Below are positions 1 to 64,000 of a stretch of DNA of 64,000 bases, piece by piece. The position numbers were made by a program, and so were the translations under genes. The notes beneath the pieces were generated by a model. The model was not told where the DNA came from, did not search any database, and saw only the letters and a list, made by a program, of their open reading frames with translations. Position 1 is the first letter of the stretch; each line of letters begins with the position of its first letter. Source of the stretch: a candidate division TM6 bacterium SOIL31 (GTDB lineage Bacteria; Babelota; Babeliae; Babelales; Vermiphilaceae); NCBI GenBank assembly GCA_001468865.1, contig LDIY01000006.1, forward strand, positions 21,233 through 85,232. Reading direction: 5' to 3'.

Positions 1-2
1 CA

Positions 3-227
3 TTCTCACTATCAGCAGTAATGACGCCAGCAGAAAAGATGAGAGCTTTAAGAACACAAAAAGCGAACCTTCTTGCAATAGGACAGCCCATTATATTCAC
101 TCCACAGGCAAACAACTTTGAACAAATGAAAGAATTTATCTCAAGAGACCTTGAAGGCATCAGAAGAGATGTAAGAGCGCTTGCAGAAACTGAACGCGTG
201 CTGATTGAAATAATGGAAAACATGTAA
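3..227 (+). CDS. C-terminal part of a protein cut by the window edge
   Basis: The frame is open from the first bases of the window through to the stop, so the annotated part is probably the C-terminal 74 or so residues of a longer gene. An internal ATG at position 21 could also start a 68-residue protein, but no ribosome site can be judged there. The visible part is charged and helical (ISRDLEGIRRDVRALAETER) and looks like a short coiled coil. The gene is followed after 22 bases by another gene on the same strand. I do not recognise the family. Confidence 0.5.
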   Translation, partial: FSLSAVMTPAEKMRALRTQKANLLAIGQPIIFTPQANNFEQMKEFISRDLEGIRRDVRALAETERVLIEIMENM

Positions 228-249
228 AGAAGAATTTAAGGAAGTTCTA

Positions 250-831
250 ATGAAAAATATGACTATAATTTTTGCTCTTACCTTATTCACTTTCACGTAT
301 GTTATACCTGCAGCCCAAAAAAAAACGAACGTAAATAAAAAAATTACTAAAAAGCAGTCTCAAGCACAAAAAAAATCTCGCAAACAAACAAAAACTACTC
401 AAAAAAAAGAACCTCAAGCTAATCAACTGAAGAGTACAAGTGGCCTCACGCAAGAAGAATTCGAAAATCTATCTGATCCATTAGCTACATCTACGCAACC
501 TACCCGATCACCAAATTCACCTATGCCAGGCCAAAAAAGCATGGGGCAAACATTACGATCTCAGCAAGTACAACAAACACAACCAACAACAAATCAAAGT
601 GGCTTAACAAAAGAAGAATATGATATCCTTTCTCGTCCGCTCGAAGCGCCCATGCAACCTACCCGATCGCCAAATACTCCAATGCCAGGACAAAAAAGCA
701 TGGCTCAAACACTACGCCCTCAGCAAAAACAACAACAAATACCACAACCAATTGAATCTCAAGCTAATCAATTTTATGGCATAAGCGGATTAACCGATGA
801 AGAACGTGCAGCTCTCCAGGGTGCTCTCTAA
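250..831 (+). CDS. exported Lys/Gln-rich protein with an internal duplicated segment
   Basis: A 193-residue protein. Residues 1-21 form a signal peptide (short basic start, hydrophobic core, cleavage near PAA). A Lys/Gln-rich stretch follows (about 24-55). The rest is a repeat: a segment starting SGLTxEE (about 64-115) recurs (about 117-168), each copy containing QPTRSPN(S/T)PMPGQKSM. A third, shortened SGLTDEE copy ends the protein. A purine-rich site (AAGGAAG) precedes the ATG. Function unknown. The composition suggests a disordered, probably nucleic-acid- or surface-binding protein, which is inference. Confidence 0.75.
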   Translation: MKNMTIIFALTLFTFTYVIPAAQKKTNVNKKITKKQSQAQKKSRKQTKTTQKKEPQANQLKSTSGLTQEEFENLSDPLATSTQPTRSPNSPMPGQKSMGQTLRSQQVQQTQPTTNQSGLTKEEYDILSRPLEAPMQPTRSPNTPMPGQKSMAQTLRPQQKQQQIPQPIESQANQFYGISGLTDEERAALQGAL

Positions 832-860
832 TTCTTATATTTCTTATATCAATTCGTTAT

Positions 861-900
861 AAATAAAAAACCGCAGGTAAATCTGCGGTTTTTTTTGTTT
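861..900. terminator. bidirectional rho-independent terminator
   Basis: A 6-bp stem (CCGCAG/CTGCGG) with a 6-base loop, preceded by an A run and followed by a T run. It lies between two convergent genes (ends at 831 and 901) and fits both, although the T tract reaches the stop of the minus-strand gene. Confidence 0.85.
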
Positions 901-2775
901 TTAACTCTGACTTGCTTCCCACTCAGCCATCGCACTTTTCAATTCTTTTTGAAGATCAACTAACTTTTTCTGAGCGTCATTGAATTTTGGCGTACCAAAT
1001 ACCAAGTCAGCGAAGCTATTTTCTGTTCTACTGATTTCATGCTCAAGTTTTTGTATTTTACGCTCAAGCGCTTTTATATCGGATGAAGATAAAACCACTT
1101 TTTTTTCAGCTACGGGTCCAGGTTGATTTTTATCTATTTTCTTTGGAACAAATTCTTGTGTTGCTGCGGATTTTTGTATCTCTTGATTTTTTTGATACAG
1201 ATATAACTCATAATTACCTTGATATTCTTTTGCGCCATCAACACTCAATTCAACAATATCTGTTGCAAGTTTATTTACAAAATCCTGATCATGCGAAACA
1301 AAAAGAATAGTACCAGGATATGCATTTAAAGCAGTAAGCAAAATATCTTTTGATTGAATATCCAAATGGTTAGTGGGTTCATCAAGCAGCAACAGATTAG
1401 CATTCTGCAATAATACTTTAATCATACCCACGCGGTTTTTTTCACCACCACTAAGTACACCAACCTTTTTATTGATTGAATCTTTGGTAAATAAAAATGA
1501 ACCGGCAAATGCTCTGATTTTCTGCTCAGTCGCTTTGGGACAACTTTCAGTGATGTTTTCTAAAATAGTTTTATTAAGCATCAACGATGCAGTTTGATCC
1601 TGATCAAAAACGGTATAATGCACGTTATAACCCACCGTTATGGCACCGGTTTGGAGTGGTAACTTTTGTGCAATTAAATTAAACAATGTTGTTTTACCCA
1701 CACCATTTGCAGCAACGAGTGCAATTTTTTTTCCACGCTGCACTTCAAAAGAAACATTCTTGAATATTTGTTTTTCCCCAAACGAATGCGCAACATTTTC
1801 AAGCGTAAGCACCACACTCCCTGCCTGTTGGATAGGAGGAAAGTTAAAATTAATATCTGGTTGGGCAGGCGGCAATTCTATGCGTTCAATTTTCTCTAAT
1901 TTTTTAACCATACTTTGCGCAACAGTAGCTTTACTTGCTTTAGCTTTAAAGCGATCAATAAATTCCTGTTTTTGCTTGATATCTTTCTGCTGATTTTTAT
2001 ATTGCATTTCTAACAATGCTTCATCATGGGCTTTTTGCGTTTCATAGTGATTATAATCACCCACATATAACTTACCTTGACCCCGTTCAAGAGCAAAAAT
2101 AACTTGGCAGAGTTGATTTAAAAAGTAACGATCATGGCAAACCAAGACAAACCCAAATGGCGCGCGTTTTAAAAATTGTAAAAACCATTCTTTGGCAACA
2201 ATATCCAAATGGTTGGTAGGTTCATCAAAGAGATAGAAATCGGCCTTTTGCAGTAACAATTTTGCCAAAACAATACGCATTTTCCACCCAACGCTCAAAT
2301 TTGCGACAGGCAAATCCAGCTGCTCCGGCTTAAAGCCTAAACCCATCAAGACTTTTTTTGCTTCTGCACGCATTGCTTCTTGGTCAACATGCAACAATTT
2401 TTCACACACAATAGCATAACGCTCAAGAAGTTCGTCTAAATCATCAGGGTTGGTATCCAACTGGGCCTCTATTGCCTTTTGATCTTCAAGCAAATCTGCC
2501 ACATAGGCAAAAGCTGTATAGGTCTCTTCCACGATCGATTTATCCGATTGCAAGACCACATCCTGAGAAAGATAGGCAATTGTTTTACCCTTTTGGATAC
2601 TCACTGAACCGCTATCGATCTGTTGTTGACCGGCAATTACCTTAAGTAAGGTAGATTTCCCTGACCCATTACGGCCGACGAGCCCGATTCGCTGGTGCTG
2701 ATCAAAAACAAAGGAAACATCGTTAAAAATGACCTGGTCGATCATTTCAAGGCATATATTGGAGCCATTAATCAT
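901..2775 (-). CDS. ABC-F family ATP-binding protein (duplicated ATPase)
   Basis: A 624-residue soluble protein with two ABC cassettes and no membrane segments. First cassette: Walker A GRNGSGKST (34-42), a degenerate signature LSVGW, Walker B and EPTNHLD. Second cassette: Walker A ANGVGKTT, signature LSGGEKNR, Walker B LLLLDEPTNHLD. The long charged linker between them and the C-terminal coiled coil (last ~70 residues) match the Uup/YheS/EttA type. ABC-F proteins act at the ribosomal E site to relieve stalled translation; the subfamily cannot be fixed by eye. The ATG follows an AGGAAG site. It is transcribed alone, away from the ankyrin gene at 2984. Confidence 0.93.
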   Translation of the reverse strand: MINGSNICLEMIDQVIFNDVSFVFDQHQRIGLVGRNGSGKSTLLKVIAGQQQIDSGSVSIQKGKTIAYLSQDVVLQSDKSIVEETYTAFAYVADLLEDQKAIEAQLDTNPDDLDELLERYAIVCEKLLHVDQEAMRAEAKKVLMGLGFKPEQLDLPVANLSVGWKMRIVLAKLLLQKADFYLFDEPTNHLDIVAKEWFLQFLKRAPFGFVLVCHDRYFLNQLCQVIFALERGQGKLYVGDYNHYETQKAHDEALLEMQYKNQQKDIKQKQEFIDRFKAKASKATVAQSMVKKLEKIERIELPPAQPDINFNFPPIQQAGSVVLTLENVAHSFGEKQIFKNVSFEVQRGKKIALVAANGVGKTTLFNLIAQKLPLQTGAITVGYNVHYTVFDQDQTASLMLNKTILENITESCPKATEQKIRAFAGSFLFTKDSINKKVGVLSGGEKNRVGMIKVLLQNANLLLLDEPTNHLDIQSKDILLTALNAYPGTILFVSHDQDFVNKLATDIVELSVDGAKEYQGNYELYLYQKNQEIQKSAATQEFVPKKIDKNQPGPVAEKKVVLSSSDIKALERKIQKLEHEISRTENSFADLVFGTPKFNDAQKKLVDLQKELKSAMAEWEASQS

Positions 2776-2915
2776 CAGTTACTTCCTACGACAAAAAATA
2801 GTATTTTCATATTCATTATATATAAACATATCATTAAAATTACTATTTGGATAGCCCAAAAACAGTCTTTAAACAGTTAAAAAAGCAGGTCAAAACAGCT
2901 TTTCTTCTGATTGTT

Positions 2916-2945
2916 TTGACTATTTGAAAATGAAAGATGTATGAT
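2916..2945 (+). promoter_or_regulatory. sigma-70-type promoter for the ankyrin gene
   Basis: TTGACT and TATGAT separated by 18 bases, about 40 bases before the ATG at 2984. Close to consensus and in the right place. It lies in the divergent gap between the ABC-F gene and the ankyrin gene. Confidence 0.6.
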
Positions 2946-2983
2946 TATCTATAAATACAGATTTCCCTACCAGAAGGATTTTT

Positions 2984-4000
2984 ATGAAAACTTTTATAAA
3001 ATATTACTTTTTTATGGTACTTATATTCTTTGGCAACGCGATTGTTCAAGCAATGGAACCGAAAGAAAAAAAACCTAAAAAAAAGAGCGCGCTCACCACA
3101 AGACTATTGCAAAGCTTGAGCCAAAACATTTTGAACATCTTGGCTAGCAAAGAATTACCACAGAGACAAGCAGCACTTCAAAACTTACAACAAGATCCTT
3201 TCTTCTTCAATGAATTACCGAAAGATCTACGTGAAAAAATTTTAGGATTACTTATCGCGGGTGCCACTGCCGAAACATTAGAACTTGCGGCATACACCAT
3301 CAATGCGCTTTCTTTAGTTGATCATCAATTCAATACGCTCTTCAATGATCCTAAATTTTGTCTTCAGATCATAAAAAGTCTCTCTCAGCGATTTAATTGT
3401 TCAAATTTCACTGCATGTTTTGTGCTCAAAATGCCTCAAGCAAAATTTCAACTTAAGCTCCAAACAGATTTTTTTAAAATGTGCCAACATCGATCGCCCC
3501 AATTAATAAACTTTCAAACATTATGCTCGAAAGGCCTCGATATAGAATTTACTTACACTCATCAGCTCCAAGAACTAACTCCCTTAATGGTCGCAGCGCT
3601 ATTCGATAACACACGAATGTTTTCTTACCTTATAGAGGCTGGAGCAGACATCAACCATGCTAATAAAAACGGAACAACACCACTTATGATTGCAATGACT
3701 GTCGAACATACGGAATTATCCTCCTCCTTTAAAGATCTTCCACTCATCATAGAATTACTTCTTGCCCAACCTAAACTTGCAATTAATCAAAAGAATATAA
3801 ATGGTGATACTGCGCTTATGATTGGTATCAGAAAAGGCAGCGATGTTTCTAAATTAAAACTTCTGCTCGATGCTGGAGCAGATCCAGAAATTCAGAATAA
3901 CAATGGTGAAACAGCTCTTACCATTGCACAAGAAAGAGGCGATCCTAGAATTATTGAGATGATTAAAGATGCTATTGCAAAAAAACATGCAAAAAAATAA
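2984..4000 (+). CDS. exported F-box-like / ankyrin-repeat protein
   Basis: A 338-residue protein. Signal peptide 1-23, predicted cleavage right before MEPKEKK. Residues about 77-122 read like an F-box (LPKDLREKILGLL, then a helix ending NALSLVDHQFNTLFND). A linker (about 129-165) contains LSQRFNCS and AKFQLKLQ. Ankyrin repeats fill about 197-330 (TPLMVAAL, AGADINHANKNGTTPLM, NGDTALMIG, AGADPEIQNNNGETALTIA). The same order occurs in the genes at 6216 and 10918. F-box plus ankyrin is the layout of some host-directed effectors such as Legionella AnkB. Here a Sec-type signal is present, so the route out of the cell is unknown. The F-box call is by pattern only. AGAAGGA precedes the ATG. Confidence 0.8.
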   Translation: MKTFIKYYFFMVLIFFGNAIVQAMEPKEKKPKKKSALTTRLLQSLSQNILNILASKELPQRQAALQNLQQDPFFFNELPKDLREKILGLLIAGATAETLELAAYTINALSLVDHQFNTLFNDPKFCLQIIKSLSQRFNCSNFTACFVLKMPQAKFQLKLQTDFFKMCQHRSPQLINFQTLCSKGLDIEFTYTHQLQELTPLMVAALFDNTRMFSYLIEAGADINHANKNGTTPLMIAMTVEHTELSSSFKDLPLIIELLLAQPKLAINQKNINGDTALMIGIRKGSDVSKLKLLLDAGADPEIQNNNGETALTIAQERGDPRIIEMIKDAIAKKHAKK

Positions 4001-4011
4001 AAGGCTATCTT

Positions 4012-4701
4012 TTATTTGCCAAACATTTTGCGGCACGTATCGTAATAAGTACGTGCCCTTTCTAAATCGTGCATAGAAATATCTGGCCACATACAATCAA
4101 GAAAATATAATTCACTATATGCACACTGATAAAGTAAAAAATTACTTAGCCGATGTTGCGCACCGGTCCGAATAATTAAATCGGGAGGCGGAGTGTCTGT
4201 TGTCCACAAATTATTTTCAAAAACTTCTAGTGTGATATTTTCAGCATTAATTCTGCCCTCTGCAACCTGCTGCGCAATCCTTTTTGTGGTATCCACTATT
4301 TCTTGCCGACCACCATAGCACAGCAAAAAATTAACCTGCAAAGCAGAACAATCGGCCGTTTCTTGTTCAATTCTTTCACAAAGCGGCTGCACGGTGGCGG
4401 GAAACAACGTACGATCGCCAACAAATTTCATGCGAACATTTTTACGTTTAAATTCTTCAAGCTCGCGTGCTGCTTCGTGCGCAAGCACTTCAAATAAATA
4501 ATGCTGCTCATGAGGGGATCTATTTTTTAAATTTTCAGTAGAATAGGTATACAAAGAAAGGTATGATATTTTTTTGCTCAAGCAAAAATCGATTACTAAT
4601 TTTACCGCATCTAAACCTTTGCGGTGACCAAGAAAAGAGAGCAACCCTTGTTGGGTTGCCCATCTGCGATTACCATCCATTATACATGCAAGGTGAGTCA
4701 T
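4012..4701 (-). CDS. uppS: isoprenyl transferase (undecaprenyl diphosphate synthase)
   Basis: A 229-residue cis-prenyltransferase that condenses isopentenyl diphosphate units into the C55 carrier for cell-wall precursors. Motifs in order: MDGNRRWA with the catalytic Asp (residue 8), GHRKG, YTYSTENLKN, LLCYGGRQE, and RLSNFLLYQCAYSELYF followed by WPDI. The usual RTSGE box reads RTGAQ, so two conserved positions differ. The ATG overlaps the stop of the upstream membrane-protein gene (ATGA), which decided the start. A GTG four codons earlier (4713) is possible. No clear ribosome site is present, which suits translational coupling. Confidence 0.92.
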   Translation of the reverse strand: MTHLACIMDGNRRWATQQGLLSFLGHRKGLDAVKLVIDFCLSKKISYLSLYTYSTENLKNRSPHEQHYLFEVLAHEAARELEEFKRKNVRMKFVGDRTLFPATVQPLCERIEQETADCSALQVNFLLCYGGRQEIVDTTKRIAQQVAEGRINAENITLEVFENNLWTTDTPPPDLIIRTGAQHRLSNFLLYQCAYSELYFLDCMWPDISMHDLERARTYYDTCRKMFGK

Positions 4702-5354
4702 TTTATTGCACACACCAATTCTTTTTCACGAACGTTCGCTAAACTATCTATTTTTCCAAAAATAAATTCAATCACTCGGTATACCATAACCATACCCAAC
4801 GCAAATAGTGTACGCTCCATTAAAACCACCGGTATAAGTCCCAACCACATTGCAGCCGTCATCGGTACGGTATAACACCAAATTACTGAACCAACTGCAT
4901 GCGCCACGAACGTGCTGCCTAATGCAGTCAAAAAGAGTGAATTGTGGGGAATAAAATAGATAACAACAGGAATAAGCCAATAGAATGAATAAACAAATGC
5001 TTGCGCACCCACAGGGTGAATGATAAATAGTCCCATGCAAGCAAGAGGCAACAACAGCCTCATAGCATAGTGTTGGGTACTCCAATACAGTGACGCACAA
5101 AACCCTGGAATACACATCGCCAAAAAGCTCAAGGAAACTGTTTTAAAAAACAAAAGATGTAACAACTGCCGCATCACAAAAACTAATCCAGCACCTATAA
5201 CCCCACCAAAAGCACCTGCCAATGGCAAAACACAGTTAACGCCAGAAAAAAATATCATCTGAGAACCAACCAAAAAACTTATTTTTATGAGTCCTGAAAG
5301 TTTGAAAATACCAGCATAGGATGCTGCTTTAAAAGAATTTGTCATTATTTTCAT
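4698..5354 (-). CDS. multi-pass membrane protein of unknown family, upstream of uppS
   Basis: A 218-residue very hydrophobic protein with about six membrane helices. Helix ends carry HPVGAQAF, AHAVGSVIW and LIPVVLMERTLFALG. In many bacteria uppS neighbours cdsA, but the CdsA C-terminal signature is absent and the protein is short. I therefore do not call it phosphatidate cytidylyltransferase. It could be a small transporter, for instance a substrate-binding membrane component, but nothing proves this. It is co-transcribed with uppS (4-base overlap). A TGGAG site lies 8 bases before the ATG. Confidence 0.75.
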   Translation of the reverse strand: MKIMTNSFKAASYAGIFKLSGLIKISFLVGSQMIFFSGVNCVLPLAGAFGGVIGAGLVFVMRQLLHLLFFKTVSLSFLAMCIPGFCASLYWSTQHYAMRLLLPLACMGLFIIHPVGAQAFVYSFYWLIPVVIYFIPHNSLFLTALGSTFVAHAVGSVIWCYTVPMTAAMWLGLIPVVLMERTLFALGMVMVYRVIEFIFGKIDSLANVREKELVCAIK

Positions 5355-5424
5355 GATCTAAACTCCACTTGAACTTTGATACAACTTATAACCAATTATA
5401 CCACAGGAATGGAACATGAAAAGA

Positions 5425-6087
5425 TTAATCAATCTCACATTCTCCCCGCACAAAACAAAACGCTTTATAAGGATCATCGGTAATACTAAATAATTGTACC
5501 TGCTCATCTGTTATCAAATTATGAGTAACCATTTCATTCGTTATCCATTCATAAAAAGGCTTCCAATATTCCTTTCCCACCAAAACGATGGGAACCTTTT
5601 TCATTTGTTGTGTTTGGATTAGTGTCAAAACTTCTGATAATTCATCTAAGGTGCCAAAGCCACCGGGAAAAACAATAAAACCACTTGAATATTGCGTTAA
5701 CAACCATTTACGTGCAAAAAAATAATCCATCGTAAAATATTCTTGCACGCAGGTATTTTTAGGTTCGGTCAAACCATGAACGCCAATACCAATACTTGTT
5801 ATTTTAGATTTATCTCCGCCCTTCAGCACCGCCCCACAATTAGCCGCTTCCATAATCCCCGGGCCACCGCCCGTTAACACGGAAATTCCTTGCTCAACCA
5901 ATAATGCAGCAACCTTATTGGCTTGATGAGCATATCGATCAGTTTGAGCCAACTTTGAACTACCGAAAATAGAAATTATTGGATGAGGTAATTTTGAGAC
6001 ACGCCACGCACCATAAACAATTTGCCAAAAAACGCGTAAAAAATGCCATGCGAGCGTACAACACATTTGAATTCTTTTAAGTACCAT
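5425..6087 (-). CDS. LOG-family nucleotide-binding protein (TIGR00730 type)
   Basis: A 220-residue Rossmann-like protein with both family signatures: GGGPGIMEAAN (73-83) and PGGFGTLDEL (141-150). Relatives hydrolyse nucleoside 5'-monophosphates to free base and ribose 5-phosphate (cytokinin-activating enzymes, YgdH/PpnN type). The older name 'lysine decarboxylase' is wrong for the family. The start was set at the ATG preceded by AAAGGAGAGAG; an upstream in-frame start at 6126 has no such site. A hydrophobic, aromatic stretch at residues 9-28 might associate with the membrane, which is unusual for the family. It is divergent from the gene at 6216. Confidence 0.88.
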   Translation of the reverse strand: MVLKRIQMCCTLAWHFLRVFWQIVYGAWRVSKLPHPIISIFGSSKLAQTDRYAHQANKVAALLVEQGISVLTGGGPGIMEAANCGAVLKGGDKSKITSIGIGVHGLTEPKNTCVQEYFTMDYFFARKWLLTQYSSGFIVFPGGFGTLDELSEVLTLIQTQQMKKVPIVLVGKEYWKPFYEWITNEMVTHNLITDEQVQLFSITDDPYKAFCFVRGECEID

Positions 6088-6215
6088 AGATTTACTCTCT
6101 CCTTTTTTTATTAAATTAAAGATCATCTATCATATCACGATACAATCGAATTATAGCATGATTAACATTCTTCTTTGTGATATATTCACTCAAATCAATA
6201 ATAAAGGAGCCTTTC

Positions 6216-7229
6216 ATGCAAAAAAGAATTTTACTTTTCTGTTTTATTACCAGCGCCATGCAGATCAATGGAATGAAACGACCACACGCGACAACCGCAG
6301 CACTTACTGCGCCAAAAAAGAGCTTTCGTAAAAAGGCGTATATTTCTACATCAATAACAACTTCAGAAGCTGAGAAACATACTATACTATTTGATATAGG
6401 ATTACTGCCGCCCGAGCTTCAAAATTCCATTATAAGCTATGCAAGCAAGCGCCCCAACGCGCCAAACCCAAAAACAGCGATCCAACTCATTTGTAACCTC
6501 ACTCTTATCAGTCCCCACCTAGCCCAACAAATGAAATCTTTATCTTACTGCGATGAAATCATTGATAACGTTGCCCATCAATATTGCTGCTCCCATGAAA
6601 CAATTGCAAAGTATCTCAATTCGCCTGCAGCAAATAGACGTTTAAGCTTACAATATCGATTAATGGATTTGTGCTTCAGTGACCCTAAAAACAGTAGGTC
6701 GAATAGTCGCCTAGAAAAACTTCTTGCCAAAGGTTGCTCTTTCACTTTTACCTATAACTATAAAACCGAGCAAAAAAATGCGCTGATGATATCATGCATC
6801 AACCCCCACGATATGCGATCTCTTTTTATTGAAAAAGGAGCTGATATTAATGCGGCAACTACGTATGGACAGACTCTTTTAATGAAGTTGACAACATATC
6901 CCGTCAATTATAATAAGGTGTATGAGCTTCTGAAAGACCCTCACCTTGACCCTAACAAACAAAATAAACGAGGAGAAACAGCGCTCTTATGCGCTCTACG
7001 TTATAGAAAAACAAGACATTATGACCCCCTCTTTGCCCATATAATAAAAAAACTTCTGAAACGTGGCGCTGATCCTGAATTACCTGATAAAAAAGGCATT
7101 ACTCCCCGAAAAATTGCTTTCGCCCGCGGAATCCGGTCTATCATTGATCTCATCGAGGAAGCAATCCTAAAAAAATCTCGTATCTTATCCCAACACCATC
7201 CTCTCTCCCCACAAAACCCTTTAAACTAA
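6216..7229 (+). CDS. exported F-box-like / ankyrin-repeat protein
   Basis: A 337-residue paralogue of the protein at 2984. The start is the ATG preceded by AAAGGAG (6203-6209). Signal peptide 1-19 ends before MKRPH. A basic, Thr/Ala-rich segment runs to about 55. An F-box-like motif follows (LLPPELQNSIISYAS, about 63-77, helix to about 110). The linker has YCCSHETI and ANRRLSLQ (about 117-146). A FTFTY motif precedes weak ankyrin repeats (about 195-325: KNALMISCI, KGADINAATTYGQTLLM, RGETALLCAL, RGADPELPDKKGITPRKIA). Predicted role: protein-protein contact outside the bacterial cytoplasm, possibly on host proteins. The F-box call is a pattern judgement. Confidence 0.78.
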   Translation: MQKRILLFCFITSAMQINGMKRPHATTAALTAPKKSFRKKAYISTSITTSEAEKHTILFDIGLLPPELQNSIISYASKRPNAPNPKTAIQLICNLTLISPHLAQQMKSLSYCDEIIDNVAHQYCCSHETIAKYLNSPAANRRLSLQYRLMDLCFSDPKNSRSNSRLEKLLAKGCSFTFTYNYKTEQKNALMISCINPHDMRSLFIEKGADINAATTYGQTLLMKLTTYPVNYNKVYELLKDPHLDPNKQNKRGETALLCALRYRKTRHYDPLFAHIIKKLLKRGADPELPDKKGITPRKIAFARGIRSIIDLIEEAILKKSRILSQHHPLSPQNPLN

Positions 7230-7379
7230 TAATCTATTTGAATATTTTATAGGTTTTATGGTATGCTATATTTGAAAATAGTATAGTTGCACCAATTGAA
7301 AAATTATAAAAAAAGCTCTAAGATTAAGCATTTTTTGATATACTTAATGCTTTAAAGCAGTTTTTTATAGGAATTACGG

Positions 7380-8882
7380 ATGAATAATACGCTTGGGTGG
7401 GTAAAAACTCTTTTTTATATCTGCTGCATTCCCGCACTTTTAATGAACATAAGCCCATTAGATGCGGCTAAAAAGCGAAAAAAGGCTAAAGATTTTTATG
7501 CTTCTCTGCATAATGATCCTCAACCTTTTGAAACACAAGAAACAGGCGATGAGACATGGATTACCATATTTGTCCATGGCATTATGAGCATTCAGCCGCA
7601 TTTAACCATACAAAACGTGATGCGTTTTGTCCGAGATGACGTTAAGGATACGGTATATTCTAAAACCGTTGAATATATGCGCTTAGATCCTTACTTCTAT
7701 CTTAATCAAGCAATGCAAGAGTTTGGTCTTAAAAAAATCGATATAAATGACCTTCAACCGGGACATGCTGCAAACGCTATTGCTCATATTTATGATGACG
7801 TAACCAAACTGGTCTCACCTGCAACCACCAGCCATTATTATACTTTTGGATGGTCGGGACTTTTGAGCCCTTCAGCACGCTATAATGATTCTATTAAACT
7901 CTTACAAGCCTTGCATGAAGAGCTTGAAAAAAACTATTGGCCACAGGGCATTTTTCCTAAAATCCGTTTGATTGGCTATAGTCATGGGGGCAATGTATGC
8001 CTTAATATTGCAGCAGCGCGGCAAAATACTATGCCGGATTCTCCGATTTCTATCGATGAATTGATATTGGTAGGCGTACCCATCCAAACAGAGACCGATT
8101 ATCTTTCTAATGACCCTATCTTTAAAAAGATATACCACTTCTTCTCTCAAACAGATCGCATACAACGCATAGACTTTTTCTCATTTAATCGCGTATTTTC
8201 TCGCCGCTATTTCCGAAATAGTAACAATTTCCGCGTTCCTAAGAAACTCATGCAGATCGATATGAAGTTTACCCGAAGCGCCCGCACATGCCACAATACT
8301 GCCAAAAGACGCGCTGCCATGACTGATTACAGCAAACCTGGTATTATTTCAGGTAAATCTCGCTTGCTCCGGGATTGCTCTCCTGGGCATCTTGAATTTT
8401 GGTTTTTTGGTTGGTCACCAAAGCATTATCGTGATAGCTTTGTGATGCACCCACTTCCTGCTTTCATTACTATTCCTTATATTTTGCATTACATTAAGCA
8501 AATCCGCAGTGATATTGTCACTCCTTATCCTATCACGGTGGATATACGACCGGAATTTGACACCATGCTCATAAAACAGCGAAAATATGCCAATTTTACT
8601 CATATATTCCCTTTCATCTCGCATGAAGAAATGGATAAATTATCTAAGATTGCGTATAAAGTGGCCATCGATAGTTCATTTGAAGAAGAATATTTACAAC
8701 ACGTAGAAGATGCTTTTGAGAAAGCAAAAGAGTATTTTCAAGTCTATGATGATCGCAAATCACGCAGTGGATCATATAAAAGAAACCGTCGTATGCGTAA
8801 GCGCAATTTGACCGGCAAAGAAGATCTAGAAAACTTGACCCTTAAAGAAGCATTAGAAGTTGAACCCATTATTCCCGCATAA
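7380..8882 (+). CDS. exported alpha/beta-hydrolase (lipase/esterase-like)
   Basis: A 500-residue protein. Signal peptide about 1-29 (cleavage near LDA), then a basic patch. The hydrolase core has the oxyanion strand IFVHG (64-67 region), a FGWSG motif (156-160) and the nucleophile elbow GYSHGGN with Ser201. An Asp follows in SQTDRIQ, and a candidate catalytic His in GHLEF. The C-terminal ~90 residues are charged and helical. Two shorter paralogues lie at 59571 and 60580 and share HG, FGWSG, (G/A)HSHG and QxxT blocks. The substrate is unknown; a lipid or ester is likely by fold. An AGGA site precedes the ATG. rsmA follows 15 bases after the stop. Confidence 0.82.
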   Translation: MNNTLGWVKTLFYICCIPALLMNISPLDAAKKRKKAKDFYASLHNDPQPFETQETGDETWITIFVHGIMSIQPHLTIQNVMRFVRDDVKDTVYSKTVEYMRLDPYFYLNQAMQEFGLKKIDINDLQPGHAANAIAHIYDDVTKLVSPATTSHYYTFGWSGLLSPSARYNDSIKLLQALHEELEKNYWPQGIFPKIRLIGYSHGGNVCLNIAAARQNTMPDSPISIDELILVGVPIQTETDYLSNDPIFKKIYHFFSQTDRIQRIDFFSFNRVFSRRYFRNSNNFRVPKKLMQIDMKFTRSARTCHNTAKRRAAMTDYSKPGIISGKSRLLRDCSPGHLEFWFFGWSPKHYRDSFVMHPLPAFITIPYILHYIKQIRSDIVTPYPITVDIRPEFDTMLIKQRKYANFTHIFPFISHEEMDKLSKIAYKVAIDSSFEEEYLQHVEDAFEKAKEYFQVYDDRKSRSGSYKRNRRMRKRNLTGKEDLENLTLKEALEVEPIIPA

Positions 8883-8897
8883 AGGTCTAAAAAAACA

Positions 8898-9680
8898 GTG
8901 GCATATTCACAAGGCATTCCTTTAAAAAAACAGTTCGGACAACATTTTTTACGAGATACTCGCATCGTTCACAACATGATCTTTGCCGTAGAAATCAAAC
9001 CCACCACATCAATTTTTGAAATTGGTTGTGGTGATGGTTTTTTAACCAAATATATTTTGGCAACACCTGCAGCACGATTAAAGATTTTTGAAATTGATCC
9101 TGATTGGGCTAACTACGTTCAAGAAACCTACAAAGATGAACGCATGACAATGATTCTTGATAACTTTCTTGATATTGATCTGAAAGAACAACTCACTGAA
9201 CACGCTCCGTGGACAGTGCTTGCCAATTTGCCCTATCAAGTAACGTTTCCTATTCTGCATCGCTTTCAAGAATACCGCCATTTTCTAAAAGAAGGTGTGG
9301 TGATGATTCAAGAAGAAGTTGCACAAAAACTTGTCAAAACAAAGGGACGTGGATACGGATATCCATCACTCTTTTTTCAGCACTATTTTGCATTGAAATT
9401 GTTAGACAAAGTTCCGCCAACAGCATTTCACCCTGCTCCTAAAGTATTTTCTCGTCTTATTTATTTTAAACCTCATACAAACGTTATTCCCATTCCCGAT
9501 GAAGAAAAGTTTTGGAAGTTCATTAAGCATTGCTTTAAGCAACCACGACGTACATTAAAAAATAATTTGATGCATACGCATTATGCAGTGGAAAAGATTA
9601 GTGATGACGTGTTGGGGTTGCGAGCGCAAGAGATGGGGATGAAGGATTTATTGGGGATTTGGGAGCGGATCAGGAATTAG
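8898..9680 (+). CDS. rsmA: 16S rRNA adenine-N6,N6 dimethyltransferase
   Basis: A 260-residue KsgA/RsmA enzyme that dimethylates the two adjacent adenines in the 3'-terminal hairpin of 16S rRNA, using S-adenosylmethionine. Visible: KKQFGQHFLRD at the start, the SAM-binding glycine loop FEIGCGDGF, the acidic EIDPDW, the catalytic ANLPYQVTFPIL (NLPY), and the C-terminal helical domain with FKQPRRTLKNNL. The start codon is GTG; it gives the full N-terminal signature and has AAAGG upstream. The gene follows the exported hydrolase by 15 bases and may share its transcript. Confidence 0.95.
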   Translation: MAYSQGIPLKKQFGQHFLRDTRIVHNMIFAVEIKPTTSIFEIGCGDGFLTKYILATPAARLKIFEIDPDWANYVQETYKDERMTMILDNFLDIDLKEQLTEHAPWTVLANLPYQVTFPILHRFQEYRHFLKEGVVMIQEEVAQKLVKTKGRGYGYPSLFFQHYFALKLLDKVPPTAFHPAPKVFSRLIYFKPHTNVIPIPDEEKFWKFIKHCFKQPRRTLKNNLMHTHYAVEKISDDVLGLRAQEMGMKDLLGIWERIRN

Positions 9681-9689
9681 TGCTATACT
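9681..9689 (+). promoter_or_regulatory. extended -10 promoter element (TGCTATACT)
   Basis: TGCTATACT right after the rsmA stop and about 45 bases before the ATG at 9734. The same nonamer occurs before trhO and tgt. No convincing -35 box is present. Confidence 0.4.
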
Positions 9690-9733
9690 TAACACAACCT
9701 AATTGCTTCAATTTTTAAAACAAGTATCTCTTT

Positions 9734-10417
9734 ATGAATATTAAATTACTTTTATACATATTCTTTTGCATGCCATATTCACTATTAAATGCTATGGATA
9801 CGGATCCGGCCCATTTAGCAAAAGAAGAGATATGTATTCTTATGGCACCCTTAGTTGTAAAAACAAATAATTTTGTAAAAACGAATAATAATGTTTATAA
9901 AATTGAACTAATGCATAAACGCGATCAGCTCGATATCTATAGCACCTTAAAAAATTATACTGCTTATATTACAATGGAAAATTTTTACTGCAAACGTTCT
10001 CTTTTTTCGCTAACGATCGCCTCTCCTTTATTAAAAGTAGAATGGGGCGATATGCCAATTCCAGCTAACATTTTAGAATTAAACGAAAAAAAAGAATGTG
10101 TATCCAGCAAAAAACCATTCCAGCACATTGCATCGGCTCTCCGACGACTACACCAACTTGATCCTCAGGAAAAAGTTTGCATGATTTTAGAACAAGTCGA
10201 TGATCAAGGAAATATTTTGCTTCCGAATAAAGATAAAAAATTTTGTCTTCTTATCGAAGAACGAAGCTGTGAGGTAATTAGAAACGCAGATGGAATGATA
10301 CAACATATTGAAAAAGAACATACCGAAAGACAATATCGTTTTCTCAAAATAAGCGTAGGATCGGCAATAGCAATGATCTTTGCCTTTGCATATTACCTAA
10401 AATACTTATCAAAATAA
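9734..10417 (+). CDS. exported, C-terminally membrane-anchored protein of unknown function
   Basis: A 227-residue protein with a signal peptide (1-20, cleavage before MDTDPAH) and a C-terminal membrane helix (about 206-222) followed by a short Lys tail. The middle is a mixed alpha/beta region with no motif I recognise. Topology is predicted as a periplasmic domain anchored in the inner membrane by its C-terminus. An extended -10 element lies about 45 bases upstream. Its last 9 bases overlap the convergent kinase gene. Confidence 0.7.
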   Translation: MNIKLLLYIFFCMPYSLLNAMDTDPAHLAKEEICILMAPLVVKTNNFVKTNNNVYKIELMHKRDQLDIYSTLKNYTAYITMENFYCKRSLFSLTIASPLLKVEWGDMPIPANILELNEKKECVSSKKPFQHIASALRRLHQLDPQEKVCMILEQVDDQGNILLPNKDKKFCLLIEERSCEVIRNADGMIQHIEKEHTERQYRFLKISVGSAIAMIFAFAYYLKYLSK

Positions 10418-10921
10418 TTGTAGAATTACCTCACACGCCTCTTGAACAGAAACAACAGAAGTATCAATAATTAAATCAATGGGCCACGTAGAACTTTTAT
10501 CAAAAGAGCTCATAACAAAATCCCGACACCGTGCAGCTCTCTGTGCACTACGCTGCAAATAGTGAGTACGTTTTGTATCTCGCTCTAAAAGAATATCTAA
10601 AGGAGCAGTAACAATAATTTTAGTAATTGTTGCGGCTCCTTTTAATTTTTTTTCCATCTGAGGTTCATACGTATTTGTATCGATGATAACGTTTATATTG
10701 TTGCGTAAATACTCATTAGTTTTTGCTAGTAAAAGTTCTATATTTTCTTCTACTTCATCAAAATCTACCACCACCCATTCTTCTTTTTTTGCATTAAACT
10801 GCTTACATACATATTTTGAAAGCGTTGACTTACCAGCACAGGATGGTCCCATGAGTATGATTACTTGCGTAGATTCAATTCTCAGCACAAAGCAGCATAA
10901 AAATATAATGATATTTTTCAT
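10409..10921 (-). CDS. P-loop kinase-like protein with a predicted signal peptide
   Basis: A 170-residue protein. Residues 1-17 look like a signal peptide (MKNIIIFLCCFVLRIES). Directly after it comes a nucleoside/zeta-type kinase fold: Walker A GPSCAGKST (25-33), a VVVDFDEVEE acidic strand, VIIDTN and a lid with RxxxRAARCR. Similar folds include chloramphenicol phosphotransferase-like and zeta-toxin-like kinases, but the substrate cannot be read. If the N-terminus is cleaved, an ATP-using enzyme is exported, which is odd in the periplasm and sensible only beyond it. Alternatively the hydrophobic start is an anchor. The ATG overlaps the stop of the F-box/ankyrin gene (ATGA), so the two are translationally coupled. 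Confidence 0.78.
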   Translation of the reverse strand: MKNIIIFLCCFVLRIESTQVIILMGPSCAGKSTLSKYVCKQFNAKKEEWVVVDFDEVEENIELLLAKTNEYLRNNINVIIDTNTYEPQMEKKLKGAATITKIIVTAPLDILLERDTKRTHYLQRSAQRAARCRDFVMSSFDKSSTWPIDLIIDTSVVSVQEACEVILQLF

Positions 10922-11973
10922 TTGCTTCTGCTGTTAAAATCTACTGCCGCCTTTTGCAACAAATTAATAAGTAGTTGATTCCCACTTTCTTCAGCCAGTG
11001 CAAGCGGCGTTTTTCCATCCCTATTCATAGCCAGAGGATTTGCACCCTTTTCAAGTAACTGTTCTGCAATCATACAAATAAATGGAGCTCTTTGCATTTC
11101 CTGTTGGCAACCCTGATTGCAATGATTTTGACCAGAAGCATGGTTCTTGAGTCCATAAAAACAACAATGCAACGGTGTATCCTTATTACCATCTCGGTAA
11201 TTAACTTTGAATGCTTTATGTTGCAACAAATCAGAAATTACCGATGTATTAAAAAATCTTAAAGCTAACAGAGAGGCATTTTGTTTGGAAGGTATCCACA
11301 TATGGTCATTCCATCTAAATTTTGAGGATGTTAGGATATTAATATCAGCGCAATTGCTGATAAGCCATTGCGCTATTTCATCACTTTTTTTTAAAATGTT
11401 TAAGTATATCGGTACAGAATATCTCGGTACAAGCAGAATCTTAAGTAACACTGTTGGCACCTCTTTTTCATAAGTAAAATCTAAATCCAAGCCTAATGAT
11501 TTCATTTTATTGGCATCGCTGATAATAAAATTATGCCAATTGCAATCGGAATAAAAAAAGGCTCTTTGCAGGGCAAGCCGTTTATTGGCAGCTCTTGTGC
11601 ATAACATTCTCGCAACATCTATATCAGAACAACGATAGCGTTTAGAAAGCTGTTTAATCCATCCAAGAGTTCTTTGATTATCATTCACATAATCATTAAG
11701 AAATTTATTGGTACAAGCAAGCGCATTAAAAATTTGCGCTGCTTCTCTTAACGTTTCTGCGCTACTATGAGTTGCGATGAATCGAACAATATTTATGTCT
11801 ATCTCTTTTGGAAAATCAGGACGAAATGTTCCTCGATAAACATTAGTTTTTTCTATTTTTGGTCTTTCATAACAATACGACCTGGCGCGACGACATTTCA
11901 TTTTCGTCAACATCGCATGTGTGTGAATTGAAGAAATGCTGAAGATGATTAAGATGAGTGTTTTTTTGTTCAT
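10918..11973 (-). CDS. exported F-box-like / ankyrin-repeat protein
   Basis: A 351-residue member of the family at 2984 and 6216. Signal peptide 1-20 ends before MLTKMK; a basic Cys/Arg region follows. The F-box-like motif is FPKEIDINIVRFIATHSS (about 53-70) with a helix to FLNDYVND (about 97). The linker carries LSKRYRCSD and NKRLALQ (about 109-136), then LDLDFTY. Ankyrin-like repeats occupy about 190-345 (SLLALRFFN, DGNKDTPLHCCFYG, KGANPLAMNRDGKTPLALAEESGN). The start was placed at the ATG giving the signal peptide; the upstream open frame runs through a repeat element. It is coupled to the exported kinase downstream by an ATGA overlap. Confidence 0.8.
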   Translation of the reverse strand: MNKKTLILIIFSISSIHTHAMLTKMKCRRARSYCYERPKIEKTNVYRGTFRPDFPKEIDINIVRFIATHSSAETLREAAQIFNALACTNKFLNDYVNDNQRTLGWIKQLSKRYRCSDIDVARMLCTRAANKRLALQRAFFYSDCNWHNFIISDANKMKSLGLDLDFTYEKEVPTVLLKILLVPRYSVPIYLNILKKSDEIAQWLISNCADINILTSSKFRWNDHMWIPSKQNASLLALRFFNTSVISDLLQHKAFKVNYRDGNKDTPLHCCFYGLKNHASGQNHCNQGCQQEMQRAPFICMIAEQLLEKGANPLAMNRDGKTPLALAEESGNQLLINLLQKAAVDFNSRSK

Positions 11974-11992
11974 GATGATTTTCTTTTGTTTA

Positions 11993-12049
11993 ACCCTTCG
12001 ACACTTCCTCCTTCGCATAAAGCTTCGGAGGACACAGCAGGGCGAACGG
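11993..12049 (-). repeat. REP-like dispersed element (ACCC...CGG orientation)
   Basis: Begins ACCCTTCGACA and ends CAGGGCGAACGG. The ends match the paired elements near 17.8, 34.4 and 44.6 kb; the middle differs (CCTCCTTCG...CTTCGGAGG, itself palindromic). It lies just upstream of the ankyrin gene start. Confidence 0.7.
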
Positions 12050-12070
12050 GGTTGGGATTTTTCTTTTTTC

Positions 12071-12161
12071 CGTTCGTACTGATACTTCGTCAAGCTCAGT
12101 AGTAACGCCCGCTTGCTTGCCCGCAGAAGCTTTAGCGAAGGCGGGTCGAAGTATACGAACG
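12071..12161. repeat. second palindromic element next to the REP-like unit
   Basis: The ends are inverted copies: CGTTCGTAC at the left and GTATACGAACG at the right. An inner pair CGCCCGC / GCGGGTCG and AGCTTTAGCGAAGGCG are visible. It can fold into one long hairpin. It may be a composite of degenerate REP-like units. Confidence 0.5.
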
Positions 12162-12240
12162 TTTTTGTATTGGACTGTTCTACTGAGCGTGTGCCCGCGA
12201 AAGTAGGGCCGTAATTGAGTCGCTAATACAAGAATGATGG

Positions 12241-12413
12241 AAAAAAAAAGTGAATTAAAATAGAGACTTATAACCTATTGAAACATCTGTATGAGCGAAT
12301 TAGGCTGTGAAGCCTGTGAACAGACTGAGAGCGAGTTATGTTTCACAGGAATCCAAGGGAACCATTGGTGTCCGTGGTGTGGAGGGTTGACAAGAACCCT
12401 TCACGTACAATTT
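12241..12413. other. structured non-coding stretch between mreB and the repeat cluster
   Basis: Richer in G+C than most intergenic DNA here. Contains a perfect 8-bp inverted repeat (CCTGTGAA at 12313, TTCACAGG at 12342) and a hairpin AGGGTT/AACCCT around 12383-12400, directly downstream of mreB on its strand. The latter could end mreB transcription but lacks a clean T run. The short frame across it (12291-12515) runs into mreB and is not convincing. With the two repeats before it, this fills the only gene-free gap longer than 300 bases (11974-12413). Confidence 0.4.
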
Positions 12414-13466
<1,053 letters not shown>

Positions 13467-13488
13467 CTATTTTCCTTAATTATCATTT

Positions 13489-14715
13489 TTAATACGCAAT
13501 TTCGACACCTAATGATATCTTATTTGTTTTTGCAACATTATGAGATTCAAACAGCATCGCAGGAACATCCCATCTAAAGAAAAGAATTGGATCTATAGGA
13601 TGCTTTGTATTTTGCTTACCAAAATCATAAAAGATATCAACCGTAAAATAATCCGATCCCCATTTAGATCTTTTTTCCACTTGCGATAAATCTACCGGAA
13701 ACTGTGGATCACACCGACGATCGCACCAATTATCTTTCCAGTGGGCGGTGAGTGTGTAATGAAGCCCCACACCAAGACCTCCACGCATATTTTCTAAAAT
13801 AAAATAAGGTGAAAATGCGAGCGTTGGCCCTGGATTGATGTGCGCGGGCCCCACAATAGGCCCAAAAATATTTGGTTCACTTGCAACCATTGGCATGCGA
13901 GCTATTGTTGTTCGCGCAAAGCGTTTACTGATCTGCAACAAAAAGCCAACTTTAATATCTTCTTTTAGTTCAAATAACGCATCACCTTTTACATACATAC
14001 CACCAAATCCATTGCCACCATAAGGAATGGATGCAGCATTATATAAAACCGTTTTGACGCCGGTTGGTATATAACCACCGACGGATAAACCTGCCCAAAT
14101 TCTGCGACATTTGAGTGTATATTCCCACATGCTGCCACCGCGAAAAAAAAGATCTATATCACTGATACCATGCTGTGCTGAATCATTTTCAATCAATCCA
14201 ATTTCTTCAAATGCAAGACGCCGTGATTGTTCAATTTCTGCAATGTCACCCGGTTTAAGATGACGCGCTCTCTGCGTATCTAATAAAAAGGTCTGACGAC
14301 TATTAGTTTTAAAAAATAATAGTTCAGCACCAAATGCCCAATGACATCCAAGATTTTGGTAATAACGCAGTGCAAAGCCTTCACCTTGAATACGTCCATT
14401 AACAAAAAAGGGAAGCTCGTGTCCCAATAAATCCGAACGCAAAGGAGTTTTGCCGGTAATTTCTAATAACGATGTTGCCAGCGTATTTAAATCGAATATT
14501 CCAAATAATTCCGGAATACCAATCGTTTTTTCATCAGTTGCAAATGCTTCACTTGCCGTTATTGCAAGAAAGGAAAGTTCAAACGATGAAGGCAAATCTG
14601 CTATGAAAAATTGTTGTGGTAAGAATAAAGGAATAAATCGGTTATCATAAATTTCAGCACGCACCAGCTGAGATATACCTAAAAGAATGATTAAAAAAGA
14701 AAATTTTTTCGACAT
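13489..14715 (-). CDS. outer-membrane beta-barrel protein
   Basis: A 408-residue protein with a signal peptide (1-20, cleavage after VRA). Alternating hydrophobic/aromatic strands run throughout (for example FALRYYQNLGCHWAFGAELLFF, shown here in part as strand pairs) and the chain ends in Tyr (LGVEIAY), the usual signal for barrel insertion. Gly-rich turns such as GGNGFGGMYVKG support a porin-like barrel. The start at 14715 was chosen because it yields a proper signal peptide; an open frame continues to 14826. It implies a true outer membrane. Substrate unknown. Located 25 bases upstream of mreB on the same strand. Confidence 0.75.
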   Translation of the reverse strand: MSKKFSFLIILLGISQLVRAEIYDNRFIPLFLPQQFFIADLPSSFELSFLAITASEAFATDEKTIGIPELFGIFDLNTLATSLLEITGKTPLRSDLLGHELPFFVNGRIQGEGFALRYYQNLGCHWAFGAELLFFKTNSRQTFLLDTQRARHLKPGDIAEIEQSRRLAFEEIGLIENDSAQHGISDIDLFFRGGSMWEYTLKCRRIWAGLSVGGYIPTGVKTVLYNAASIPYGGNGFGGMYVKGDALFELKEDIKVGFLLQISKRFARTTIARMPMVASEPNIFGPIVGPAHINPGPTLAFSPYFILENMRGGLGVGLHYTLTAHWKDNWCDRRCDPQFPVDLSQVEKRSKWGSDYFTVDIFYDFGKQNTKHPIDPILFFRWDVPAMLFESHNVAKTNKISLGVEIAY

Positions 14716-14891
14716 TGAACTACCCTGCTTATAAAACCCATGCTTTGCTGTTCTTTGCATAGGAACCTCAATTAAAGATTTCTGATTCTGTATCATCATA
14801 GCGCATTTTCGCTTTTTTAAAAGCACAAAGCTTCCTTAAAATGATCGACTCATCCTATGTGTTCTTCATAGCTTTATGGCAAGGAGAAAGC

Positions 14892-14921
14892 TTGTCGAAG
14901 AATAGTAAATCATGGTACAAT
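14892..14921 (+). promoter_or_regulatory. putative promoter for glmU-sbcD
   Basis: TTGTCG, 18 bases, TACAAT, ending 44 bases before the glmU ATG. A moderate match to the sigma-70 consensus; the -35 box lies within an AGCTTGTCGAAG stretch that resembles degenerate REP sequence. Confidence 0.4.
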
Positions 14922-14965
14922 CAACCCACAACTTTTAATAAAAAATAAATTCGAAAACCAATGAT

Positions 14966-16429
14966 ATGAATAATAATCTTCAAGCCATTATTTTAGCGGC
15001 CGGAAAATCAACACGTTTTAATACCGAAAAAACTAAATTAGCGCAGTCCATATGCGGTCAACCGATGATCTTGTTTGCAACAAAACTGTTGGAACAACTG
15101 AACATTTTCACTACCGTTGTGGTGGGATACCAAGCAGAAATTATAAAAAACATTATTACCACCGCACATGGCGAAACGGTTGCATTCGTAACACAGGAAA
15201 AACAAGAAGGAACTGGTCATGCACTGGCATGCAGCAAAGCATCATGGAATTATGATTACATCCTTGTTTTAAACGGTGACGTCCCGCTTGTCACTGCAGA
15301 AACTATTACTACGCTTTATGAAGAACACATAAAAACGGGTGCTGCCATCAGCTTTGTTACCGCTTATAACCCTGATGATTCTGCATCGTATGGTAGAATT
15401 GTAAAAACAGATACTACTATTGCTATTGTGGAAGCAAAAGATTTTACCGGTGATGCAACACAACATTGCTTTATTAATGCGGGAATTTATCTCATTAATA
15501 AAGATTTTTTAATTAATTACATTGCAACACTGAATGATAATAACGCAAACAAGGAATTTTATATTACGGATCTTGTTAAAATAGCAAGTGAAAATAATCT
15601 TACGATCACTACGATCAATGCACCGTTTGATACCATCCGCGGCATTAATACATTTCAAGAATTATGGGTAGCAGAACAGATAAAACGCTTGGAACTAATC
15701 AATTATTGGATGGATCATGGCGTACGCTTTATGTTGCCATCAACAGTTACTCTTGATCTTACCACCACTATTGGAGAAGGATCGCAGATTGGGGGTAATG
15801 TACATCTGCACAATACCATTCTTGGAACAAATTGTATCATTAAAGAATTCTCTTCATTAGAGAATGTTATTCTAGAAAATGAGGCCATTATTGATTCTCA
15901 TTGCGTCCTTAAAAATGCATACATTAAAACTGGCGCTCATGTCGGCCCCTTTGCACATTTACGCTCTAATGTTACCATTGAAACACACAGCATCATTGGC
16001 AATTTTGTTGAAATTAAAAACAGCATTATTGGAACACATACTAAAGCAAAACATTTAACGTATATTGGTGATGCAGTCGTTGGCGCTCGCGTCAACATCG
16101 GAGCAGGCACTATCACGTGCAACTATGATGGTGTCAATAAAAATAGAACAATAATTAAAGATGATGCATTTATTGGCAGCAACAATACTCTCATTGCCCC
16201 GATCATGATTGGCCACAATGCCTTTACTGCCGCAGGATCAACACTCACAGAAGATGTTCCTGATAATGCATTGGCAATTGCACGCGAGCCACAGATCAAT
16301 AAAAATGATTACGCGCTCAAATTAAAAAATCCTACTACTCGACAAAAAAAGATCAAAGAGAATGTTGATGATTTTTCATTCATTGGTGCACGCCTGATTA
16401 ACCCTGATACATCCACAGATGAAACATGA
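14966..16429 (+). CDS. glmU: bifunctional GlmU: N-acetylglucosamine-1-phosphate uridyltransferase / glucosamine-1-phosphate acetyltransferase
   Basis: A 487-residue two-domain enzyme making UDP-N-acetylglucosamine for wall and envelope glycans. The N-terminal pyrophosphorylase has LAAGKSTRF (10-18), EQEGTGHALA and LNGDVPLV. The C-terminal half is a left-handed beta helix of hexapeptide repeats (about 245-460) with NFVEIKNS, LTYIGDAVVGARVNIGAG (shown in part), TCNYDGVNK and FIGSNNTLIAP, then TEDVPDNALAIAREPQ. The last four bases overlap the sbcD start (ATGA). Confidence 0.96.
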   Translation: MNNNLQAIILAAGKSTRFNTEKTKLAQSICGQPMILFATKLLEQLNIFTTVVVGYQAEIIKNIITTAHGETVAFVTQEKQEGTGHALACSKASWNYDYILVLNGDVPLVTAETITTLYEEHIKTGAAISFVTAYNPDDSASYGRIVKTDTTIAIVEAKDFTGDATQHCFINAGIYLINKDFLINYIATLNDNNANKEFYITDLVKIASENNLTITTINAPFDTIRGINTFQELWVAEQIKRLELINYWMDHGVRFMLPSTVTLDLTTTIGEGSQIGGNVHLHNTILGTNCIIKEFSSLENVILENEAIIDSHCVLKNAYIKTGAHVGPFAHLRSNVTIETHSIIGNFVEIKNSIIGTHTKAKHLTYIGDAVVGARVNIGAGTITCNYDGVNKNRTIIKDDAFIGSNNTLIAPIMIGHNAFTAAGSTLTEDVPDNALAIAREPQINKNDYALKLKNPTTRQKKIKENVDDFSFIGARLINPDTSTDET

Positions 16430-17682
16430 AAAATGCTATAAAATTCATCCACACTGCAGACATCCATTTTGGCATGGAAAATTATGGAAGAATTGATGCC
16501 AAAACAGGAATACATACACGCCTCCTTGATTTTGAAAAAGCGCTCAATACGTGTATTGATATGGCTATTAAAGAATCGGTAGATTTCTTCTTATTTGCAG
16601 GAGACGCGTATAAAACACACAACCCAAGTCAGACTCAACAAAAATTACTCTTCAAATGTTTTTTGCGTTTATATAAAGCTGGCATTCCTATTGTCATTGT
16701 CATTGGCAATCATGATCATCCGCTGAGCTTTGGTAAAGCTCATGCGCTTGATATGTTGGGAGAAATTCCTCTTGAAGGTTTTCATGTTTTTGCAAAACCA
16801 GGCTCCCTTACACTGCAAACCAAAAATGGCCCCATCACCATTGTTGGTATTCCCTGGCCTACACGTAATTCAATTGCTATTGCTGATAAACATCTTGAAA
16901 AAACAAATGCTGAACTGACCGAATATATTTCACGCGCAGTTGCACATATTATTAGTGATTACGCACAAAAAATTGATCAAACAATACCCGCCGTTCTTGC
17001 AAGCCACATCACCGTTAACACGGGAATATTTTCTGGCTCAGAAAAACGAGCAATTTATGGCAACGATCCGATGCTTATGCCTTCACAACTTGCTTTAAAA
17101 CCATTTGATTATGTTGCGCTCGGGCATTTGCATCGCCATCAAAATCTTAACCTTTCAGGATATCCTGCCGTTGTTTATTCCGGCTCCATTGAACGCATTG
17201 ATTTTGGGGAACATAAAGAAGAAAAGGGGTTTTGTTTGGTAACCATTCCAGAAAAAGGAAAAGCGATCTATGAATTTATTGAGCTCGTTACAAGGCCCTT
17301 CATTCAGATTGAAGTAACGCTCGTTTCTGGCACACCACAAACAGATCAAATTATTGCAGCAATACAAAAACGCGATCTTAAAGATGCGATTGTAAAAATT
17401 ATTTATCATATACCTGCAGGCAAAAAAGATATGGTTGATTTGCGCACCGTTGAACTTGCATGCAGCGACGCACTTGATCTTATTAGCGTGATACCAGTGC
17501 ATAATTTTGAAACACGTGAAAAAAGAAACTGCGCGTTAAAAGTATCTATGGATTTACCGACATTACTTGGCAGTTATTTTGCCACAAAGCCTGAGCTGAA
17601 TGATAAGCGGAATGATCTTATTGAAAAGGCGATGGTTCTTTGGCAAGATCATCTTGCTCAACAGGAAGAACAGCAGGGGTGA
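16426..17682 (+). CDS. sbcD: SbcD/Mre11-type exonuclease subunit
   Basis: A 418-residue metallophosphoesterase-type nuclease. Metal ligands are visible in order: HTADIHFG (Asp12, His14), FAGDAY, GNHDHP, a His in ASHITVN and GHLHRH. The ~120 C-terminal residues match the capping region. SbcD pairs with the SMC-like ATPase SbcC to open hairpins and protein-blocked DNA ends. No sbcC is adjacent or elsewhere in the window. The ATG overlaps the glmU stop by 4 bases, so it is translated from the glmU message. Confidence 0.9.
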   Translation: MKNAIKFIHTADIHFGMENYGRIDAKTGIHTRLLDFEKALNTCIDMAIKESVDFFLFAGDAYKTHNPSQTQQKLLFKCFLRLYKAGIPIVIVIGNHDHPLSFGKAHALDMLGEIPLEGFHVFAKPGSLTLQTKNGPITIVGIPWPTRNSIAIADKHLEKTNAELTEYISRAVAHIISDYAQKIDQTIPAVLASHITVNTGIFSGSEKRAIYGNDPMLMPSQLALKPFDYVALGHLHRHQNLNLSGYPAVVYSGSIERIDFGEHKEEKGFCLVTIPEKGKAIYEFIELVTRPFIQIEVTLVSGTPQTDQIIAAIQKRDLKDAIVKIIYHIPAGKKDMVDLRTVELACSDALDLISVIPVHNFETREKRNCALKVSMDLPTLLGSYFATKPELNDKRNDLIEKAMVLWQDHLAQQEEQQG

Positions 17683-17699
17683 TGTGTTGGGATAAGCGC

Positions 17700-18710
17700 A
17701 TGAAAAAAATTATATTAATTCATTTCATGTTATACCTTTTTATCGATACACTTACATTTTCAATGCATCCAACTCATGTAGTTAACTTAAAAAAATTATT
17801 ACCCTACTCCGTTCGCCCTGAGTGTTTTTTGTCTTCAAAAAATGTATCGAAGGGTAAAATAAAAAATTATTTATATCTGCACCCTTCGATACATTCTACT
17901 ACGCTACGCTTCGTAGAACACTCAGGGCGAACGGAGGAGGGATTATCTATTTTTAATAGATCTTTTTTAACATGCCTTTACAAAGCCCACAAGACCCTCA
18001 CCGCCTATTTTCACTCCATCAAATGCCTTGCTTTTTCAACCTATTTTTTATCTCGCCTTGATGAACATAATTATTGCTATAACTTATGCAACTGCATTGA
18101 TCAAAATACCTGCATACAAATTGATTCAACTCAATTTACTGATAAAAAAATAAAATTGTGCATACAAAAAATGTGTGAAACGTCTTCTCTTAAACCGATA
18201 GTTGCTCTATTGAAAAAAACCGGTTTTTACTGCGATAATAACTCGCAATTTTCCTACGAACTCTTCTTATTATTATTTACCGTATACAAACAGATATTGC
18301 TGCAAGAATGTGGAGAAAATAAGCAGACGCTTAAAAATACCTCACTTGCTACTATTATTGAACTCGGGGAAAAAATCAATCAATTGCCCATAGCAGAAGT
18401 GTTAACAACCATTGATATGCTCATGACAGAATTGCCCCCCTTTTTGGAAAAGTATGAATTTAATTCCACCATCTCATGGAAAAAATGGATTAAAAAATAT
18501 TGGTGGGTACCACCGATAGTGGGTGGGTGGTTTACCTTGCGAGTGTTACTCAATTTTCAACGATCTCATTATTATTTTCCATCGTACCGGCCACGGCCCT
18601 CTCGACCAGCAGTACCAACAAATTACCCACATCAGACCATAAGTAATGATCCAGCGTGGGATGAAATTTGTAGAAACGAGACTATAGATAAACAACCGAC
18701 GAATTTTTAG
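17700..18710 (+). CDS. exported protein of unknown function with REP-like DNA inside its frame
   Basis: A 336-residue protein. Signal peptide 1-21 ends before MHPTH. Residues about 34-80 are encoded by an inverted pair of REP-like elements (17809-17934) read without a stop, giving YSVRPECFLSSKNVSKG and later HPSIHSTTLRFVEHSGRTEE. A Cys-rich helical region (about 90-165) and a hydrophobic segment near 265-280 (WWVPPIVGGWF) follow, then an Arg/Pro/Tyr-rich tail. The start codon lies 17 bases after the sbcD stop. The 3' end overlaps the convergent SurA-like gene by 29 bases. No family is recognised; the repeat may be a recent insertion kept in frame. Confidence 0.65.
   Translation: MKKIILIHFMLYLFIDTLTFSMHPTHVVNLKKLLPYSVRPECFLSSKNVSKGKIKNYLYLHPSIHSTTLRFVEHSGRTEEGLSIFNRSFLTCLYKAHKTLTAYFHSIKCLAFSTYFLSRLDEHNYCYNLCNCIDQNTCIQIDSTQFTDKKIKLCIQKMCETSSLKPIVALLKKTGFYCDNNSQFSYELFLLLFTVYKQILLQECGENKQTLKNTSLATIIELGEKINQLPIAEVLTTIDMLMTELPPFLEKYEFNSTISWKKWIKKYWWVPPIVGGWFTLRVLLNFQRSHYYFPSYRPRPSRPAVPTNYPHQTISNDPAWDEICRNETIDKQPTNF
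17809..17934. repeat. inverted pair of REP-like elements inside a coding sequence
   Basis: Left unit 17809-17855 runs from CCGTTCGCCCTGAG to TATCGAAGGGT. Right unit 17881-17934 runs from ACCCTTCGATACATTCTAC to CTCAGGGCGAACGG. They are opposed with a 25-base spacer and could fold into a long hairpin in the mRNA. The left unit is, base for base, the reverse complement of the unit at 44657-44703. Confidence 0.85.
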
Positions 18711-19566
18711 AAAGCAATTCTTTATATTTTCTCATTAATTCTTCATATTTTGGTTGACGTAAAATATCCACAATATCGCGATACGAATCTTCTAAACTTT
18801 TAACCGTTCGCGGTGTTTTTTCTACCAACTTGAAAAGCTCAAATCCATCATTGACTAATCGTGGTAATGATATATCACCTGCTTCCATCTCATAAATAAA
18901 TTTCTTATTTTCTGCAATTTCAGAATGATTGAGTGTCATCGGCTCGCCCCACACAATTCCTGCAACGCCTTTTCCGCTTTTTGCATAGTTAACCAAAACA
19001 GCATATTGCTTATCAGCACTGATTTTTGCCGACTGAGGAACAAATGCTCGTTGCACGGTATAGGTTGCTTCTATCACTTCGGGATTATTTTTATAATATT
19101 CTTCAACATCTTTACGCGGAACAATTAAATTTGAACGGATTTTAATATCAAGCATCGTGTTAATCGTCTGCATCATCTGCAATTGCTGACGGCCTTCTTC
19201 AATGGTGTATCCTGATGCGGTGAATATTTCTTCTAATTCTTTAGGAGATAAGTTATGTTCGCGCTGAATTTGAGCAAGATATGCATCAACCGCTTCTTCA
19301 TCGTCCGGCAAGTGATGTTTTTTTGCATCAAGCAATACTTCTCGTTCAAAGACTATATCTTCTTTTGTCCGAAAATCACCGCCCAGAGCAGGACGATCAA
19401 TATCTGATTTGGTGATAATTTCTACATCTGCTCCATAGACCACCACTTCAATCTGATCAATCAAAATAAATTTGGAAGTATCAATATCTTCATGAGCATC
19501 CTCGGCTTTTTGTGTTACAAAAACTGATGATGTTATAAGGACAAATAATAATGCGCGTATTTTCAT
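18682..19566 (-). CDS. exported SurA-N-like chaperone / peptidyl-prolyl isomerase-type protein
   Basis: A 294-residue protein with a signal peptide (1-19). The region about 30-160 matches the SurA N-terminal helical domain: IDQIEVVVYG start, LLDAKKHHLP, VDAYLAQIQREHNLSPKELEE, TIEEGRQQLQMMQTINTML. A part after about 165 (YTVQRAFVPQ) may be a reduced parvulin-like domain. SurA escorts outer-membrane proteins through the periplasm, which fits the beta-barrel gene nearby. The ATG at 19566 gives the signal peptide; a TTG at 19590 is less likely. It lies downstream of the PrsA-like gene but a terminator separates them. Confidence 0.78.
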   Translation of the reverse strand: MKIRALLFVLITSSVFVTQKAEDAHEDIDTSKFILIDQIEVVVYGADVEIITKSDIDRPALGGDFRTKEDIVFEREVLLDAKKHHLPDDEEAVDAYLAQIQREHNLSPKELEEIFTASGYTIEEGRQQLQMMQTINTMLDIKIRSNLIVPRKDVEEYYKNNPEVIEATYTVQRAFVPQSAKISADKQYAVLVNYAKSGKGVAGIVWGEPMTLNHSEIAENKKFIYEMEAGDISLPRLVNDGFELFKLVEKTPRTVKSLEDSYRDIVDILRQPKYEELMRKYKELLSKNSSVVYL

Positions 19567-19638
19567 AGGAATTCCACTCTGTTTAAACAATGTTCATTAC
19601 GTTTTTTTAGTATAGCGCATTTTCGATATCGCACCTAT

Positions 19639-19672
19639 AAAAAAAGAGGAGCGTAATGCTCCCCTTTTTTCA
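19639..19672 (-). terminator. terminator after the PrsA-like lipoprotein gene
   Basis: GGAGC/GCTCC stem with a 5-base loop, flanked by A/T runs; in minus orientation it ends in a T run. It lies 20 bases beyond the stop at 19691. Confidence 0.75.
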
Positions 19673-19690
19673 ATTCTTATTGCTCAACAA

Positions 19691-20740
19691 TTATGCAACA
19701 CGCTTACTTTCCACTTGTTGCACTTGCTGCGTATTATTATTCACCGCAACTTCGCTAGCAGGCCCCTGTTTTTGTTGTTGTGGCACTTGTCTATTGAAGT
19801 AATCTTCATTAACTTCAACGCCATAATTTGAACGCAATGTACCAATTTCTTGTTGGAATACTTCCATACGCTTATTTTGTTCAAGTTGTTGTTTTAAGTT
19901 ATCCTTGATTTGCTCATAGGGAATATATTTTGGCTCTTCTTTGGCAGTTGCATTCACCACCCAAAATTTTCCGCCAACTTCAAATGTTTCTATTGAAGGT
20001 ACTGTTTTTATCGCGGCAATCTTATCACGCAGCTGCTCATCTATACCTACGCTTTGATTATTAACCAATTTAAAATCTTTAATCTTTGCATTCAAACCAT
20101 CATCTTGAGCGGCTTTTTTAAATCCACCAGGAACTGTTTTTGCTTTGGCTGCAAATGCACGTGCTGCTGCCCCATCATTAAATTCTATACCGGTTGCAGC
20201 AATACCGCCTTGGGAAATGGTAACGCCCTGTAACTGATTTTTATGAGCTTCATAAAACGCTCTTGCTTCAGCATCAGACACAGAAACTGACTTTTGTTCG
20301 CTGAAATATTTTGAATTCAGCATACGTTCCATTGCTTTATATAAATCTTCTAATTCAGCTTGATAGGCCGCAGTTTCATGGATTTTATTATCAACAATAT
20401 GTTGATCAACAATAATTTGATGAATCAGACCTTCCAATATATTGCGATCAAAGCCGACAACTGCTTGTTGATCCATAAAAGCCAAGGCTTGTTTGATTTG
20501 AGGATTTGCTTTAAGGAATTTTTCTCTTTCTAATTCCAACATTGCAGTAGAAATTGCGGGCTTACCCTTCATTGTCACTAAAATTTCACCCGTCATGGAC
20601 GAAGTAGGACTTGGTATGCTGACATTTTCTACTTGGTCTTGGTTTGCACCACCTTTAAACATATCAATACAACCTGGTAGAAAAGAAAGTGTTACAATAA
20701 CACCGCTGACAAGAACTATTTTATGCGTTTTTATGTTCAT
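19691..20740 (-). CDS. PrsA/SurA-like peptidyl-prolyl isomerase lipoprotein
   Basis: A 349-residue protein with a lipoprotein signal (LPGC, Cys24). A helical region resembling the SurA_N type follows (ISTAMLELEREKFLKANPQIKQ in part; DRNILEGLIHQIIVDQHI; VSDAEARAFYEAHKNQ). About 175-280 fits a divergent parvulin-like domain ending FEVGGKFWVVNATAKEEP. The C-terminus is a helix (YEQIKDNLKQQLEQNKRMEV) and a Gln/Asn-rich tail. Predicted to fold exported proteins at the membrane. Its lipid anchor would be attached by Lgt (45818) and its signal cut by LspA (23327). An AAAGGGT site precedes the ATG. Confidence 0.82.
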   Translation of the reverse strand: MNIKTHKIVLVSGVIVTLSFLPGCIDMFKGGANQDQVENVSIPSPTSSMTGEILVTMKGKPAISTAMLELEREKFLKANPQIKQALAFMDQQAVVGFDRNILEGLIHQIIVDQHIVDNKIHETAAYQAELEDLYKAMERMLNSKYFSEQKSVSVSDAEARAFYEAHKNQLQGVTISQGGIAATGIEFNDGAAARAFAAKAKTVPGGFKKAAQDDGLNAKIKDFKLVNNQSVGIDEQLRDKIAAIKTVPSIETFEVGGKFWVVNATAKEEPKYIPYEQIKDNLKQQLEQNKRMEVFQQEIGTLRSNYGVEVNEDYFNRQVPQQQKQGPASEVAVNNNTQQVQQVESKRVA

Positions 20741-20855
20741 ACTTACCCTTTGTATATAAAAATCTATTATATTGTAACCATAATTTTGTATCCTACCACA
20801 GAATCGATATTTTACAACAAACTAAAACCCCCCAAAAAATAACAAAAAAATATCC

Positions 20856-20883
20856 TTGATTTCTTGCTCACGCACGCTAGAAT
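20856..20883 (+). promoter_or_regulatory. promoter for the exported coiled-coil protein
   Basis: TTGATT, 16 bases, TAGAAT. It lies about 125 bases before the ATG at 21010, leaving a long leader in which I see an AAAAAAGGAG-like stretch but no open frame of note. Confidence 0.45.
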
Positions 20884-21009
20884 GTTGGAAATGTAACCCT
20901 CAAAAAAAAGGAGTGCACCTTAACCCTCACCTATTAAATCTTATCTATTAAATCATCATATCAATATAACGTTTATGATATTACCCCACCCAAAAAAAGG
21001 ATTTTTTCG

Positions 21010-22581
21010 ATGAAAAAAAATATCTTACTCGTTCCTTCCTTACTACTCCTTCCCCTAATATCAACCTCAGTCGTTTTTGCCAGCGAAGGCATAAAAGGTC
21101 GCGCTGCAAACAAACGTTATAAAAAACAACAACTTGCTTCTTCAAGAGAAATGAAAAGATCCACATCTGATGAAAACCTTATAACAACGTTAGCTCCACA
21201 ACCTGAATCTGACCTTTCACAACAAATTCTTGGTGGCATTGAAAAACAACTAAAGACAATTGCTGAACCGGTTTTCTTTACTTCGGCACCAACGTTTGCT
21301 GAAGTGGTCGCAAATAAAGAAGAAGCCAAGCCGGTCCTAACGGTATTAGAAACAACTCAAGAGCCTATATATAGCTCAGTGGTTATAACTGAAGAAGTAC
21401 CAGTGCCAGTTGCAACCACTGTAAATAATCAAGATGCTTACCTTACTGACGTGGATGCTACACTTATCAAGCTAACCCAAGGCCAAGATATTCCTCTCGT
21501 GACAAAAACTTCAAAAGGTAAAACCGTAGGTTATACTTACCAAGCAATGGCAGCAAAAGCTGATTTTGTAGCAAAAGTCAAATCGGGCGATTACTATCAC
21601 TTGCGGAGTGCTGTAGTAGCGCAAGCTGAAAATACTCCTGCATCTGCAGAAGAAGTTGCTCAACCAACCCAAGAAGAAACTCCTCAAGCTCCAAAAGTAT
21701 CAAAGATTGCTGATCAGTTAACAATCACAGCAAACTATAACAAAGTTGTAGCTGAAATTACAGCAGCTGTGCAAGCTCGTACTGCAAAAAAAGTCGCTCA
21801 TACGGTAAATTCATTCGAGTGTTCTGTTTATGAGCCCGCACCAACAATCAAACAAGGTTTTGGAAGTTGGACCGAATCAATCAAAAATAGATGGAATCCA
21901 CAATGGTTTGTTGTTGATGCTATCAAAGACGGATCATTTGACCCAGAAAATGAATCCCATATGGCTGCGTTAATGGCTGCAGCTGAAAAACTCGTTTTTG
22001 ACGAAAAATCAACAGAACTTAAAGATCTTCTTGATGCATGCAGAGCAAATGAAAAATATCGCAATATTGAATTGGATGAAAAAACAGCATTAAAAATACA
22101 AAAACGCTTTGCTCTTGATCTTCAAAATGCAACAGAAGCTACAGGCAAGATTGAAACTTCAGCACGCGAAAAATTAATGATAGCACACACAGCTATTTTA
22201 GAACGCAGCAGAGATCAAATCGATGCGTTTGAAAAACAACTCGCAAAAAATAGAGAAGAATTGGCAAAAGCAGAATCTGAATATGCTATTGCAACAACTG
22301 ACGCTCTTGAACTACACAATAAAAAGGTACAACAAACCTTAGACGGCATGGTAGTTCTTAATAAACTGTATAGAAAACTTCCAACTTCTGACTCAATTAC
22401 ATTAGATCGCCATAACTATGCGCATTTTTCACTGAAAGCAAACGTTGATAAACAAATAGAAACAACACTTATGGGCATGAATTATTCTTTGAATAACTTA
22501 GGAAACATTCATTCTACAATACAAAACACACTCAAATCATTACCCGCTAAAGAAGCAATTGCACAAATCGCTAACAAATAA
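21010..22581 (+). CDS. large exported coiled-coil protein of unknown function
   Basis: A 523-residue protein. Signal peptide 1-25 (cleavage after VFA). Residues 30-240 are low-complexity, with many Val/Thr/Glu/Gln/Pro and probably extended. Residues about 240-320 contain a compact part (FECSVYEPAPTIKQGFGSWTE). From about 330 to 470 the chain is a long helix with heptads (RDQIDAFEKQLAKNREELAK). It stands alone with its own promoter and terminator, and codon use looks like its neighbours. It may be an abundant envelope or secreted protein; this is inference. Confidence 0.7.
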   Translation: MKKNILLVPSLLLLPLISTSVVFASEGIKGRAANKRYKKQQLASSREMKRSTSDENLITTLAPQPESDLSQQILGGIEKQLKTIAEPVFFTSAPTFAEVVANKEEAKPVLTVLETTQEPIYSSVVITEEVPVPVATTVNNQDAYLTDVDATLIKLTQGQDIPLVTKTSKGKTVGYTYQAMAAKADFVAKVKSGDYYHLRSAVVAQAENTPASAEEVAQPTQEETPQAPKVSKIADQLTITANYNKVVAEITAAVQARTAKKVAHTVNSFECSVYEPAPTIKQGFGSWTESIKNRWNPQWFVVDAIKDGSFDPENESHMAALMAAAEKLVFDEKSTELKDLLDACRANEKYRNIELDEKTALKIQKRFALDLQNATEATGKIETSAREKLMIAHTAILERSRDQIDAFEKQLAKNREELAKAESEYAIATTDALELHNKKVQQTLDGMVVLNKLYRKLPTSDSITLDRHNYAHFSLKANVDKQIETTLMGMNYSLNNLGNIHSTIQNTLKSLPAKEAIAQIANK

Positions 22582-22599
22582 TTGCGCTGTAATTGATAA

Positions 22600-22631
22600 A
22601 AGGACCAGAATAAAATCTGGTCCTTTTTTTA
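22600..22631 (+). terminator. terminator after the coiled-coil gene
   Basis: A 9-bp stem (AGGACCAGA/TCTGGTCCT) with a 6-base loop and a T run; a strong hairpin 19 bases past the stop. The end of the convergent comF gene touches its T run. Confidence 0.88.
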
Positions 22632-23324
22632 TACAACTCGGCAAACTACCGCTACCGTAATTTTTTTGGGTTTTAATGGTAACAATGTTTTGACCGCTGC
22701 ACGAATGGTTGATCCCGTTGTCATCAAATCATCAATTAATAAGATATGTTTTTTTTCGCATCTTTCAGCTTGCGCAGCATTCAATGCAAATGCCTCTTTC
22801 AAGTTTTGTCCACGCAATGTTGATTTGAGCACTGATTGATATTCCGTCTTTTTTATCCTTTTGAGCGCAGAACACATCGGAACATTTTTTTTCTTACTGA
22901 TCACTCGCGCTATCTCTTCTGCCTGATTAAATCCACGGTACGCGTAACGTGTCCAATGGAGTGGTATAGGTACAACCACATCGCAATCTAACTCTTTAAG
23001 TGGTAGCGTATCCCACATCAGCTGCCCCATATAATGACTTGCTAAACTATTAGACCAACTTTTTCCTAAAATTAATCTTTTGAGGGGGTCTTTGTAATCG
23101 GAAATTGCAAATACCGTAACTGAAACGCTGGGGGTTATATCAATCTGTTTTGATACCACGCGAAATATTTTATCTTTGCATGCAGAACAAAAAATATCTT
23201 GTGTGGATAAGAATTTTTTGCAATACGCGCAGATGCTCGGCATAAGATAAATGCGCACATTTTCTTTCACTACGTTCAAGATATGCGCGACAAAAGGATA
23301 TAATTGAGAAATGTACGTCTTCAT
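22629..23324 (-). CDS. comF: ComF-family phosphoribosyltransferase-like protein
   Basis: A 231-residue protein with a zinc-ribbon start (Cys32, Cys35, Cys46, Cys49), a VVVPIPLHWTRYAYRGFNQ block and the PRPP-binding signature LLIDDLMTTGSTI (about 195-207). ComF/GntX relatives take part in DNA uptake or act on phosphoribosyl substrates; the exact reaction is unsettled. It follows lspA by 2 bases and is surely in the same transcript. No other competence gene is seen in the window. Confidence 0.9.
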   Translation of the reverse strand: MKTYISQLYPFVAHILNVVKENVRIYLMPSICAYCKKFLSTQDIFCSACKDKIFRVVSKQIDITPSVSVTVFAISDYKDPLKRLILGKSWSNSLASHYMGQLMWDTLPLKELDCDVVVPIPLHWTRYAYRGFNQAEEIARVISKKKNVPMCSALKRIKKTEYQSVLKSTLRGQNLKEAFALNAAQAERCEKKHILLIDDLMTTGSTIRAAVKTLLPLKPKKITVAVVCRVV

Positions 23325-23326
23325 AC

Positions 23327-23770
23327 TTATTTTTCATCAAAAAGGATAAGCATAAAAACACCAATAACAATTGCCGCATCGGCCATATTAAAAACCGGCC
23401 AAGAAAATGTTTTATAAGAAAGTATGATAAAATCAATCACACCGCCATACATTGCACGATCAATTAAATTACACACAGATCCAGTGATGATACATGCATG
23501 ACCAATAATACTGTTTCCGGCACGCCAATTATGATATGCATGCCAGCACAAAAATACAGTGATTGCTACAATGAGCAGTGAAACAATAATAAATATTGAA
23601 TCTGTTGATGAATGAAACATTCCCCATGAAACGCCACGATTGAATACTACATCAAAAGAAAGATAGGAATTAACAACATAAGCTGCACTTGAACAATACG
23701 CAAGCGCAGCTAATTTTGTTATGCGATCGAGAAGGAAGATGATTACGCCGAGAAAAAGATATTTATACAT
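23327..23770 (-). CDS. lspA: lipoprotein signal peptidase II
   Basis: A 147-residue four-helix inner-membrane aspartyl protease that cuts the signal peptide of diacylglyceryl-modified prolipoproteins. Visible: FLLDRITK in helix 1, NRGVSWGMF, GSVCNLIDRAMYGGVIDFI with catalytic Asp113, and FNMADAAI with catalytic Asp131. Length is slightly under the family average. It works after Lgt (45818). It is followed by comF after 2 bases. Confidence 0.95.
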   Translation of the reverse strand: MYKYLFLGVIIFLLDRITKLAALAYCSSAAYVVNSYLSFDVVFNRGVSWGMFHSSTDSIFIIVSLLIVAITVFLCWHAYHNWRAGNSIIGHACIITGSVCNLIDRAMYGGVIDFIILSYKTFSWPVFNMADAAIVIGVFMLILFDEK

Positions 23771-23810
23771 TCAATTCTATTTGATCTTATATAATAAATT
23801 TAACTTAATT

Positions 23811-23839
23811 CGTTCGCCCAGAGTTTAGGAGGACGAACG
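23811..23839. repeat. degenerate REP-like remnant
   Basis: CGTTCGCCCAGAG ... GGACGAACG, an inverted repeat of the outer REP-like ends without the usual middle. It lies in the lspA-pheT gap, just before the pheT stop. Confidence 0.45.
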
Positions 23840-23844
23840 TGTTT

Positions 23845-26178
23845 TTACCTAATTATTCCACCCTGTCGCTGCAATTGCGCAACAACAGCACTGTATATCT
23901 TTTCAACTTCATCACCCGTAAGTGTTTTTTCTTTATCACTCATCTCAATATGAAAAGTCATCGCCTTTTGATCTTTCCACTCAGGTTTAGAAAAGAAATC
24001 AATGAGCGCAACTGAAGTAATACGCGCATCAATATTTTTAATATTATCAATGAGAGTATCCGTTTTCATCTCTGCTGCAATCAATATACTTATATCGCGG
24101 CGTACTGATGGATATTTTGATAATGGATTAAATCTAACAAGCGGTTTTCTATATTCAAGAAGATAATCTGCATCAACTTCAAAAATAAATGCACATCCTC
24201 CTGCTGGAGAAATCGCATCAACCACCGCTTTCTGCACCATGCCAGCACTACCAATTATGTTGCCTTCATGCATCAAAATAGCGGTTTGATATGGTGAACA
24301 CCAGGAATACGCACTACCATCATTTGATTGCCATGAAACTTCCATATGTAGCTCATCAAACATGCGCTGCAATAAATTTTTTCCGGCGTAAAAATCAAAG
24401 GAGGCATGGTCAAAAAAAATTCCACTCAAAGACTTTTTCTCAATAATATCATCACCCTGCATGCGCCATACACGTGCCCATTCATAAAAACGTAATTGTG
24501 TATGAGCAATACTATTTTCACTAATTGCTTTAAGCAACTGCGGCTGCAATGTGGTGACCAGACGCGTATAATTTTCAGAAACAGGATTTTTTATTACAAC
24601 GCATTCGTGTGGTTCCCACCCTAAAATGCGTAACATAGGTTCATCAAAAAAAGAATACCCATACAATTCTTTCATCTGCAAACCATAACTGAGTAAACTT
24701 TTTATGGCGCGAGTTGTATGAGTTTTATGTAAATCTAATGGACGTAATGGTAATGCTGGCATCACGCGCGGCAATGTATCATAACCAATGTAACGCCCCA
24801 CCTCTTCTACAATATCTTCAGGAATTTTTACGTCTTTGGTTGCCCGAAAAGTTGGAACAGTAATTGTATAGATAATCGCACTATTTTCAACTGCTTGTAC
24901 CACATGAAAGTCTATTTTTTCTAATATTTCAACAACACGCTCGGGCTTTATGAGAAGACCCAGACGAGATTCAATAAAGGTGTGTTCTACAGCAATAACC
25001 TTTTTTTCCGGACATGCACCTAAAGATACAATCTGTTCGTTTGCGGTGTAAGGTACTCCTGCTCGATCAAGTAAAAACAGGAATCTTTTGATAGCGTCAA
25101 CATTATGACAAGGATCTAAATTTTTCTCAAACCGCATAGAAGCTTCGCTTCTTTTTTTATGATGCGCTGCACTACGCCGTATAATAATAGGATCAAAATG
25201 AGCAGCTTCAAGAAGAACGGTTTTTGTTGCAGAACTGATGCCGGTGCTTGCACCCCCCATAATTCCTGCGAGAGCAATCGGCGTATTTCCATCGGCAACA
25301 ACAAGATCCTCTTGTGTTAATTCAATGGTTTCACCATCAAGTAACGTCAACTTATCTTTGGCACGTGCGCGCATAACTTTTATGTGCTTACTTGGTATCT
25401 TATCAGCATCAAATGCATGCATCGGTTGGCCTAAATCAAGCATCACGTAATTGGTGACATCCACCAGAAAATTGATAGATCTGCTATCAAGACGGCTTAA
25501 ACGCACCACCATATTCAGATGCGATGCGTGCGCTTTGACTGAAGGCACATATAACATGGCAAATCTATCACAACCTTCAGGAGCTTCTATGGCAACACTG
25601 AATGGATTGTGCACACCAGATTGAGCAGCATTTTGGTGTAAGCTACTTTCTTTGGCGACAATAAAATCTTCTAATGGTTGCAATGATAAATTAAGAATTG
25701 CTGCAATTTCGCGCGCTAAACCACGATGTCCCCATAAATCGGGACGACTATTAATTGATTTATTATCAACTTCAATAACATAATCTTCTTGTTCTATGGT
25801 TGCTTTCCAACCGCCCGCTCGCAGAGCTTCATCACAATCAATTGCTGGTAATATCATATCTTTGGTACCACCAAACATTATTGAAGTTGCCCATTGAGGC
25901 AAATTATTTAATGCAACTAAAAACAACGCACCGGGCACAGCATCAGTGCGTGAGGGTAGTGTATATTCTTTGTTGTATTCTGTAGATCGCACCGTAATAT
26001 TTTTAGGCGAAACTGTCACCACCTCAACAAGAGTAAAGTCATCGGGATTAAAAGTTACTTTTTTCCACCCTTCAATTTCTGCCGTTGTTTTTATGAATGT
26101 ATCGACCAATTGAGGCACATTGAGAGATCTTACTTCGCCTTTAATATGATCAAAAATCCAATTTAATGATATTTTCAT
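23845..26178 (-). CDS. pheT: phenylalanine-tRNA ligase beta subunit
   Basis: A 777-residue subunit of the alpha2-beta2 enzyme that charges tRNA-Phe. Order seen: N-terminal MKISLNWIFDHI, a weakly conserved EMAP-like tRNA-binding part (about 45-145), DNKSINSRPDLWGHRGLAREI, B3/B4 editing region with LVDVTNYVMLDLGQPMHAFDAD (shown in part), B5 domain with IPEDIVEEVGRYIGYD, the pseudo-catalytic core, and the C-terminal FDX-ACB domain starting RFNPLSKYPSVRRDIS. The start at 26178 was preferred to 26205 because it begins at the conserved N-terminus. pheS is not adjacent, unlike the usual pheST order, and is not in the window. Confidence 0.95.
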   Translation of the reverse strand: MKISLNWIFDHIKGEVRSLNVPQLVDTFIKTTAEIEGWKKVTFNPDDFTLVEVVTVSPKNITVRSTEYNKEYTLPSRTDAVPGALFLVALNNLPQWATSIMFGGTKDMILPAIDCDEALRAGGWKATIEQEDYVIEVDNKSINSRPDLWGHRGLAREIAAILNLSLQPLEDFIVAKESSLHQNAAQSGVHNPFSVAIEAPEGCDRFAMLYVPSVKAHASHLNMVVRLSRLDSRSINFLVDVTNYVMLDLGQPMHAFDADKIPSKHIKVMRARAKDKLTLLDGETIELTQEDLVVADGNTPIALAGIMGGASTGISSATKTVLLEAAHFDPIIIRRSAAHHKKRSEASMRFEKNLDPCHNVDAIKRFLFLLDRAGVPYTANEQIVSLGACPEKKVIAVEHTFIESRLGLLIKPERVVEILEKIDFHVVQAVENSAIIYTITVPTFRATKDVKIPEDIVEEVGRYIGYDTLPRVMPALPLRPLDLHKTHTTRAIKSLLSYGLQMKELYGYSFFDEPMLRILGWEPHECVVIKNPVSENYTRLVTTLQPQLLKAISENSIAHTQLRFYEWARVWRMQGDDIIEKKSLSGIFFDHASFDFYAGKNLLQRMFDELHMEVSWQSNDGSAYSWCSPYQTAILMHEGNIIGSAGMVQKAVVDAISPAGGCAFIFEVDADYLLEYRKPLVRFNPLSKYPSVRRDISILIAAEMKTDTLIDNIKNIDARITSVALIDFFSKPEWKDQKAMTFHIEMSDKEKTLTGDEVEKIYSAVVAQLQRQGGIIR

Positions 26179-26290
26179 GAAATGCTCTTTTAAATTACTA
26201 AACAATGCAATACATGTTTAAGAATAGCTCAAATGTTAAATCTTTCAATGAAGGGGTATACCAAGATTTATTAATGATTTTTACGTTGAT

Positions 26291-26318
26291 TTGCTTTTTT
26301 CATTCAAATCCCTACAAT
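26291..26318 (+). promoter_or_regulatory. promoter for the exported Pro-rich protein
   Basis: TTGCTT, 16 bases, TACAAT, ending about 50 bases before the ATG at 26368; in the divergent gap with pheT. Confidence 0.45.
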
Positions 26319-26367
26319 AGCAAGATCAAATGAATCATATATCAAGCACATTTTTTTAGGAATCAGC

Positions 26368-27201
26368 ATGAATAAATATACGCTCATCATCAGCTCCTTC
26401 TATATGGGATCATTTTCACTGATATATACAGCTCAGCGCCCAGAAAGCCTTATCACCAAAGAACACGGACATCCTTACGAGCGAAATCAACAACATCCTC
26501 AATCACCATCATCCCATACTTATCTCGATGCGATACTTGATTGCAATTCACATTCGACATCTGACCTCAGAAAGAGCCCGCCCCGCCCACTCAATTCTAG
26601 ACCTAGCACTCCTACCGATCCTCTACATATAAGATCAATTGATCAACCTTTTTATTCTTTAACAAGAATCCCTTCTCCCTCTCATCCATTTTCACCGCAG
26701 CGATCACTGCAACAAAGGCCTCCATCTCCAGAAATAATTCTTTCAATACCACCAACAACCGAACCTTCTTTTCAATTGCAGCAGAGACCTCATCTTCAAC
26801 AACATTCACTACCTCTGCCCTCTTTAAATACGTCTGATCCTATGTATCGAAAATCTGATGAAGAACGTATGCATATGATGGCCGCTTTTGCTGAAGTTGG
26901 AGAAGCAGAATTATGTTACAAAATGGTCACAAATCGTTCTTGTTTTAGGACGCCTACCGTTAATGCCACCGATAAAGCTTCTGTATTCTTGGTATATTTT
27001 ATAAAAAAGCTTTCGCGCATCACGCAGATACCTACAAGCGGATCATCCGATTTAAATACCCGATTGTTGAAAATAAGACAAGCAAAATTATGCTCTAAAA
27101 TAATACGCGATGAGATCAATTTTTCTTTTGGAATACGCAATGACGCTCGTATTTTTATCCAATATTTCACTGAAGGACTTTTATTGCAGGACAATCACTA
27201 G
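26368..27201 (+). CDS. exported Pro/Ser/Gln-rich protein with two copies of a short C-terminal repeat
   Basis: A 277-residue protein. Signal peptide about 1-21. Residues 22-160 are rich in Pro, Ser, Gln and His and probably disordered. The last ~110 residues hold two copies of a ~45-residue unit with pattern A-x-L-C-x-K-(I/M)-(I/V)...A-x-(V/I)-F-(L/I)-x-Y-F: first EAELCYKMV...ASVFLVYFIKKL, second QAKLCSKII...ARIFIQYFTEGL. One copy of the same unit ends the next gene (27278). I do not recognise the family. It has its own promoter; ~75 bases separate it from the next gene, which also has one. Confidence 0.7.
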   Translation: MNKYTLIISSFYMGSFSLIYTAQRPESLITKEHGHPYERNQQHPQSPSSHTYLDAILDCNSHSTSDLRKSPPRPLNSRPSTPTDPLHIRSIDQPFYSLTRIPSPSHPFSPQRSLQQRPPSPEIILSIPPTTEPSFQLQQRPHLQQHSLPLPSLNTSDPMYRKSDEERMHMMAAFAEVGEAELCYKMVTNRSCFRTPTVNATDKASVFLVYFIKKLSRITQIPTSGSSDLNTRLLKIRQAKLCSKIIRDEINFSFGIRNDARIFIQYFTEGLLLQDNH

Positions 27202-27215
27202 ATAAAGAATTTTCT

Positions 27216-27244
27216 TTGATCTTGGTCACAAGTTCTGCTAATAT
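27216..27244 (+). promoter_or_regulatory. promoter for the gene at 27278
   Basis: TTGATC, 17 bases, TAATAT, 33 bases before the ATG; AAAGGA ribosome site follows. Confidence 0.5.
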
Positions 27245-27277
27245 CATCGCAAAAACACTATAAAAAAGGATTTTTGT

Positions 27278-27691
27278 ATGAAGAAGTGTGTTATATTATT
27301 ATGCATTTCATTAGCTATAACAACTGCTTGTTACAGCATGGAATCGGAAGACTCGGAAAATGGATATAAATCCGCATCACTAGAAAATATATGGAATCGT
27401 GACCCCTTACCCAATTCTCAGTATGCGGGTTATATTCCCTATAATCAACCAAATTCTAACTATACAGCCCAACAGCCCTGGGTTTATCCAGAATTTGTTT
27501 ACCAATCCGCGAACAAAAAAGAAATAAAATTGCGCTTGGAATGGCAAAAATTGCAATACAAACAAGCAGCTTTCTGCGCTGAATTATTGCGTTTTGATAA
27601 GGGTGTACCAGTATATAATACAAATCCAGAAACACGTGACCATGCATCCCAATATCTATTATCCTGGACTCAATCGCTACCAAATCAATAA
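27278..27691 (+). CDS. small exported protein sharing the repeat unit of its neighbour
   Basis: A 137-residue protein. Signal peptide 1-20 ends before MESED. A Tyr/Asn/Pro-rich stretch (about 40-75) comes before one repeat unit (about 85-135: YKQAAFCAELLRF...DHASQYLLSWTQSL) that matches the two units ending the preceding protein. Probably a paralogue lacking the long disordered arm. Function unknown. A strong terminator follows. Confidence 0.7.
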   Translation: MKKCVILLCISLAITTACYSMESEDSENGYKSASLENIWNRDPLPNSQYAGYIPYNQPNSNYTAQQPWVYPEFVYQSANKKEIKLRLEWQKLQYKQAAFCAELLRFDKGVPVYNTNPETRDHASQYLLSWTQSLPNQ

Positions 27692-27699
27692 AAAAAAGT

Positions 27700-27747
27700 A
27701 TCAAAAAAAGAAAGGCGTGGATAACCCATGCCTTTCTTTTTTTTGAT
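27700..27747. terminator. bidirectional terminator
   Basis: A long near-perfect hairpin: ATCAAAAAAAGAAAGGC on one side, GCCTTTCTTTTTTTTGAT on the other, inner pair TGG/CCA. It serves both the gene ending at 27691 and the convergent aquaporin gene. Confidence 0.88.
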
Positions 27748-27756
27748 AAAAAACAA

Positions 27757-28350
27757 TTATATTTGTGGCTTGAAATAATCAAATATAAAGGATGCGCCCA
27801 CCGCACCCAATAATGGTCCAATTATATAAATAACAAAAGAACCTTGCTGAACTGTTCCATTCATAACACATGATGCAATAGCAACCGCCGGATTAAATAA
27901 TCCTCCTGCATGCGCTATAGCAAGCAATGTCAATCCGATTACAACGCCGGGGATTGCGGTATCTTTATACCGAGAACTTACGTTCATAGCCAAATATACC
28001 CACGCAAATACTAACACAAATAGTGCTTCAATCATCATAGGACCAAAGCAAGATGTGTCTGGTACCACATCCAAAACAAAAGAACTTTTGGTCAATCGTG
28101 TAAAAAACATCAAGGCTACAAATGCCCCAAAACATTGTGCCAACACATATTTTGCCATATTTTCAACTTCTAATCTTTTTTGAATAAAGCAGGCAAAACT
28201 CACTGCCGGGTTAAAATGAGCACCAGAAACGTGCCCCCCAACATAAATCATAGCCATCAATATTAAACCAATGGCTACGGGATGAGCAATCAAACTGATT
28301 GCTACCGTCAAAAAAAACGTACCCACAAATTCCATCGCAAAACGCTTCAT
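27757..28350 (-). CDS. aquaporin / MIP-family channel
   Basis: A 197-residue six-helix channel with both NPA boxes: GAHFNPAVSFA (NPA 47-49) and GGLFNPAVAIA (NPA 153-155). The usual Arg after the second NPA is replaced by Val (NPAV), so the selectivity filter is atypical and water versus glycerol or other solutes cannot be decided. The ATG at 28350 sits 9 bases after GAGAGG; the ATG at 28359 abuts that site and is less likely. Shorter than most MIP proteins. Single gene. Confidence 0.88.
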   Translation of the reverse strand: MKRFAMEFVGTFFLTVAISLIAHPVAIGLILMAMIYVGGHVSGAHFNPAVSFACFIQKRLEVENMAKYVLAQCFGAFVALMFFTRLTKSSFVLDVVPDTSCFGPMMIEALFVLVFAWVYLAMNVSSRYKDTAIPGVVIGLTLLAIAHAGGLFNPAVAIASCVMNGTVQQGSFVIYIIGPLLGAVGASFIFDYFKPQI

Positions 28351-28523
28351 CTTACACATCCTCTCTTTTTTTAATCGACCGACACTGTTTCTTACCTCTT
28401 CGATTCATACCATATCATTAAAATTATGCAACTTTTTTGATTTTAATTCATGAGTACTCCCTTTCTCCCGCGGACTATGCTTTTCCAGAAAAATAGTCAT
28501 ATCTGTGTTTTTTTGTCAATTAT

Positions 28524-28531
28524 GCTATACT
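28524..28531 (+). promoter_or_regulatory. extended -10 element before trhO
   Basis: TGCTATACT context about 37 bases before the ATG at 28568, the same nonamer as at 9681 and 32433. Confidence 0.45.
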
Positions 28532-28567
28532 TATTTTTGTATGTTTTATCTATCTGCGGGCGTTATC

Positions 28568-29479
28568 ATGAATAAAATCATCCTTTTTTATAAATACGTA
28601 GAAATCCTCTATCCAAAACAGGTCATGAAGTGGCAGCAAGAGATTTGCAAAGAACTTCAGCTCAAGGGCCGCGTGCTTATTAGCCATGAAGGCATTAATG
28701 GCACTTTAGGCGGAGCAGCGAACCACCTTGATACCTATAAAAAACTGATGTCTGAACATGAACTTTTTGGAAATATAGATTTTAAAGAAAGTGTTGGCGG
28801 CCCTGAATGTTTCCCCCGTCTTTCAGTAAAAGTACGTAATGAGGCAGTCTCTCTGGGTATTCCTTATGACCAACTGACCCCACGTAATGCCGGACAACAC
28901 CTCACGCCACAAGAAACGCATGAACTTATAGCACGTAACCCAGAAAATTTAGTGATTCTTGATGCGCGTAACAATTATGAATGGGCTATTGGTAAGTTTG
29001 AAAATGCAATAACACCCGACATTGAAAATTTCAGAGATCTTCCCCACTATTTAGATCAAAATCTTGAACAGTTGAAAGATAAAGAAGTTTTAATGTACTG
29101 TACTGGTGGCATACGCTGCGAACGAGCAACTGCATATCTTAATGAAAAAAATGTAGCGAAAAAAGTATATCAGATGGAAGGTGGCATCCATCGCTACGTG
29201 GAACAATATCCTGATGGTTTTTTTCGCGGTAAAAATTATGTATTTGATGCCAGAATTTCCGTGCGAGTCAATGATGATATTTTAGGATCTTGTGCCATTT
29301 GTAGCATTCCTTGCGATGATTATTACAACTGCTTGAATGCATTTTGCAATAAACATTTTATCAGTTGCACGCCTTGTATTGAAAAATTAAGCAAAACATG
29401 CAGTACTAAATGTCAGACTTTAATTGCGGAAAATAAAACTACTATGCGACCTGAGTTTGATAGAGCATGCCAGATATAA
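28568..29479 (+). CDS. trhO: tRNA uridine(34) hydroxylase, rhodanese-type (TrhO, UPF0176)
   Basis: A 303-residue protein. N-terminal acylphosphatase-like region (GRVLISHEGINGTLGG), a rhodanese domain with active-site Cys178 in CTGGIRCERA, and a C-terminal Cys-rich tail (CAICSIPCDDYYNC and later CxxC pairs) that may bind zinc. The family hydroxylates wobble uridine 34 of tRNAs with oxygen. The start at 28568 was chosen because MNKIILFYKYV is the conserved beginning. It precedes murB by 3 bases, so the two form an operon. Confidence 0.92.
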   Translation: MNKIILFYKYVEILYPKQVMKWQQEICKELQLKGRVLISHEGINGTLGGAANHLDTYKKLMSEHELFGNIDFKESVGGPECFPRLSVKVRNEAVSLGIPYDQLTPRNAGQHLTPQETHELIARNPENLVILDARNNYEWAIGKFENAITPDIENFRDLPHYLDQNLEQLKDKEVLMYCTGGIRCERATAYLNEKNVAKKVYQMEGGIHRYVEQYPDGFFRGKNYVFDARISVRVNDDILGSCAICSIPCDDYYNCLNAFCNKHFISCTPCIEKLSKTCSTKCQTLIAENKTTMRPEFDRACQI

Positions 29480-29482
29480 ACC

Positions 29483-30463
29483 ATGCATAAAATACCAAAC
29501 CCCCAAACCCCTCAAACCAATTCTCTTCTCATCACACCCAACGTACCGTTGGCGGATAAAAACTGGTTTGGCACGGGTGGTTCGGCAAAATTTTACTGTG
29601 AACCAGCAGATGCTCACCAATTCCAACAAGCGATTCTTTACGCAAACACACACCAACTTGAGATTTTTATCCTTGGACAAGGCGCCAACATTCTTATTAG
29701 CGATGAGGGATTTGATGGTCTGGTAATTCGTCCCATGCTCACCAATATCACCACTCTTTCCCTCAATGAAACAACAGCATTGATTAAAGCAGATGCAGGC
29801 GTTACCATGCCCAATCTCATTGATCATTGTCTCAACAACAATTTGCTCGGGCTTGAAGAATTTAGCGGAATCCCCGGAACAGTCGGTGGATCGGTTTATA
29901 TTAATCTGCATTATTTTGAATTTTTACTTGCCAACTTTGTGATTGCAGCAGAAGTTGTTCACAAAAAAAATGGCTCATTAGCGACGGTAGATGCCCAGTG
30001 GTTTAAATTTGGCTATAATGATTCCGAATTACATAAAAAAGATTATTTCTTAGTGAACGCTACATTCAAACTTATGCTTGCCACCGATGAGCAAACTGCA
30101 TTTGCCAAAGGACGCAAAACAGAAATCATCAGGCATCGCGCGCATCGCTATCCACAAGTACGCACTTGCGGCAGTTTTTTCAGAAACTTTTTTCCCCATG
30201 AAGTCACCCTTGAAGTTGACAACAAAAAAATCATTTTTGTTGCGTATTATCTTGATAAAATTGGGGTGAAAGGAACATTGAAATCGGGTAATGCAATTGT
30301 ATCACCACAACATGCAAATATGATTGTCAATTTGGGAAATGCAACCAGCACCGATATTATTACGCTCGCGCGTGAGATGCAAAAACTTGTTCAAGAAAAA
30401 TTTGGCATCCTGCCACAAGCAGAATGCCAATTAATTGGGTTTAAAAACTTTCCACTTTTATAG
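29483..30463 (+). CDS. murB: UDP-N-acetylenolpyruvoylglucosamine reductase
   Basis: A 326-residue FAD enzyme that reduces enolpyruvyl-UDP-GlcNAc to UDP-MurNAc. FAD-binding parts: NWFGTGGSAKF, LGQGANILISDEGFDGLVI and EFSGIPGTVGGSVYIN. Catalytic Ser is in RTCGSFFRN and Glu in LPQAECQLIGF. The family's YR(x)S motif reads FGYNDSEL, so the active-site Arg is Asn here, and the usual NAGAYG stretch is altered. Still, the overall pattern is clear. Three bases after trhO. Its stop overlaps the convergent gene by 6 bases. Confidence 0.92.
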   Translation: MHKIPNPQTPQTNSLLITPNVPLADKNWFGTGGSAKFYCEPADAHQFQQAILYANTHQLEIFILGQGANILISDEGFDGLVIRPMLTNITTLSLNETTALIKADAGVTMPNLIDHCLNNNLLGLEEFSGIPGTVGGSVYINLHYFEFLLANFVIAAEVVHKKNGSLATVDAQWFKFGYNDSELHKKDYFLVNATFKLMLATDEQTAFAKGRKTEIIRHRAHRYPQVRTCGSFFRNFFPHEVTLEVDNKKIIFVAYYLDKIGVKGTLKSGNAIVSPQHANMIVNLGNATSTDIITLAREMQKLVQEKFGILPQAECQLIGFKNFPLL

Positions 30464-31642
30464 TGGTAATTTTTTCTCCATCCAATAGAGTGCAAAAAGA
30501 CCGGCTGCTATACGCGCTTCTCGCTCTTCTTTACTTACTTTATTTTCAATCTTTTTATATTCTTTTGGATGTTCCATTAATTTTTCTTTATCAACTTCTG
30601 CAGGTATATCAACAGCTTTAACATGTTCTTGGTGAGAAACACGCGCGATCCAATTTGCTTCGCTTATACCTGATGGTTTTTTACCACACCTATCAACCAG
30701 CAGATCCATATATTGAATATATTCTTCCGTTCCAATACGCTCCAACACTTTAACAAAATATTCATCGTCTTTATTTCCAAGCAAGACATCTCCAATCTCC
30801 ATACAATCAATAGTGAACGGATCGCGTCCGGTCGCCTTTGCACCAATTTTTAAAGTCCCTGTCCACTTACCCCATCCATATTGCGATTTTATACCTAAAG
30901 CAAATGCTTTAAATTTATTGAAATGTGAACGATACACGTTTTGAGTGATACGCTTTGGTTTATAGGCAAGACCGCTTTGCAAGGTCGATATTTTACGTTC
31001 TTTCTGTGGCGCCAGACGATCCATCTCTTCAGCGTTTCCGGTTTTCTCTGATATTGGTAATTGGTAAGCCTTACCTTCTTTTCCAAGCTTTTGATAAAGA
31101 TTTTGATTATCTTCTTTGTGTGAAACTATCAACCTGTCAAAATGAACATCGCACGGAGTGGAAAAAGATACATGATAGATATTTCGGCTCAATGGATCGC
31201 AGGTAATAACTTCATTTTCCGTCATTTTTTTCATAGCCCCACTTGCGCCAATAATCACTGGTATATTGAGTTTTTTTCCCAAAGCTAGTGCGCTATTATC
31301 ATTTTTCTCAGTTATAAGTGCACTCGCCACACTTAAACCTGAATACCAGAAACTGTTGATAGCAGAAGCAACCACAATGTCTCCCTCAATCACCGTGGAT
31401 AATTGTTTACGATTGGTAATAATGCGCACTCTGCCGGTGACGGGATTAGTTCCAAAACTGGCGTTTCCGGTAACAATCACTTCTTGTTGCTCTTGCTCAG
31501 AAAGATCTTCAGATTGGATATTTTCTTGATCGTCGGATATTGCGATAGTCGCATTGAGAGGATGTAATAAAACAAACGCTCCTATGAGCGCCAAAAGCTG
31601 AGAACCCAATAAAACGAAGGTGGTGGTTTTTTTTATAAACAT
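30458..31642 (-). CDS. exported protein with a PEP-utilizer (swivel) mobile domain
   Basis: A 394-residue protein. Signal peptide about 1-31. Residues about 58-157 follow the mobile domain of PEP-utilizing enzymes: GNASFGTNPVTGRVRII, EGDIVVASAINSFW, SALITEKND, LGKKLNIPVIIGA and a closing DPLSRNIY. The phosphorylated His of the TSHAA motif is missing: the aligned stretch reads DNSALAL, with Ser117 at that place by my alignment. The remaining ~230 residues are charged and unknown. A PEP-swivel domain outside the cytoplasm without the His suggests a binding or structural role. Identification by pattern only. Single gene, AAGAGC before the ATG. Confidence 0.65.
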   Translation of the reverse strand: MFIKKTTTFVLLGSQLLALIGAFVLLHPLNATIAISDDQENIQSEDLSEQEQQEVIVTGNASFGTNPVTGRVRIITNRKQLSTVIEGDIVVASAINSFWYSGLSVASALITEKNDNSALALGKKLNIPVIIGASGAMKKMTENEVITCDPLSRNIYHVSFSTPCDVHFDRLIVSHKEDNQNLYQKLGKEGKAYQLPISEKTGNAEEMDRLAPQKERKISTLQSGLAYKPKRITQNVYRSHFNKFKAFALGIKSQYGWGKWTGTLKIGAKATGRDPFTIDCMEIGDVLLGNKDDEYFVKVLERIGTEEYIQYMDLLVDRCGKKPSGISEANWIARVSHQEHVKAVDIPAEVDKEKLMEHPKEYKKIENKVSKEEREARIAAGLFALYWMEKKLPL

Positions 31643-31754
31643 ACCATAAGCTCTTTTATTAATTTAATTTCTTAAAAAATACTAATTACTATATACTTTG
31701 TATTTATTTATACTATATCAGGAAAATGAAAAACTAGAAATCAGGTTTTTATTT

Positions 31755-32423
31755 ATGAATGAATTAATTTTTATTGCCCATACTATTATCATCGCCGGAT
31801 TTGCCCTGGGATCTCTTGCTCTTGGCAGTGGCGCTCTTGTTGCATTTATTTGCATCCAATGCATGCTTGCAAACCTTTTTGTCATCAAACAAATCACACT
31901 TTTTGGCCTGACAGCCACCTGCGCGGATGCGTTTACGGTTGGCGCAACCATTGGACTTAATCTATTACAAGAGTATTTTGGCAAAGAAATAGCCAAGAAG
32001 GCTATCTGGATCAACTTTTTTTTGCTGATTTTTTATGCGATTATATCCCAAATCCACCTTTTCTACGTTCCCCATACCGCTGATATAGCACATTTACATT
32101 TTATGCCATTGTTGACCCTTATGCCCCGGATTGTGATTGCTTCATTTTCTGTCTACCTTTTTACTCAACTGACTGATTACTACCTTTATGGCATACTCAA
32201 AAAAACATTTCATGACAAGTATATTATTTTTCGCAACTATGCTTCTATTGCCTTCTGTCAGCTTTTGGATACGGTTCTTTTCAGCTATTTAGGACTCTAT
32301 GGGATTATTGATAATATTGGCGAGGTGATTATCATCAGCTACCTCATTAAGCTTGCAAGTATTGTTATTGCCACACCATTTGTTGGGTTTTCGCGTCGAA
32401 TTTATAATCTGACACAAAAATGA
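31755..32423 (+). CDS. queuosine precursor transporter (YhhQ/VUT family, DUF165)
   Basis: A 222-residue membrane protein with about six helices. The family pattern is visible: FGLTATCADAFTVGATIGLNLLQEYFGKEIAKKAIW (split here: CADAFTVG, NLLQEYFGKE), then HFMPLLTLMPRIVIASF and LLDTVLFSYLGLYG. Relatives import queuosine precursors (preQ0, preQ1 or queuine). The start was set at MNELIFIAHT, where the first helix begins. tgt follows 53 bases later, which supports the role. Confidence 0.88.
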   Translation: MNELIFIAHTIIIAGFALGSLALGSGALVAFICIQCMLANLFVIKQITLFGLTATCADAFTVGATIGLNLLQEYFGKEIAKKAIWINFFLLIFYAIISQIHLFYVPHTADIAHLHFMPLLTLMPRIVIASFSVYLFTQLTDYYLYGILKKTFHDKYIIFRNYASIAFCQLLDTVLFSYLGLYGIIDNIGEVIIISYLIKLASIVIATPFVGFSRRIYNLTQK

Positions 32424-32432
32424 TTTTTTTTG

Positions 32433-32441
32433 TGCTATACT
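32433..32441 (+). promoter_or_regulatory. extended -10 element before tgt
   Basis: TGCTATACT about 36 bases before the tgt ATG, just after the transporter stop. Suggests that tgt also has its own start of transcription. Confidence 0.45.
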
Positions 32442-32476
32442 GACAATAAAATACATAAAAAACAATAAGAACCCAC

Positions 32477-33607
32477 ATGTCTTACTTTAGATTTGAACTC
32501 ATTCATCAATCCAAAAAATCTCGTGCCCGTGTGGGCCGAATTCACACGCCCCACGGTATCATCGATACGCCCAATTTTGTTGGTGTTGGTACTAATGGTG
32601 CGCTTAAGGCTCTTGATCCTGTTTTGGTAGACCACATTGGTTTGCAACTGATGTTTTGCAATACATATCACCTGATGCTGCAACCTGGAACTAACGTAGT
32701 CAAACAGGCCGGCGGTTTGCATAACTTTATCAATAGAAAAATGCCTATTATTACTGATTCGGGCGGTTTTCAGGTATTTAGCCTGGCCTATGGCACGGTC
32801 AAAGATGAGCTGAAAAGCCGTGGACAAAAAACGGGCAATAACTTAGTGCTCAAAACCACTGAAGAAGGCGTGTTATTCCGATCTTATCGCGATGGCACCA
32901 AAATATTGCTCACGCCAGAAACATCAATTGCCGCGCAAAAAGATCTGGGAGCTGATATTATTATTCCTTTTGATGAACTGCCTCCCTATCACATCGATCC
33001 CAAAAAACTAATTAATTCACTGCATCGTACGCATCGTTGGGAAAAACGCTCTCTTGAAGCACATTTAAAAAACCCACAAAACCAAGCGATCTATTCCGTG
33101 ATTCACGGCGGGATCAATAAAGAATTACGCAAAGAAAGTTGCGAATTTTTGACCAAGTTGCCATTCGATGGCCATGCAATTGGCGGCAGTATGGGAAAAA
33201 ATAGAACAGAGATGATTGAGATGCTGCAATTTATGATGCCATTGCTCCCAGAAGATAAACCAAATCATTTACTGGGTATTGGTGATTTAGAATCAATTCA
33301 ACCAATAGTAGAACTTGGCATTGATACATTTGATAGTTCTCATCCCACGCGCTGCGCACGCCATGGATTGCTGTTTACTACCTGCGGAATGGTAAAAATT
33401 GGGCATGCAAGCAATCGCGCTCTTTTTAAACCTGTTGATGAAAAATGCAATTGCTACACCTGCAAAAATTTTACCCGTGCATACCTGCATCATCTTTTTA
33501 AAGCAGCAGAACTCAGTGCTTACACACTTGCAACCATTCACAACCTCCACTTTATGGTGCAACTCATGGCAGAATATAGAAGAAAAATTTTAGATAACGA
33601 ATTGTAA
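32477..33607 (+). CDS. tgt: tRNA-guanine transglycosylase
   Basis: A 376-residue TIM-barrel enzyme that exchanges guanine 34 in GUN-anticodon tRNAs for a queuosine precursor. Visible: DSGGFQVFSL with the catalytic Asp region, GGSMGKNR, the nucleophile region DTFDSSHPTRCARHG, and the zinc site CNCYTCKNFTRAYLHHL. Typical length. None of the de novo genes (queA, queC-F) lie in the window; the imported base may be salvaged. Confidence 0.95.
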   Translation: MSYFRFELIHQSKKSRARVGRIHTPHGIIDTPNFVGVGTNGALKALDPVLVDHIGLQLMFCNTYHLMLQPGTNVVKQAGGLHNFINRKMPIITDSGGFQVFSLAYGTVKDELKSRGQKTGNNLVLKTTEEGVLFRSYRDGTKILLTPETSIAAQKDLGADIIIPFDELPPYHIDPKKLINSLHRTHRWEKRSLEAHLKNPQNQAIYSVIHGGINKELRKESCEFLTKLPFDGHAIGGSMGKNRTEMIEMLQFMMPLLPEDKPNHLLGIGDLESIQPIVELGIDTFDSSHPTRCARHGLLFTTCGMVKIGHASNRALFKPVDEKCNCYTCKNFTRAYLHHLFKAAELSAYTLATIHNLHFMVQLMAEYRRKILDNEL

Positions 33608-33615
33608 ATAAACCC

Positions 33616-34362
33616 ATGGTAAAAAAAATAGAATCAACCGAAAATCAACTCGTCAAACACGTAGTGCAACTGCATGCATCAAAACACCGCGATAAACATC
33701 AAGAATTTATTGCTGAAGGATTTCGCACCATATCTACATTAGTGAATGCAGGTTGTACCCTAAAAACCATGTTTACCATTGAAGAATTTTTGTATGATGC
33801 ACAACAGATTGCACCACACACCTCAATAATCATAGTTTCGCCGACAGTAATGAAAAAAATAAGCACGGCACATACACCAAGCGGCTTTCTTGCGATATTT
33901 CAGATGCCTGTTCAACCATCATTTGATCAACTTGGTGCCGGAATTGTTCTTGCACAAATAGCAGATCCGGGTAACTTGGGAACACTCATCCGCACGGCAG
34001 CTGCCATGAACAGAAAAACAGTTGTGTGTGTGGAAACGGTTGATCCTTGGAACCCAAAAGTGGTCCAAGCAACTGCAGGCGCAATTGGCACTGTTGATCT
34101 TTTCTGTATTAATTGGCATGATTTAATGCTCAATAAAAAAAATGTGCGCTTATGCGCGCTTGTAGCAACAGGAGGCAAAGGCCCGCAAGACGCAAATCTA
34201 AAAGACGCATTAATTGTAGTTGGTAATGAAGGCGCTGGCATACCTGATGCATGGGTTGCACAATGTGATGAAAAAATGACGTTACCAATGCCAGGAAATT
34301 TTGAAAGTTTAAATGCAGCTGTTGCCGGATCTATTGCATTGTATTTGGCATCGACGAAGTAA
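33616..34362 (+). CDS. SpoU/TrmH-family RNA 2'-O-methyltransferase
   Basis: A 248-residue SPOUT methyltransferase. N-terminal substrate-binding part (ESTENQLVKHVVQLHASKHR, EFIAEGFRTI), then the three motifs of the family: ADPGNLGTLIRTAAA, VVGNEGAGIPDAW and LPMPGNFESLNAAVAGSIAL. It transfers a methyl group to a ribose 2'-OH in rRNA or tRNA; whether it is RlmB-, YsgA- or TrmH-like is not resolvable. Starts 8 bases after tgt, so it is in the same operon. Confidence 0.92.
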   Translation: MVKKIESTENQLVKHVVQLHASKHRDKHQEFIAEGFRTISTLVNAGCTLKTMFTIEEFLYDAQQIAPHTSIIIVSPTVMKKISTAHTPSGFLAIFQMPVQPSFDQLGAGIVLAQIADPGNLGTLIRTAAAMNRKTVVCVETVDPWNPKVVQATAGAIGTVDLFCINWHDLMLNKKNVRLCALVATGGKGPQDANLKDALIVVGNEGAGIPDAWVAQCDEKMTLPMPGNFESLNAAVAGSIALYLASTK

Positions 34363-34525
34363 CCCTTCGATACATTCTACTCCGCTTCGCTCCATAGAAC
34401 ACTCAGGGCGAACGGGGTTTTGGATTTAACTTAATATAGAGAAAAAAATAACTAATAAATTCCCCCTTCCCGTTCGCCCTGAGTGTTCGCCGCAGCCGAA
34501 GGCAAAGGTGAAGGTATCGAAGGGT
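34362..34525. repeat. pair of REP-like elements, opposite orientation to the other pairs
   Basis: Left unit 34362-34415 (ACCCTTCGATACATTCTAC ... CAGGGCGAACGG), right unit 34470-34525 (CCGTTCGCCCTGAGTGTTC ... TATCGAAGGGT), 54 bases apart. The pair begins on the last base of the methyltransferase stop codon and ends 23 bases before the permease gene. Confidence 0.85.
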
Positions 34526-34548
34526 AAAAATTAGAAGGCAGTTTGAAA

Positions 34549-35859
34549 ATGTCAACACAAAACAACACCATCTCGCTCGGATCAGCAATCATCATCAATA
34601 TGAACATCATCATCGGTTCTGGTGTTTTTATTAACACCACCGAACTTGCTCATCGCGCGGGTATTTTGGGAGGATTAAGTTATGTCCTTGTAGGAATTCT
34701 GATGTTTCCTCTCATACTCTCATTCGTAAAACTTTTAGAATATTATCCAAGCGGTGGGTTTTACGCATTTTGCAGCAGCTCACTTCATCCGATTATTGGA
34801 TTTATTAATACCTGGTGTTATTTCTTTGCAAAGTTATCTTCCGCGACCCTTTCTATCCATATTTTTACCCTACTTGTACAAAAAACATTTCCCACCCTTA
34901 CTATAATTAACCCCATCATCTTCGACCTTGCGGTTCTTGGCTGCTTGCTGGCCCTCAATATGCTTAACGTCAAAACCGGAAGCAGAATTCAAAGTTGGGT
35001 GATGATCTTCAAATTATTTCCTCTTTTTTTTGTTATTACCTCAGGTATTATACTCTTAAACAGCAGTCATATAACAGCCGTTGATGCATTATGGTCAGGT
35101 ATTCCTTCAACTATTCCGCTTGTTTTGCATGCATTGCTTGGTTTTGAAGTAGCATGTGTGATCAGTAGAAACATTGAAAATCCTCGCATCAATGGTCCGC
35201 GCGCCATACTTTTTTCCTATGCAGCAGTGATTGTTTTATTCGTTGCATATCAAACTATTTTTTATAGTCTTATCGGCACCGATCTTGCCATGCAAATTGA
35301 TTATCGCGGAGCGTTTCCTTTACTCATTAGTAAATTGGGTATCAGTGAGCATCTGCGCGATATCCTTGGACATCTTATTCATCTTGCTATTGCAACATCT
35401 GCATTAAGCGCCGCATTTGGTATTATTTATGCAAATCTCTGGAATTTATATTCCCTTGCGGAACTGAAGCACACCATTGCTCCAGCATTTATTATGCAGC
35501 GCAATAGCTTTAGTATTCCTTTTGTGTGCGTACTCGCACAAGGTGCCATCATGATTATCTATTTATTCACCATTTTAGGCATACAAACAACATTCCAACA
35601 GCTCAGCGCATGTGGGGCAACCATTACCTACACATTAAGCATTCTGGGCTTACTCGCAACGCTCTACAAAAAAAATAAATCTTTGTGGACGCCAATATTG
35701 GGATTGGTGAATTGTGCAATTTTACTGAGTGCATCTGCCTATGCGATGCTCATTACACACAATCCATTACCATTACAATTATTACTAGGAATTATTATTT
35801 TCGGTGTTATCATGTATGCAATATCAGGAAAATCAACATCAACAAAAGGCCAATCATGA
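34549..35859 (+). CDS. APC-superfamily amino-acid permease
   Basis: A 436-residue transporter with about 12 membrane helices. Helix 1 carries IIIGSGVFINT, the substrate-binding break of the LeuT fold; helix 6 region has LHALLGFEVACVISRNIENPR. Likely an amino-acid importer or exchanger; the substrate is unknown. A TTG two codons upstream is less likely than this ATG (AGAAGG site at 34533). Its stop overlaps the start of the first small exported protein (ATGA), placing the transporter at the head of that operon. Confidence 0.88.
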   Translation: MSTQNNTISLGSAIIINMNIIIGSGVFINTTELAHRAGILGGLSYVLVGILMFPLILSFVKLLEYYPSGGFYAFCSSSLHPIIGFINTWCYFFAKLSSATLSIHIFTLLVQKTFPTLTIINPIIFDLAVLGCLLALNMLNVKTGSRIQSWVMIFKLFPLFFVITSGIILLNSSHITAVDALWSGIPSTIPLVLHALLGFEVACVISRNIENPRINGPRAILFSYAAVIVLFVAYQTIFYSLIGTDLAMQIDYRGAFPLLISKLGISEHLRDILGHLIHLAIATSALSAAFGIIYANLWNLYSLAELKHTIAPAFIMQRNSFSIPFVCVLAQGAIMIIYLFTILGIQTTFQQLSACGATITYTLSILGLLATLYKKNKSLWTPILGLVNCAILLSASAYAMLITHNPLPLQLLLGIIIFGVIMYAISGKSTSTKGQS

Positions 35860-36281
35860 ACAAATTATGCATCGCAATAATATTACTTTTTACATTCAAC
35901 ATCGCATCAGCTATGAACTTCTTGTGTGAGTTACCATGTAAAGAAGTTATCGAAGATCGCTTATATTGGGCAATTAGAGAACGATTTGATCAATCTTTGA
36001 GTTTTCAGTTTATGCAAGCAACAAATTTGCATAACATGGCTAAGCAACGCTATAAACCCTTGATTATTGCAAGCCGTGTTGATGGGGCGGTAGGCACATT
36101 TTGTGATAGAATGTCTGATGGTGATATAAGCCATAAAATCTTCAATATAAAAAAACCTCTTCAACAAACCATTCTTTACCAAATGTTAAAAGATTATCCG
36201 ATGGTAATAGTAGCATTGCAAAATAATTATAACCAACTACCCTATGATCTTTCACTGCTTAATGTAAAAGTGGATTACTGA
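35856..36281 (+). CDS. small exported protein, divergent member of the 36-38 kb array
   Basis: A 141-residue protein. Signal peptide 1-19 ends before MNFLCEL. Then one copy of the array domain (about 24-125): a CKEVIEDRL opening, a run with MAKQRYKPL, and MLKDYPMVIVALQ near the end. The start is the ATG overlapping the permease stop. Weakest sequence match in the array. Confidence 0.65.
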   Translation: MNKLCIAIILLFTFNIASAMNFLCELPCKEVIEDRLYWAIRERFDQSLSFQFMQATNLHNMAKQRYKPLIIASRVDGAVGTFCDRMSDGDISHKIFNIKKPLQQTILYQMLKDYPMVIVALQNNYNQLPYDLSLLNVKVDY

Positions 36282-36324
36282 GAAAAAAAATTATTTCTAA
36301 AAAATAGTAACCGGAGAGCTTTTC

Positions 36325-36999
36325 ATGAAACATTTTATGCTTGCATCCCTACTTTTATTTACTGCATCTATAAGTTTATCTGCCATGGAACCAGCAGGTG
36401 AAATTAGCCCCCGACTACCATCAGAACAAGTTTTGCGTGAGCGCTTGGGCACCATTTCAGAATGCAAACATTTCATTGAAAACAGTCCCATCATTTCCCT
36501 GTTTGCAGGACAAAAAAAATATGCTCCTGCAGTTTACATGCTCATTAGCTTTGAAAAAGATATGTATGCAGAAAAATTCCAAAAAATGCCTGGTATAGCT
36601 AAGTTAGTTTTTCAGGTAGAAGCAGTAAAACCAAAGATGGTAGAACTCATTTTACAAGATCACCCAGCTGCAATAGAATTTCTTAAAAAAGAAAAAATTA
36701 TGACGAGTCCCATTCAACTTGCATCAGAAAAGGCTTTGCACAAGGATTTCAGCAATAAAGGACTTGATCATTTTGCGGACAAAACTTCTGTTGTAAAACT
36801 TCTGGCGGATCAAAAAAAATATCCCTCTGAAGTTTTCATGATAGTGGTGACCCAAATGGAGGAATATATTAACTTATTACCCGCTAATCCGCTCATAAGA
36901 AAAGCACAAATGACTCTCATTCCTACCATCATCGACATTATTTTTGAAAAAGAGCCTCAGGCAATAGAATGGTTAAAGATGGATGGTTGGCTGAAATAA
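36325..36999 (+). CDS. exported protein with two copies of the array domain
   Basis: A 224-residue protein. Signal peptide 1-20 ends before MEPAGEIS. Copy one (about 31-125): PSEQVLRERLG...IISLFAGQKKYAPAVYML...LILQDHPAAIEFLKKE. Copy two (about 128-224): SEKALHKDFSNKGLDHFADKTSV (split as LHKDFSNKGLDHFADK), KLLADQKKYPSEVFMIV, IIFEKEPQAIEWLKMDGWLK. The duplication is direct and the copies have diverged. Helical throughout; no catalytic motif seen. A CGGAGAG site precedes the ATG. Its stop overlaps the next start by one base (TAATG). Confidence 0.72.
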   Translation: MKHFMLASLLLFTASISLSAMEPAGEISPRLPSEQVLRERLGTISECKHFIENSPIISLFAGQKKYAPAVYMLISFEKDMYAEKFQKMPGIAKLVFQVEAVKPKMVELILQDHPAAIEFLKKEKIMTSPIQLASEKALHKDFSNKGLDHFADKTSVVKLLADQKKYPSEVFMIVVTQMEEYINLLPANPLIRKAQMTLIPTIIDIIFEKEPQAIEWLKMDGWLK

Positions 37000-37379
37000 T
37001 GAAATACATTCTTTGTGTTTCTCTCTTTTTGCTCAATATTACCAGTTTTACAGCTGAGCATATTGATTACCATATTGATTATGGCGATATTCCTCCTATG
37101 TCATTAATAACCACCAGAATTACAGTATCTCCACCCGATGTACTTAAAGATCGATTAGAAAGATATGGATTTTCTGACCTTGCAAAAACGACCAATATAG
37201 CAGAAGAAATTGGAGGACAAAGAAAAACTTTGATCACGCTCTTCCAACAACTCGAGCACATTTTTAAACAATACAGCGCCGACAATGTTATCACAAAACC
37301 TCAAAAGGTTTTTATACGATGTGTTGTCAATGACTTGGCAGCACTCGAGAAATTAGAAATCGAGGGATATTTAAAGTAA
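36999..37379 (+). CDS. small exported protein, one array domain
   Basis: A 126-residue protein. Signal peptide 1-18. One array domain (about 43-126): PPDVLKDRLERYGFSDLAK, then IGGQRKTLITLFQQL and VVNDLAALEKLEIEGYLK. The start is the ATG sharing a base with the previous stop, so it is translationally coupled. Confidence 0.68.
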   Translation: MKYILCVSLFLLNITSFTAEHIDYHIDYGDIPPMSLITTRITVSPPDVLKDRLERYGFSDLAKTTNIAEEIGGQRKTLITLFQQLEHIFKQYSADNVITKPQKVFIRCVVNDLAALEKLEIEGYLK

Positions 37380-37409
37380 AAAAACTCATTCAAAAAAAAA
37401 GGAATAATA

Positions 37410-37769
37410 ATGAAATACGTCCTACTCTTTCCCTTGCTCTCTCTCACTTCTATTTTCAGTATGGATCGCGAATATCAACTCCCTTCCTCAGAAGAAATCA
37501 AACAACGATTAATTCTTAAAGGTTTTCCATTTTTTGCACATAATAGCTCCATTGGTCAGTTAGGTGGTCAATCTTGGCGACCCCGACCACTTGCTACGCA
37601 AGTAAATTCAATAGTGACTCACTATATGGTGGCTCACTATCATGAACAACCTCGCCCCACTACACCACGAGAATTCCAGATCATGAGAGTATTATTAAAA
37701 AATCATCCAAATGTCCTTGAAAGTCTAAAAAAAGAGTATTCTGACGATCGTTTTATTCGAGAAGATTAG
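37410..37769 (+). CDS. small exported protein, one array domain
   Basis: A 119-residue protein. Signal peptide 1-17 ends before MDREY. One array domain (about 24-112): PSSEEIKQRLILKGFPFFAH, IGQLGGQSWRPRPLATQV and LLKNHPNVLESLKKEYS. AAAAAGGAATAATA precedes the ATG. It ends 7 bases from the convergent mraY stop; no terminator hairpin is evident between them. Confidence 0.68.
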   Translation: MKYVLLFPLLSLTSIFSMDREYQLPSSEEIKQRLILKGFPFFAHNSSIGQLGGQSWRPRPLATQVNSIVTHYMVAHYHEQPRPTTPREFQIMRVLLKNHPNVLESLKKEYSDDRFIRED

Positions 37770-37776
37770 GTATTTC

Positions 37777-38841
37777 TTATCGCAATTTCAGTGTAATCAA
37801 CGTTAGTAGGCACAAAACCAAAGAAATAATACCAAAACGAGTAGTAATTCGCGATTCTGGCCATCCCATTAGTTCAAAATGATGATGGATAGGAGCCATT
37901 TTAAACATTCTTCTACCAAAATGACGCACTGAAAGCACTTGCAGTATTACCGACACCGTTTCAAGCACAAAAAGCCCCCCAGAAATGGCGAGCAAGAGCT
38001 CTTGTTTGGCCATAATTGCCATTAAAGCAAGCCCTGCCCCCAAGGCCAAAGACCCCACATCTCCCATAAAAATCTGAGCTGGATAGGTGTTATACCACAA
38101 AAATCCTAAGGATGATCCAATTAAAATGGCTCCTATGATGGCAATTTCGGCCGTTCCTGCAAAGGGAATGTGAAGATAGTGTGCTAGGCCATAATGACCC
38201 GCAAGATAGCAAATGAGGGCAAATGTGGCGAAATTGGGCAAAAGTGAGCCAATAGCAAGCCCGTCAAGACCATCTGTTAGATTTACCGCATTACTACAGC
38301 CTACGATGATAAATACAGCCCAGGGAACAAAAAAGAAGCCCAAATCTGGCCTACAATGCTTAAAAAAGGGAAAAATGAGCTCAGTAGAGAAAGGCGTGAA
38401 AAAAAGGAGGCCAACGGCCACCAAAGAGGCGATTAAAAGCTGCAATTTGAACTTTGTACCCGATGAAATACCCTTTTGAGCGTGTATTTTATTCCAATCG
38501 TCCCAAAAACCTACCATTCCAAAGCCCATAATGCAGAATAAGAAGATCCATACCTGCATATTTGCTAAATCGCACCATAAAAGCGTATTAATGAGCACAA
38601 TAGCTAGGATAAACACCCCCCCCATGGTAGGCATACTATCTTTAGCCCGATGGCTCTCTGGGGTGCTTTCTCGCGCTTTTGACCGGAAAAAACGCTGAGA
38701 AATGGCTAAAAAATAGTCCCCACCGAGCAAAAAACAGAATAAAGAGCTCAGCAAAGACGCTACTGCACGCACACTTACATAGTGCATTACATTAAAAAAA
38801 GGCCAATAAAACTTTAAATAATATGATAAATGGTATATCAT
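37777..38841 (-). CDS. mraY: phospho-N-acetylmuramoyl-pentapeptide transferase
   Basis: A 354-residue integral membrane enzyme with about ten helices that links UDP-MurNAc-pentapeptide to the undecaprenyl carrier (lipid I). Visible: STPESHRAKDSMPTMGGVFI (in part), GFWDDWNK with catalytic Asp residues, SNAVNLTDGLDGLA, FMGDVGSLALG and the C-terminal MAPIHHHFELMGWPE. The usual mur/fts neighbours are absent. The carrier comes from the uppS product. Confidence 0.96.
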   Translation of the reverse strand: MIYHLSYYLKFYWPFFNVMHYVSVRAVASLLSSLFCFLLGGDYFLAISQRFFRSKARESTPESHRAKDSMPTMGGVFILAIVLINTLLWCDLANMQVWIFLFCIMGFGMVGFWDDWNKIHAQKGISSGTKFKLQLLIASLVAVGLLFFTPFSTELIFPFFKHCRPDLGFFFVPWAVFIIVGCSNAVNLTDGLDGLAIGSLLPNFATFALICYLAGHYGLAHYLHIPFAGTAEIAIIGAILIGSSLGFLWYNTYPAQIFMGDVGSLALGAGLALMAIMAKQELLLAISGGLFVLETVSVILQVLSVRHFGRRMFKMAPIHHHFELMGWPESRITTRFGIISLVLCLLTLITLKLR

Positions 38842-38850
38842 GCTTACAAT

Positions 38851-38966
38851 CCCATGCTTCGCTTATTCTTCGCATGGGGACCCCAATTAAGAATAATTAA
38901 GAAAATACTGTCGTATATAGCTCCATAATAATGAAAATAGCGATTAATTCAACTCTTTTGGGGTCC
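38851..38966. other. intergenic hairpins upstream of mraY
   Basis: A 7-bp stem CCCATGC/GCATGGG with a 14-base loop (38851-38878), overlapped by GGACCCCAA (38878-38886), which pairs with TTGGGGTCC at 38958-38966. It lies in the 218-base divergent gap between mraY and the gene at 39060. Could be regulatory or a decayed mobile element. Confidence 0.4.
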
Positions 38967-39059
38967 CTTTGACGATAAAAGCAGACAAGGGTAGACTAGT
39001 AGTAAGATCAATAAAAGTAGGTCACAATACATAACCTTCCCAAACTAGAAGGATTTTCT

Positions 39060-39677
39060 ATGAAAAATACATTAAAAAAGAGTATTTTGAGCGCAATAGC
39101 ATTGGTCTCCTTATCAGCAGCATCAACTGCATACACAGGATCCACTGATAATGAAATAACAGCAAACAATATCGCCAAGGTGAATCTGATTGGCAAACTG
39201 GCGTATGCAGAAGAAAAGCATATTTCGGACTTTTTCAATCCATCAGTCAAAACAAAGTATTCTGTTCTTTACGATGCCATTGTAAATGTAATCCAAGATG
39301 CAACAAGAAGCTTTGAACCGACAACACGTACGGTGGGTAATGAAATAACAAAAATGATTTATGATATTGCTGATTATGCATTGCAACAATTTAATATCCC
39401 ACTTTCTATTATGAAAAAGTACAACGGTAAGCCTTCAAGTGAAGCGGGTGCCTTTTCAGTAGAAATCAAAAGAGATTTTAATGCAGAAAAAGTTTTTGGT
39501 GAATTGATCGCCAAACTTAAAGTATTGAAATCTAAAGCGATGAAAGCTTGTGAAACTGAGTTGGTTGAGAAAATCGATACAGTTATCGCTATGCTTGAAA
39601 AGAAGAGAAAAGAATGGAATGCCAAATCTGACTTTGTCCTCTTTGCAGGATTAAAAGTAAGAATGGATGCTAAGTAA
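39060..39677 (+). CDS. exported helical protein of unknown function
   Basis: A 205-residue protein. Signal peptide 1-24 (cleavage near AYT). Rest is helical: HISDFFNPSVKTKYSVLYDAI and IAKLKVLKSKAMKACETELV (in parts), with a basic C-terminus. No motif recognised. A clear AGAAGGA site and a strong terminator mark a single-gene unit, possibly highly expressed. Confidence 0.68.
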   Translation: MKNTLKKSILSAIALVSLSAASTAYTGSTDNEITANNIAKVNLIGKLAYAEEKHISDFFNPSVKTKYSVLYDAIVNVIQDATRSFEPTTRTVGNEITKMIYDIADYALQQFNIPLSIMKKYNGKPSSEAGAFSVEIKRDFNAEKVFGELIAKLKVLKSKAMKACETELVEKIDTVIAMLEKKRKEWNAKSDFVLFAGLKVRMDAK

Positions 39678-39696
39678 TATAATATAGCTACTAATT

Positions 39697-39732
39697 CAAA
39701 GAGGTGCGTTTAAATACGCACCTCTTTTTTTA
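39697..39732 (+). terminator. strong terminator
   Basis: A 9-bp stem (GAGGTGCGT/ACGCACCTC), 7-base loop, then a T run, 20 bases after the stop at 39677. Confidence 0.88.
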
Positions 39733-39749
39733 TTACATATCAATTGCAA

Positions 39750-40649
39750 CTAATCTTTCTGAGAACCTTTATTAAACAGTTCTTCATGCAATCGGTTTGC
39801 TATTCCTTTGCAGCACTCCTTATCTTCGCCTTCTTGCAATTTGCATTGCGCTTCAAGGCCTTGCCCTAAAGTATTCAAAATATAAGATTTATTTCCCCAC
39901 TGTATGTAGCGGCTATTGTCACATAAATCACGCACGGATGCATACATTTGCTCAGGAGATTCAAGAGCTTCTTTGTCTGTTGATGTAGCATTATTTTCAA
40001 GCCCCAGCGCTTTTTTTAGCAGTGCATGCGCCTCTTCAACAATAATTCCACACTGCTCCTCACGCCATTGTTCTTTTTGGCATATTCCACACGCAAATAT
40101 TTCTAAACGTTTCTGTAATAGCTCTTGATTTTTGGGATATTCATGTAAGTGTATAAAGGCGAATTCAGCCAAATTTGCATAAGCTGTTATGAGCTGAGTG
40201 CATACTTGCCCGCCATACCTTCCATCAGGATTGATAGAACATCGTTTTTCCATTATTGCAGTAATTACCTTATTTGGTTCAACAACTAGTGGATCTGCAG
40301 TAGGATTTTTTTCTCGAGCTTTTTGGGCACATTTATCCCATTGCTCATTCTCAATTTCCTGCAAAACACTCAATTTATCTTCTGCTGTTTTGTGTTGAGC
40401 TGCTAATGTCTCATATCCTTCATTAATGCTTTCAGAAATTTCGATTTCAAATGTGAGCCTATCTCTTTCTACCGTAAGCTTTCTTTCTGCTTCCTGTTCA
40501 CCAAAATGCCTTGCAAATACTCTCAGGCGGTCCAATAGACTTCGTTCATGTTTCAAGTCTTCCAAAATACGCTCACAGGCTCCTAAAGTGCCGCCTGATC
40601 CTTGTATCAGAAGTATAAGAAAAGCGATAATGTGCAATTGTTTCGCCAT
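39750..40649 (-). CDS. exported Cys-rich coiled-coil protein
   Basis: A 299-residue protein. Signal peptide about 1-24 (cleavage near LGA). A charged coiled coil follows (about 27-105: LKHERSLLDRLRVFARHF and on). Then a helical region with eleven or so Cys (CAQK, KRCSI, VCTQ, FACGICQKE, EQCG, DLCD, AQCK, ECC) that could form disulfides. An AAAGGGT site precedes the ATG. No family recognised. Convergent with the gene at 39060. Confidence 0.68.
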   Translation of the reverse strand: MAKQLHIIAFLILLIQGSGGTLGACERILEDLKHERSLLDRLRVFARHFGEQEAERKLTVERDRLTFEIEISESINEGYETLAAQHKTAEDKLSVLQEIENEQWDKCAQKAREKNPTADPLVVEPNKVITAIMEKRCSINPDGRYGGQVCTQLITAYANLAEFAFIHLHEYPKNQELLQKRLEIFACGICQKEQWREEQCGIIVEEAHALLKKALGLENNATSTDKEALESPEQMYASVRDLCDNSRYIQWGNKSYILNTLGQGLEAQCKLQEGEDKECCKGIANRLHEELFNKGSQKD

Positions 40650-40774
40650 AAAGTAACCCTTTGGATTAAATGTGTTTTGTATACTGCTGATTAAATGTAT
40701 CGATAAACTATTTTTTGTACAGAAGACAGCTTATTATGTCAGCATTATATGCAAACATCATCACTGCTTATTCC

Positions 40775-40845
40775 TCTTGCAGACAAAAACTCAATAGGAT
40801 AAGCTAAAATAGATTTGCAAAAAACTTTCAAATGTATACTTTTTT
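40775..40845 (+). promoter_or_regulatory. leader sequence shared with mnmG (copy 1)
   Basis: A 71-base stretch ending 8 bases before the ATG at 40854. It aligns without gaps to 42097-42167, about 55 of 71 positions identical by hand. Shared blocks: TCTTGC, CTAAAATAG and CTTTCAAAT followed by ACTTTTTT. Possibly a common promoter/leader. Confidence 0.5.
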
Positions 40846-40853
40846 GGGACACA

Positions 40854-42038
40854 ATGAACATACATACATATTTATCAAAAATAAGCTTTCTTACTATTTT
40901 TTTTAATACAACATCTTTTGGAATGATTACCGTCTCTAAACTTCATAGTCAAAGATGGCAACAACAGAATTTATTAAAAAAACGACCATTCTTTTTTCCA
41001 ACTTCACCTAACGGTGATAAATCATTGTTATTGCTTAAAAATGAACCTGAATCACAAGAAGAACTACTTTATGACAACATGCTCAGCAGTGACCTAAAGA
41101 ATGTTATTATGAGCAATCTTGATTTTAAGTCAGCACTGGCATATTGGTGTACCAATAAAGAAAATAATATCGTCGGGCATTTTAATTGGAGGCAGAGAAA
41201 CAAATTGCATCGTCTTCTTCCTGAAAATTTCAATGGATGCACGTCAAAAATATCGTTTATATATAAAGACCCGAAAAAATCGGTTTTGCAAAAAGGTGAG
41301 CATGATAGTCTTACCGCAGCGATTGTAACAAGATCGCATGAACAATTAAAAAAAATATTGAAAAAAAGAGAATGTTATATAAGTTTTCACTCTGCCGATG
41401 GAAATGAAAGGAATGTGCTTTTCAAAAAAAGCACTCATCTTGCAAAATTGCTTGCTATTCAAGTAAGAAACATGGCCGCCATCGAATTATTATTAGAACA
41501 CCAGTGCAATGTACATAATATAGATAAGGAATCTTTCAAAAAATTTTACAATATCCAAGGCTATAAAAACTATCTGGATGTTCAGGTTAAAAAAATTCTT
41601 AAAAAAATAGAAAAAAGCTTTAAATCATCGGACGTGGAGTATTTTAAGTTATTAGTAAAATGTATGCATCCTGATATCATAAATCATCCCATTCAACCAG
41701 AAACCTTCATTCAAAATATATATGGTATATATGATACATGTACCATTTTGGATTATGTATATGGAAAATGTGATCCGTATTTATATCAATTCGAGAGTAA
41801 AATCTTAAACGAACTTAATTGGTCGCTCATCAACTATCTCGAAAAATACGGAGCATTAGAATACCAAGAAGTAATGGCCTCACCATCACAAACTCACCCC
41901 TATGGATTTAAGCTTCCTCAGGATTATCATGAAACTGGTTTTATTATTCGAGATACAGAAAATCTTATGTGTTATTGGGTACATCCCGACCTATTAAATT
42001 CCACATCACCTGCTAATAATTCTCCGATAACAACTTAA
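40854..42038 (+). CDS. exported protein with degenerate ankyrin-like repeats
   Basis: A 394-residue protein. Signal peptide about 1-23, cleavage before MITVSK. Region 75-125 (LLYDNMLSSDLKNVIMSNL) has a faint F-box-like start. From about 145, helix pairs with ankyrin character appear (EHDSLTAAIVTRSHEQLKKIL in part, NMAAIELLLEHQCNVHNID, DVEYFKLLVKCMHPDIINHP). The tail is Pro/Ser/Asn-rich. The start codon was chosen because it gives the signal peptide. Its leader is a near copy of the mnmG leader. Confidence 0.68.
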   Translation: MNIHTYLSKISFLTIFFNTTSFGMITVSKLHSQRWQQQNLLKKRPFFFPTSPNGDKSLLLLKNEPESQEELLYDNMLSSDLKNVIMSNLDFKSALAYWCTNKENNIVGHFNWRQRNKLHRLLPENFNGCTSKISFIYKDPKKSVLQKGEHDSLTAAIVTRSHEQLKKILKKRECYISFHSADGNERNVLFKKSTHLAKLLAIQVRNMAAIELLLEHQCNVHNIDKESFKKFYNIQGYKNYLDVQVKKILKKIEKSFKSSDVEYFKLLVKCMHPDIINHPIQPETFIQNIYGIYDTCTILDYVYGKCDPYLYQFESKILNELNWSLINYLEKYGALEYQEVMASPSQTHPYGFKLPQDYHETGFIIRDTENLMCYWVHPDLLNSTSPANNSPITT

Positions 42039-42096
42039 AAAACGTAGGTACCCCTTACGCCAAATCTTTACAGATTGAAAATCATCCATTAGTGGT

Positions 42097-42167
42097 TCTT
42101 GCGTAACAAAACCCAATAAGTTACACTAAAATAGAATAAGAAAAAGCTTTCAAATATAGACTTTTTT
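42097..42167 (+). promoter_or_regulatory. leader sequence shared with the gene at 40854 (copy 2)
   Basis: The counterpart of 40775-40845; it ends 13 bases before the mnmG ATG. TAAAAT at 42126 could be a -10 box, but no good -35 box is found at the usual distance. Confidence 0.5.
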
Positions 42168-42180
42168 AACAAAAATCAGC

Positions 42181-43986
42181 ATGAACACAAGAAAATATGA
42201 TTTTGACGTCATTGTTGTGGGCGGCGGACACGCCGGTATAGAAGCTGCGCATGCAGCGGCAAAGCTCGGATCTAAAACCCTTCTCATATCCTTAGACCCC
42301 AATAAAATTGGCACCATGCCCTGCAACCCAGCTGTTGGTGGCGTGGGAAAAGGTCATATTGTTCATGATATCAGTGCGCTTGGTGGCTTAATGCCGCGGC
42401 TTTGTAGCAAAACGTATCTGCAAGCACGCATGCTCAATACCAAAAAAGGCTCTGCTGTACAAGGCTTACGTCTTCAAATTGATAAATTTGCTTATAGCTT
42501 GTTGAGCCAGGAAGAGCTCAAAAAAGTACCAAATCTAACCATTTATGGCGGAACTGTTGAAGATGTAGTGCTGGACGATAATAATGTCGTCTGCGCGATA
42601 AAAACGGACACACAAATATTCAGCACAAAAACCGCCATTTTAACCACCGGAACTTTCCTCAACGGCCTCTGCCACATCGGTGAAAAAAACTTTTCGGCCG
42701 GACGCCGCGATGAAAAAGCAGTTTCGGGCATCTCAGCATTTTTAAAGCGAGTTGGATTGCGTTTAGGACGTCTTAAAACGGGAACTCCTCCACGTCTTTT
42801 AAAATCAAGCCTTGATTTCTCTAAAATGGAATATCAAGAACCTGATAACTTAAACTATTTGTTTGAATTTCATCCTATTAAAGTTGCTAGTTCACACGCA
42901 TGCTACATCACGCATACCAATGAAAATACGCACGCCGTGATCAAAAACAATTTGCATCGTTCTGCAATGTATAACGGAAACATTTCAGGCATTGGCCCTC
43001 GTTACTGCCCTTCTATTGAAGATAAAATTCACCGCTTTGCAGATAAAAAATCACACCACGTTTTTGTGGAACCAGAAGGTGCCGATTCTGATGAAATTTA
43101 CCCGAACGGTATCTCAACATCTTTACCGCTTGACGTGCAAGAACAATATATCCGTACTATTGCCGGTTTTGAAAATGCAATCATCACCAAAGCTGGCTAT
43201 GCGGTGGAATATGATTTTGTCTATCCAAACCAATTACATACAACGCTGGAAGTTATGACAGTTCCTGGATTATTTTTGGCAGGACAAATTAATGGCACAA
43301 CGGGATACGAAGAAGCTGCAGGACAAGGCATTGTGGCCGGTATCAACGCGCACCAAAAATCTGCAGGTAAAGAACCATTTATTTTGGATCGAACTGAAAG
43401 TTATATTGGCGTTATGATTGATGATTTAGTAAGCATGAGCGTTGATGAACCATATCGCATGTTTACTTCTCGTGCTGAGCGACGCTTATTATTGCGCCAA
43501 GATAATGCATTTTTACGCTTAACAGAACGCGCATACAATCTTGGTATGATTGATCAGCAATTATATGATGATTTTGTTGCAGAAAAAACAAGCGTTGAAC
43601 GTGCGCTAGAAGAATTACGATCAAAGCTCAATAGCACTGATTTATTGCGTATTTTTGGCCAAGACGAGTGTGACAAAAATAAAATTTTAGAGTATATTTC
43701 AATACCTCTTTCAGAGCGTGCACTACAAATTGTTCACTCAGAAATTAGATATGAACCGTATATCACGCGCGAAAAACAAGAAATTAAAAAAACGGAACAT
43801 TTTAAAACAATGATTATTCCGGCTCAATTCAATTATTTTGATATGCCGGGATTATCTAAAGAATTACAACAAAAATTGACCAAACATCAGCCACAAACGC
43901 TTGCGCATGCAGCGCTTATTCCGGGTATGACTCCTGCGGCGATCTCTTTGTTAATTTTTAGAGTAAAAGAACACAAATCTGCTTAG
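42181..43986 (+). CDS. mnmG: tRNA uridine-5-carboxymethylaminomethyl modification enzyme MnmG
   Basis: A 601-residue FAD protein that works with MnmE to modify wobble uridine 34. Visible: dinucleotide-binding VVGGGHAGIEAAHAAAKLG (in part), CNPAVGGVGKGHIV, GLRLQIDK, TGTFLNG, RLKTGTPPRL, PGLFLAGQINGTTGYEEAAGQG (in part) and the C-terminal helical domain ending LIPGMTPAAISLLIF. Slightly shorter than E. coli MnmG. mnmE is not in the window. Confidence 0.96.
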   Translation: MNTRKYDFDVIVVGGGHAGIEAAHAAAKLGSKTLLISLDPNKIGTMPCNPAVGGVGKGHIVHDISALGGLMPRLCSKTYLQARMLNTKKGSAVQGLRLQIDKFAYSLLSQEELKKVPNLTIYGGTVEDVVLDDNNVVCAIKTDTQIFSTKTAILTTGTFLNGLCHIGEKNFSAGRRDEKAVSGISAFLKRVGLRLGRLKTGTPPRLLKSSLDFSKMEYQEPDNLNYLFEFHPIKVASSHACYITHTNENTHAVIKNNLHRSAMYNGNISGIGPRYCPSIEDKIHRFADKKSHHVFVEPEGADSDEIYPNGISTSLPLDVQEQYIRTIAGFENAIITKAGYAVEYDFVYPNQLHTTLEVMTVPGLFLAGQINGTTGYEEAAGQGIVAGINAHQKSAGKEPFILDRTESYIGVMIDDLVSMSVDEPYRMFTSRAERRLLLRQDNAFLRLTERAYNLGMIDQQLYDDFVAEKTSVERALEELRSKLNSTDLLRIFGQDECDKNKILEYISIPLSERALQIVHSEIRYEPYITREKQEIKKTEHFKTMIIPAQFNYFDMPGLSKELQQKLTKHQPQTLAHAALIPGMTPAAISLLIFRVKEHKSA

Positions 43987-44007
43987 ATGCTATAAAAAGG
44001 ATTTCGT

Positions 44008-44523
44008 ATGTTGTCGTATCTCTTTCTGCTTGCAGCAGCTACCACACCAGACTTACCCGCACCAGATTTTACACCAGAACAAACTCAAGCAATTCAAGAA
44101 TTAACTGCTATTATTGTCCAAGATAATGCAATAGATATCGTGCTCGCCGAAGCTGCAACATCTACAACAACACAACCTTCTCAAGTGGTTGTAATCGAAC
44201 AACCAATTACCATCACCAACGCGATTGAACCGAAAATGCTTAAATATAAGCATTGGACAGGCAAATATAGCCCGGATAAATTTGCCATTTCAGTCAATGG
44301 TACCGAAATTGAGCAAGGAAAAACATGTTCAATTCCGGGAAATAGTTCTACCGTTGAAATTGGCTATACTTACTCTTTCATGAACGGTATGAAATCTGGT
44401 GGCAGAAGAATATCTTATCAGTTGAACGAAAATATCACGCAACTCAACATTACATTCGATTGGAATAATGATTGGCGAGTTATTGTAGATAATGGTAAGG
44501 CTGTAAAGGAAGTAGTAAGTTAA
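44008..44523 (+). CDS. exported small protein of unknown function
   Basis: A 171-residue protein with a short hydrophobic start (about 1-11) that may act as a signal peptide. A Thr/Gln-rich helical segment is followed by a beta-rich C-terminal half (about 85-165: KFAISVNGTEIEQGK, SSTVEIGYTYSF, ITQLNITFDWNNDW). AAAAAGGA precedes the ATG, 21 bases after mnmG, so it probably shares the mnmG transcript. No family recognised. Confidence 0.6.
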   Translation: MLSYLFLLAAATTPDLPAPDFTPEQTQAIQELTAIIVQDNAIDIVLAEAATSTTTQPSQVVVIEQPITITNAIEPKMLKYKHWTGKYSPDKFAISVNGTEIEQGKTCSIPGNSSTVEIGYTYSFMNGMKSGGRRISYQLNENITQLNITFDWNNDWRVIVDNGKAVKEVVS

Positions 44524-44559
44524 CTGAAGTATAAACTTTCAATACAGATTTATTTCCCT

Positions 44560-44703
44560 CCGTTCGCCCTGAGTGTTTTATGAAGCGCAGCGGAATAAAA
44601 TGTATCGAAGGGTATAGGTTAATATGATCATGTTTTATAGAATTTATTTTTTAATTACCCTTCGATACATTTTTTGAAGACAAAAAACACTCAGGGCGAA
44701 CGG
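44560..44703. repeat. inverted pair of REP-like elements
   Basis: Left unit 44560-44613 (CCGTTCGCCCTGAG ... TATCGAAGGGT), right unit 44657-44703 (ACCCTTCGATACATTTTTT ... CAGGGCGAACGG), 43 bases apart. It fills most of the 252-base gap before the propeller gene and may serve as its upstream terminator. Confidence 0.85.
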
Positions 44704-44775
44704 TGAAAAGATAATAATTTATAAGTCACAATTAGATTATATAATAAACTCAGTCAAATTAAAAAGGCCATATCC

Positions 44776-45816
44776 ATGAAGCACATATTCACCCTCCTCA
44801 TAACATCTCTTATTTTTATATCACCATGCTTGAGCATGGAACCTGCAAGGAAAACGCGCGAAGCGCAAATCATCCCGCTCAAAGGACTGATAAATCCCAG
44901 CGTAATTGCATTTCCAACTCAAAGCCATGTGGTGATCGGCGGCGCAAATGATTGTATACTTTTTTCCCAGATTTCTGGTTCTCCATCATATTCAACAAAA
45001 TCAATTGTAATGTTTAAAACATTTTCTGTTAATGCACATAAACAAGAAGGACTTGTTGTTATAAACAATAAAGAAGAAATGATCGTATATGCGCCTCGAA
45101 CAAATAGAATACTATGCTCAAATCATAGCCTTGCAGAAAAAAATATCGCCGCAGCATTTGGTCCCGATAAAACTATTATTACCACTAATCCCACGGAGAG
45201 ATCATTAATGATATTTGATTATGGGACAAATAGTCTATCTCTCAAACAACGTATCTCCACTACTATCTTTAACCCAGACAGCTTATTTTTTACCAGTCCA
45301 ATATCGTGTCAACCTAGTTCTTCAAAAATTGCCTATCTTAATTATAAAAAACAAGCTGCTATAAGGGAACTTTCAGGTTATGCCCAAACAAAAGAATCAG
45401 GAAGCTATAAAGATATTCTTCTGAGTCCTTATGGTAAATGGGTTGCGCTTAATGAAACCCTAGGATGTACTATCTGGAACCCTCGAACTGATGTTTCATA
45501 TGAAATAGATGATATATATAAACCGGAAAGTCACTTCGGTACCAAAATAAAATTATATATCAAATCAATGGCATTTCATCCTAATGGCTGCTTAGCCTTA
45601 CTGACCTCACATGCGGGCGGTTATACGCTCAAATATTTTAATCTTAACAGAAGAGTATTGATCAATGATGAAGATATTCCTTTAAAAAAAATACTCGGCG
45701 ATACCAAACTATTAGATATTTCTCCTGAAGGCACCGATGTTGTTATTCTCGGTGAAAACGAATTTTTGATTGCACCGGTTCCCTTGACAGTTCTTGCTCA
45801 AACGGATGCAAACTAA
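44776..45816 (+). CDS. exported beta-propeller-like (WD40-like) protein
   Basis: A 346-residue protein. Signal peptide 1-20 ends before MEPARKT. The rest consists of short strand-rich repeats of about 40 residues: NPSVIAFPTQSHVVIGGAND (in part), EGLVVINNKEEMIVYAPRTN, YKDILLSPYGKWVALNETLGCTIWNP (in parts), IKSMAFHPNGCLALLTSHAG, LLDISPEGTDVVILGENEF. The (S/A)FHPNG, LSPYGK and ISPEG turns are WD40-like. A second one lies at 46659, with lgt between. Probably a protein-binding scaffold outside the cytoplasm. Ends one base before the lgt ATG. Confidence 0.7.
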   Translation: MKHIFTLLITSLIFISPCLSMEPARKTREAQIIPLKGLINPSVIAFPTQSHVVIGGANDCILFSQISGSPSYSTKSIVMFKTFSVNAHKQEGLVVINNKEEMIVYAPRTNRILCSNHSLAEKNIAAAFGPDKTIITTNPTERSLMIFDYGTNSLSLKQRISTTIFNPDSLFFTSPISCQPSSSKIAYLNYKKQAAIRELSGYAQTKESGSYKDILLSPYGKWVALNETLGCTIWNPRTDVSYEIDDIYKPESHFGTKIKLYIKSMAFHPNGCLALLTSHAGGYTLKYFNLNRRVLINDEDIPLKKILGDTKLLDISPEGTDVVILGENEFLIAPVPLTVLAQTDAN

Positions 45817-45817
45817 C

Positions 45818-46588
45818 ATGATACAATTGCCCTTCTCCCCCGAACTCATACATATCTATGGACCATTTGGTATTCAAAGTTATGGTCTTTTTATTGCACT
45901 TGCAATTATCCTAACGATATCGGCAATACGGCGTGATAAACGCTTTAATCAACTTAACTTGGAGCCAGTCTATTTAAATATTACCGTAGTTGCAATCATT
46001 GCCGGGTGCATCGGAGGAAGGTTATTAGATATTCTATCAGAACCAACTTCATACACTCATTGGTATGACTGGTTTGCATTCTGGAATGGTGGATTTTCAG
46101 CATTGGGAGCAATTTTAGGCGTTATATGCATAACACCATTTTATTTAAAAAAAATTCATGTTCCTATTGTGCCCACGTGCGATTTGGTAGCCATATATGC
46201 ACCGCTTTTGCAATCTATTGCACGCCTTGGCTGTTTTACCGCAGGATGCTGTTATGGTATGCCAACACACAATTTTTTGAGTGTTATTTATACCAACCCT
46301 GAATCGTTTGCACCATACGGTGTTGCAATTCATCCTACGCAACTTTATAGCTCAGTATTACTTTTTGGTATTTTTTTATTTATGTATTTTGTAGGACAAA
46401 AAATATTCAAAAAACCAGGGCAACTTTTTGCCTTGTATTTGGCTCTGGCTTCATTCGAGCGGTTTGTGGTGGATTTTTGGCGCGCAGATCGTATCATGAT
46501 TAATAATTTTTTATCATTTCATCAATTTATTGCACTTGCTATTGTTGCAGTTATTTTCATTGTAAGTATTACGCGTCGAAAAAGTTAA
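45818..46588 (+). CDS. lgt: prolipoprotein diacylglyceryl transferase
   Basis: A 256-residue membrane enzyme with about seven helices that adds diacylglycerol to the lipobox Cys. Visible: GPFGIQSYGLFIALA, GGRLLDILSEP, a signature ARLGCFTAGCCYGMPT (Cys-rich variant of the family motif GRxGNFxNxExxG) and HPTQLYSSVLLFG. The ATG lies one base after the previous stop; an in-frame ATG at 45806 would overlap. It supplies the modification needed by LspA and the lipoproteins of this window. Confidence 0.9.
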   Translation: MIQLPFSPELIHIYGPFGIQSYGLFIALAIILTISAIRRDKRFNQLNLEPVYLNITVVAIIAGCIGGRLLDILSEPTSYTHWYDWFAFWNGGFSALGAILGVICITPFYLKKIHVPIVPTCDLVAIYAPLLQSIARLGCFTAGCCYGMPTHNFLSVIYTNPESFAPYGVAIHPTQLYSSVLLFGIFLFMYFVGQKIFKKPGQLFALYLALASFERFVVDFWRADRIMINNFLSFHQFIALAIVAVIFIVSITRRKS

Positions 46589-46614
46589 CTTGCAACTATT
46601 CTTTTTAAAAAAAA

Positions 46615-46623
46615 TGGTATAAT
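46615..46623 (+). promoter_or_regulatory. extended -10 promoter element
   Basis: TGGTATAAT, 36 bases before the ATG at 46659. A perfect TATAAT with TGn; no good -35 box. Confidence 0.5.
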
Positions 46624-46658
46624 CCTTACAATTTAAATCATAAGGCAGTGATTGTACC

Positions 46659-47741
46659 ATGAAAAAATTGTTTCACCTTATTTTCTTTTTTCATCTCTTT
46701 TCTACTTCATCTCTTTCTAGTATGGAACCAGAAAAACCAGTTCGTAAAAAAATATACTCTATGGCCTGCTTACCCAATAATACTATTGCTCTTGCAAGTG
46801 AACAAGGTTGCGATCTCATCACTAATCCACTTTCACCAACCGATCGTATCGTAAAGAACGTGCGCAAGCAACCAACCTTTCGTCTTATAAGCAATAAAAA
46901 TAAAGATAAAATATGTCTTTGTGGTGCTAAGGAGTGTAAAATATATGGGATAAATATCAAAACAAAACTCGGTTCTCATTGTATCGCTTCTTATTCTATG
47001 ATGAACTGTGAAGCTTTTTCAGTTGTTTTCAACCCTATCGATGATTCTTTGATTTCACGCCAAGATGATGAGCTCTTTATCGATAAAACCAAACGTTACG
47101 TTTTACCATACGTCGGAGATAACCGTTTTCCCCTTGACTGCCATCCCAACGGAAAAGAGATTCTTTATCCACGTTCTAATTCAACATTAACAGTGCGAAA
47201 CATTCATGGGGGCCCTGGTTACGATTATTCACCAGACTGGCGCGTTCAACGTTGTTTTTATAGTCCCAATAATGGTCATCATATTGCCATTATTACCGAG
47301 GTTGGGAATCTTTTTATATATAAACCAAAATATAATAAATCTATCTTGTTTAAATCTGCACGCCAGATTCATGATGCAACATTTTTACCGGATCACAAAT
47401 CTGTGGCATTAATTGACGAATTCAACTATATACATTTTTGGGAATTCACCACCGGTAAGAGATCGCACATATCTACTTTTGGTGACCAAGAAATTTCATC
47501 GAGAAAAAAGATAGTTATCTCTCCAAACGAATCAGAATTTGCTGTTCTTATCGAAAACCAATGTTTTATGGGAAATATCCCGGCATACTTCACCAAAAAC
47601 AAAATGCTTTTTGTCTGCTGGATCTTACAACAATACTCCCAAAAAAATAACGACTTTCTTTTGCCTGAAATCATTGGCCTATTCATAAAGAGCATGGGTG
47701 CACTACAAGAAAAACCTATGCTTACTTTGATTGCTCTTTAA
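46659..47741 (+). CDS. exported beta-propeller-like (WD40-like) protein with a C-terminal helical tail
   Basis: A 360-residue paralogue of the protein at 44776. Signal peptide 1-21 ends before MEPEKPV. Repeats include IYSMACLPNNTIALASEQG, FPLDCHPNGKEILYPRSNST, RCFYSPNNGHHIAIITEVGN, IHDATFLPDHKSVALIDEFN (each in part) and VISPNESEFAVLIE. After the propeller a helical tail (about 308-355) contains LLPEIIGLFIKSMG, which recalls an F-box-like helix at the C-terminus. That reading is speculative. It has its own promoter. Confidence 0.7.
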   Translation: MKKLFHLIFFFHLFSTSSLSSMEPEKPVRKKIYSMACLPNNTIALASEQGCDLITNPLSPTDRIVKNVRKQPTFRLISNKNKDKICLCGAKECKIYGINIKTKLGSHCIASYSMMNCEAFSVVFNPIDDSLISRQDDELFIDKTKRYVLPYVGDNRFPLDCHPNGKEILYPRSNSTLTVRNIHGGPGYDYSPDWRVQRCFYSPNNGHHIAIITEVGNLFIYKPKYNKSILFKSARQIHDATFLPDHKSVALIDEFNYIHFWEFTTGKRSHISTFGDQEISSRKKIVISPNESEFAVLIENQCFMGNIPAYFTKNKMLFVCWILQQYSQKNNDFLLPEIIGLFIKSMGALQEKPMLTLIAL

Positions 47742-47874
47742 AAACGCACTTCCTCAAAAAACCTTTTGTTTTACCTATATTTCCCTATAATAATTGTATT
47801 GCGGTGAGTTTTGGTGTGAAGCACATCATATAAAAATTAATATGGATTGCATTATACAATCTAAGGAGCTACGC

Positions 47875-48759
47875 ATGCACCAATCTCTCTTAAAAATTAT
47901 TCTTGTTCCTCTTATCGTCTGTGTTACCATAACCACTTTTTGTATGGAACTGGATAGAAGCGAGCTCTATAGAAAAAATATATCGGCTAACCGAGAACTT
48001 ATTCGTGGTTTTAATCATGGCAATATACATCTTGTTGAAAGAACATTGCCTATCACCAAGAATAAAGATTTGTATTATCTTTTAAGACCTGCCGATAATA
48101 CCACCCCTCATCCCTATCTTGTATCAGTCTGTCCCTATGAAATTGCCAACCTTAATGACGACATAGAAACCCTTACTTTCTTAAGCGGTATAAATTGGCC
48201 ACGAGAAAATAAACCGGTGGATCTCATGCGCAAACCAACCTTTTTGCTCCTGGCATGCATAGAAAATGATATGACAGAATTAAAATCTCTTTTAAGTAAG
48301 CCTGGTTACATAGCCCAACAAGATAAAGAAACGCTGAAAGATTGTCTTTTTGTAGCAATCGATAACAATAGATACAATGATGATACTGGTTTTATATATG
48401 CATTGTTTGCACATCCTGATATGCATACATACCTTCTTAATCGCAATCTTACTGAGTATATTGATTTTGCACTCAATCCCCTGACAGCGAATAAATATGG
48501 CACACCTCATTTTGCTGCGCAAACGCTTAAAGAAATAAATGAATCATATAACACCCTTGCCGACAACCTCAAAGTTGATATTTCTCTGCAAGCCAACGCA
48601 CAAAAATCATCTTCCAAACCCCGATCTTATCTGGCACGAACACTAAAACCCCGCTTCACGAAAAAGAAAACAAATAGCACCGTTACCATAGCATCCAATG
48701 AAACAAACACAGATTCAACAGCCCTGAGTAACGAAAAAGAAAAACAAAAAGATTCATGA
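47875..48759 (+). CDS. exported protein of unknown function upstream of dnaG
   Basis: A 294-residue protein. Signal peptide 1-23 ends before MELDRSE. The core is helical with a faint ankyrin-like look (KPTFLLLACIENDMTELKSLL, KDCLFVAIDNNRYNDD). The tail (about 240-294) is Lys/Ser/Thr-rich and disordered. The start is the ATG after AAGGAG (47863). Its stop overlaps the dnaG ATG (ATGA), so an exported protein of unknown role is translationally coupled to primase. Confidence 0.68.
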   Translation: MHQSLLKIILVPLIVCVTITTFCMELDRSELYRKNISANRELIRGFNHGNIHLVERTLPITKNKDLYYLLRPADNTTPHPYLVSVCPYEIANLNDDIETLTFLSGINWPRENKPVDLMRKPTFLLLACIENDMTELKSLLSKPGYIAQQDKETLKDCLFVAIDNNRYNDDTGFIYALFAHPDMHTYLLNRNLTEYIDFALNPLTANKYGTPHFAAQTLKEINESYNTLADNLKVDISLQANAQKSSSKPRSYLARTLKPRFTKKKTNSTVTIASNETNTDSTALSNEKEKQKDS

Positions 48760-50528
48760 ATTTATTCAGTTTTATTAAAGAACGCATTTCTATTCTTGAT
48801 GTTGTTAATGAATATGTAACGCTCAAAAGAGCGGGTGGGTACCACAAAGGCACCTGCCCTTTCCATCATGAAAAAACAGCATCGTTTACCGTCAGTCCCG
48901 ACAAACAGATATTTTACTGTTTTGGATGCCACATTTCTGGTGATGTTATTTCTTTCATAGCAAAAATTGAAAACTGCTCACAAAAAGATGCTGCCCACTT
49001 GTTAACCGAAAAATATAGCATAGAACTGCCAAGCACCTTATCATTTGAATCATCAGAAATAAGTACTGAACAAAAAAATCATTATTTTGCTATATGCAAA
49101 GCGGTAGCATTATGGTGCCATGAACAGTTGCTTAAAAACCCTCCGGCGCAATCATATTTTCAGCGCCGCGGCTTTGGGAGTGAACATTTTAATTATTTTA
49201 CGCTGGGATATTTTCCAAGCGGCAATGCGGGTATTAGTGATCTTTTATATGCAATGAAACGGCAATCCATTTTGCCGCGCGATTTGGTTGAAGCACAGAT
49301 ATTGGCAGAAGGCCGCACTACGCTTTATTCTCCTTTTGAAGAACGGTTAATATTTCCCATCAAAGACGCCTTAGGAAGATATTGTGGTTTTGGAGGCCGT
49401 ACCTTTAAAGAACACGATACACGTCCTAAATATTATAATTCCCGAGAAAATGAGTATTTTATCAAAGGATCGCTTCTTTTTAATCTTGATAAAGCAAAAA
49501 AGAGCATCCAAGAAACCAATACCATATTTTTAGTTGAAGGCTATACCGATTGCATGGCTATGACGCAACAAGGATTTTTCAATACCGTTGCCACGCTGGG
49601 CACAGCATGCACCGTGGAACACTTAAAACAGTTAGCGCGTTATGCTGAGCATATTTTTGTGGTCTATGATAGCGATAATGCCGGCAAAATGGCTGTTTTA
49701 AGACTGACTGAATTGTGCTGGCAAGTAAATCTTGAATTAAAGGTCATCATGCTCCCTGCTGGCGAAGACCCTGCATCATTTCTTTTGAGCAATAAAGGTG
49801 ACTTTCGCACCCTTATTGCCAGTGCGGAAGATATATTTCATTATTTTTTGAATACGCTGGGAAATAATTTTACGAGTAAACCTTTGGGACAAAAACTCCA
49901 AACAACCCGAGCATTCTTGAATGTCATTGCTCACATACCTGATCCTCTTAAGAAGGATATTTTGCTCCAAAAAGCTGCTAAAACCTTTGACATTCCCTTC
50001 CAATCACTCAAGCAGGAGCTGGCAGGCATTCCTGAAAAAATCAGCACTGCTGAACAAAAACATCATCCCGATCCAAAAGCAGTAGCTGCACCCACGGAAG
50101 AAACAATATCCTTGCTAGAAAAACGCATCTTTTGTGCTATAATGAACAACATGGGACTATTCAGTGGAGAAGGCAGGTGCCGGCTCATCAGATATATTCA
50201 ACCCCCCCTGCAAGATATTCTTGCACAACTAAAGGAACTGAAGGAAAAATCCGGAAACATTACCTTTGGTTCTTTTTTTGATACACTGAATGAACGCGAT
50301 AGACAATACGTGAGTAAACTGTTGCTGGAAGAGGATGAAATTGTAGATCCTACCGCATTTGATAAACTCCTGGGGCAGTTACAAAAAAAACAGTGGAAGT
50401 CTATTGTGCAAACGATAAAAACGCAATTAACACGCGCACAGCAAGAAGGCGATGCCGATAAAGAAGCTCTGATACTCCGCGATTTTATGGAACTTCAGAG
50501 CAAATTCACCGCATCGCATCACGATTAA
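48756..50528 (+). CDS. dnaG: DNA primase
   Basis: A 590-residue replicative primase that makes RNA primers at the fork. N-terminal CHC2 zinc finger: Cys34, His37, Cys55, Cys58 (CPFHHEK ... FYCFGC). Core with FPIKDALGRYCGFGGR, then the Toprim domain: FLVEGYTDCMA with the catalytic Glu, and VVYDSDNAGKMA with the Asp pair. The C-terminal part is the helicase-binding region. dnaG followed by rpoD is the classic macromolecular-synthesis order, here without rpsU. Confidence 0.96.
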   Translation: MNLFSFIKERISILDVVNEYVTLKRAGGYHKGTCPFHHEKTASFTVSPDKQIFYCFGCHISGDVISFIAKIENCSQKDAAHLLTEKYSIELPSTLSFESSEISTEQKNHYFAICKAVALWCHEQLLKNPPAQSYFQRRGFGSEHFNYFTLGYFPSGNAGISDLLYAMKRQSILPRDLVEAQILAEGRTTLYSPFEERLIFPIKDALGRYCGFGGRTFKEHDTRPKYYNSRENEYFIKGSLLFNLDKAKKSIQETNTIFLVEGYTDCMAMTQQGFFNTVATLGTACTVEHLKQLARYAEHIFVVYDSDNAGKMAVLRLTELCWQVNLELKVIMLPAGEDPASFLLSNKGDFRTLIASAEDIFHYFLNTLGNNFTSKPLGQKLQTTRAFLNVIAHIPDPLKKDILLQKAAKTFDIPFQSLKQELAGIPEKISTAEQKHHPDPKAVAAPTEETISLLEKRIFCAIMNNMGLFSGEGRCRLIRYIQPPLQDILAQLKELKEKSGNITFGSFFDTLNERDRQYVSKLLLEEDEIVDPTAFDKLLGQLQKKQWKSIVQTIKTQLTRAQQEGDADKEALILRDFMELQSKFTASHHD

Positions 50529-50583
50529 GTGAGAATCTTACCCTTTTTATATCTCATTAATAAAAATTATGGCGGGGAATAGA

Positions 50584-52530
50584 ATGACCAAGGTTAAACC
50601 TACTGCTAAAAAAACTATCAAAAAAACAACCAACAACATTGATTTGCATAAAGAAATTATCGATGAATTTATTGAGAAGTGTAAGCTCAATGGTCTCTTA
50701 AGTTATGAAGAACTTATAGCCTTCAGCGATAAAAACAACGTCACCGATGCAGAGGTTACTGATATTCTTCGCGTACTTGAAAAAGATAACGTCGAACTCG
50801 TCACGCAAGAAGAACTTGAAAGCGACGAACTCAAAAAAGACGATCTTGAAGAACTTGAACCTTCCCGACTCAAACTCAAATCAAAACTTGAAACCTACGG
50901 CCTTGAATCAGGTGAATTCGAAGAAGAGGAAGAAGAAGAGGATGAGGAAGAAGAAGAAGGTGAAGTTAAACGGGAAAATGAATCAAGTCTTGCTGATAGT
51001 GTTAAATCATACCTACGCGATATCGGTAAAATACCTCTTTTAAATAAAAAAACCGAAACGACTATCGCCGATCAGATATCTCAAAGTAAAAACGATAGCA
51101 TTGAAGCGATCTCTCGCTTCCCTTTCCTTCACAAAGAATTTGTACAGATGGGCGAAAAGCTCGAAAAAGGCATTCTCAACTTAAAAGATATCATCCAGTT
51201 CTCTGAGTTTGATGAAGATAATATTCCCAAAGTTGAAGAAGAAAAACGTGATTTATTAAATACGATAGCTCATGTTAATAGCCTTATTGAAAACGAAGAA
51301 AAAATCTATCACGCCTACCGCAGCGAACTTGCAGATCCAAAGAAAAAAAAGGAAATGTTAGATGCGGTAAAAGCAAACAAAGAAAAGATTGGCGAAACTA
51401 TTCGCACCATTAGGTTCTCCAATAAACTGATTAGAAAGTTCTGTAAAAGAATCGAAAAATATATTGCTAAGTTTCATGAAAAAGAAACAGTGGCGCAAGC
51501 AAGCAATATCGAATTAAAAAGATTTCAAGATATTCCTGTGTTGACACCAACTCAAAAAAACGAGATGGAAGAACTTGAATCTTCTATGCGCGCCGCATCA
51601 AAAACATTGAAAAAATTAGAAGTAGAAATAGGTTTACCTAAACACCAGATCTTAAATTATTACAACCAATTACTACTCGGTCAAAGACAAGATAAAATCG
51701 CCAAAGATAATCTTGCAAAAGCAAATTTACGCCTGGTGGTCAACATTGCTAAAAAATATGTCAATCGTGGCTTACACTTTTTAGATTTGATCCAAGAAGG
51801 CAACATTGGGTTAATGAAAGCGGTTGAAAAATTTGAGTTTGAACGAGGATATAAATTTTCTACCTATGCCACCTGGTGGATCCGTCAAGCAATTACCCGT
51901 GCCATTGCCGATCAATCACGCACCATTCGCGTTCCGGTACATATGGTTGAAACACTCAATAAGATCAATAAAATAAAACGCACCTTTATCCAAGAAAATG
52001 GCAGAGAACCGACTTACGCTGAACTTGCAAAAGAACTGAATCTTGATGAGAAAAAAATTAAAAATATCATCAAAATTTCTAAAGAACCAATCTCTCTTGA
52101 AACCCCCGTGGGTGACAGTGAGGATGCGTATATCAAAGATTTTATTGAAAATGATAAAGAATCTTCCCCGGCAGATACTGTCGCAAGCTCAGATTTAAAA
52201 GATCGCGTGCGTGAAGTTCTTAAAACACTCACGCCACGAGAAGAAAAAGTCTTGAAAATGCGCTTTGGCATTGATGTGGCTTCAGAACACACGCTCGAAG
52301 AAGTTGGTAAAGATTTTTCAGTAACGCGTGAGCGAATCAGACAAATTGAAGTGAAAGCACTCAAAAAATTACGCCATCCTTCGCGAAGCAAGCGTCTTCT
52401 TGCCTTTTTCGAAAAAGAGTTAGATGATAAAGACATTTTAGATGAAAATAGCACGGATGATAGCGATTTAGATGAAGATGATGATAAAGATAATAAAAAA
52501 GATATAAGTGATATTGATGACACTGAATAA
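50584..52530 (+). CDS. rpoD: RNA polymerase primary sigma factor RpoD
   Basis: A 648-residue sigma-70. Region 1.1 (about 15-75), an acidic run of Glu/Asp (about 120-135), region 1.2 ([16 protein letters not shown]), a non-conserved insert, region 2 ([39 protein letters not shown], each in part), region 3 ([12 protein letters not shown]) and region 4 with a helix-turn-helix ([20 protein letters not shown]). The acidic C-terminal tail after HPSRSKRLL is longer than usual. The start is the ATG with GGCGGGGAA before it; an ATG at 50569 adds five residues but has no ribosome site. Confidence 0.95.
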
Positions 52531-52554
52531 AAAAATAAAGAAAGATTAGCGCGT

Positions 52555-53835
52555 ATGGAACCTCTCAGTCAGCTGGTTACCCCCTTTATTTTATTGTGCA
52601 TAGCACTTTGTTTTCGTGCGACGTTATCATTTCTAGAGACAAGTATTACCGCGTTGCGTCTTTTTAGAATTAAAGAACTTGCCCATACCACCACTCAATA
52701 CTTGCCCTTGCTTCAAACATTAGAAAAAAACCCACAGCGCGTATTAGTAACCATTATTGTTGCAAATAGCTTTGTGGACGTATCTGCTGCATCGCTGGCA
52801 ACCTTTATTATGAGTACCATTTTTACTTATATTGGACTCTCGAGCAGCTTTGGATTTACACTCGGTATTACTATTGCTTCTTTAAGTATTGTAGTATTTG
52901 GTGAAATTTTACCAAAAAGTTTTGCCCGCGTACGCAGCGAGCAAGCATTTAAATCGGTTCTCTGGCTTATCAATTGCATTTATTACACGCTTTATCCGTT
53001 TGTGGTATTTTTAGTAAAATTTTCTGATTATATCATGGCTAAATTGGGTGGAAAAGATGCGGAAAGCTCTTCATCTCAATGGATCTCTTCCGAACGAGAA
53101 ATTCAATTTCTTATCAATTATATTCATGAAAAAGGATTGCTGGAACTTGAAAAAAGAGAAATGCTTCAAAACGTGTTTCAACTCGGTAACACCCCCATCA
53201 ACGAAGTAATGGTCCCGGCTGAAAAAATCGTTTCACTGCACGTTGATACGCCAATGGAAAAAGTATTCGCGTTCTTCTCAGAACATTCTTATACGCGTAT
53301 TCCTGTTTACGAGAATGCTCCGGATAATATCATTGGCATGGTCCACCAAAAAGATCTTTTTATTATGTTCTCTAAGGGTGAAAAGAAATTATTGCAACAA
53401 ATTGTTCGCCCTATCATGTTTGTACCAGAAACTATGAAGGTCATCCAGCTTTTGGGTAAATTCAGGGAAAAACAAGCCCATATTGCAATGGTTGTTTCTG
53501 ATTCTGGTGCATTGACAGGCCTTGTTACACTTGAAGATCTTATCGAAGAAATTGTTGGTGAAATTAGCGATGAACATGAATCAACGGTGGGTAAAATAAT
53601 GCCGATGGGAGAAGATGAATGGCTGGTGGATGCCACCATTACGCTTGAAGACTTGGGAACATTTTTGGGTATCATTTTTGTTAGCGAAGGGTCCATTTCT
53701 CTTGCAGGGTTTTTAACGGAATTATTTGAGCATGTTCCTCAAAAAGACGAAGAAATCATGTATAAAAACTTCCTGTTCCAGGTTCAGAAAGCAACTCCGT
53801 TGCACGTCCAATTTGTGCATATATTCCGTAAGTAA
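52555..53835 (+). CDS. HlyC/CorC-family membrane protein (CNNM/DUF21-CBS)
   Basis: A 426-residue protein. The N-terminal DUF21 membrane domain has about four helices (FLETSITALR, VANSFVDVSAASLATF, FGEILPKSFAR). Two CBS domains follow (about 220-340: VMVPAEKIVSL, YTRIPVYENAPDNIIGMVH, GALTGLVTLEDLIEEIVGEI, each in part), then a CorC_HlyC transporter-associated domain (about 350-426). Relatives export Mg2+ or Co2+; 'hemolysin' is a historical name. Starts 24 bases after rpoD. Confidence 0.92.
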   Translation: MEPLSQLVTPFILLCIALCFRATLSFLETSITALRLFRIKELAHTTTQYLPLLQTLEKNPQRVLVTIIVANSFVDVSAASLATFIMSTIFTYIGLSSSFGFTLGITIASLSIVVFGEILPKSFARVRSEQAFKSVLWLINCIYYTLYPFVVFLVKFSDYIMAKLGGKDAESSSSQWISSEREIQFLINYIHEKGLLELEKREMLQNVFQLGNTPINEVMVPAEKIVSLHVDTPMEKVFAFFSEHSYTRIPVYENAPDNIIGMVHQKDLFIMFSKGEKKLLQQIVRPIMFVPETMKVIQLLGKFREKQAHIAMVVSDSGALTGLVTLEDLIEEIVGEISDEHESTVGKIMPMGEDEWLVDATITLEDLGTFLGIIFVSEGSISLAGFLTELFEHVPQKDEEIMYKNFLFQVQKATPLHVQFVHIFRK

Positions 53836-53855
53836 TGTTTATTAAGAAAGTTCTT

Positions 53856-54266
53856 ATGAATATTCACGCAATACCCTTTAAAGCATTTCTCATTGCTTTC
53901 GCAACCCTCCATTCTTGTCATGCCTATTCTTCTGAAGTAAAACACCCATCAGACTTCATCCGTCCAAAAAAACATGAATTAATCGTAGCGAACAATACTC
54001 CCTTTTCCCTCCAACTACAATCGGAAACATCTTGTAGGGCGGAACATTTTCGCCCCCGAGAAACACGAAAAATAACTCCTACAAGCAAAGGATCTGATTT
54101 TACTTTTTCATTATTCAACAAGACTTTTATGAATCAGCCCTATTTCATAAGCTTTGCTACCAGCTATAAGCATCTTACCATTACACACGATATACATAGT
54201 TTTGATATTTTTATTGGAAAGAGACCAGAAGAATTTCTAACACAAATTCTATTCGAAGATGTATAA
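53856..54266 (+). CDS. small exported beta-rich protein
   Basis: A 136-residue protein. Signal peptide 1-23 (cleavage after CHA). The mature part is strand-rich: HELIVANNTPFSLQLQ, HFRPRETRKITP, NQPYFISFATSYKHLTITHD. It shares an N-x-(S/T/P) strand and a (F/L/I)xP turn with the proteins at 56442, 56860 and 57342. The ATG at 53856 with AAGAAAG before it is preferred; an ATG at 53835 overlaps the previous stop. Confidence 0.6.
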   Translation: MNIHAIPFKAFLIAFATLHSCHAYSSEVKHPSDFIRPKKHELIVANNTPFSLQLQSETSCRAEHFRPRETRKITPTSKGSDFTFSLFNKTFMNQPYFISFATSYKHLTITHDIHSFDIFIGKRPEEFLTQILFEDV

Positions 54267-54336
54267 ATATTTTATTGATCTTCTGATAGTAAGCATTTTA
54301 TAGTGACTACAAATGCTGAAAATAAGGAGATATTGT

Positions 54337-54786
54337 ATGAGATCTGTATTTTGCACCATCGCATGTATAGTCATAGCAACAACTATCACCGCCCCCTCTT
54401 TGGCACGACCAAAAAAAGAAAAAAAACCAAAACTCCAAACACATCAAAAAATTGAAAAACAAAAAGAATCTGATGATGAATCCCAGCAAGAAGATATGCT
54501 TTTAAGTGATCAGCCTTATCGTCCTAACCCTGTTATTATGGCAGGAGTGGGAGCAATTATGAATGGCGCACTACAAATTGCACAAGATCCCCACAATCGC
54601 CCCAATCTTGGTCATTCTATTGCAAGTATGGTCCATGGAATTATGACCATTGTGGTTGAAAAAATTGCAAAAAGAGATATGGATATTAATAACGCACACG
54701 CAATGGAAGAATGCTTACGAGAATTATCGGTAGATCTTGAAGAAGAGATAACTGAAATAATTAGCACCAAACAACTATTATCATAA
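54337..54786 (+). CDS. small exported protein with a basic/acidic linker and helical C-terminus
   Basis: A 149-residue protein. Signal peptide 1-23 (cleavage near SLA). A Lys-rich then Glu/Asp-rich linker (25-60) precedes a helical part (PNPVIMAGVGAIMNGALQIA, GHSIASMVHGIMTIVVEKIA, then ECLRELSVDLEEEITEI). The start lies 7 bases after AAGGAG. No family recognised. Confidence 0.65.
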   Translation: MRSVFCTIACIVIATTITAPSLARPKKEKKPKLQTHQKIEKQKESDDESQQEDMLLSDQPYRPNPVIMAGVGAIMNGALQIAQDPHNRPNLGHSIASMVHGIMTIVVEKIAKRDMDINNAHAMEECLRELSVDLEEEITEIISTKQLLS

Positions 54787-54892
54787 AGAAATAAAAAGTC
54801 CTGCGCTATTGCTATTTGCAGCTACGTTGATAAGATATTATTATTAAAGATTGTAATGAATATATTTAAACGTATCATTGATAGAAAAGCAT

Positions 54893-55390
54893 ATGAAAAT
54901 AACACGAAAAATAATTTTCCGAGCAAAATTAATTCTTGTTTCTCTTTCTGTAGCAATAATATACAATATTCATCCTGCTGAAAATAAATACTCCAAATAC
55001 TCGCCACTTAATCGCGTCACCATACATTATCACCCTTCGGTAGTTCACGAATTTCCCCTAGCAATAAAATTTACCACTCTGAAATGGAATAAAAAATTAC
55101 ACATGATTCAAGCTGTCTCAAAAATAGATCCAAGAAGCTCGTCCCCTATCAAAAATTATCTTATGCGCAAAGAAAACGGCACATCCTCTTCTCTTTTTGC
55201 GGTGCATGTTCCGTGGTCTGATAAGAAAGATAAACTCATTACAGCAGAAGATGGCGATCATTTTTTTATTTCTTATAAAGCTAACGGCGAAGAGTGTTAT
55301 CTCTCCATTGGAAAAGAAAGTCCAAAAAAGTGCTTTGCCGATTATGAATTCGATAAAATTGTGTTTCTAACTATCCCTCGCAAGGATTGA
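54893..55390 (+). CDS. small exported protein, beta-rich
   Basis: A 165-residue protein. Signal sequence or anchor 1-28 (RKIIFRAKLILVSLSVAII). The mature part has strands such as RVTIHYHPSVVHEFPLAIKF, SSLFAVHVPWSDKKDK and YEFDKIVFLTIPRKD. The ATG was chosen over an upstream TTG at 54878. The ribosome site is weak (GAAAAG). Function unknown. Confidence 0.6.
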   Translation: MKITRKIIFRAKLILVSLSVAIIYNIHPAENKYSKYSPLNRVTIHYHPSVVHEFPLAIKFTTLKWNKKLHMIQAVSKIDPRSSSPIKNYLMRKENGTSSSLFAVHVPWSDKKDKLITAEDGDHFFISYKANGEECYLSIGKESPKKCFADYEFDKIVFLTIPRKD

Positions 55391-55524
55391 GATTTAAAGA
55401 ACGCTCACTCTTTTATTTTTTTTATTCTCTTTTTCCATCAATCGTATATATTGTTTCGCAAACCAAACTCTCAATTTATTACCTTTGGATTGTATAGTTT
55501 TACAATTATCACTAAGGATTTTCT

Positions 55525-56409
55525 ATGAAAATGATCCCATCTATTCACTTTTTCAGTGCGTTACTTATTACCTTTTTTTGCCATGCAGCAGAAATCACTC
55601 CCGAGCTTTATCAACAACAAGGAATAATTTTTTATCGAAAAGCGGTATCAGAAGATATTCCTTATATCACCAAACTTATTAATAAAAAAGCCCACTTAGA
55701 TCACAAAAAAATAGTAATTGTACCTAAAAAGTTTAGAGAACAATCGGTAACGTCAGCTGTTGCCGCACAGAAAGTATATATCGCTGAAAATACACAGGAT
55801 GATATTATCGCGTTTAAAAAATTATTTATTGTTACCGATCCAGCGGAATATCATGTAATCACTCATTATGAAATCAGGTGCAAAGGACCTAAAAGCAAGC
55901 CTGTGTATTATAATGAAATATTTACAGAAACAACACCAACCCTTCCATACATAAAACCCACAAATGTTGACCTTCACTTTTCATTGGAAAATAGCATTGT
56001 CATGTATGTAGGTGGGGATTATACTCACCCTGCGTATCGTGATAGTGGCATTAATTCAGAGCTGACGCGTGTTGCATTTGATCTTATAAAAAAAGATGTG
56101 GTCGCGGCACTTGCTAAAAAAAAACCCGCAAAACTCATTCTTTTATACGGTCTAACCAAAGAAAACGCAGGAGAAGGATCAGGCACTCTATTTAATCGTA
56201 CGAAAGCAATTTCTCGCGCGTTTATGCAATTTATAGAAGAGATAGCTGCTGAACACAATTATGAAAATGATCATTTCTTGCATCATACTTGTTACCACTC
56301 ATACATGCCAACATTTGATCCAGAAAGCGAAGAATGGATTCGTCTTTCCGATCAGCATTCAGTTGCAGGATATGGCAACGTTTTACTTTTTCCTCTACAA
56401 AAAAAATAG
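55525..56409 (+). CDS. exported GNAT-like acetyltransferase domain protein
   Basis: A 294-residue protein. Signal peptide 1-21 (cleavage near CHAA). The mature part follows the GNAT fold order: FYRKAVSEDIPYITKLI (beta1-alpha1), KVYIAENTQDDIIAFKKLFI (beta2-3), then VMYVGGDYTHPAYRDSGIN (about 159-177), which matches the acetyl-CoA loop pattern V-x-P-x-Y-R-x-x-G-I. Helix and strand elements follow (SRAFMQFIEEIA, GYGNVLLFPL). An acetyl-CoA enzyme outside the cytoplasm would have no known donor, so a target in a host cell or loss of activity should be considered. AAGGA lies before the ATG. By pattern only. Confidence 0.65.
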   Translation: MKMIPSIHFFSALLITFFCHAAEITPELYQQQGIIFYRKAVSEDIPYITKLINKKAHLDHKKIVIVPKKFREQSVTSAVAAQKVYIAENTQDDIIAFKKLFIVTDPAEYHVITHYEIRCKGPKSKPVYYNEIFTETTPTLPYIKPTNVDLHFSLENSIVMYVGGDYTHPAYRDSGINSELTRVAFDLIKKDVVAALAKKKPAKLILLYGLTKENAGEGSGTLFNRTKAISRAFMQFIEEIAAEHNYENDHFLHHTCYHSYMPTFDPESEEWIRLSDQHSVAGYGNVLLFPLQKK

Positions 56410-56441
56410 GATATTTATATGAACAATCGTAAAGGAACCTT

Positions 56442-56792
56442 ATGAAATTTATTATCGCAAGCTTGTTATTACTTTCTTTGTATTCATGCGCATCAGCATG
56501 TGAAGGAAGGGTTCCACAAATACATACTCAGTCAGAACCAGCAACAATATCAGCACAGATCAAAAATCAATTATCCCACGCTATTATAATTCGCACTAAT
56601 GGGATGCACAACGTTACTCTTGAACCTGGTCACTGTATGCTTACTCATTCCGATGCTCGAGAAATGGAAATTATGCCGGCTCCTATTCCGGTTCTTGTTA
56701 ATGAAAAAAAAGATGACAAACCCAATCGCCCACAGATCACCAAAAAACGAGAACTATCATCAGGCCCAGAAGAGCCGTGTATTCAACAATAA
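56442..56792 (+). CDS. small exported protein, beta-rich
   Basis: A 116-residue protein. Signal peptide about 1-19 (CASACEG; the Cys pair could also be a weak lipobox). The core reads TISAQIKNQLSHAIIIR and VTLEPGHCMLTHSD, like the strand pairs of its neighbours; the tail is Lys/Pro/Glu-rich. AAAGGAAC precedes the ATG. Confidence 0.62.
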   Translation: MKFIIASLLLLSLYSCASACEGRVPQIHTQSEPATISAQIKNQLSHAIIIRTNGMHNVTLEPGHCMLTHSDAREMEIMPAPIPVLVNEKKDDKPNRPQITKKRELSSGPEEPCIQQ

Positions 56793-56859
56793 GGATTAAT
56801 ACGAATAACAAACAAAGCCTCCGAGAAAAACGATTAAACACTTAAAATTAAACAATAAC

Positions 56860-57261
56860 ATGAAACATATCATCTTGAGCTTCGCTTTATTTCCCCTCTG
56901 CATAATGGCGTCAGAAACAGCTATAGAAACCGCAGAGATTTCTATACGTAACACATCCAAATATTTGACTATTGTTTCACTTGTTCAGCACAAAGGAAAG
57001 ATGGAGATTATGAAGCGTTGGAAGATAGAGCCATCAGATTCACAAAATATCTTAATTAAAAAATCGCCAACAAGGAAACCTCAATTTCTCCTTTTTGATT
57101 TTGATGGATATCAAGTAAGATCTCCCTTTACCGTCAGTCAAAGAATTATTATTCGGCAATCCGTTCCTACTGTACCAAGCAAACCCAAAAAACCTTTACT
57201 CATTAATCTTGATTGGGCTGATTCATCAGAAGTAGGCTCAGATGGTGATTATGAGTCATAA
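56860..57261 (+). CDS. small exported protein, beta-rich
   Basis: A 133-residue protein. Signal peptide 1-17. The core has AEISIRNTSKYLTIVSLVQ, KRWKIEPSDSQNILIKK and FLLFDFDGYQVRSPFTVSQR (in part), the same N-x-S strand and I-x-P turn as the proteins at 53856, 56442 and 57342. Acidic C-terminus. No clear ribosome site. Confidence 0.62.
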   Translation: MKHIILSFALFPLCIMASETAIETAEISIRNTSKYLTIVSLVQHKGKMEIMKRWKIEPSDSQNILIKKSPTRKPQFLLFDFDGYQVRSPFTVSQRIIIRQSVPTVPSKPKKPLLINLDWADSSEVGSDGDYES

Positions 57262-57266
57262 CTCAT

Positions 57267-57295
57267 TTGACAACTTTTCATTATTTTTTGATACT
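57267..57295 (+). promoter_or_regulatory. promoter for the gene at 57342
   Basis: TTGACA, 17 bases, GATACT; the -35 box is perfect and the spacing optimal. It starts 6 bases after the previous stop. Confidence 0.6.
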
Positions 57296-57341
57296 ATGGT
57301 CGTGAATAAAAAACTTCAATCTCTCTATTAAATAAGGAAAA

Positions 57342-57884
57342 ATGATGAAGATGAAACATCTTGCGCTCGGCATCGGACTATGTACCGGTACGATTTTCGC
57401 TGCCGAAAACGGGCGCGTGATAAAATTCGAAAATAAATCAGGTCGTAACCTTGAAGTTTTCTACACCAATCCACACGGCATTCAAAGCTATCTGTTTTTC
57501 AATCACGAAAGCTTTTGTAATAAAGCAATTGCCCAGAATAAACAAAATGTTGTTGTTACCTGGCAAGAACAGAATATGCAACATAAATTTTCGCTCAAAT
57601 ATAGGGATCCTGCAGTAGTTATTTTGCCGGCAATCGCTATAAGATTCACACAACCACAGAACTTCGCACATACTACTTTTCTCACTTCGGATTTATCAAT
57701 TACCCATACTCACGTGGTGCCAGCAATAAAATCACATGTAATAATATCTAATGTACAACCTAAATCGGAATCAAGTTCTTCCTCGTCAGAAGATGATGAT
57801 AATGTACCACCTCAAATATTACCAATTGTACCACTCCTATCTGAATCAAGTTCAACTTCTTCATCTGAGTCGTCGGATGACTGA
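57342..57884 (+). CDS. small exported protein with Ser/Asp-rich tail
   Basis: A 180-residue protein. Signal peptide about 1-20 (cleavage near FAA). Beta-rich core (RVIKFENKSGRNLEVFY, HKFSLKYRDPAVVILPAI) with the N-x-S strand of its neighbours. The last 40 residues are two Ser/Glu/Asp runs around a PPQILPIVPLL segment, presumably disordered and highly acidic. AAGGAAA precedes tandem ATGs; the first is annotated. A strong terminator follows. Confidence 0.65.
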   Translation: MMKMKHLALGIGLCTGTIFAAENGRVIKFENKSGRNLEVFYTNPHGIQSYLFFNHESFCNKAIAQNKQNVVVTWQEQNMQHKFSLKYRDPAVVILPAIAIRFTQPQNFAHTTFLTSDLSITHTHVVPAIKSHVIISNVQPKSESSSSSSEDDDNVPPQILPIVPLLSESSSTSSSESSDD

Positions 57885-57896
57885 CCACTAAAAAAT

Positions 57897-57928
57897 AAAA
57901 AATCCCGGCTCAAAACCGGGATTTTTTC
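57897..57928. terminator. bidirectional terminator
   Basis: An 8-bp stem AATCCCGG/CCGGGATT with a short loop, A-rich before and T run after. Between convergent genes ending at 57884 and 57954. Confidence 0.88.
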
Positions 57929-57953
57929 TAATATGCCACAGCTTGGGGCTATA

Positions 57954-58913
57954 TTATTTCACTTTTTCAAATAGCTGCTTGATCGTTGCTAATGAACCGA
58001 TCATTGAACTTGCTTCATAGGGAATAACAACCAATTTATCATCTTTTCCTTTTACCATCTCAGGCAATGCTTTCACGTATTGCATTGCAATTAAATATGG
58101 TAAAGGATCGCCCTGTGCAGCATCTTTTAACATGGTAATTGTTTTGCTTTCAGCATCTGCTATTAAAAGACGTGATTGCGCTTGACCATCTGCTTCTAAG
58201 ATTTGCGCTTCGCGCACACCTTCAGCTTCTAAGATTGCCGATTGTTTTTTACCTTCAGATCTTAAAATCATCTCACGACGTTCACGTTCAGCACGCATCT
58301 GTTTTTCCATCGCAACACGAATATCTGCGGGCGGATTAACTTCTTGGAGTTCAACACGGTTCACCTTCACACCCCACTTATCAGTCGCTTCGTCTAAGAT
58401 TTCTGTTAGACGAGCATTGATGGTATTGCGAGAGACAAGCGTTTCATCAAGATCCATAGATCCGATAATATCGCGCAAACGCGTTTGTGTGTATTTTTCA
58501 ATCGCTTCCGGCATGTTATTAATTTCGTATACCGCAGCTTTAGGATCAGTGATCTGATAATAAAGCAATGCGTTAATTTCCATTGTCACGTTATCTTTAG
58601 TAATAACGTTTTGCTTAGGAAAATCGTACACTGACTCGCGCAAATCGATGCGGTCCAGAATTTCGGTGGTGCTATAATAGCGCTTACCATTGTTTTCAGT
58701 TCGCATAAAGGTCCAAACAACTTTGCGTGGTTGCTCTATGAAAGGAACCACGATATGCAATCCAGGACCGATAATGCGATCAAATTTACCAAGACGTTCA
58801 ATAATCATCACTTCGGCCTGTTGCACCAAGTAGACCGATTTTGCTAACAAAATAATTAAAAATAAAAAGAATATTCCGAAAAAAACTGCTGTTATATACA
58901 TTGGAATGAACAT
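57954..58913 (-). CDS. SPFH-domain (stomatin/QmcA-like) membrane protein
   Basis: A 319-residue protein. N-terminal membrane helix (about 5-24), then the SPFH/band-7 domain (about 25-190: VQQAEVMIIERLGKFDRIIG in part, PGLHIVVPF, NALLYYQITDPKAAVYEINN in part), and a charged helix (MEKQMRAERERREMILRSEG) followed by an Ala/Glu-rich oligomerisation part. It organises membrane microdomains and often works with a protease. The start at 58913 has AAGGAG and gives the correct topology. It follows nfeD by 10 bases, the typical pairing. Confidence 0.93.
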   Translation of the reverse strand: MFIPMYITAVFFGIFFLFLIILLAKSVYLVQQAEVMIIERLGKFDRIIGPGLHIVVPFIEQPRKVVWTFMRTENNGKRYYSTTEILDRIDLRESVYDFPKQNVITKDNVTMEINALLYYQITDPKAAVYEINNMPEAIEKYTQTRLRDIIGSMDLDETLVSRNTINARLTEILDEATDKWGVKVNRVELQEVNPPADIRVAMEKQMRAERERREMILRSEGKKQSAILEAEGVREAQILEADGQAQSRLLIADAESKTITMLKDAAQGDPLPYLIAMQYVKALPEMVKGKDDKLVVIPYEASSMIGSLATIKQLFEKVK

Positions 58914-58923
58914 GTGAGACTCC

Positions 58924-59490
58924 TTATACTTTCTTAACCACGACGTGTGCGCCGCGCACGTCAACAACTTCCACAACTTCACCTGAGATAATTGCTTCCT
59001 CATGGTTGACAGAACGCGCCGCCCATATATGACCAGCTATCGTCACCAAACCCGCATTCTCTGGCATGATAGTTTGAGTTACTACCGCTCGTTTACCTTT
59101 TAAGGCATAAAAATTTGTCTGTTGAGAAGCGTGACCTTTTCCTAATCTCATTCCCCAATAACGTAGTATAACCAAGGCAATGAACGTACTTCCAAAAAAG
59201 GTAAGTATTTGCATCATAGCTGAGTCAGTCATTAAACTACTGACAAATGCAGATAAACCACCAAAGAAAAAGGATAAAAAAAAGAATAAGCCAGGATGTC
59301 CGATTTCCATAATTAAGAAGAAGAAGGCGAGAAAAAGCCACCAATAAGAATAATCAGGTATTTGAAGATGGGAACCATTGCTAAAGAGTAAATTCATATA
59401 AAGAAAGAGCTTTTCGAATTGCATGAAACTCCATAGAAAGAATTTCTCAAATTGCACTCCGACGCTTAATAAGAATTTTTCAAAAACCAT
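58924..59490 (-). CDS. NfeD-like membrane protein with an unusual N-terminal repeat
   Basis: A 188-residue NfeD-family partner of the SPFH protein downstream. Membrane helices about 50-120 (WWLFLAFFFLIMEIGHPGLF, GSTFIALVILRYWGM) and a C-terminal OB-fold (about 130-188: LKGKRAVVTQTIMPENAG, ISGEVVEVVDVRGAHVVVKK, each in part). Residues 1-32 are three 11-residue repeats with Phe-Glu-Lys at 3-5, 14-16 and 25-27, not usual in the family. AAGGGGA lies before the ATG and supports this long start. Confidence 0.88.
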   Translation of the reverse strand: MVFEKFLLSVGVQFEKFFLWSFMQFEKLFLYMNLLFSNGSHLQIPDYSYWWLFLAFFFLIMEIGHPGLFFFLSFFFGGLSAFVSSLMTDSAMMQILTFFGSTFIALVILRYWGMRLGKGHASQQTNFYALKGKRAVVTQTIMPENAGLVTIAGHIWAARSVNHEEAIISGEVVEVVDVRGAHVVVKKV

Positions 59491-59570
59491 AGCATCCCCT
59501 TTAGACTAAAGGATAATAATATATTATAATGATATAGTAATTGAAGTTTTTTACAAGGAGTAATAAGACA

Positions 59571-60494
59571 ATGCTCTTTACACCACCACAAACACCACCG
59601 AATAATCCACCGGTTGTTACCGTATGGGTTCATGGCACAAAATCACATGAATCTCTTCCAGCCCCTTTGGCGCGCATTGGAAAAAAGATAGCACAAGGCG
59701 TCGCTGGCAGTCATGTGGGATTTCATCATATAAGCGAACTCGACCAGCAGCACTATGAAGTATTGCGTGCTTCCGTACTTGGCACTACCTCACCACTCCT
59801 TTTCCCGCAAGAATATATGTATTCATTTGGGTGGTCTGGCAGACTCAATCTCCAAGCGCGCAAGGATGCCTCACAAGAACTTTTTGTCCAACTCAAACAG
59901 TTGCACTATGAAATAGTAGAAAAAACAGGATTAGCACCCGAATTTAATATTATTGGCCATAGCCATGGATGCAATGTTGTTCTTCATTTGGCAGAAATTC
60001 AAGATCCTGATGGTTTTGAACTGACAATTTCAAAAGCTATTTTGCTTGCCTGTCCCGTGCAAAAAGATACGTCACATCTGATTAATTCACCACGATTCAA
60101 GCGTATTTATTCGTTGCATTCCCATACTGATATGATCCAAATCATTGATATGCAGGGAATTAAAAGAAAAAAGCGTTCAGAAAAACCACTATTTTCTGAG
60201 CGCCATTTCCCCACCCATCCAAAGCTAGCTCAAGCACTCATACGCTGGAAAAATGCTCCTGGTGAATACGGATATGACGACCCTATCATGAATAAAGGCG
60301 CATTGAAATATCTGACCAATTTCATAAAAATGGTCAATTTCCTCAAAAAAGATCATGGACTTTTACACATAGAATTCATATTGTTGCCATTTATACGCCA
60401 TCTTTCTGGCATCATTGCGCAGTTGGATGAGCTGTTTGATGCTGGGAGCAACTGCGCTTCCCATCGAGATCATGATATTATCCTGGAGTTATAA
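59571..60494 (+). CDS. alpha/beta-hydrolase, apparently cytoplasmic
   Basis: A 307-residue paralogue of the hydrolase at 7380, without a signal peptide. Core: VTVWVHGTKSH (17-27), FGWSG (86-90), nucleophile elbow GHSHGCN with Ser131, Asp in HTDMIQIID and a candidate His in LLHIEF near the C-terminus. The start is the ATG 10 bases after AAGGAG (59555-59560); an upstream TTG at 59541 is not used. A lipoprotein-like paralogue follows at 60580. Confidence 0.85.
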   Translation: MLFTPPQTPPNNPPVVTVWVHGTKSHESLPAPLARIGKKIAQGVAGSHVGFHHISELDQQHYEVLRASVLGTTSPLLFPQEYMYSFGWSGRLNLQARKDASQELFVQLKQLHYEIVEKTGLAPEFNIIGHSHGCNVVLHLAEIQDPDGFELTISKAILLACPVQKDTSHLINSPRFKRIYSLHSHTDMIQIIDMQGIKRKKRSEKPLFSERHFPTHPKLAQALIRWKNAPGEYGYDDPIMNKGALKYLTNFIKMVNFLKKDHGLLHIEFILLPFIRHLSGIIAQLDELFDAGSNCASHRDHDIILEL

Positions 60495-60579
60495 ATCTCT
60501 AAAAGAACAATACATTTGACATACAGCTTGTATTTTTCATATAAATAGAAAAGCAGAGAAAACAATAAAAAGGTTAGTA

Positions 60580-61521
60580 ATGGAAAAAAACATTGCTTCT
60601 TTTGGACGGTATGCTCTTCTCTTGTTTTCTCTTCTTTTTTTCACCGCCTGCATTCACCGCAAGCAAATAGACCGCCAAAAACTCCACATTGATATACCCG
60701 CCGCGGAGAATATCATCCTTTCTCAATCCGGCCCTCCTGCAGTCACCATTTGGATCCACGGAACACTCATTTTCTATAAACCTGACTACCATAAGATCTT
60801 CAATGACCAATCAGTTCTTATTCCGATAAAAGAACTTCCTTCTGATCATCATTTTCGTATACTGGCCCAAACTATAGCAAACCATAACTCTCACCAATTT
60901 CCCCTGGAAGAGTTTTATATATTTGGCTGGTCAGGAAAACTACAAGACCAAGAACGCAAGCAAGCTGCTCATATATTACATCAAGAAATTAATGCTTTAG
61001 TTGAACGATATAAAGCAACATATGGGTGTATTCCAACTATTCGCATTATCGCTCATAGCCATGGCGGCAACGTCGCCCTTAATATGGCAGAGATTAAAGC
61101 TGATTACCTGCCCTTTTGCATACAATCACTTATTCTTCTTGCATGCCCGGTGCAAGATAAAACAATGCATCTGATCTGTTGTCCCATGTTTCAGCGCGTT
61201 TATTCGCTTTATTCAAGCTTTGATATGATCCAAGTGCTTGCACCACAATTTCAGCGCATACGCACAAAAAATGGTCGGCGCAAAAAAAAATATGGTATCT
61301 TTCCTTTTTCATCACGCCTTTTCCCCACCTATAGCCACCTTACGCAAGCTAAAATCAAAATAAATGACTTTCCAATCTCTCATACACGCTTTTCCACGAA
61401 GGAATTTGCAACCCTCCTTCCTTCTATTCTCCAGAAGTTGGATTCATGGCATAACGAAAGTCTTTCCTCCAATAAAATTGCCAAACATAAACTTTTGTGC
61501 GTATACAACAAGAAAAAATAG
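60580..61521 (+). CDS. alpha/beta-hydrolase, probable lipoprotein
   Basis: A 313-residue paralogue. The N-terminus has a hydrophobic stretch ending FTAC (Cys24), a loose lipobox, so membrane attachment is probable. Core: VTIWIHGTLIF (55-65), FGWSG (115-119), AHSHGGN with Ser160, and SSFDMIQVL at the Asp position. The HLEF/LLHIEF block that holds the candidate His in the other two is not seen, so the catalytic His may be elsewhere or lost. AAAAAGG precedes the ATG. Follows the cytoplasmic paralogue by 85 bases. Confidence 0.82.
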   Translation: MEKNIASFGRYALLLFSLLFFTACIHRKQIDRQKLHIDIPAAENIILSQSGPPAVTIWIHGTLIFYKPDYHKIFNDQSVLIPIKELPSDHHFRILAQTIANHNSHQFPLEEFYIFGWSGKLQDQERKQAAHILHQEINALVERYKATYGCIPTIRIIAHSHGGNVALNMAEIKADYLPFCIQSLILLACPVQDKTMHLICCPMFQRVYSLYSSFDMIQVLAPQFQRIRTKNGRRKKKYGIFPFSSRLFPTYSHLTQAKIKINDFPISHTRFSTKEFATLLPSILQKLDSWHNESLSSNKIAKHKLLCVYNKKK

Positions 61522-61552
61522 ACAAATTGGTGTTGTTTGATATGATAAAAAT

Positions 61553-62530
61553 ATGAATACCAAACTCTATTTCTTACTCCTTATCACCGTCTCTCTTCAA
61601 TCATCCTCTCATCAAGGGCTCCAAACCTATTTTCACCAACAAAAAGGCCTCAACTACCGCAGAAATTGCGCTGTAATTGATTTTGCCCAAAAAATACGCT
61701 GTGCCGCTCTGTATACATATCATCGAGTAAAACAGCATAACCAAACTGACTCGGATGCAGCACTTGCTCCCATTGCCCAAAAGCTCACGGAGTTTAAAGA
61801 TTGGATGATCTCGTTAGAAAATGAAACTCTGCAATTGATCAAACAAAAATACGCCGTAAGCGATGAAATCTGGCAGAAATGCCTAGCCGATATTGCTGAG
61901 GTTAAAAAGAATGCTGCTTTAGGCATGCAAAATGCTTATTCTACTGTCTCACATGATCCTGCTATCCCCGCTGACGTCTTAGAAATAATGACCATGCTAC
62001 TTAAACAAAATAATATTAATCCGCACAGCATTTCGCTCGTTATGGCTGATCAAGCAACTATTGATGCTTCACCGGGAACCATTGCCCGAACAATTCTTGT
62101 CACCGAATCAGTTCAAAAACCTGAACTGAAAATCTATACACACTATATTCCTGCAAAAATAATTATATTTCCTCGCATAAGCGATGCATCAAAAACTGAA
62201 AAAATAGCGAATTGCGCTCATGAAATTCAACATCTTATCTGCCAACATGCAATTATAGAAATGGTGCTCATTGACTACCTCACTCATTATTATGGAGTTG
62301 ATAAAGCAGAATTTGAACAAAGCAAAGAATATCGTGATCTGTGCAAAATTCAGGAAGCTCAAGCGGAAATATTGGCCGCAATAAAACACCCAGATATCGC
62401 CCGTCATTTAAAAACATTACGCGCAGCCCATTATTATCCGGATCATCTCTATGAAGAACATTTTTATTCCTTATCTACCATCGATATGCTCTGGCGCATT
62501 CATGGTAAAATACAATCTCTAATGCATTAA
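61553..62530 (+). CDS. exported zinc-metallopeptidase-like protein (HExxH)
   Basis: A 325-residue protein. Signal peptide about 1-18. The mature part is mostly helical, with HEIQH (223-227) in a helix (ANCAHEIQHLICQH) preceded by a strand PAKIIIFPRI. Forty residues later QEAQAEILAA (267-276) offers a Glu as third zinc ligand, the arrangement of gluzincin-type peptidases. Overall similarity to a named family cannot be judged. The predicted site is outside the cytoplasm. It lies 31 bases after the hydrolase gene, likely in the same transcript. Confidence 0.7.
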   Translation: MNTKLYFLLLITVSLQSSSHQGLQTYFHQQKGLNYRRNCAVIDFAQKIRCAALYTYHRVKQHNQTDSDAALAPIAQKLTEFKDWMISLENETLQLIKQKYAVSDEIWQKCLADIAEVKKNAALGMQNAYSTVSHDPAIPADVLEIMTMLLKQNNINPHSISLVMADQATIDASPGTIARTILVTESVQKPELKIYTHYIPAKIIIFPRISDASKTEKIANCAHEIQHLICQHAIIEMVLIDYLTHYYGVDKAEFEQSKEYRDLCKIQEAQAEILAAIKHPDIARHLKTLRAAHYYPDHLYEEHFYSLSTIDMLWRIHGKIQSLMH

Positions 62531-62600
62531 AAAACTGGCCCCTACTTCGCTCTGCGAGCTACGAAGGGCAGGCGTGGAATATATCAGGCCTTTTTTCTTA
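62531..62600. terminator. probable terminator built on a REP-like palindrome
   Basis: AAAAAACTGGCC pairs with AGGCCTTTTTT across an inner palindrome CTACTTCGCT...CGAGCTACGAAGG. It ends in a T run between convergent genes (stops at 62530 and 62606). The loop is large, so strength is uncertain. Confidence 0.5.
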
Positions 62601-62605
62601 TTATC

Positions 62606-64000
62606 TTACTTTTCACCGTTATGTTTCTGCAAAATTCTCATCAAATCTAAATTTCCATTTTCTTGTGCATAATCATAAGCTGTTTTTTCCAGGTTATCTA
62701 CCAAATCAACATCAGCTCCGTTTTTGATAAGCTTCCTAACCACATCGGAACATCTTAGCTCCCAGCACCGTTCAGAATAGTTCGCATAGTGATGAAGCAC
62801 TGAACATCCATCGTTATCAACCGCATTAACATCCCCTCCTGCAGCCAACAGCAAATCAATAACCTCGATTGTGAATCTATAACACCTGCGGTTTATCGCA
62901 GCAGCCATTAAAGCAGTTCGTCCCAGAGAAGTACGCGCATTCACGTCAGCTTTTGCAGCAAGCAGTTTTGCAACAATTTCAGGTTTTTCATATGCACTAA
63001 AAAGCGATGTAAAACCATTCGGGTCAAGCACATCAAGATTAACATTGCGTTCGATCAGATAATCAATTGCCGGTTCACTTTCAGACGCAACTGCAAAATA
63101 TAGCAAAGAAGCTCCGCTCTCATTACGCGAATCAACCTCTCCTGAAAATAATAATGTCATTATCATTTCAAAAATTTTACCATCTAATTCAGGGTTTTGT
63201 ACTGCACGGGTTCTCCCAAAACCACTTCCACTTTCACAACAAGCCTGTCCCCAAATACCAAAACGTTCCTTGAATGATAGATCATAATTTTTGACAATAA
63301 ATTTTTCAAGTAAATCAATGCTGTAGTTTTCCAGCATAGCTAATATAATACCTTGCGTATACCGATTACCTACGGAACTAATTATATCAAGGTCACCGGA
63401 ATCACAAGCACATTTCAGTATATTCCTTTTATCACATCCAAATTCATACTTAGGATAATCTCCCTTTTGATAACCAGACCAGGTAGTGTTAAATGGCAAA
63501 TCTGTTGAAAGCAACATCATCTTGGCTGCAAGAAGATTTTTTTCCACGAGAAATGTTTTTAATTTACAGGAATTAACTTTTATTGCTGCTTTTTTCATTG
63601 CTTTAGCCAGTTTTGTATCCAACGCATCAAGCATTCCCATTTCTTTTTTTCCATACTCACCTGCATACATATCAATGCAATCTTCATCTGTTATATTTTT
63701 GCCATCCAAAACATTACTAACAGCTGCACTCCGAGTGACGCCCCCAAATATCCACAAATCCTCATAAAGCCGCCATAAATGGCGAAACATAGCCAACCCA
63801 TGTTTATTATTATCAGGATCTTTCTTATATTCTCTTGCATAAAATGCTAACGCTTTTGTACCTGCATCAAAATTATCTTTATGAGACAAGTAAACACACA
63901 TGGGCGACGAACATTTTGGATCGGTTGGATCTTTGCAAATTATTTGATGGTGGAAATCCTGCCGAGAACAATGACACACTCTTCCCAACGCACCGCATGT
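62606..64000 (-). CDS. ankyrin-repeat protein, 5' end outside the window
   Basis: The frame stays open to the window edge (the codons before TTG at 63988 are also open), so the N-terminus is missing. About 465 residues are visible. The first 140 are Cys-rich (VCHCSRQDFHH, SSPMCVYLS) with no F-box visible. Weak helix pairs follow (about 145-240), then four to five good ankyrin repeats: SGASLLYFAVASESEPAIDYL (in part), LDPNGFTSLFSAYEKPEIV, AKADVNARTSLGRTALMAAA, GGDVNAVDNDGCSVLHHYAN, GADVDLVDNLEKTAYDYAQ. Probably exported like its relatives, but this cannot be checked here. Confidence 0.8.
   Translation of the reverse strand, partial: TCGALGRVCHCSRQDFHHQIICKDPTDPKCSSPMCVYLSHKDNFDAGTKALAFYAREYKKDPDNNKHGLAMFRHLWRLYEDLWIFGGVTRSAAVSNVLDGKNITDEDCIDMYAGEYGKKEMGMLDALDTKLAKAMKKAAIKVNSCKLKTFLVEKNLLAAKMMLLSTDLPFNTTWSGYQKGDYPKYEFGCDKRNILKCACDSGDLDIISSVGNRYTQGIILAMLENYSIDLLEKFIVKNYDLSFKERFGIWGQACCESGSGFGRTRAVQNPELDGKIFEMIMTLLFSGEVDSRNESGASLLYFAVASESEPAIDYLIERNVNLDVLDPNGFTSLFSAYEKPEIVAKLLAAKADVNARTSLGRTALMAAAINRRCYRFTIEVIDLLLAAGGDVNAVDNDGCSVLHHYANYSERCWELRCSDVVRKLIKNGADVDLVDNLEKTAYDYAQENGNLDLMRILQKHNGEK

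Follow-up and report, generated by a model that had tools for sequence, protein, structure and literature searches.

Four small, probably exported proteins between a permease gene and mraY

Within the window (the whole 64,000-nucleotide stretch of DNA analyzed here), four small genes occupy the forward strand between an amino-acid permease gene (34549 to 35859, forward strand; PF13520, E value of 7e-24) and mraY, which is convergent with them (37777 to 38841, reverse strand; TIGR00445, E value of 1.6e-106). These two genes form the left and right borders of the slot, and we judged both to be outside the system. The first gene, G1 (35856 to 36281), encodes 141 amino acids with a single copy of a unit of approximately 90 residues; G2 (36325 to 36999) encodes 224 amino acids with two copies in tandem, while G3 (36999 to 37379, 126 amino acids) and G4 (37410 to 37769, 119 amino acids) carry one copy each. 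The ATG of G1 overlaps the stop codon of the permease gene (ATGA), 43 nt separate G1 from G2, G2 and G3 overlap in a TAATG, and G3 is followed by G4 after 30 nt. The genes, their coordinates, the near-touching arrangement and the permease overlap are as given in the original prediction. G3 could be extended to an earlier ATG at 36969, but this is unlikely, given that its signal-peptide-like start lies at 36999. The GC content of the array (35.6%, against 37.7% for the window) falls in the 10th percentile among equal-sized windows, a composition that is not unusual and gives no clear sign of a recent foreign origin. A promoter and terminator scan revealed no excess over shuffled sequences (10 against a mean of 12.2 and 0 against 2.3, respectively).

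All four proteins begin with a signal-peptide-like segment, located at approximately residues 1 to 19 in G1 (cleavage placed by eye), 1 to 20 in G2, 1 to 19 in G3 and 1 to 17 in G4. Using a heuristic of our own (positive start, hydrophobic stretch and small residues after it), such starts were recognized in all four window genes and in 22 of 26 family relatives, a count that leaves out five family ORFs dropped by the simple gene caller, compared to 3% of shuffled family sequences. The heuristic also picked out 101 of the 260 other genes of the loci (39%), so export alone is common in the phylum. Among the four relatives that failed, two (L053 and L056) are likely fragments or mis-started, L047 is borderline, and L059, in what is apparently the genome of Chromulinavorax destructans, has a longer hydrophobic start. 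Two members from this organism share that kind of start and may be membrane anchored. They flank an ankyrin-repeat gene (L059:7075-8918), and one of them looks prepilin-like by eye. A lipobox-like motif was detected in 1 of 30 family proteins. Judging from these leaders, the export first proposed for the four window proteins is likely and would take them across the inner membrane.

Homology of the five units

The five units, all on the forward strand, extend over positions 35928 to 36221 (Unit 1, in G1), 36412 to 36690 and 36712 to 36978 (Units 2a and 2b, in G2), 37119 to 37358 (Unit 3, in G3) and 37473 to 37733 (Unit 4, in G4). Pairwise identity among them is 14 to 26%. Six of the ten possible pairs scored above shuffled sequences, with a z of 15.5 for U2a-U2b and of 4 to 7 for U2b-U3, U2a-U4, U1-U4, U2b-U4 and U3-U4, and no signal over shuffles was found for U1-U2a, U1-U2b, U1-U3 and U2a-U3. 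A profile built from 10 units, all of them from other genomes, was searched against the 162 ORFs of the window and recovered the five units, with E values of 7.5e-15 for Unit 2b, 6.3e-14 for Unit 2a, 3.8e-10 for Unit 3, 9.4e-10 for Unit 4 and 1.2e-4 for Unit 1. G1 is the weakest member (whole-ORF E value of 6.4e-5), and the next best ORF of the window reached 0.21. From these comparisons of sequences, chance can be excluded as the source of the similarity.

When each profile was made using only the four remaining units of the window, Units 2a (2.4e-8), 2b (1e-5) and 4 (1.1e-7) were recovered, and those of G3 (E value of 0.068) and G1 (not listed at an E value of 1) were missed; therefore, relatives are needed to place these two. 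Profiles built with one genome left out at a time recovered 45 of 45 units, which had been preselected by earlier profile matches (duplicates and pieces shorter than 55 residues were dropped), with a worst E value of 3.7e-5, compared to 0.16 for the best reversed decoy ORF. The unit thus represents a genuine domain family, in which the five window copies are homologous to each other and to copies from 27 other genomes. The proposal of five copies in four genes, two of them in the gene at 36325, is borne out by the outside profile, and the five align significantly once relatives from other genomes are included. The sequence motifs first used to describe the unit proved loose, since the opening P...RL has diverged in Unit 2b and the closing proline is missing in Unit 3.

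Distribution across the phylum

With the two-unit protein alone as the query, matches were obtained in 8 of 35 genomes at E values of up to 1, its own included, and three of the seven other genomes matched at 2e-5 or better. Enlarged profiles found the family in 29 of 101 genomes of the phylum at an E value of 0.01 (15 rows) and in 28 of 101, with 47 matches, at 0.001 (36 rows), E values that are partly circular because the alignment rows were drawn from the genomes searched. One of the genomes with the family (G055) is apparently that of the cultured C. destructans. The window genome (G000) contains just these five units, and the profile search of the 101 genomes gave no family match in the genome of the same genus (G001). 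Of the 28 genomes, 8 (G000, G013, G009, G071, G033, G094, G039 and G055) have units clustered within approximately 1.2 kb of each other. Elsewhere, the unit can form part of longer proteins, as at the end of a 642-residue protein in G022 and near the start of a 288-residue protein in G079, neither of which has a Pfam match. Protein database searches returned 5 and 11 clusters. Among them, P0003 and P0005 stem from the window itself, and P0014 bears a TM6 name, one of the indications that the phylum is Babelota (Dependentiae, TM6), to which the window genome very likely belongs; P0009, labeled Epsilonproteobacteria, differs by about one residue from a gene of G095.

No credible match for the window proteins was found in Pfam, NCBIfam, PHROG, PADLOC or PDB sequences (best E value of 0.13 in the PDB sequence search), and comparison of 36 units to Pfam gave only single-member, chance-level matches (best E value of 0.012). 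Judged by titles and abstract openings, no publication naming the family was found. Regarding known repeats, neither the four window proteins nor the 36 units matched an ankyrin or LRR repeat profile, and we rejected that identity. We also rejected a CARF identity, as the CARF7 (DUF2103-linked CARF) profile of PADLOC was matched by 2 of 18 members scanned, weakly and within a single subgroup of the C. destructans type (P0012 at 3.6e-5 and P0007 at 0.0046), while the remaining 16 and every window protein were without a match. The family was thus rightly called undescribed as far as the libraries searched are concerned, and it has relatives in 27 other genomes. What is new is a domain family missing from these libraries, whereas its setting, the lineage-specific secretomes of intracellular bacteria, is of a known kind.

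An exchangeable site between housekeeping genes

The overlap with the permease gene raised the question of a conserved linkage. The permease is present in 95 of the 101 genomes and in 26 of the 28 that have the family. Among these 26, it adjoins a family member in the window genome only. In one more (G026), a family member is found 2.8 kb from the permease in a different slot, between genes that we take to be yhhQ-like and tgt-like. In the remaining genomes, the nearest copies of both are on other contigs or more than 180 kb apart, and contig breaks could hide a few linkages. The linkage is not conserved, and on this ground we rejected a permease partnership or permease-linked operon; the link to the permease is positional.

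We examined 28 permease neighborhoods besides the window, most of them from the window genome's own family. mraY was present in 25 of them, always convergent with the permease, and three pieces lacked it. Including the window, the junction measures at most 170 bp in 13 of 26 cases and more than 300 bp in the other 13. Its borders are kept while its content varies by genome (window 35859-37777; L120-L148). Besides the unit array of the window genome, we found ankyrin proteins in G015 (next to an alanine-racemase-like gene, by eye) and G097, LRR proteins in G005, a signal-peptide-like pentapeptide-repeat protein in G010, DUF3179 in G095, Fic and AAA genes in G006, SOD and an exported orphan in G016, EF-P and NusB in G099, a second permease and an exported orphan in G017, and exported orphans in G100 and G055. 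The site between the permease and mraY is exchangeable. Its status as a special insertion hotspot is suggestive only, given 13 of 26 junctions filled compared to 4 of 13 for spoU-permease and 2 of 11 for tgt-spoU, with mraY-mnmG exceeding 300 bp in 23 of 23. In the genome of the same genus (G001), what appears by eye to be a broken hicAB-like toxin-antitoxin remnant is found where the array would sit (L120:6581-7029).

Duplication and turnover of the units

In a tree of 39 units, with unsettled bootstrap values, 4 of the 36 inner branches were starred. Units 2a and 2b formed a sister pair (95/82), and the other window units had no supported place. The array had been taken for a product of local gene duplication, which the tree supports for the two halves of the gene at 36325 but not for a single local origin of all the window units.

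A more detailed picture of such copies comes from a single genome, G013, where three tandem paralogs (L041:3545-4649) have near-identical leaders, in two of them extending to the first helix, followed by divergent bodies. Copies g3 and g4 have 125 of 126 nucleotides in common over their first 42 codons and 117 of 228 (51%) afterward, while the identity of copy g2 to both is 97 to 98% across 21 codons, falls to 75% in the 20 that follow and is 61 to 64% beyond. The sharp border after codon 42 in g3 and g4 suggests recombination keeping the leaders alike, a pattern that strong divergence of young duplicates could also have produced.

Copy number varies even within one genus, in which the array follows a gene for a class I tRNA synthetase (Pfam; presumably ileS) and consists of two genes in G033 but of three in G071. 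One clear ortholog pair gave a dN/dS of 0.27 (102 codons, single pair), compared to 0.04 for the adjacent tRNA synthetase gene and 0.08 for the long gene that comes next. This pair evolves faster than its neighbors, yet it is constrained. Together with the absence of a match in G001 and the leader and body mosaic of G013, the difference in dN/dS (0.27 versus 0.04) makes an accessory, fast-evolving family that comes and goes the best reading of these sequences.

Predicted fold and possible function

AlphaFold2 produced a confident all-helical model for the stretch containing Unit 2b (36703 to 36996; pLDDT of 96.6 and pTM of 0.87), in agreement with the helical nature claimed in the original prediction, and no usable model for the whole two-unit protein when run without an alignment (pLDDT of 36.9). 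Foldseek found no match to the Unit 2b model at an E value of 0.001, the best values being 1.6 (PDB) and 0.78 (viral models), and nothing stood out in the PDB, viral and VIA fold searches. This absence of matches is no demonstration of a new fold. The weak structural neighbors of the model are small helical bundles (bromodomain, AHSP, SAM and RGS-like), similar to the unit in size and in being all helical, so the unit might be a far-diverged member of one of these folds. We consider this unlikely, as neither the structural search nor the PDB sequence search detected such a kinship and the Pfam matches of the 36 units stayed at chance level, and it would be compatible with any of the functional readings that follow.

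Leu, Pro, Thr and Tyr, together with small or hydrophobic residues, account for most of the best-conserved positions of the unit, which makes a binding module likelier than an enzyme. The main polar positions conserved are a D/N before the closing proline (23 of 30) and a central Q/K (28 of 36). Isolates have been described as strictly intracellular in protists (PMC12172432), and ORFans and ankyrin proteins are abundant in the published secretome of C. destructans (PMC6561590). A natural comparison is with the exported ankyrin and LRR proteins of Babelota (C. destructans and Babela massiliensis), which are likewise predicted to be exported, patchy in occurrence and helix-rich or repeat-based likely binders, and some of which share the permease/mraY junction (ankyrin in G015 and G097, LRR in G005). 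Unlike them, the window unit is a compact module of approximately 90 residues rather than a short repeat and matches neither profile. The functional reading that we favor, and to which we give about even chances, is that the four likely Sec-exported, all-helical proteins belong to a fast-evolving family with a nonenzymatic binding role and are released toward the protist host. It is based on the units being compact, probably nonenzymatic, exported, fast changing and in tandem, in a slot that they have in common with ankyrin and LRR proteins. Location at the junction speaks only weakly for a host role, because in some genomes plainly cytoplasmic genes (SOD, EF-P, NusB, Fic and AAA) are also found there.

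Two other roles have to be weighed against it. The units might be periplasmic modules, such as small helical chaperones or envelope adaptors, that stay inside the bacterium, given that signal-peptide-like starts carry a protein across the inner membrane only, 29 of 30 family proteins have no lipobox, two C. destructans members look membrane anchored and the unit terminates the long protein of G022. However, presence in 28 of 101 genomes with none in G001, a gene number that differs between G033 and G071 and a faster change than that of neighboring genes are unlike housekeeping envelope parts, and we regard this possibility as doubtful, the release of the proteins being about twice as credible to us. 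Arrays of exported immunity or inhibitor paralogs are also a known kind of system, in which each paralog would neutralize one variant of a toxin or hydrolase from a rival microbe or the host. Such a role would fit small, exported, helical proteins whose tandem sets have diverged and turn over rapidly, but no cognate toxin gene was recognized among the listed array neighbors, which are mostly without profile annotation, and PADLOC gave no match for the window proteins. We regard this role as quite improbable.

If the favored reading of host-directed binding proteins is right, the signal-peptide-like leaders would take the proteins across the inner membrane, and the unit would fold as an all-helical module with the conserved core as a scaffold and the variable remainder binding the partner. 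The proteins would then leave the periplasm, for which two secretin matches in the window genome are a candidate exit route, and the partner would be a host molecule. New specificities could arise as genes duplicate in tandem and the copies keep similar leaders while their bodies diverge. A more far-reaching version, which we find unlikely, would make the unit a new fold that serves Babelota as a recognition module facing the host. Recombination among tandem genes would keep the export leader and first helix in common while the rest of the domain diversifies, so that every lineage would have binding specificities of its own, placed in exchangeable slots between housekeeping genes.

The phylum Babelota is widespread and consists of protist parasites whose large secretomes are made up of unnamed proteins. 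With the family present in 28 of 101 genomes, part of this secretome becomes a single class of proteins that is open to testing and has a predicted structure. The family also provides a model of the way in which exported, and possibly host-facing, proteins become diversified in such parasites.

Other possibly exported proteins of the window

Several other regions of the window were picked out by eye. The small genes that run from 53835 to 57884 have signal-like starts, and their products share a short segment of similar appearance (N-x-[TS]...); this run may represent a second exported family in tandem. Ankyrin-repeat-like proteins, most with signal-like starts, are found at 2984 to 4000, 6177 to 7229, 10918 to 12093 and 62606 to 63988. 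Finally, two related-looking exported proteins (44776 to 45816 and 46659 to 47741), beta-propeller-like in appearance, flank an lgt-like gene.
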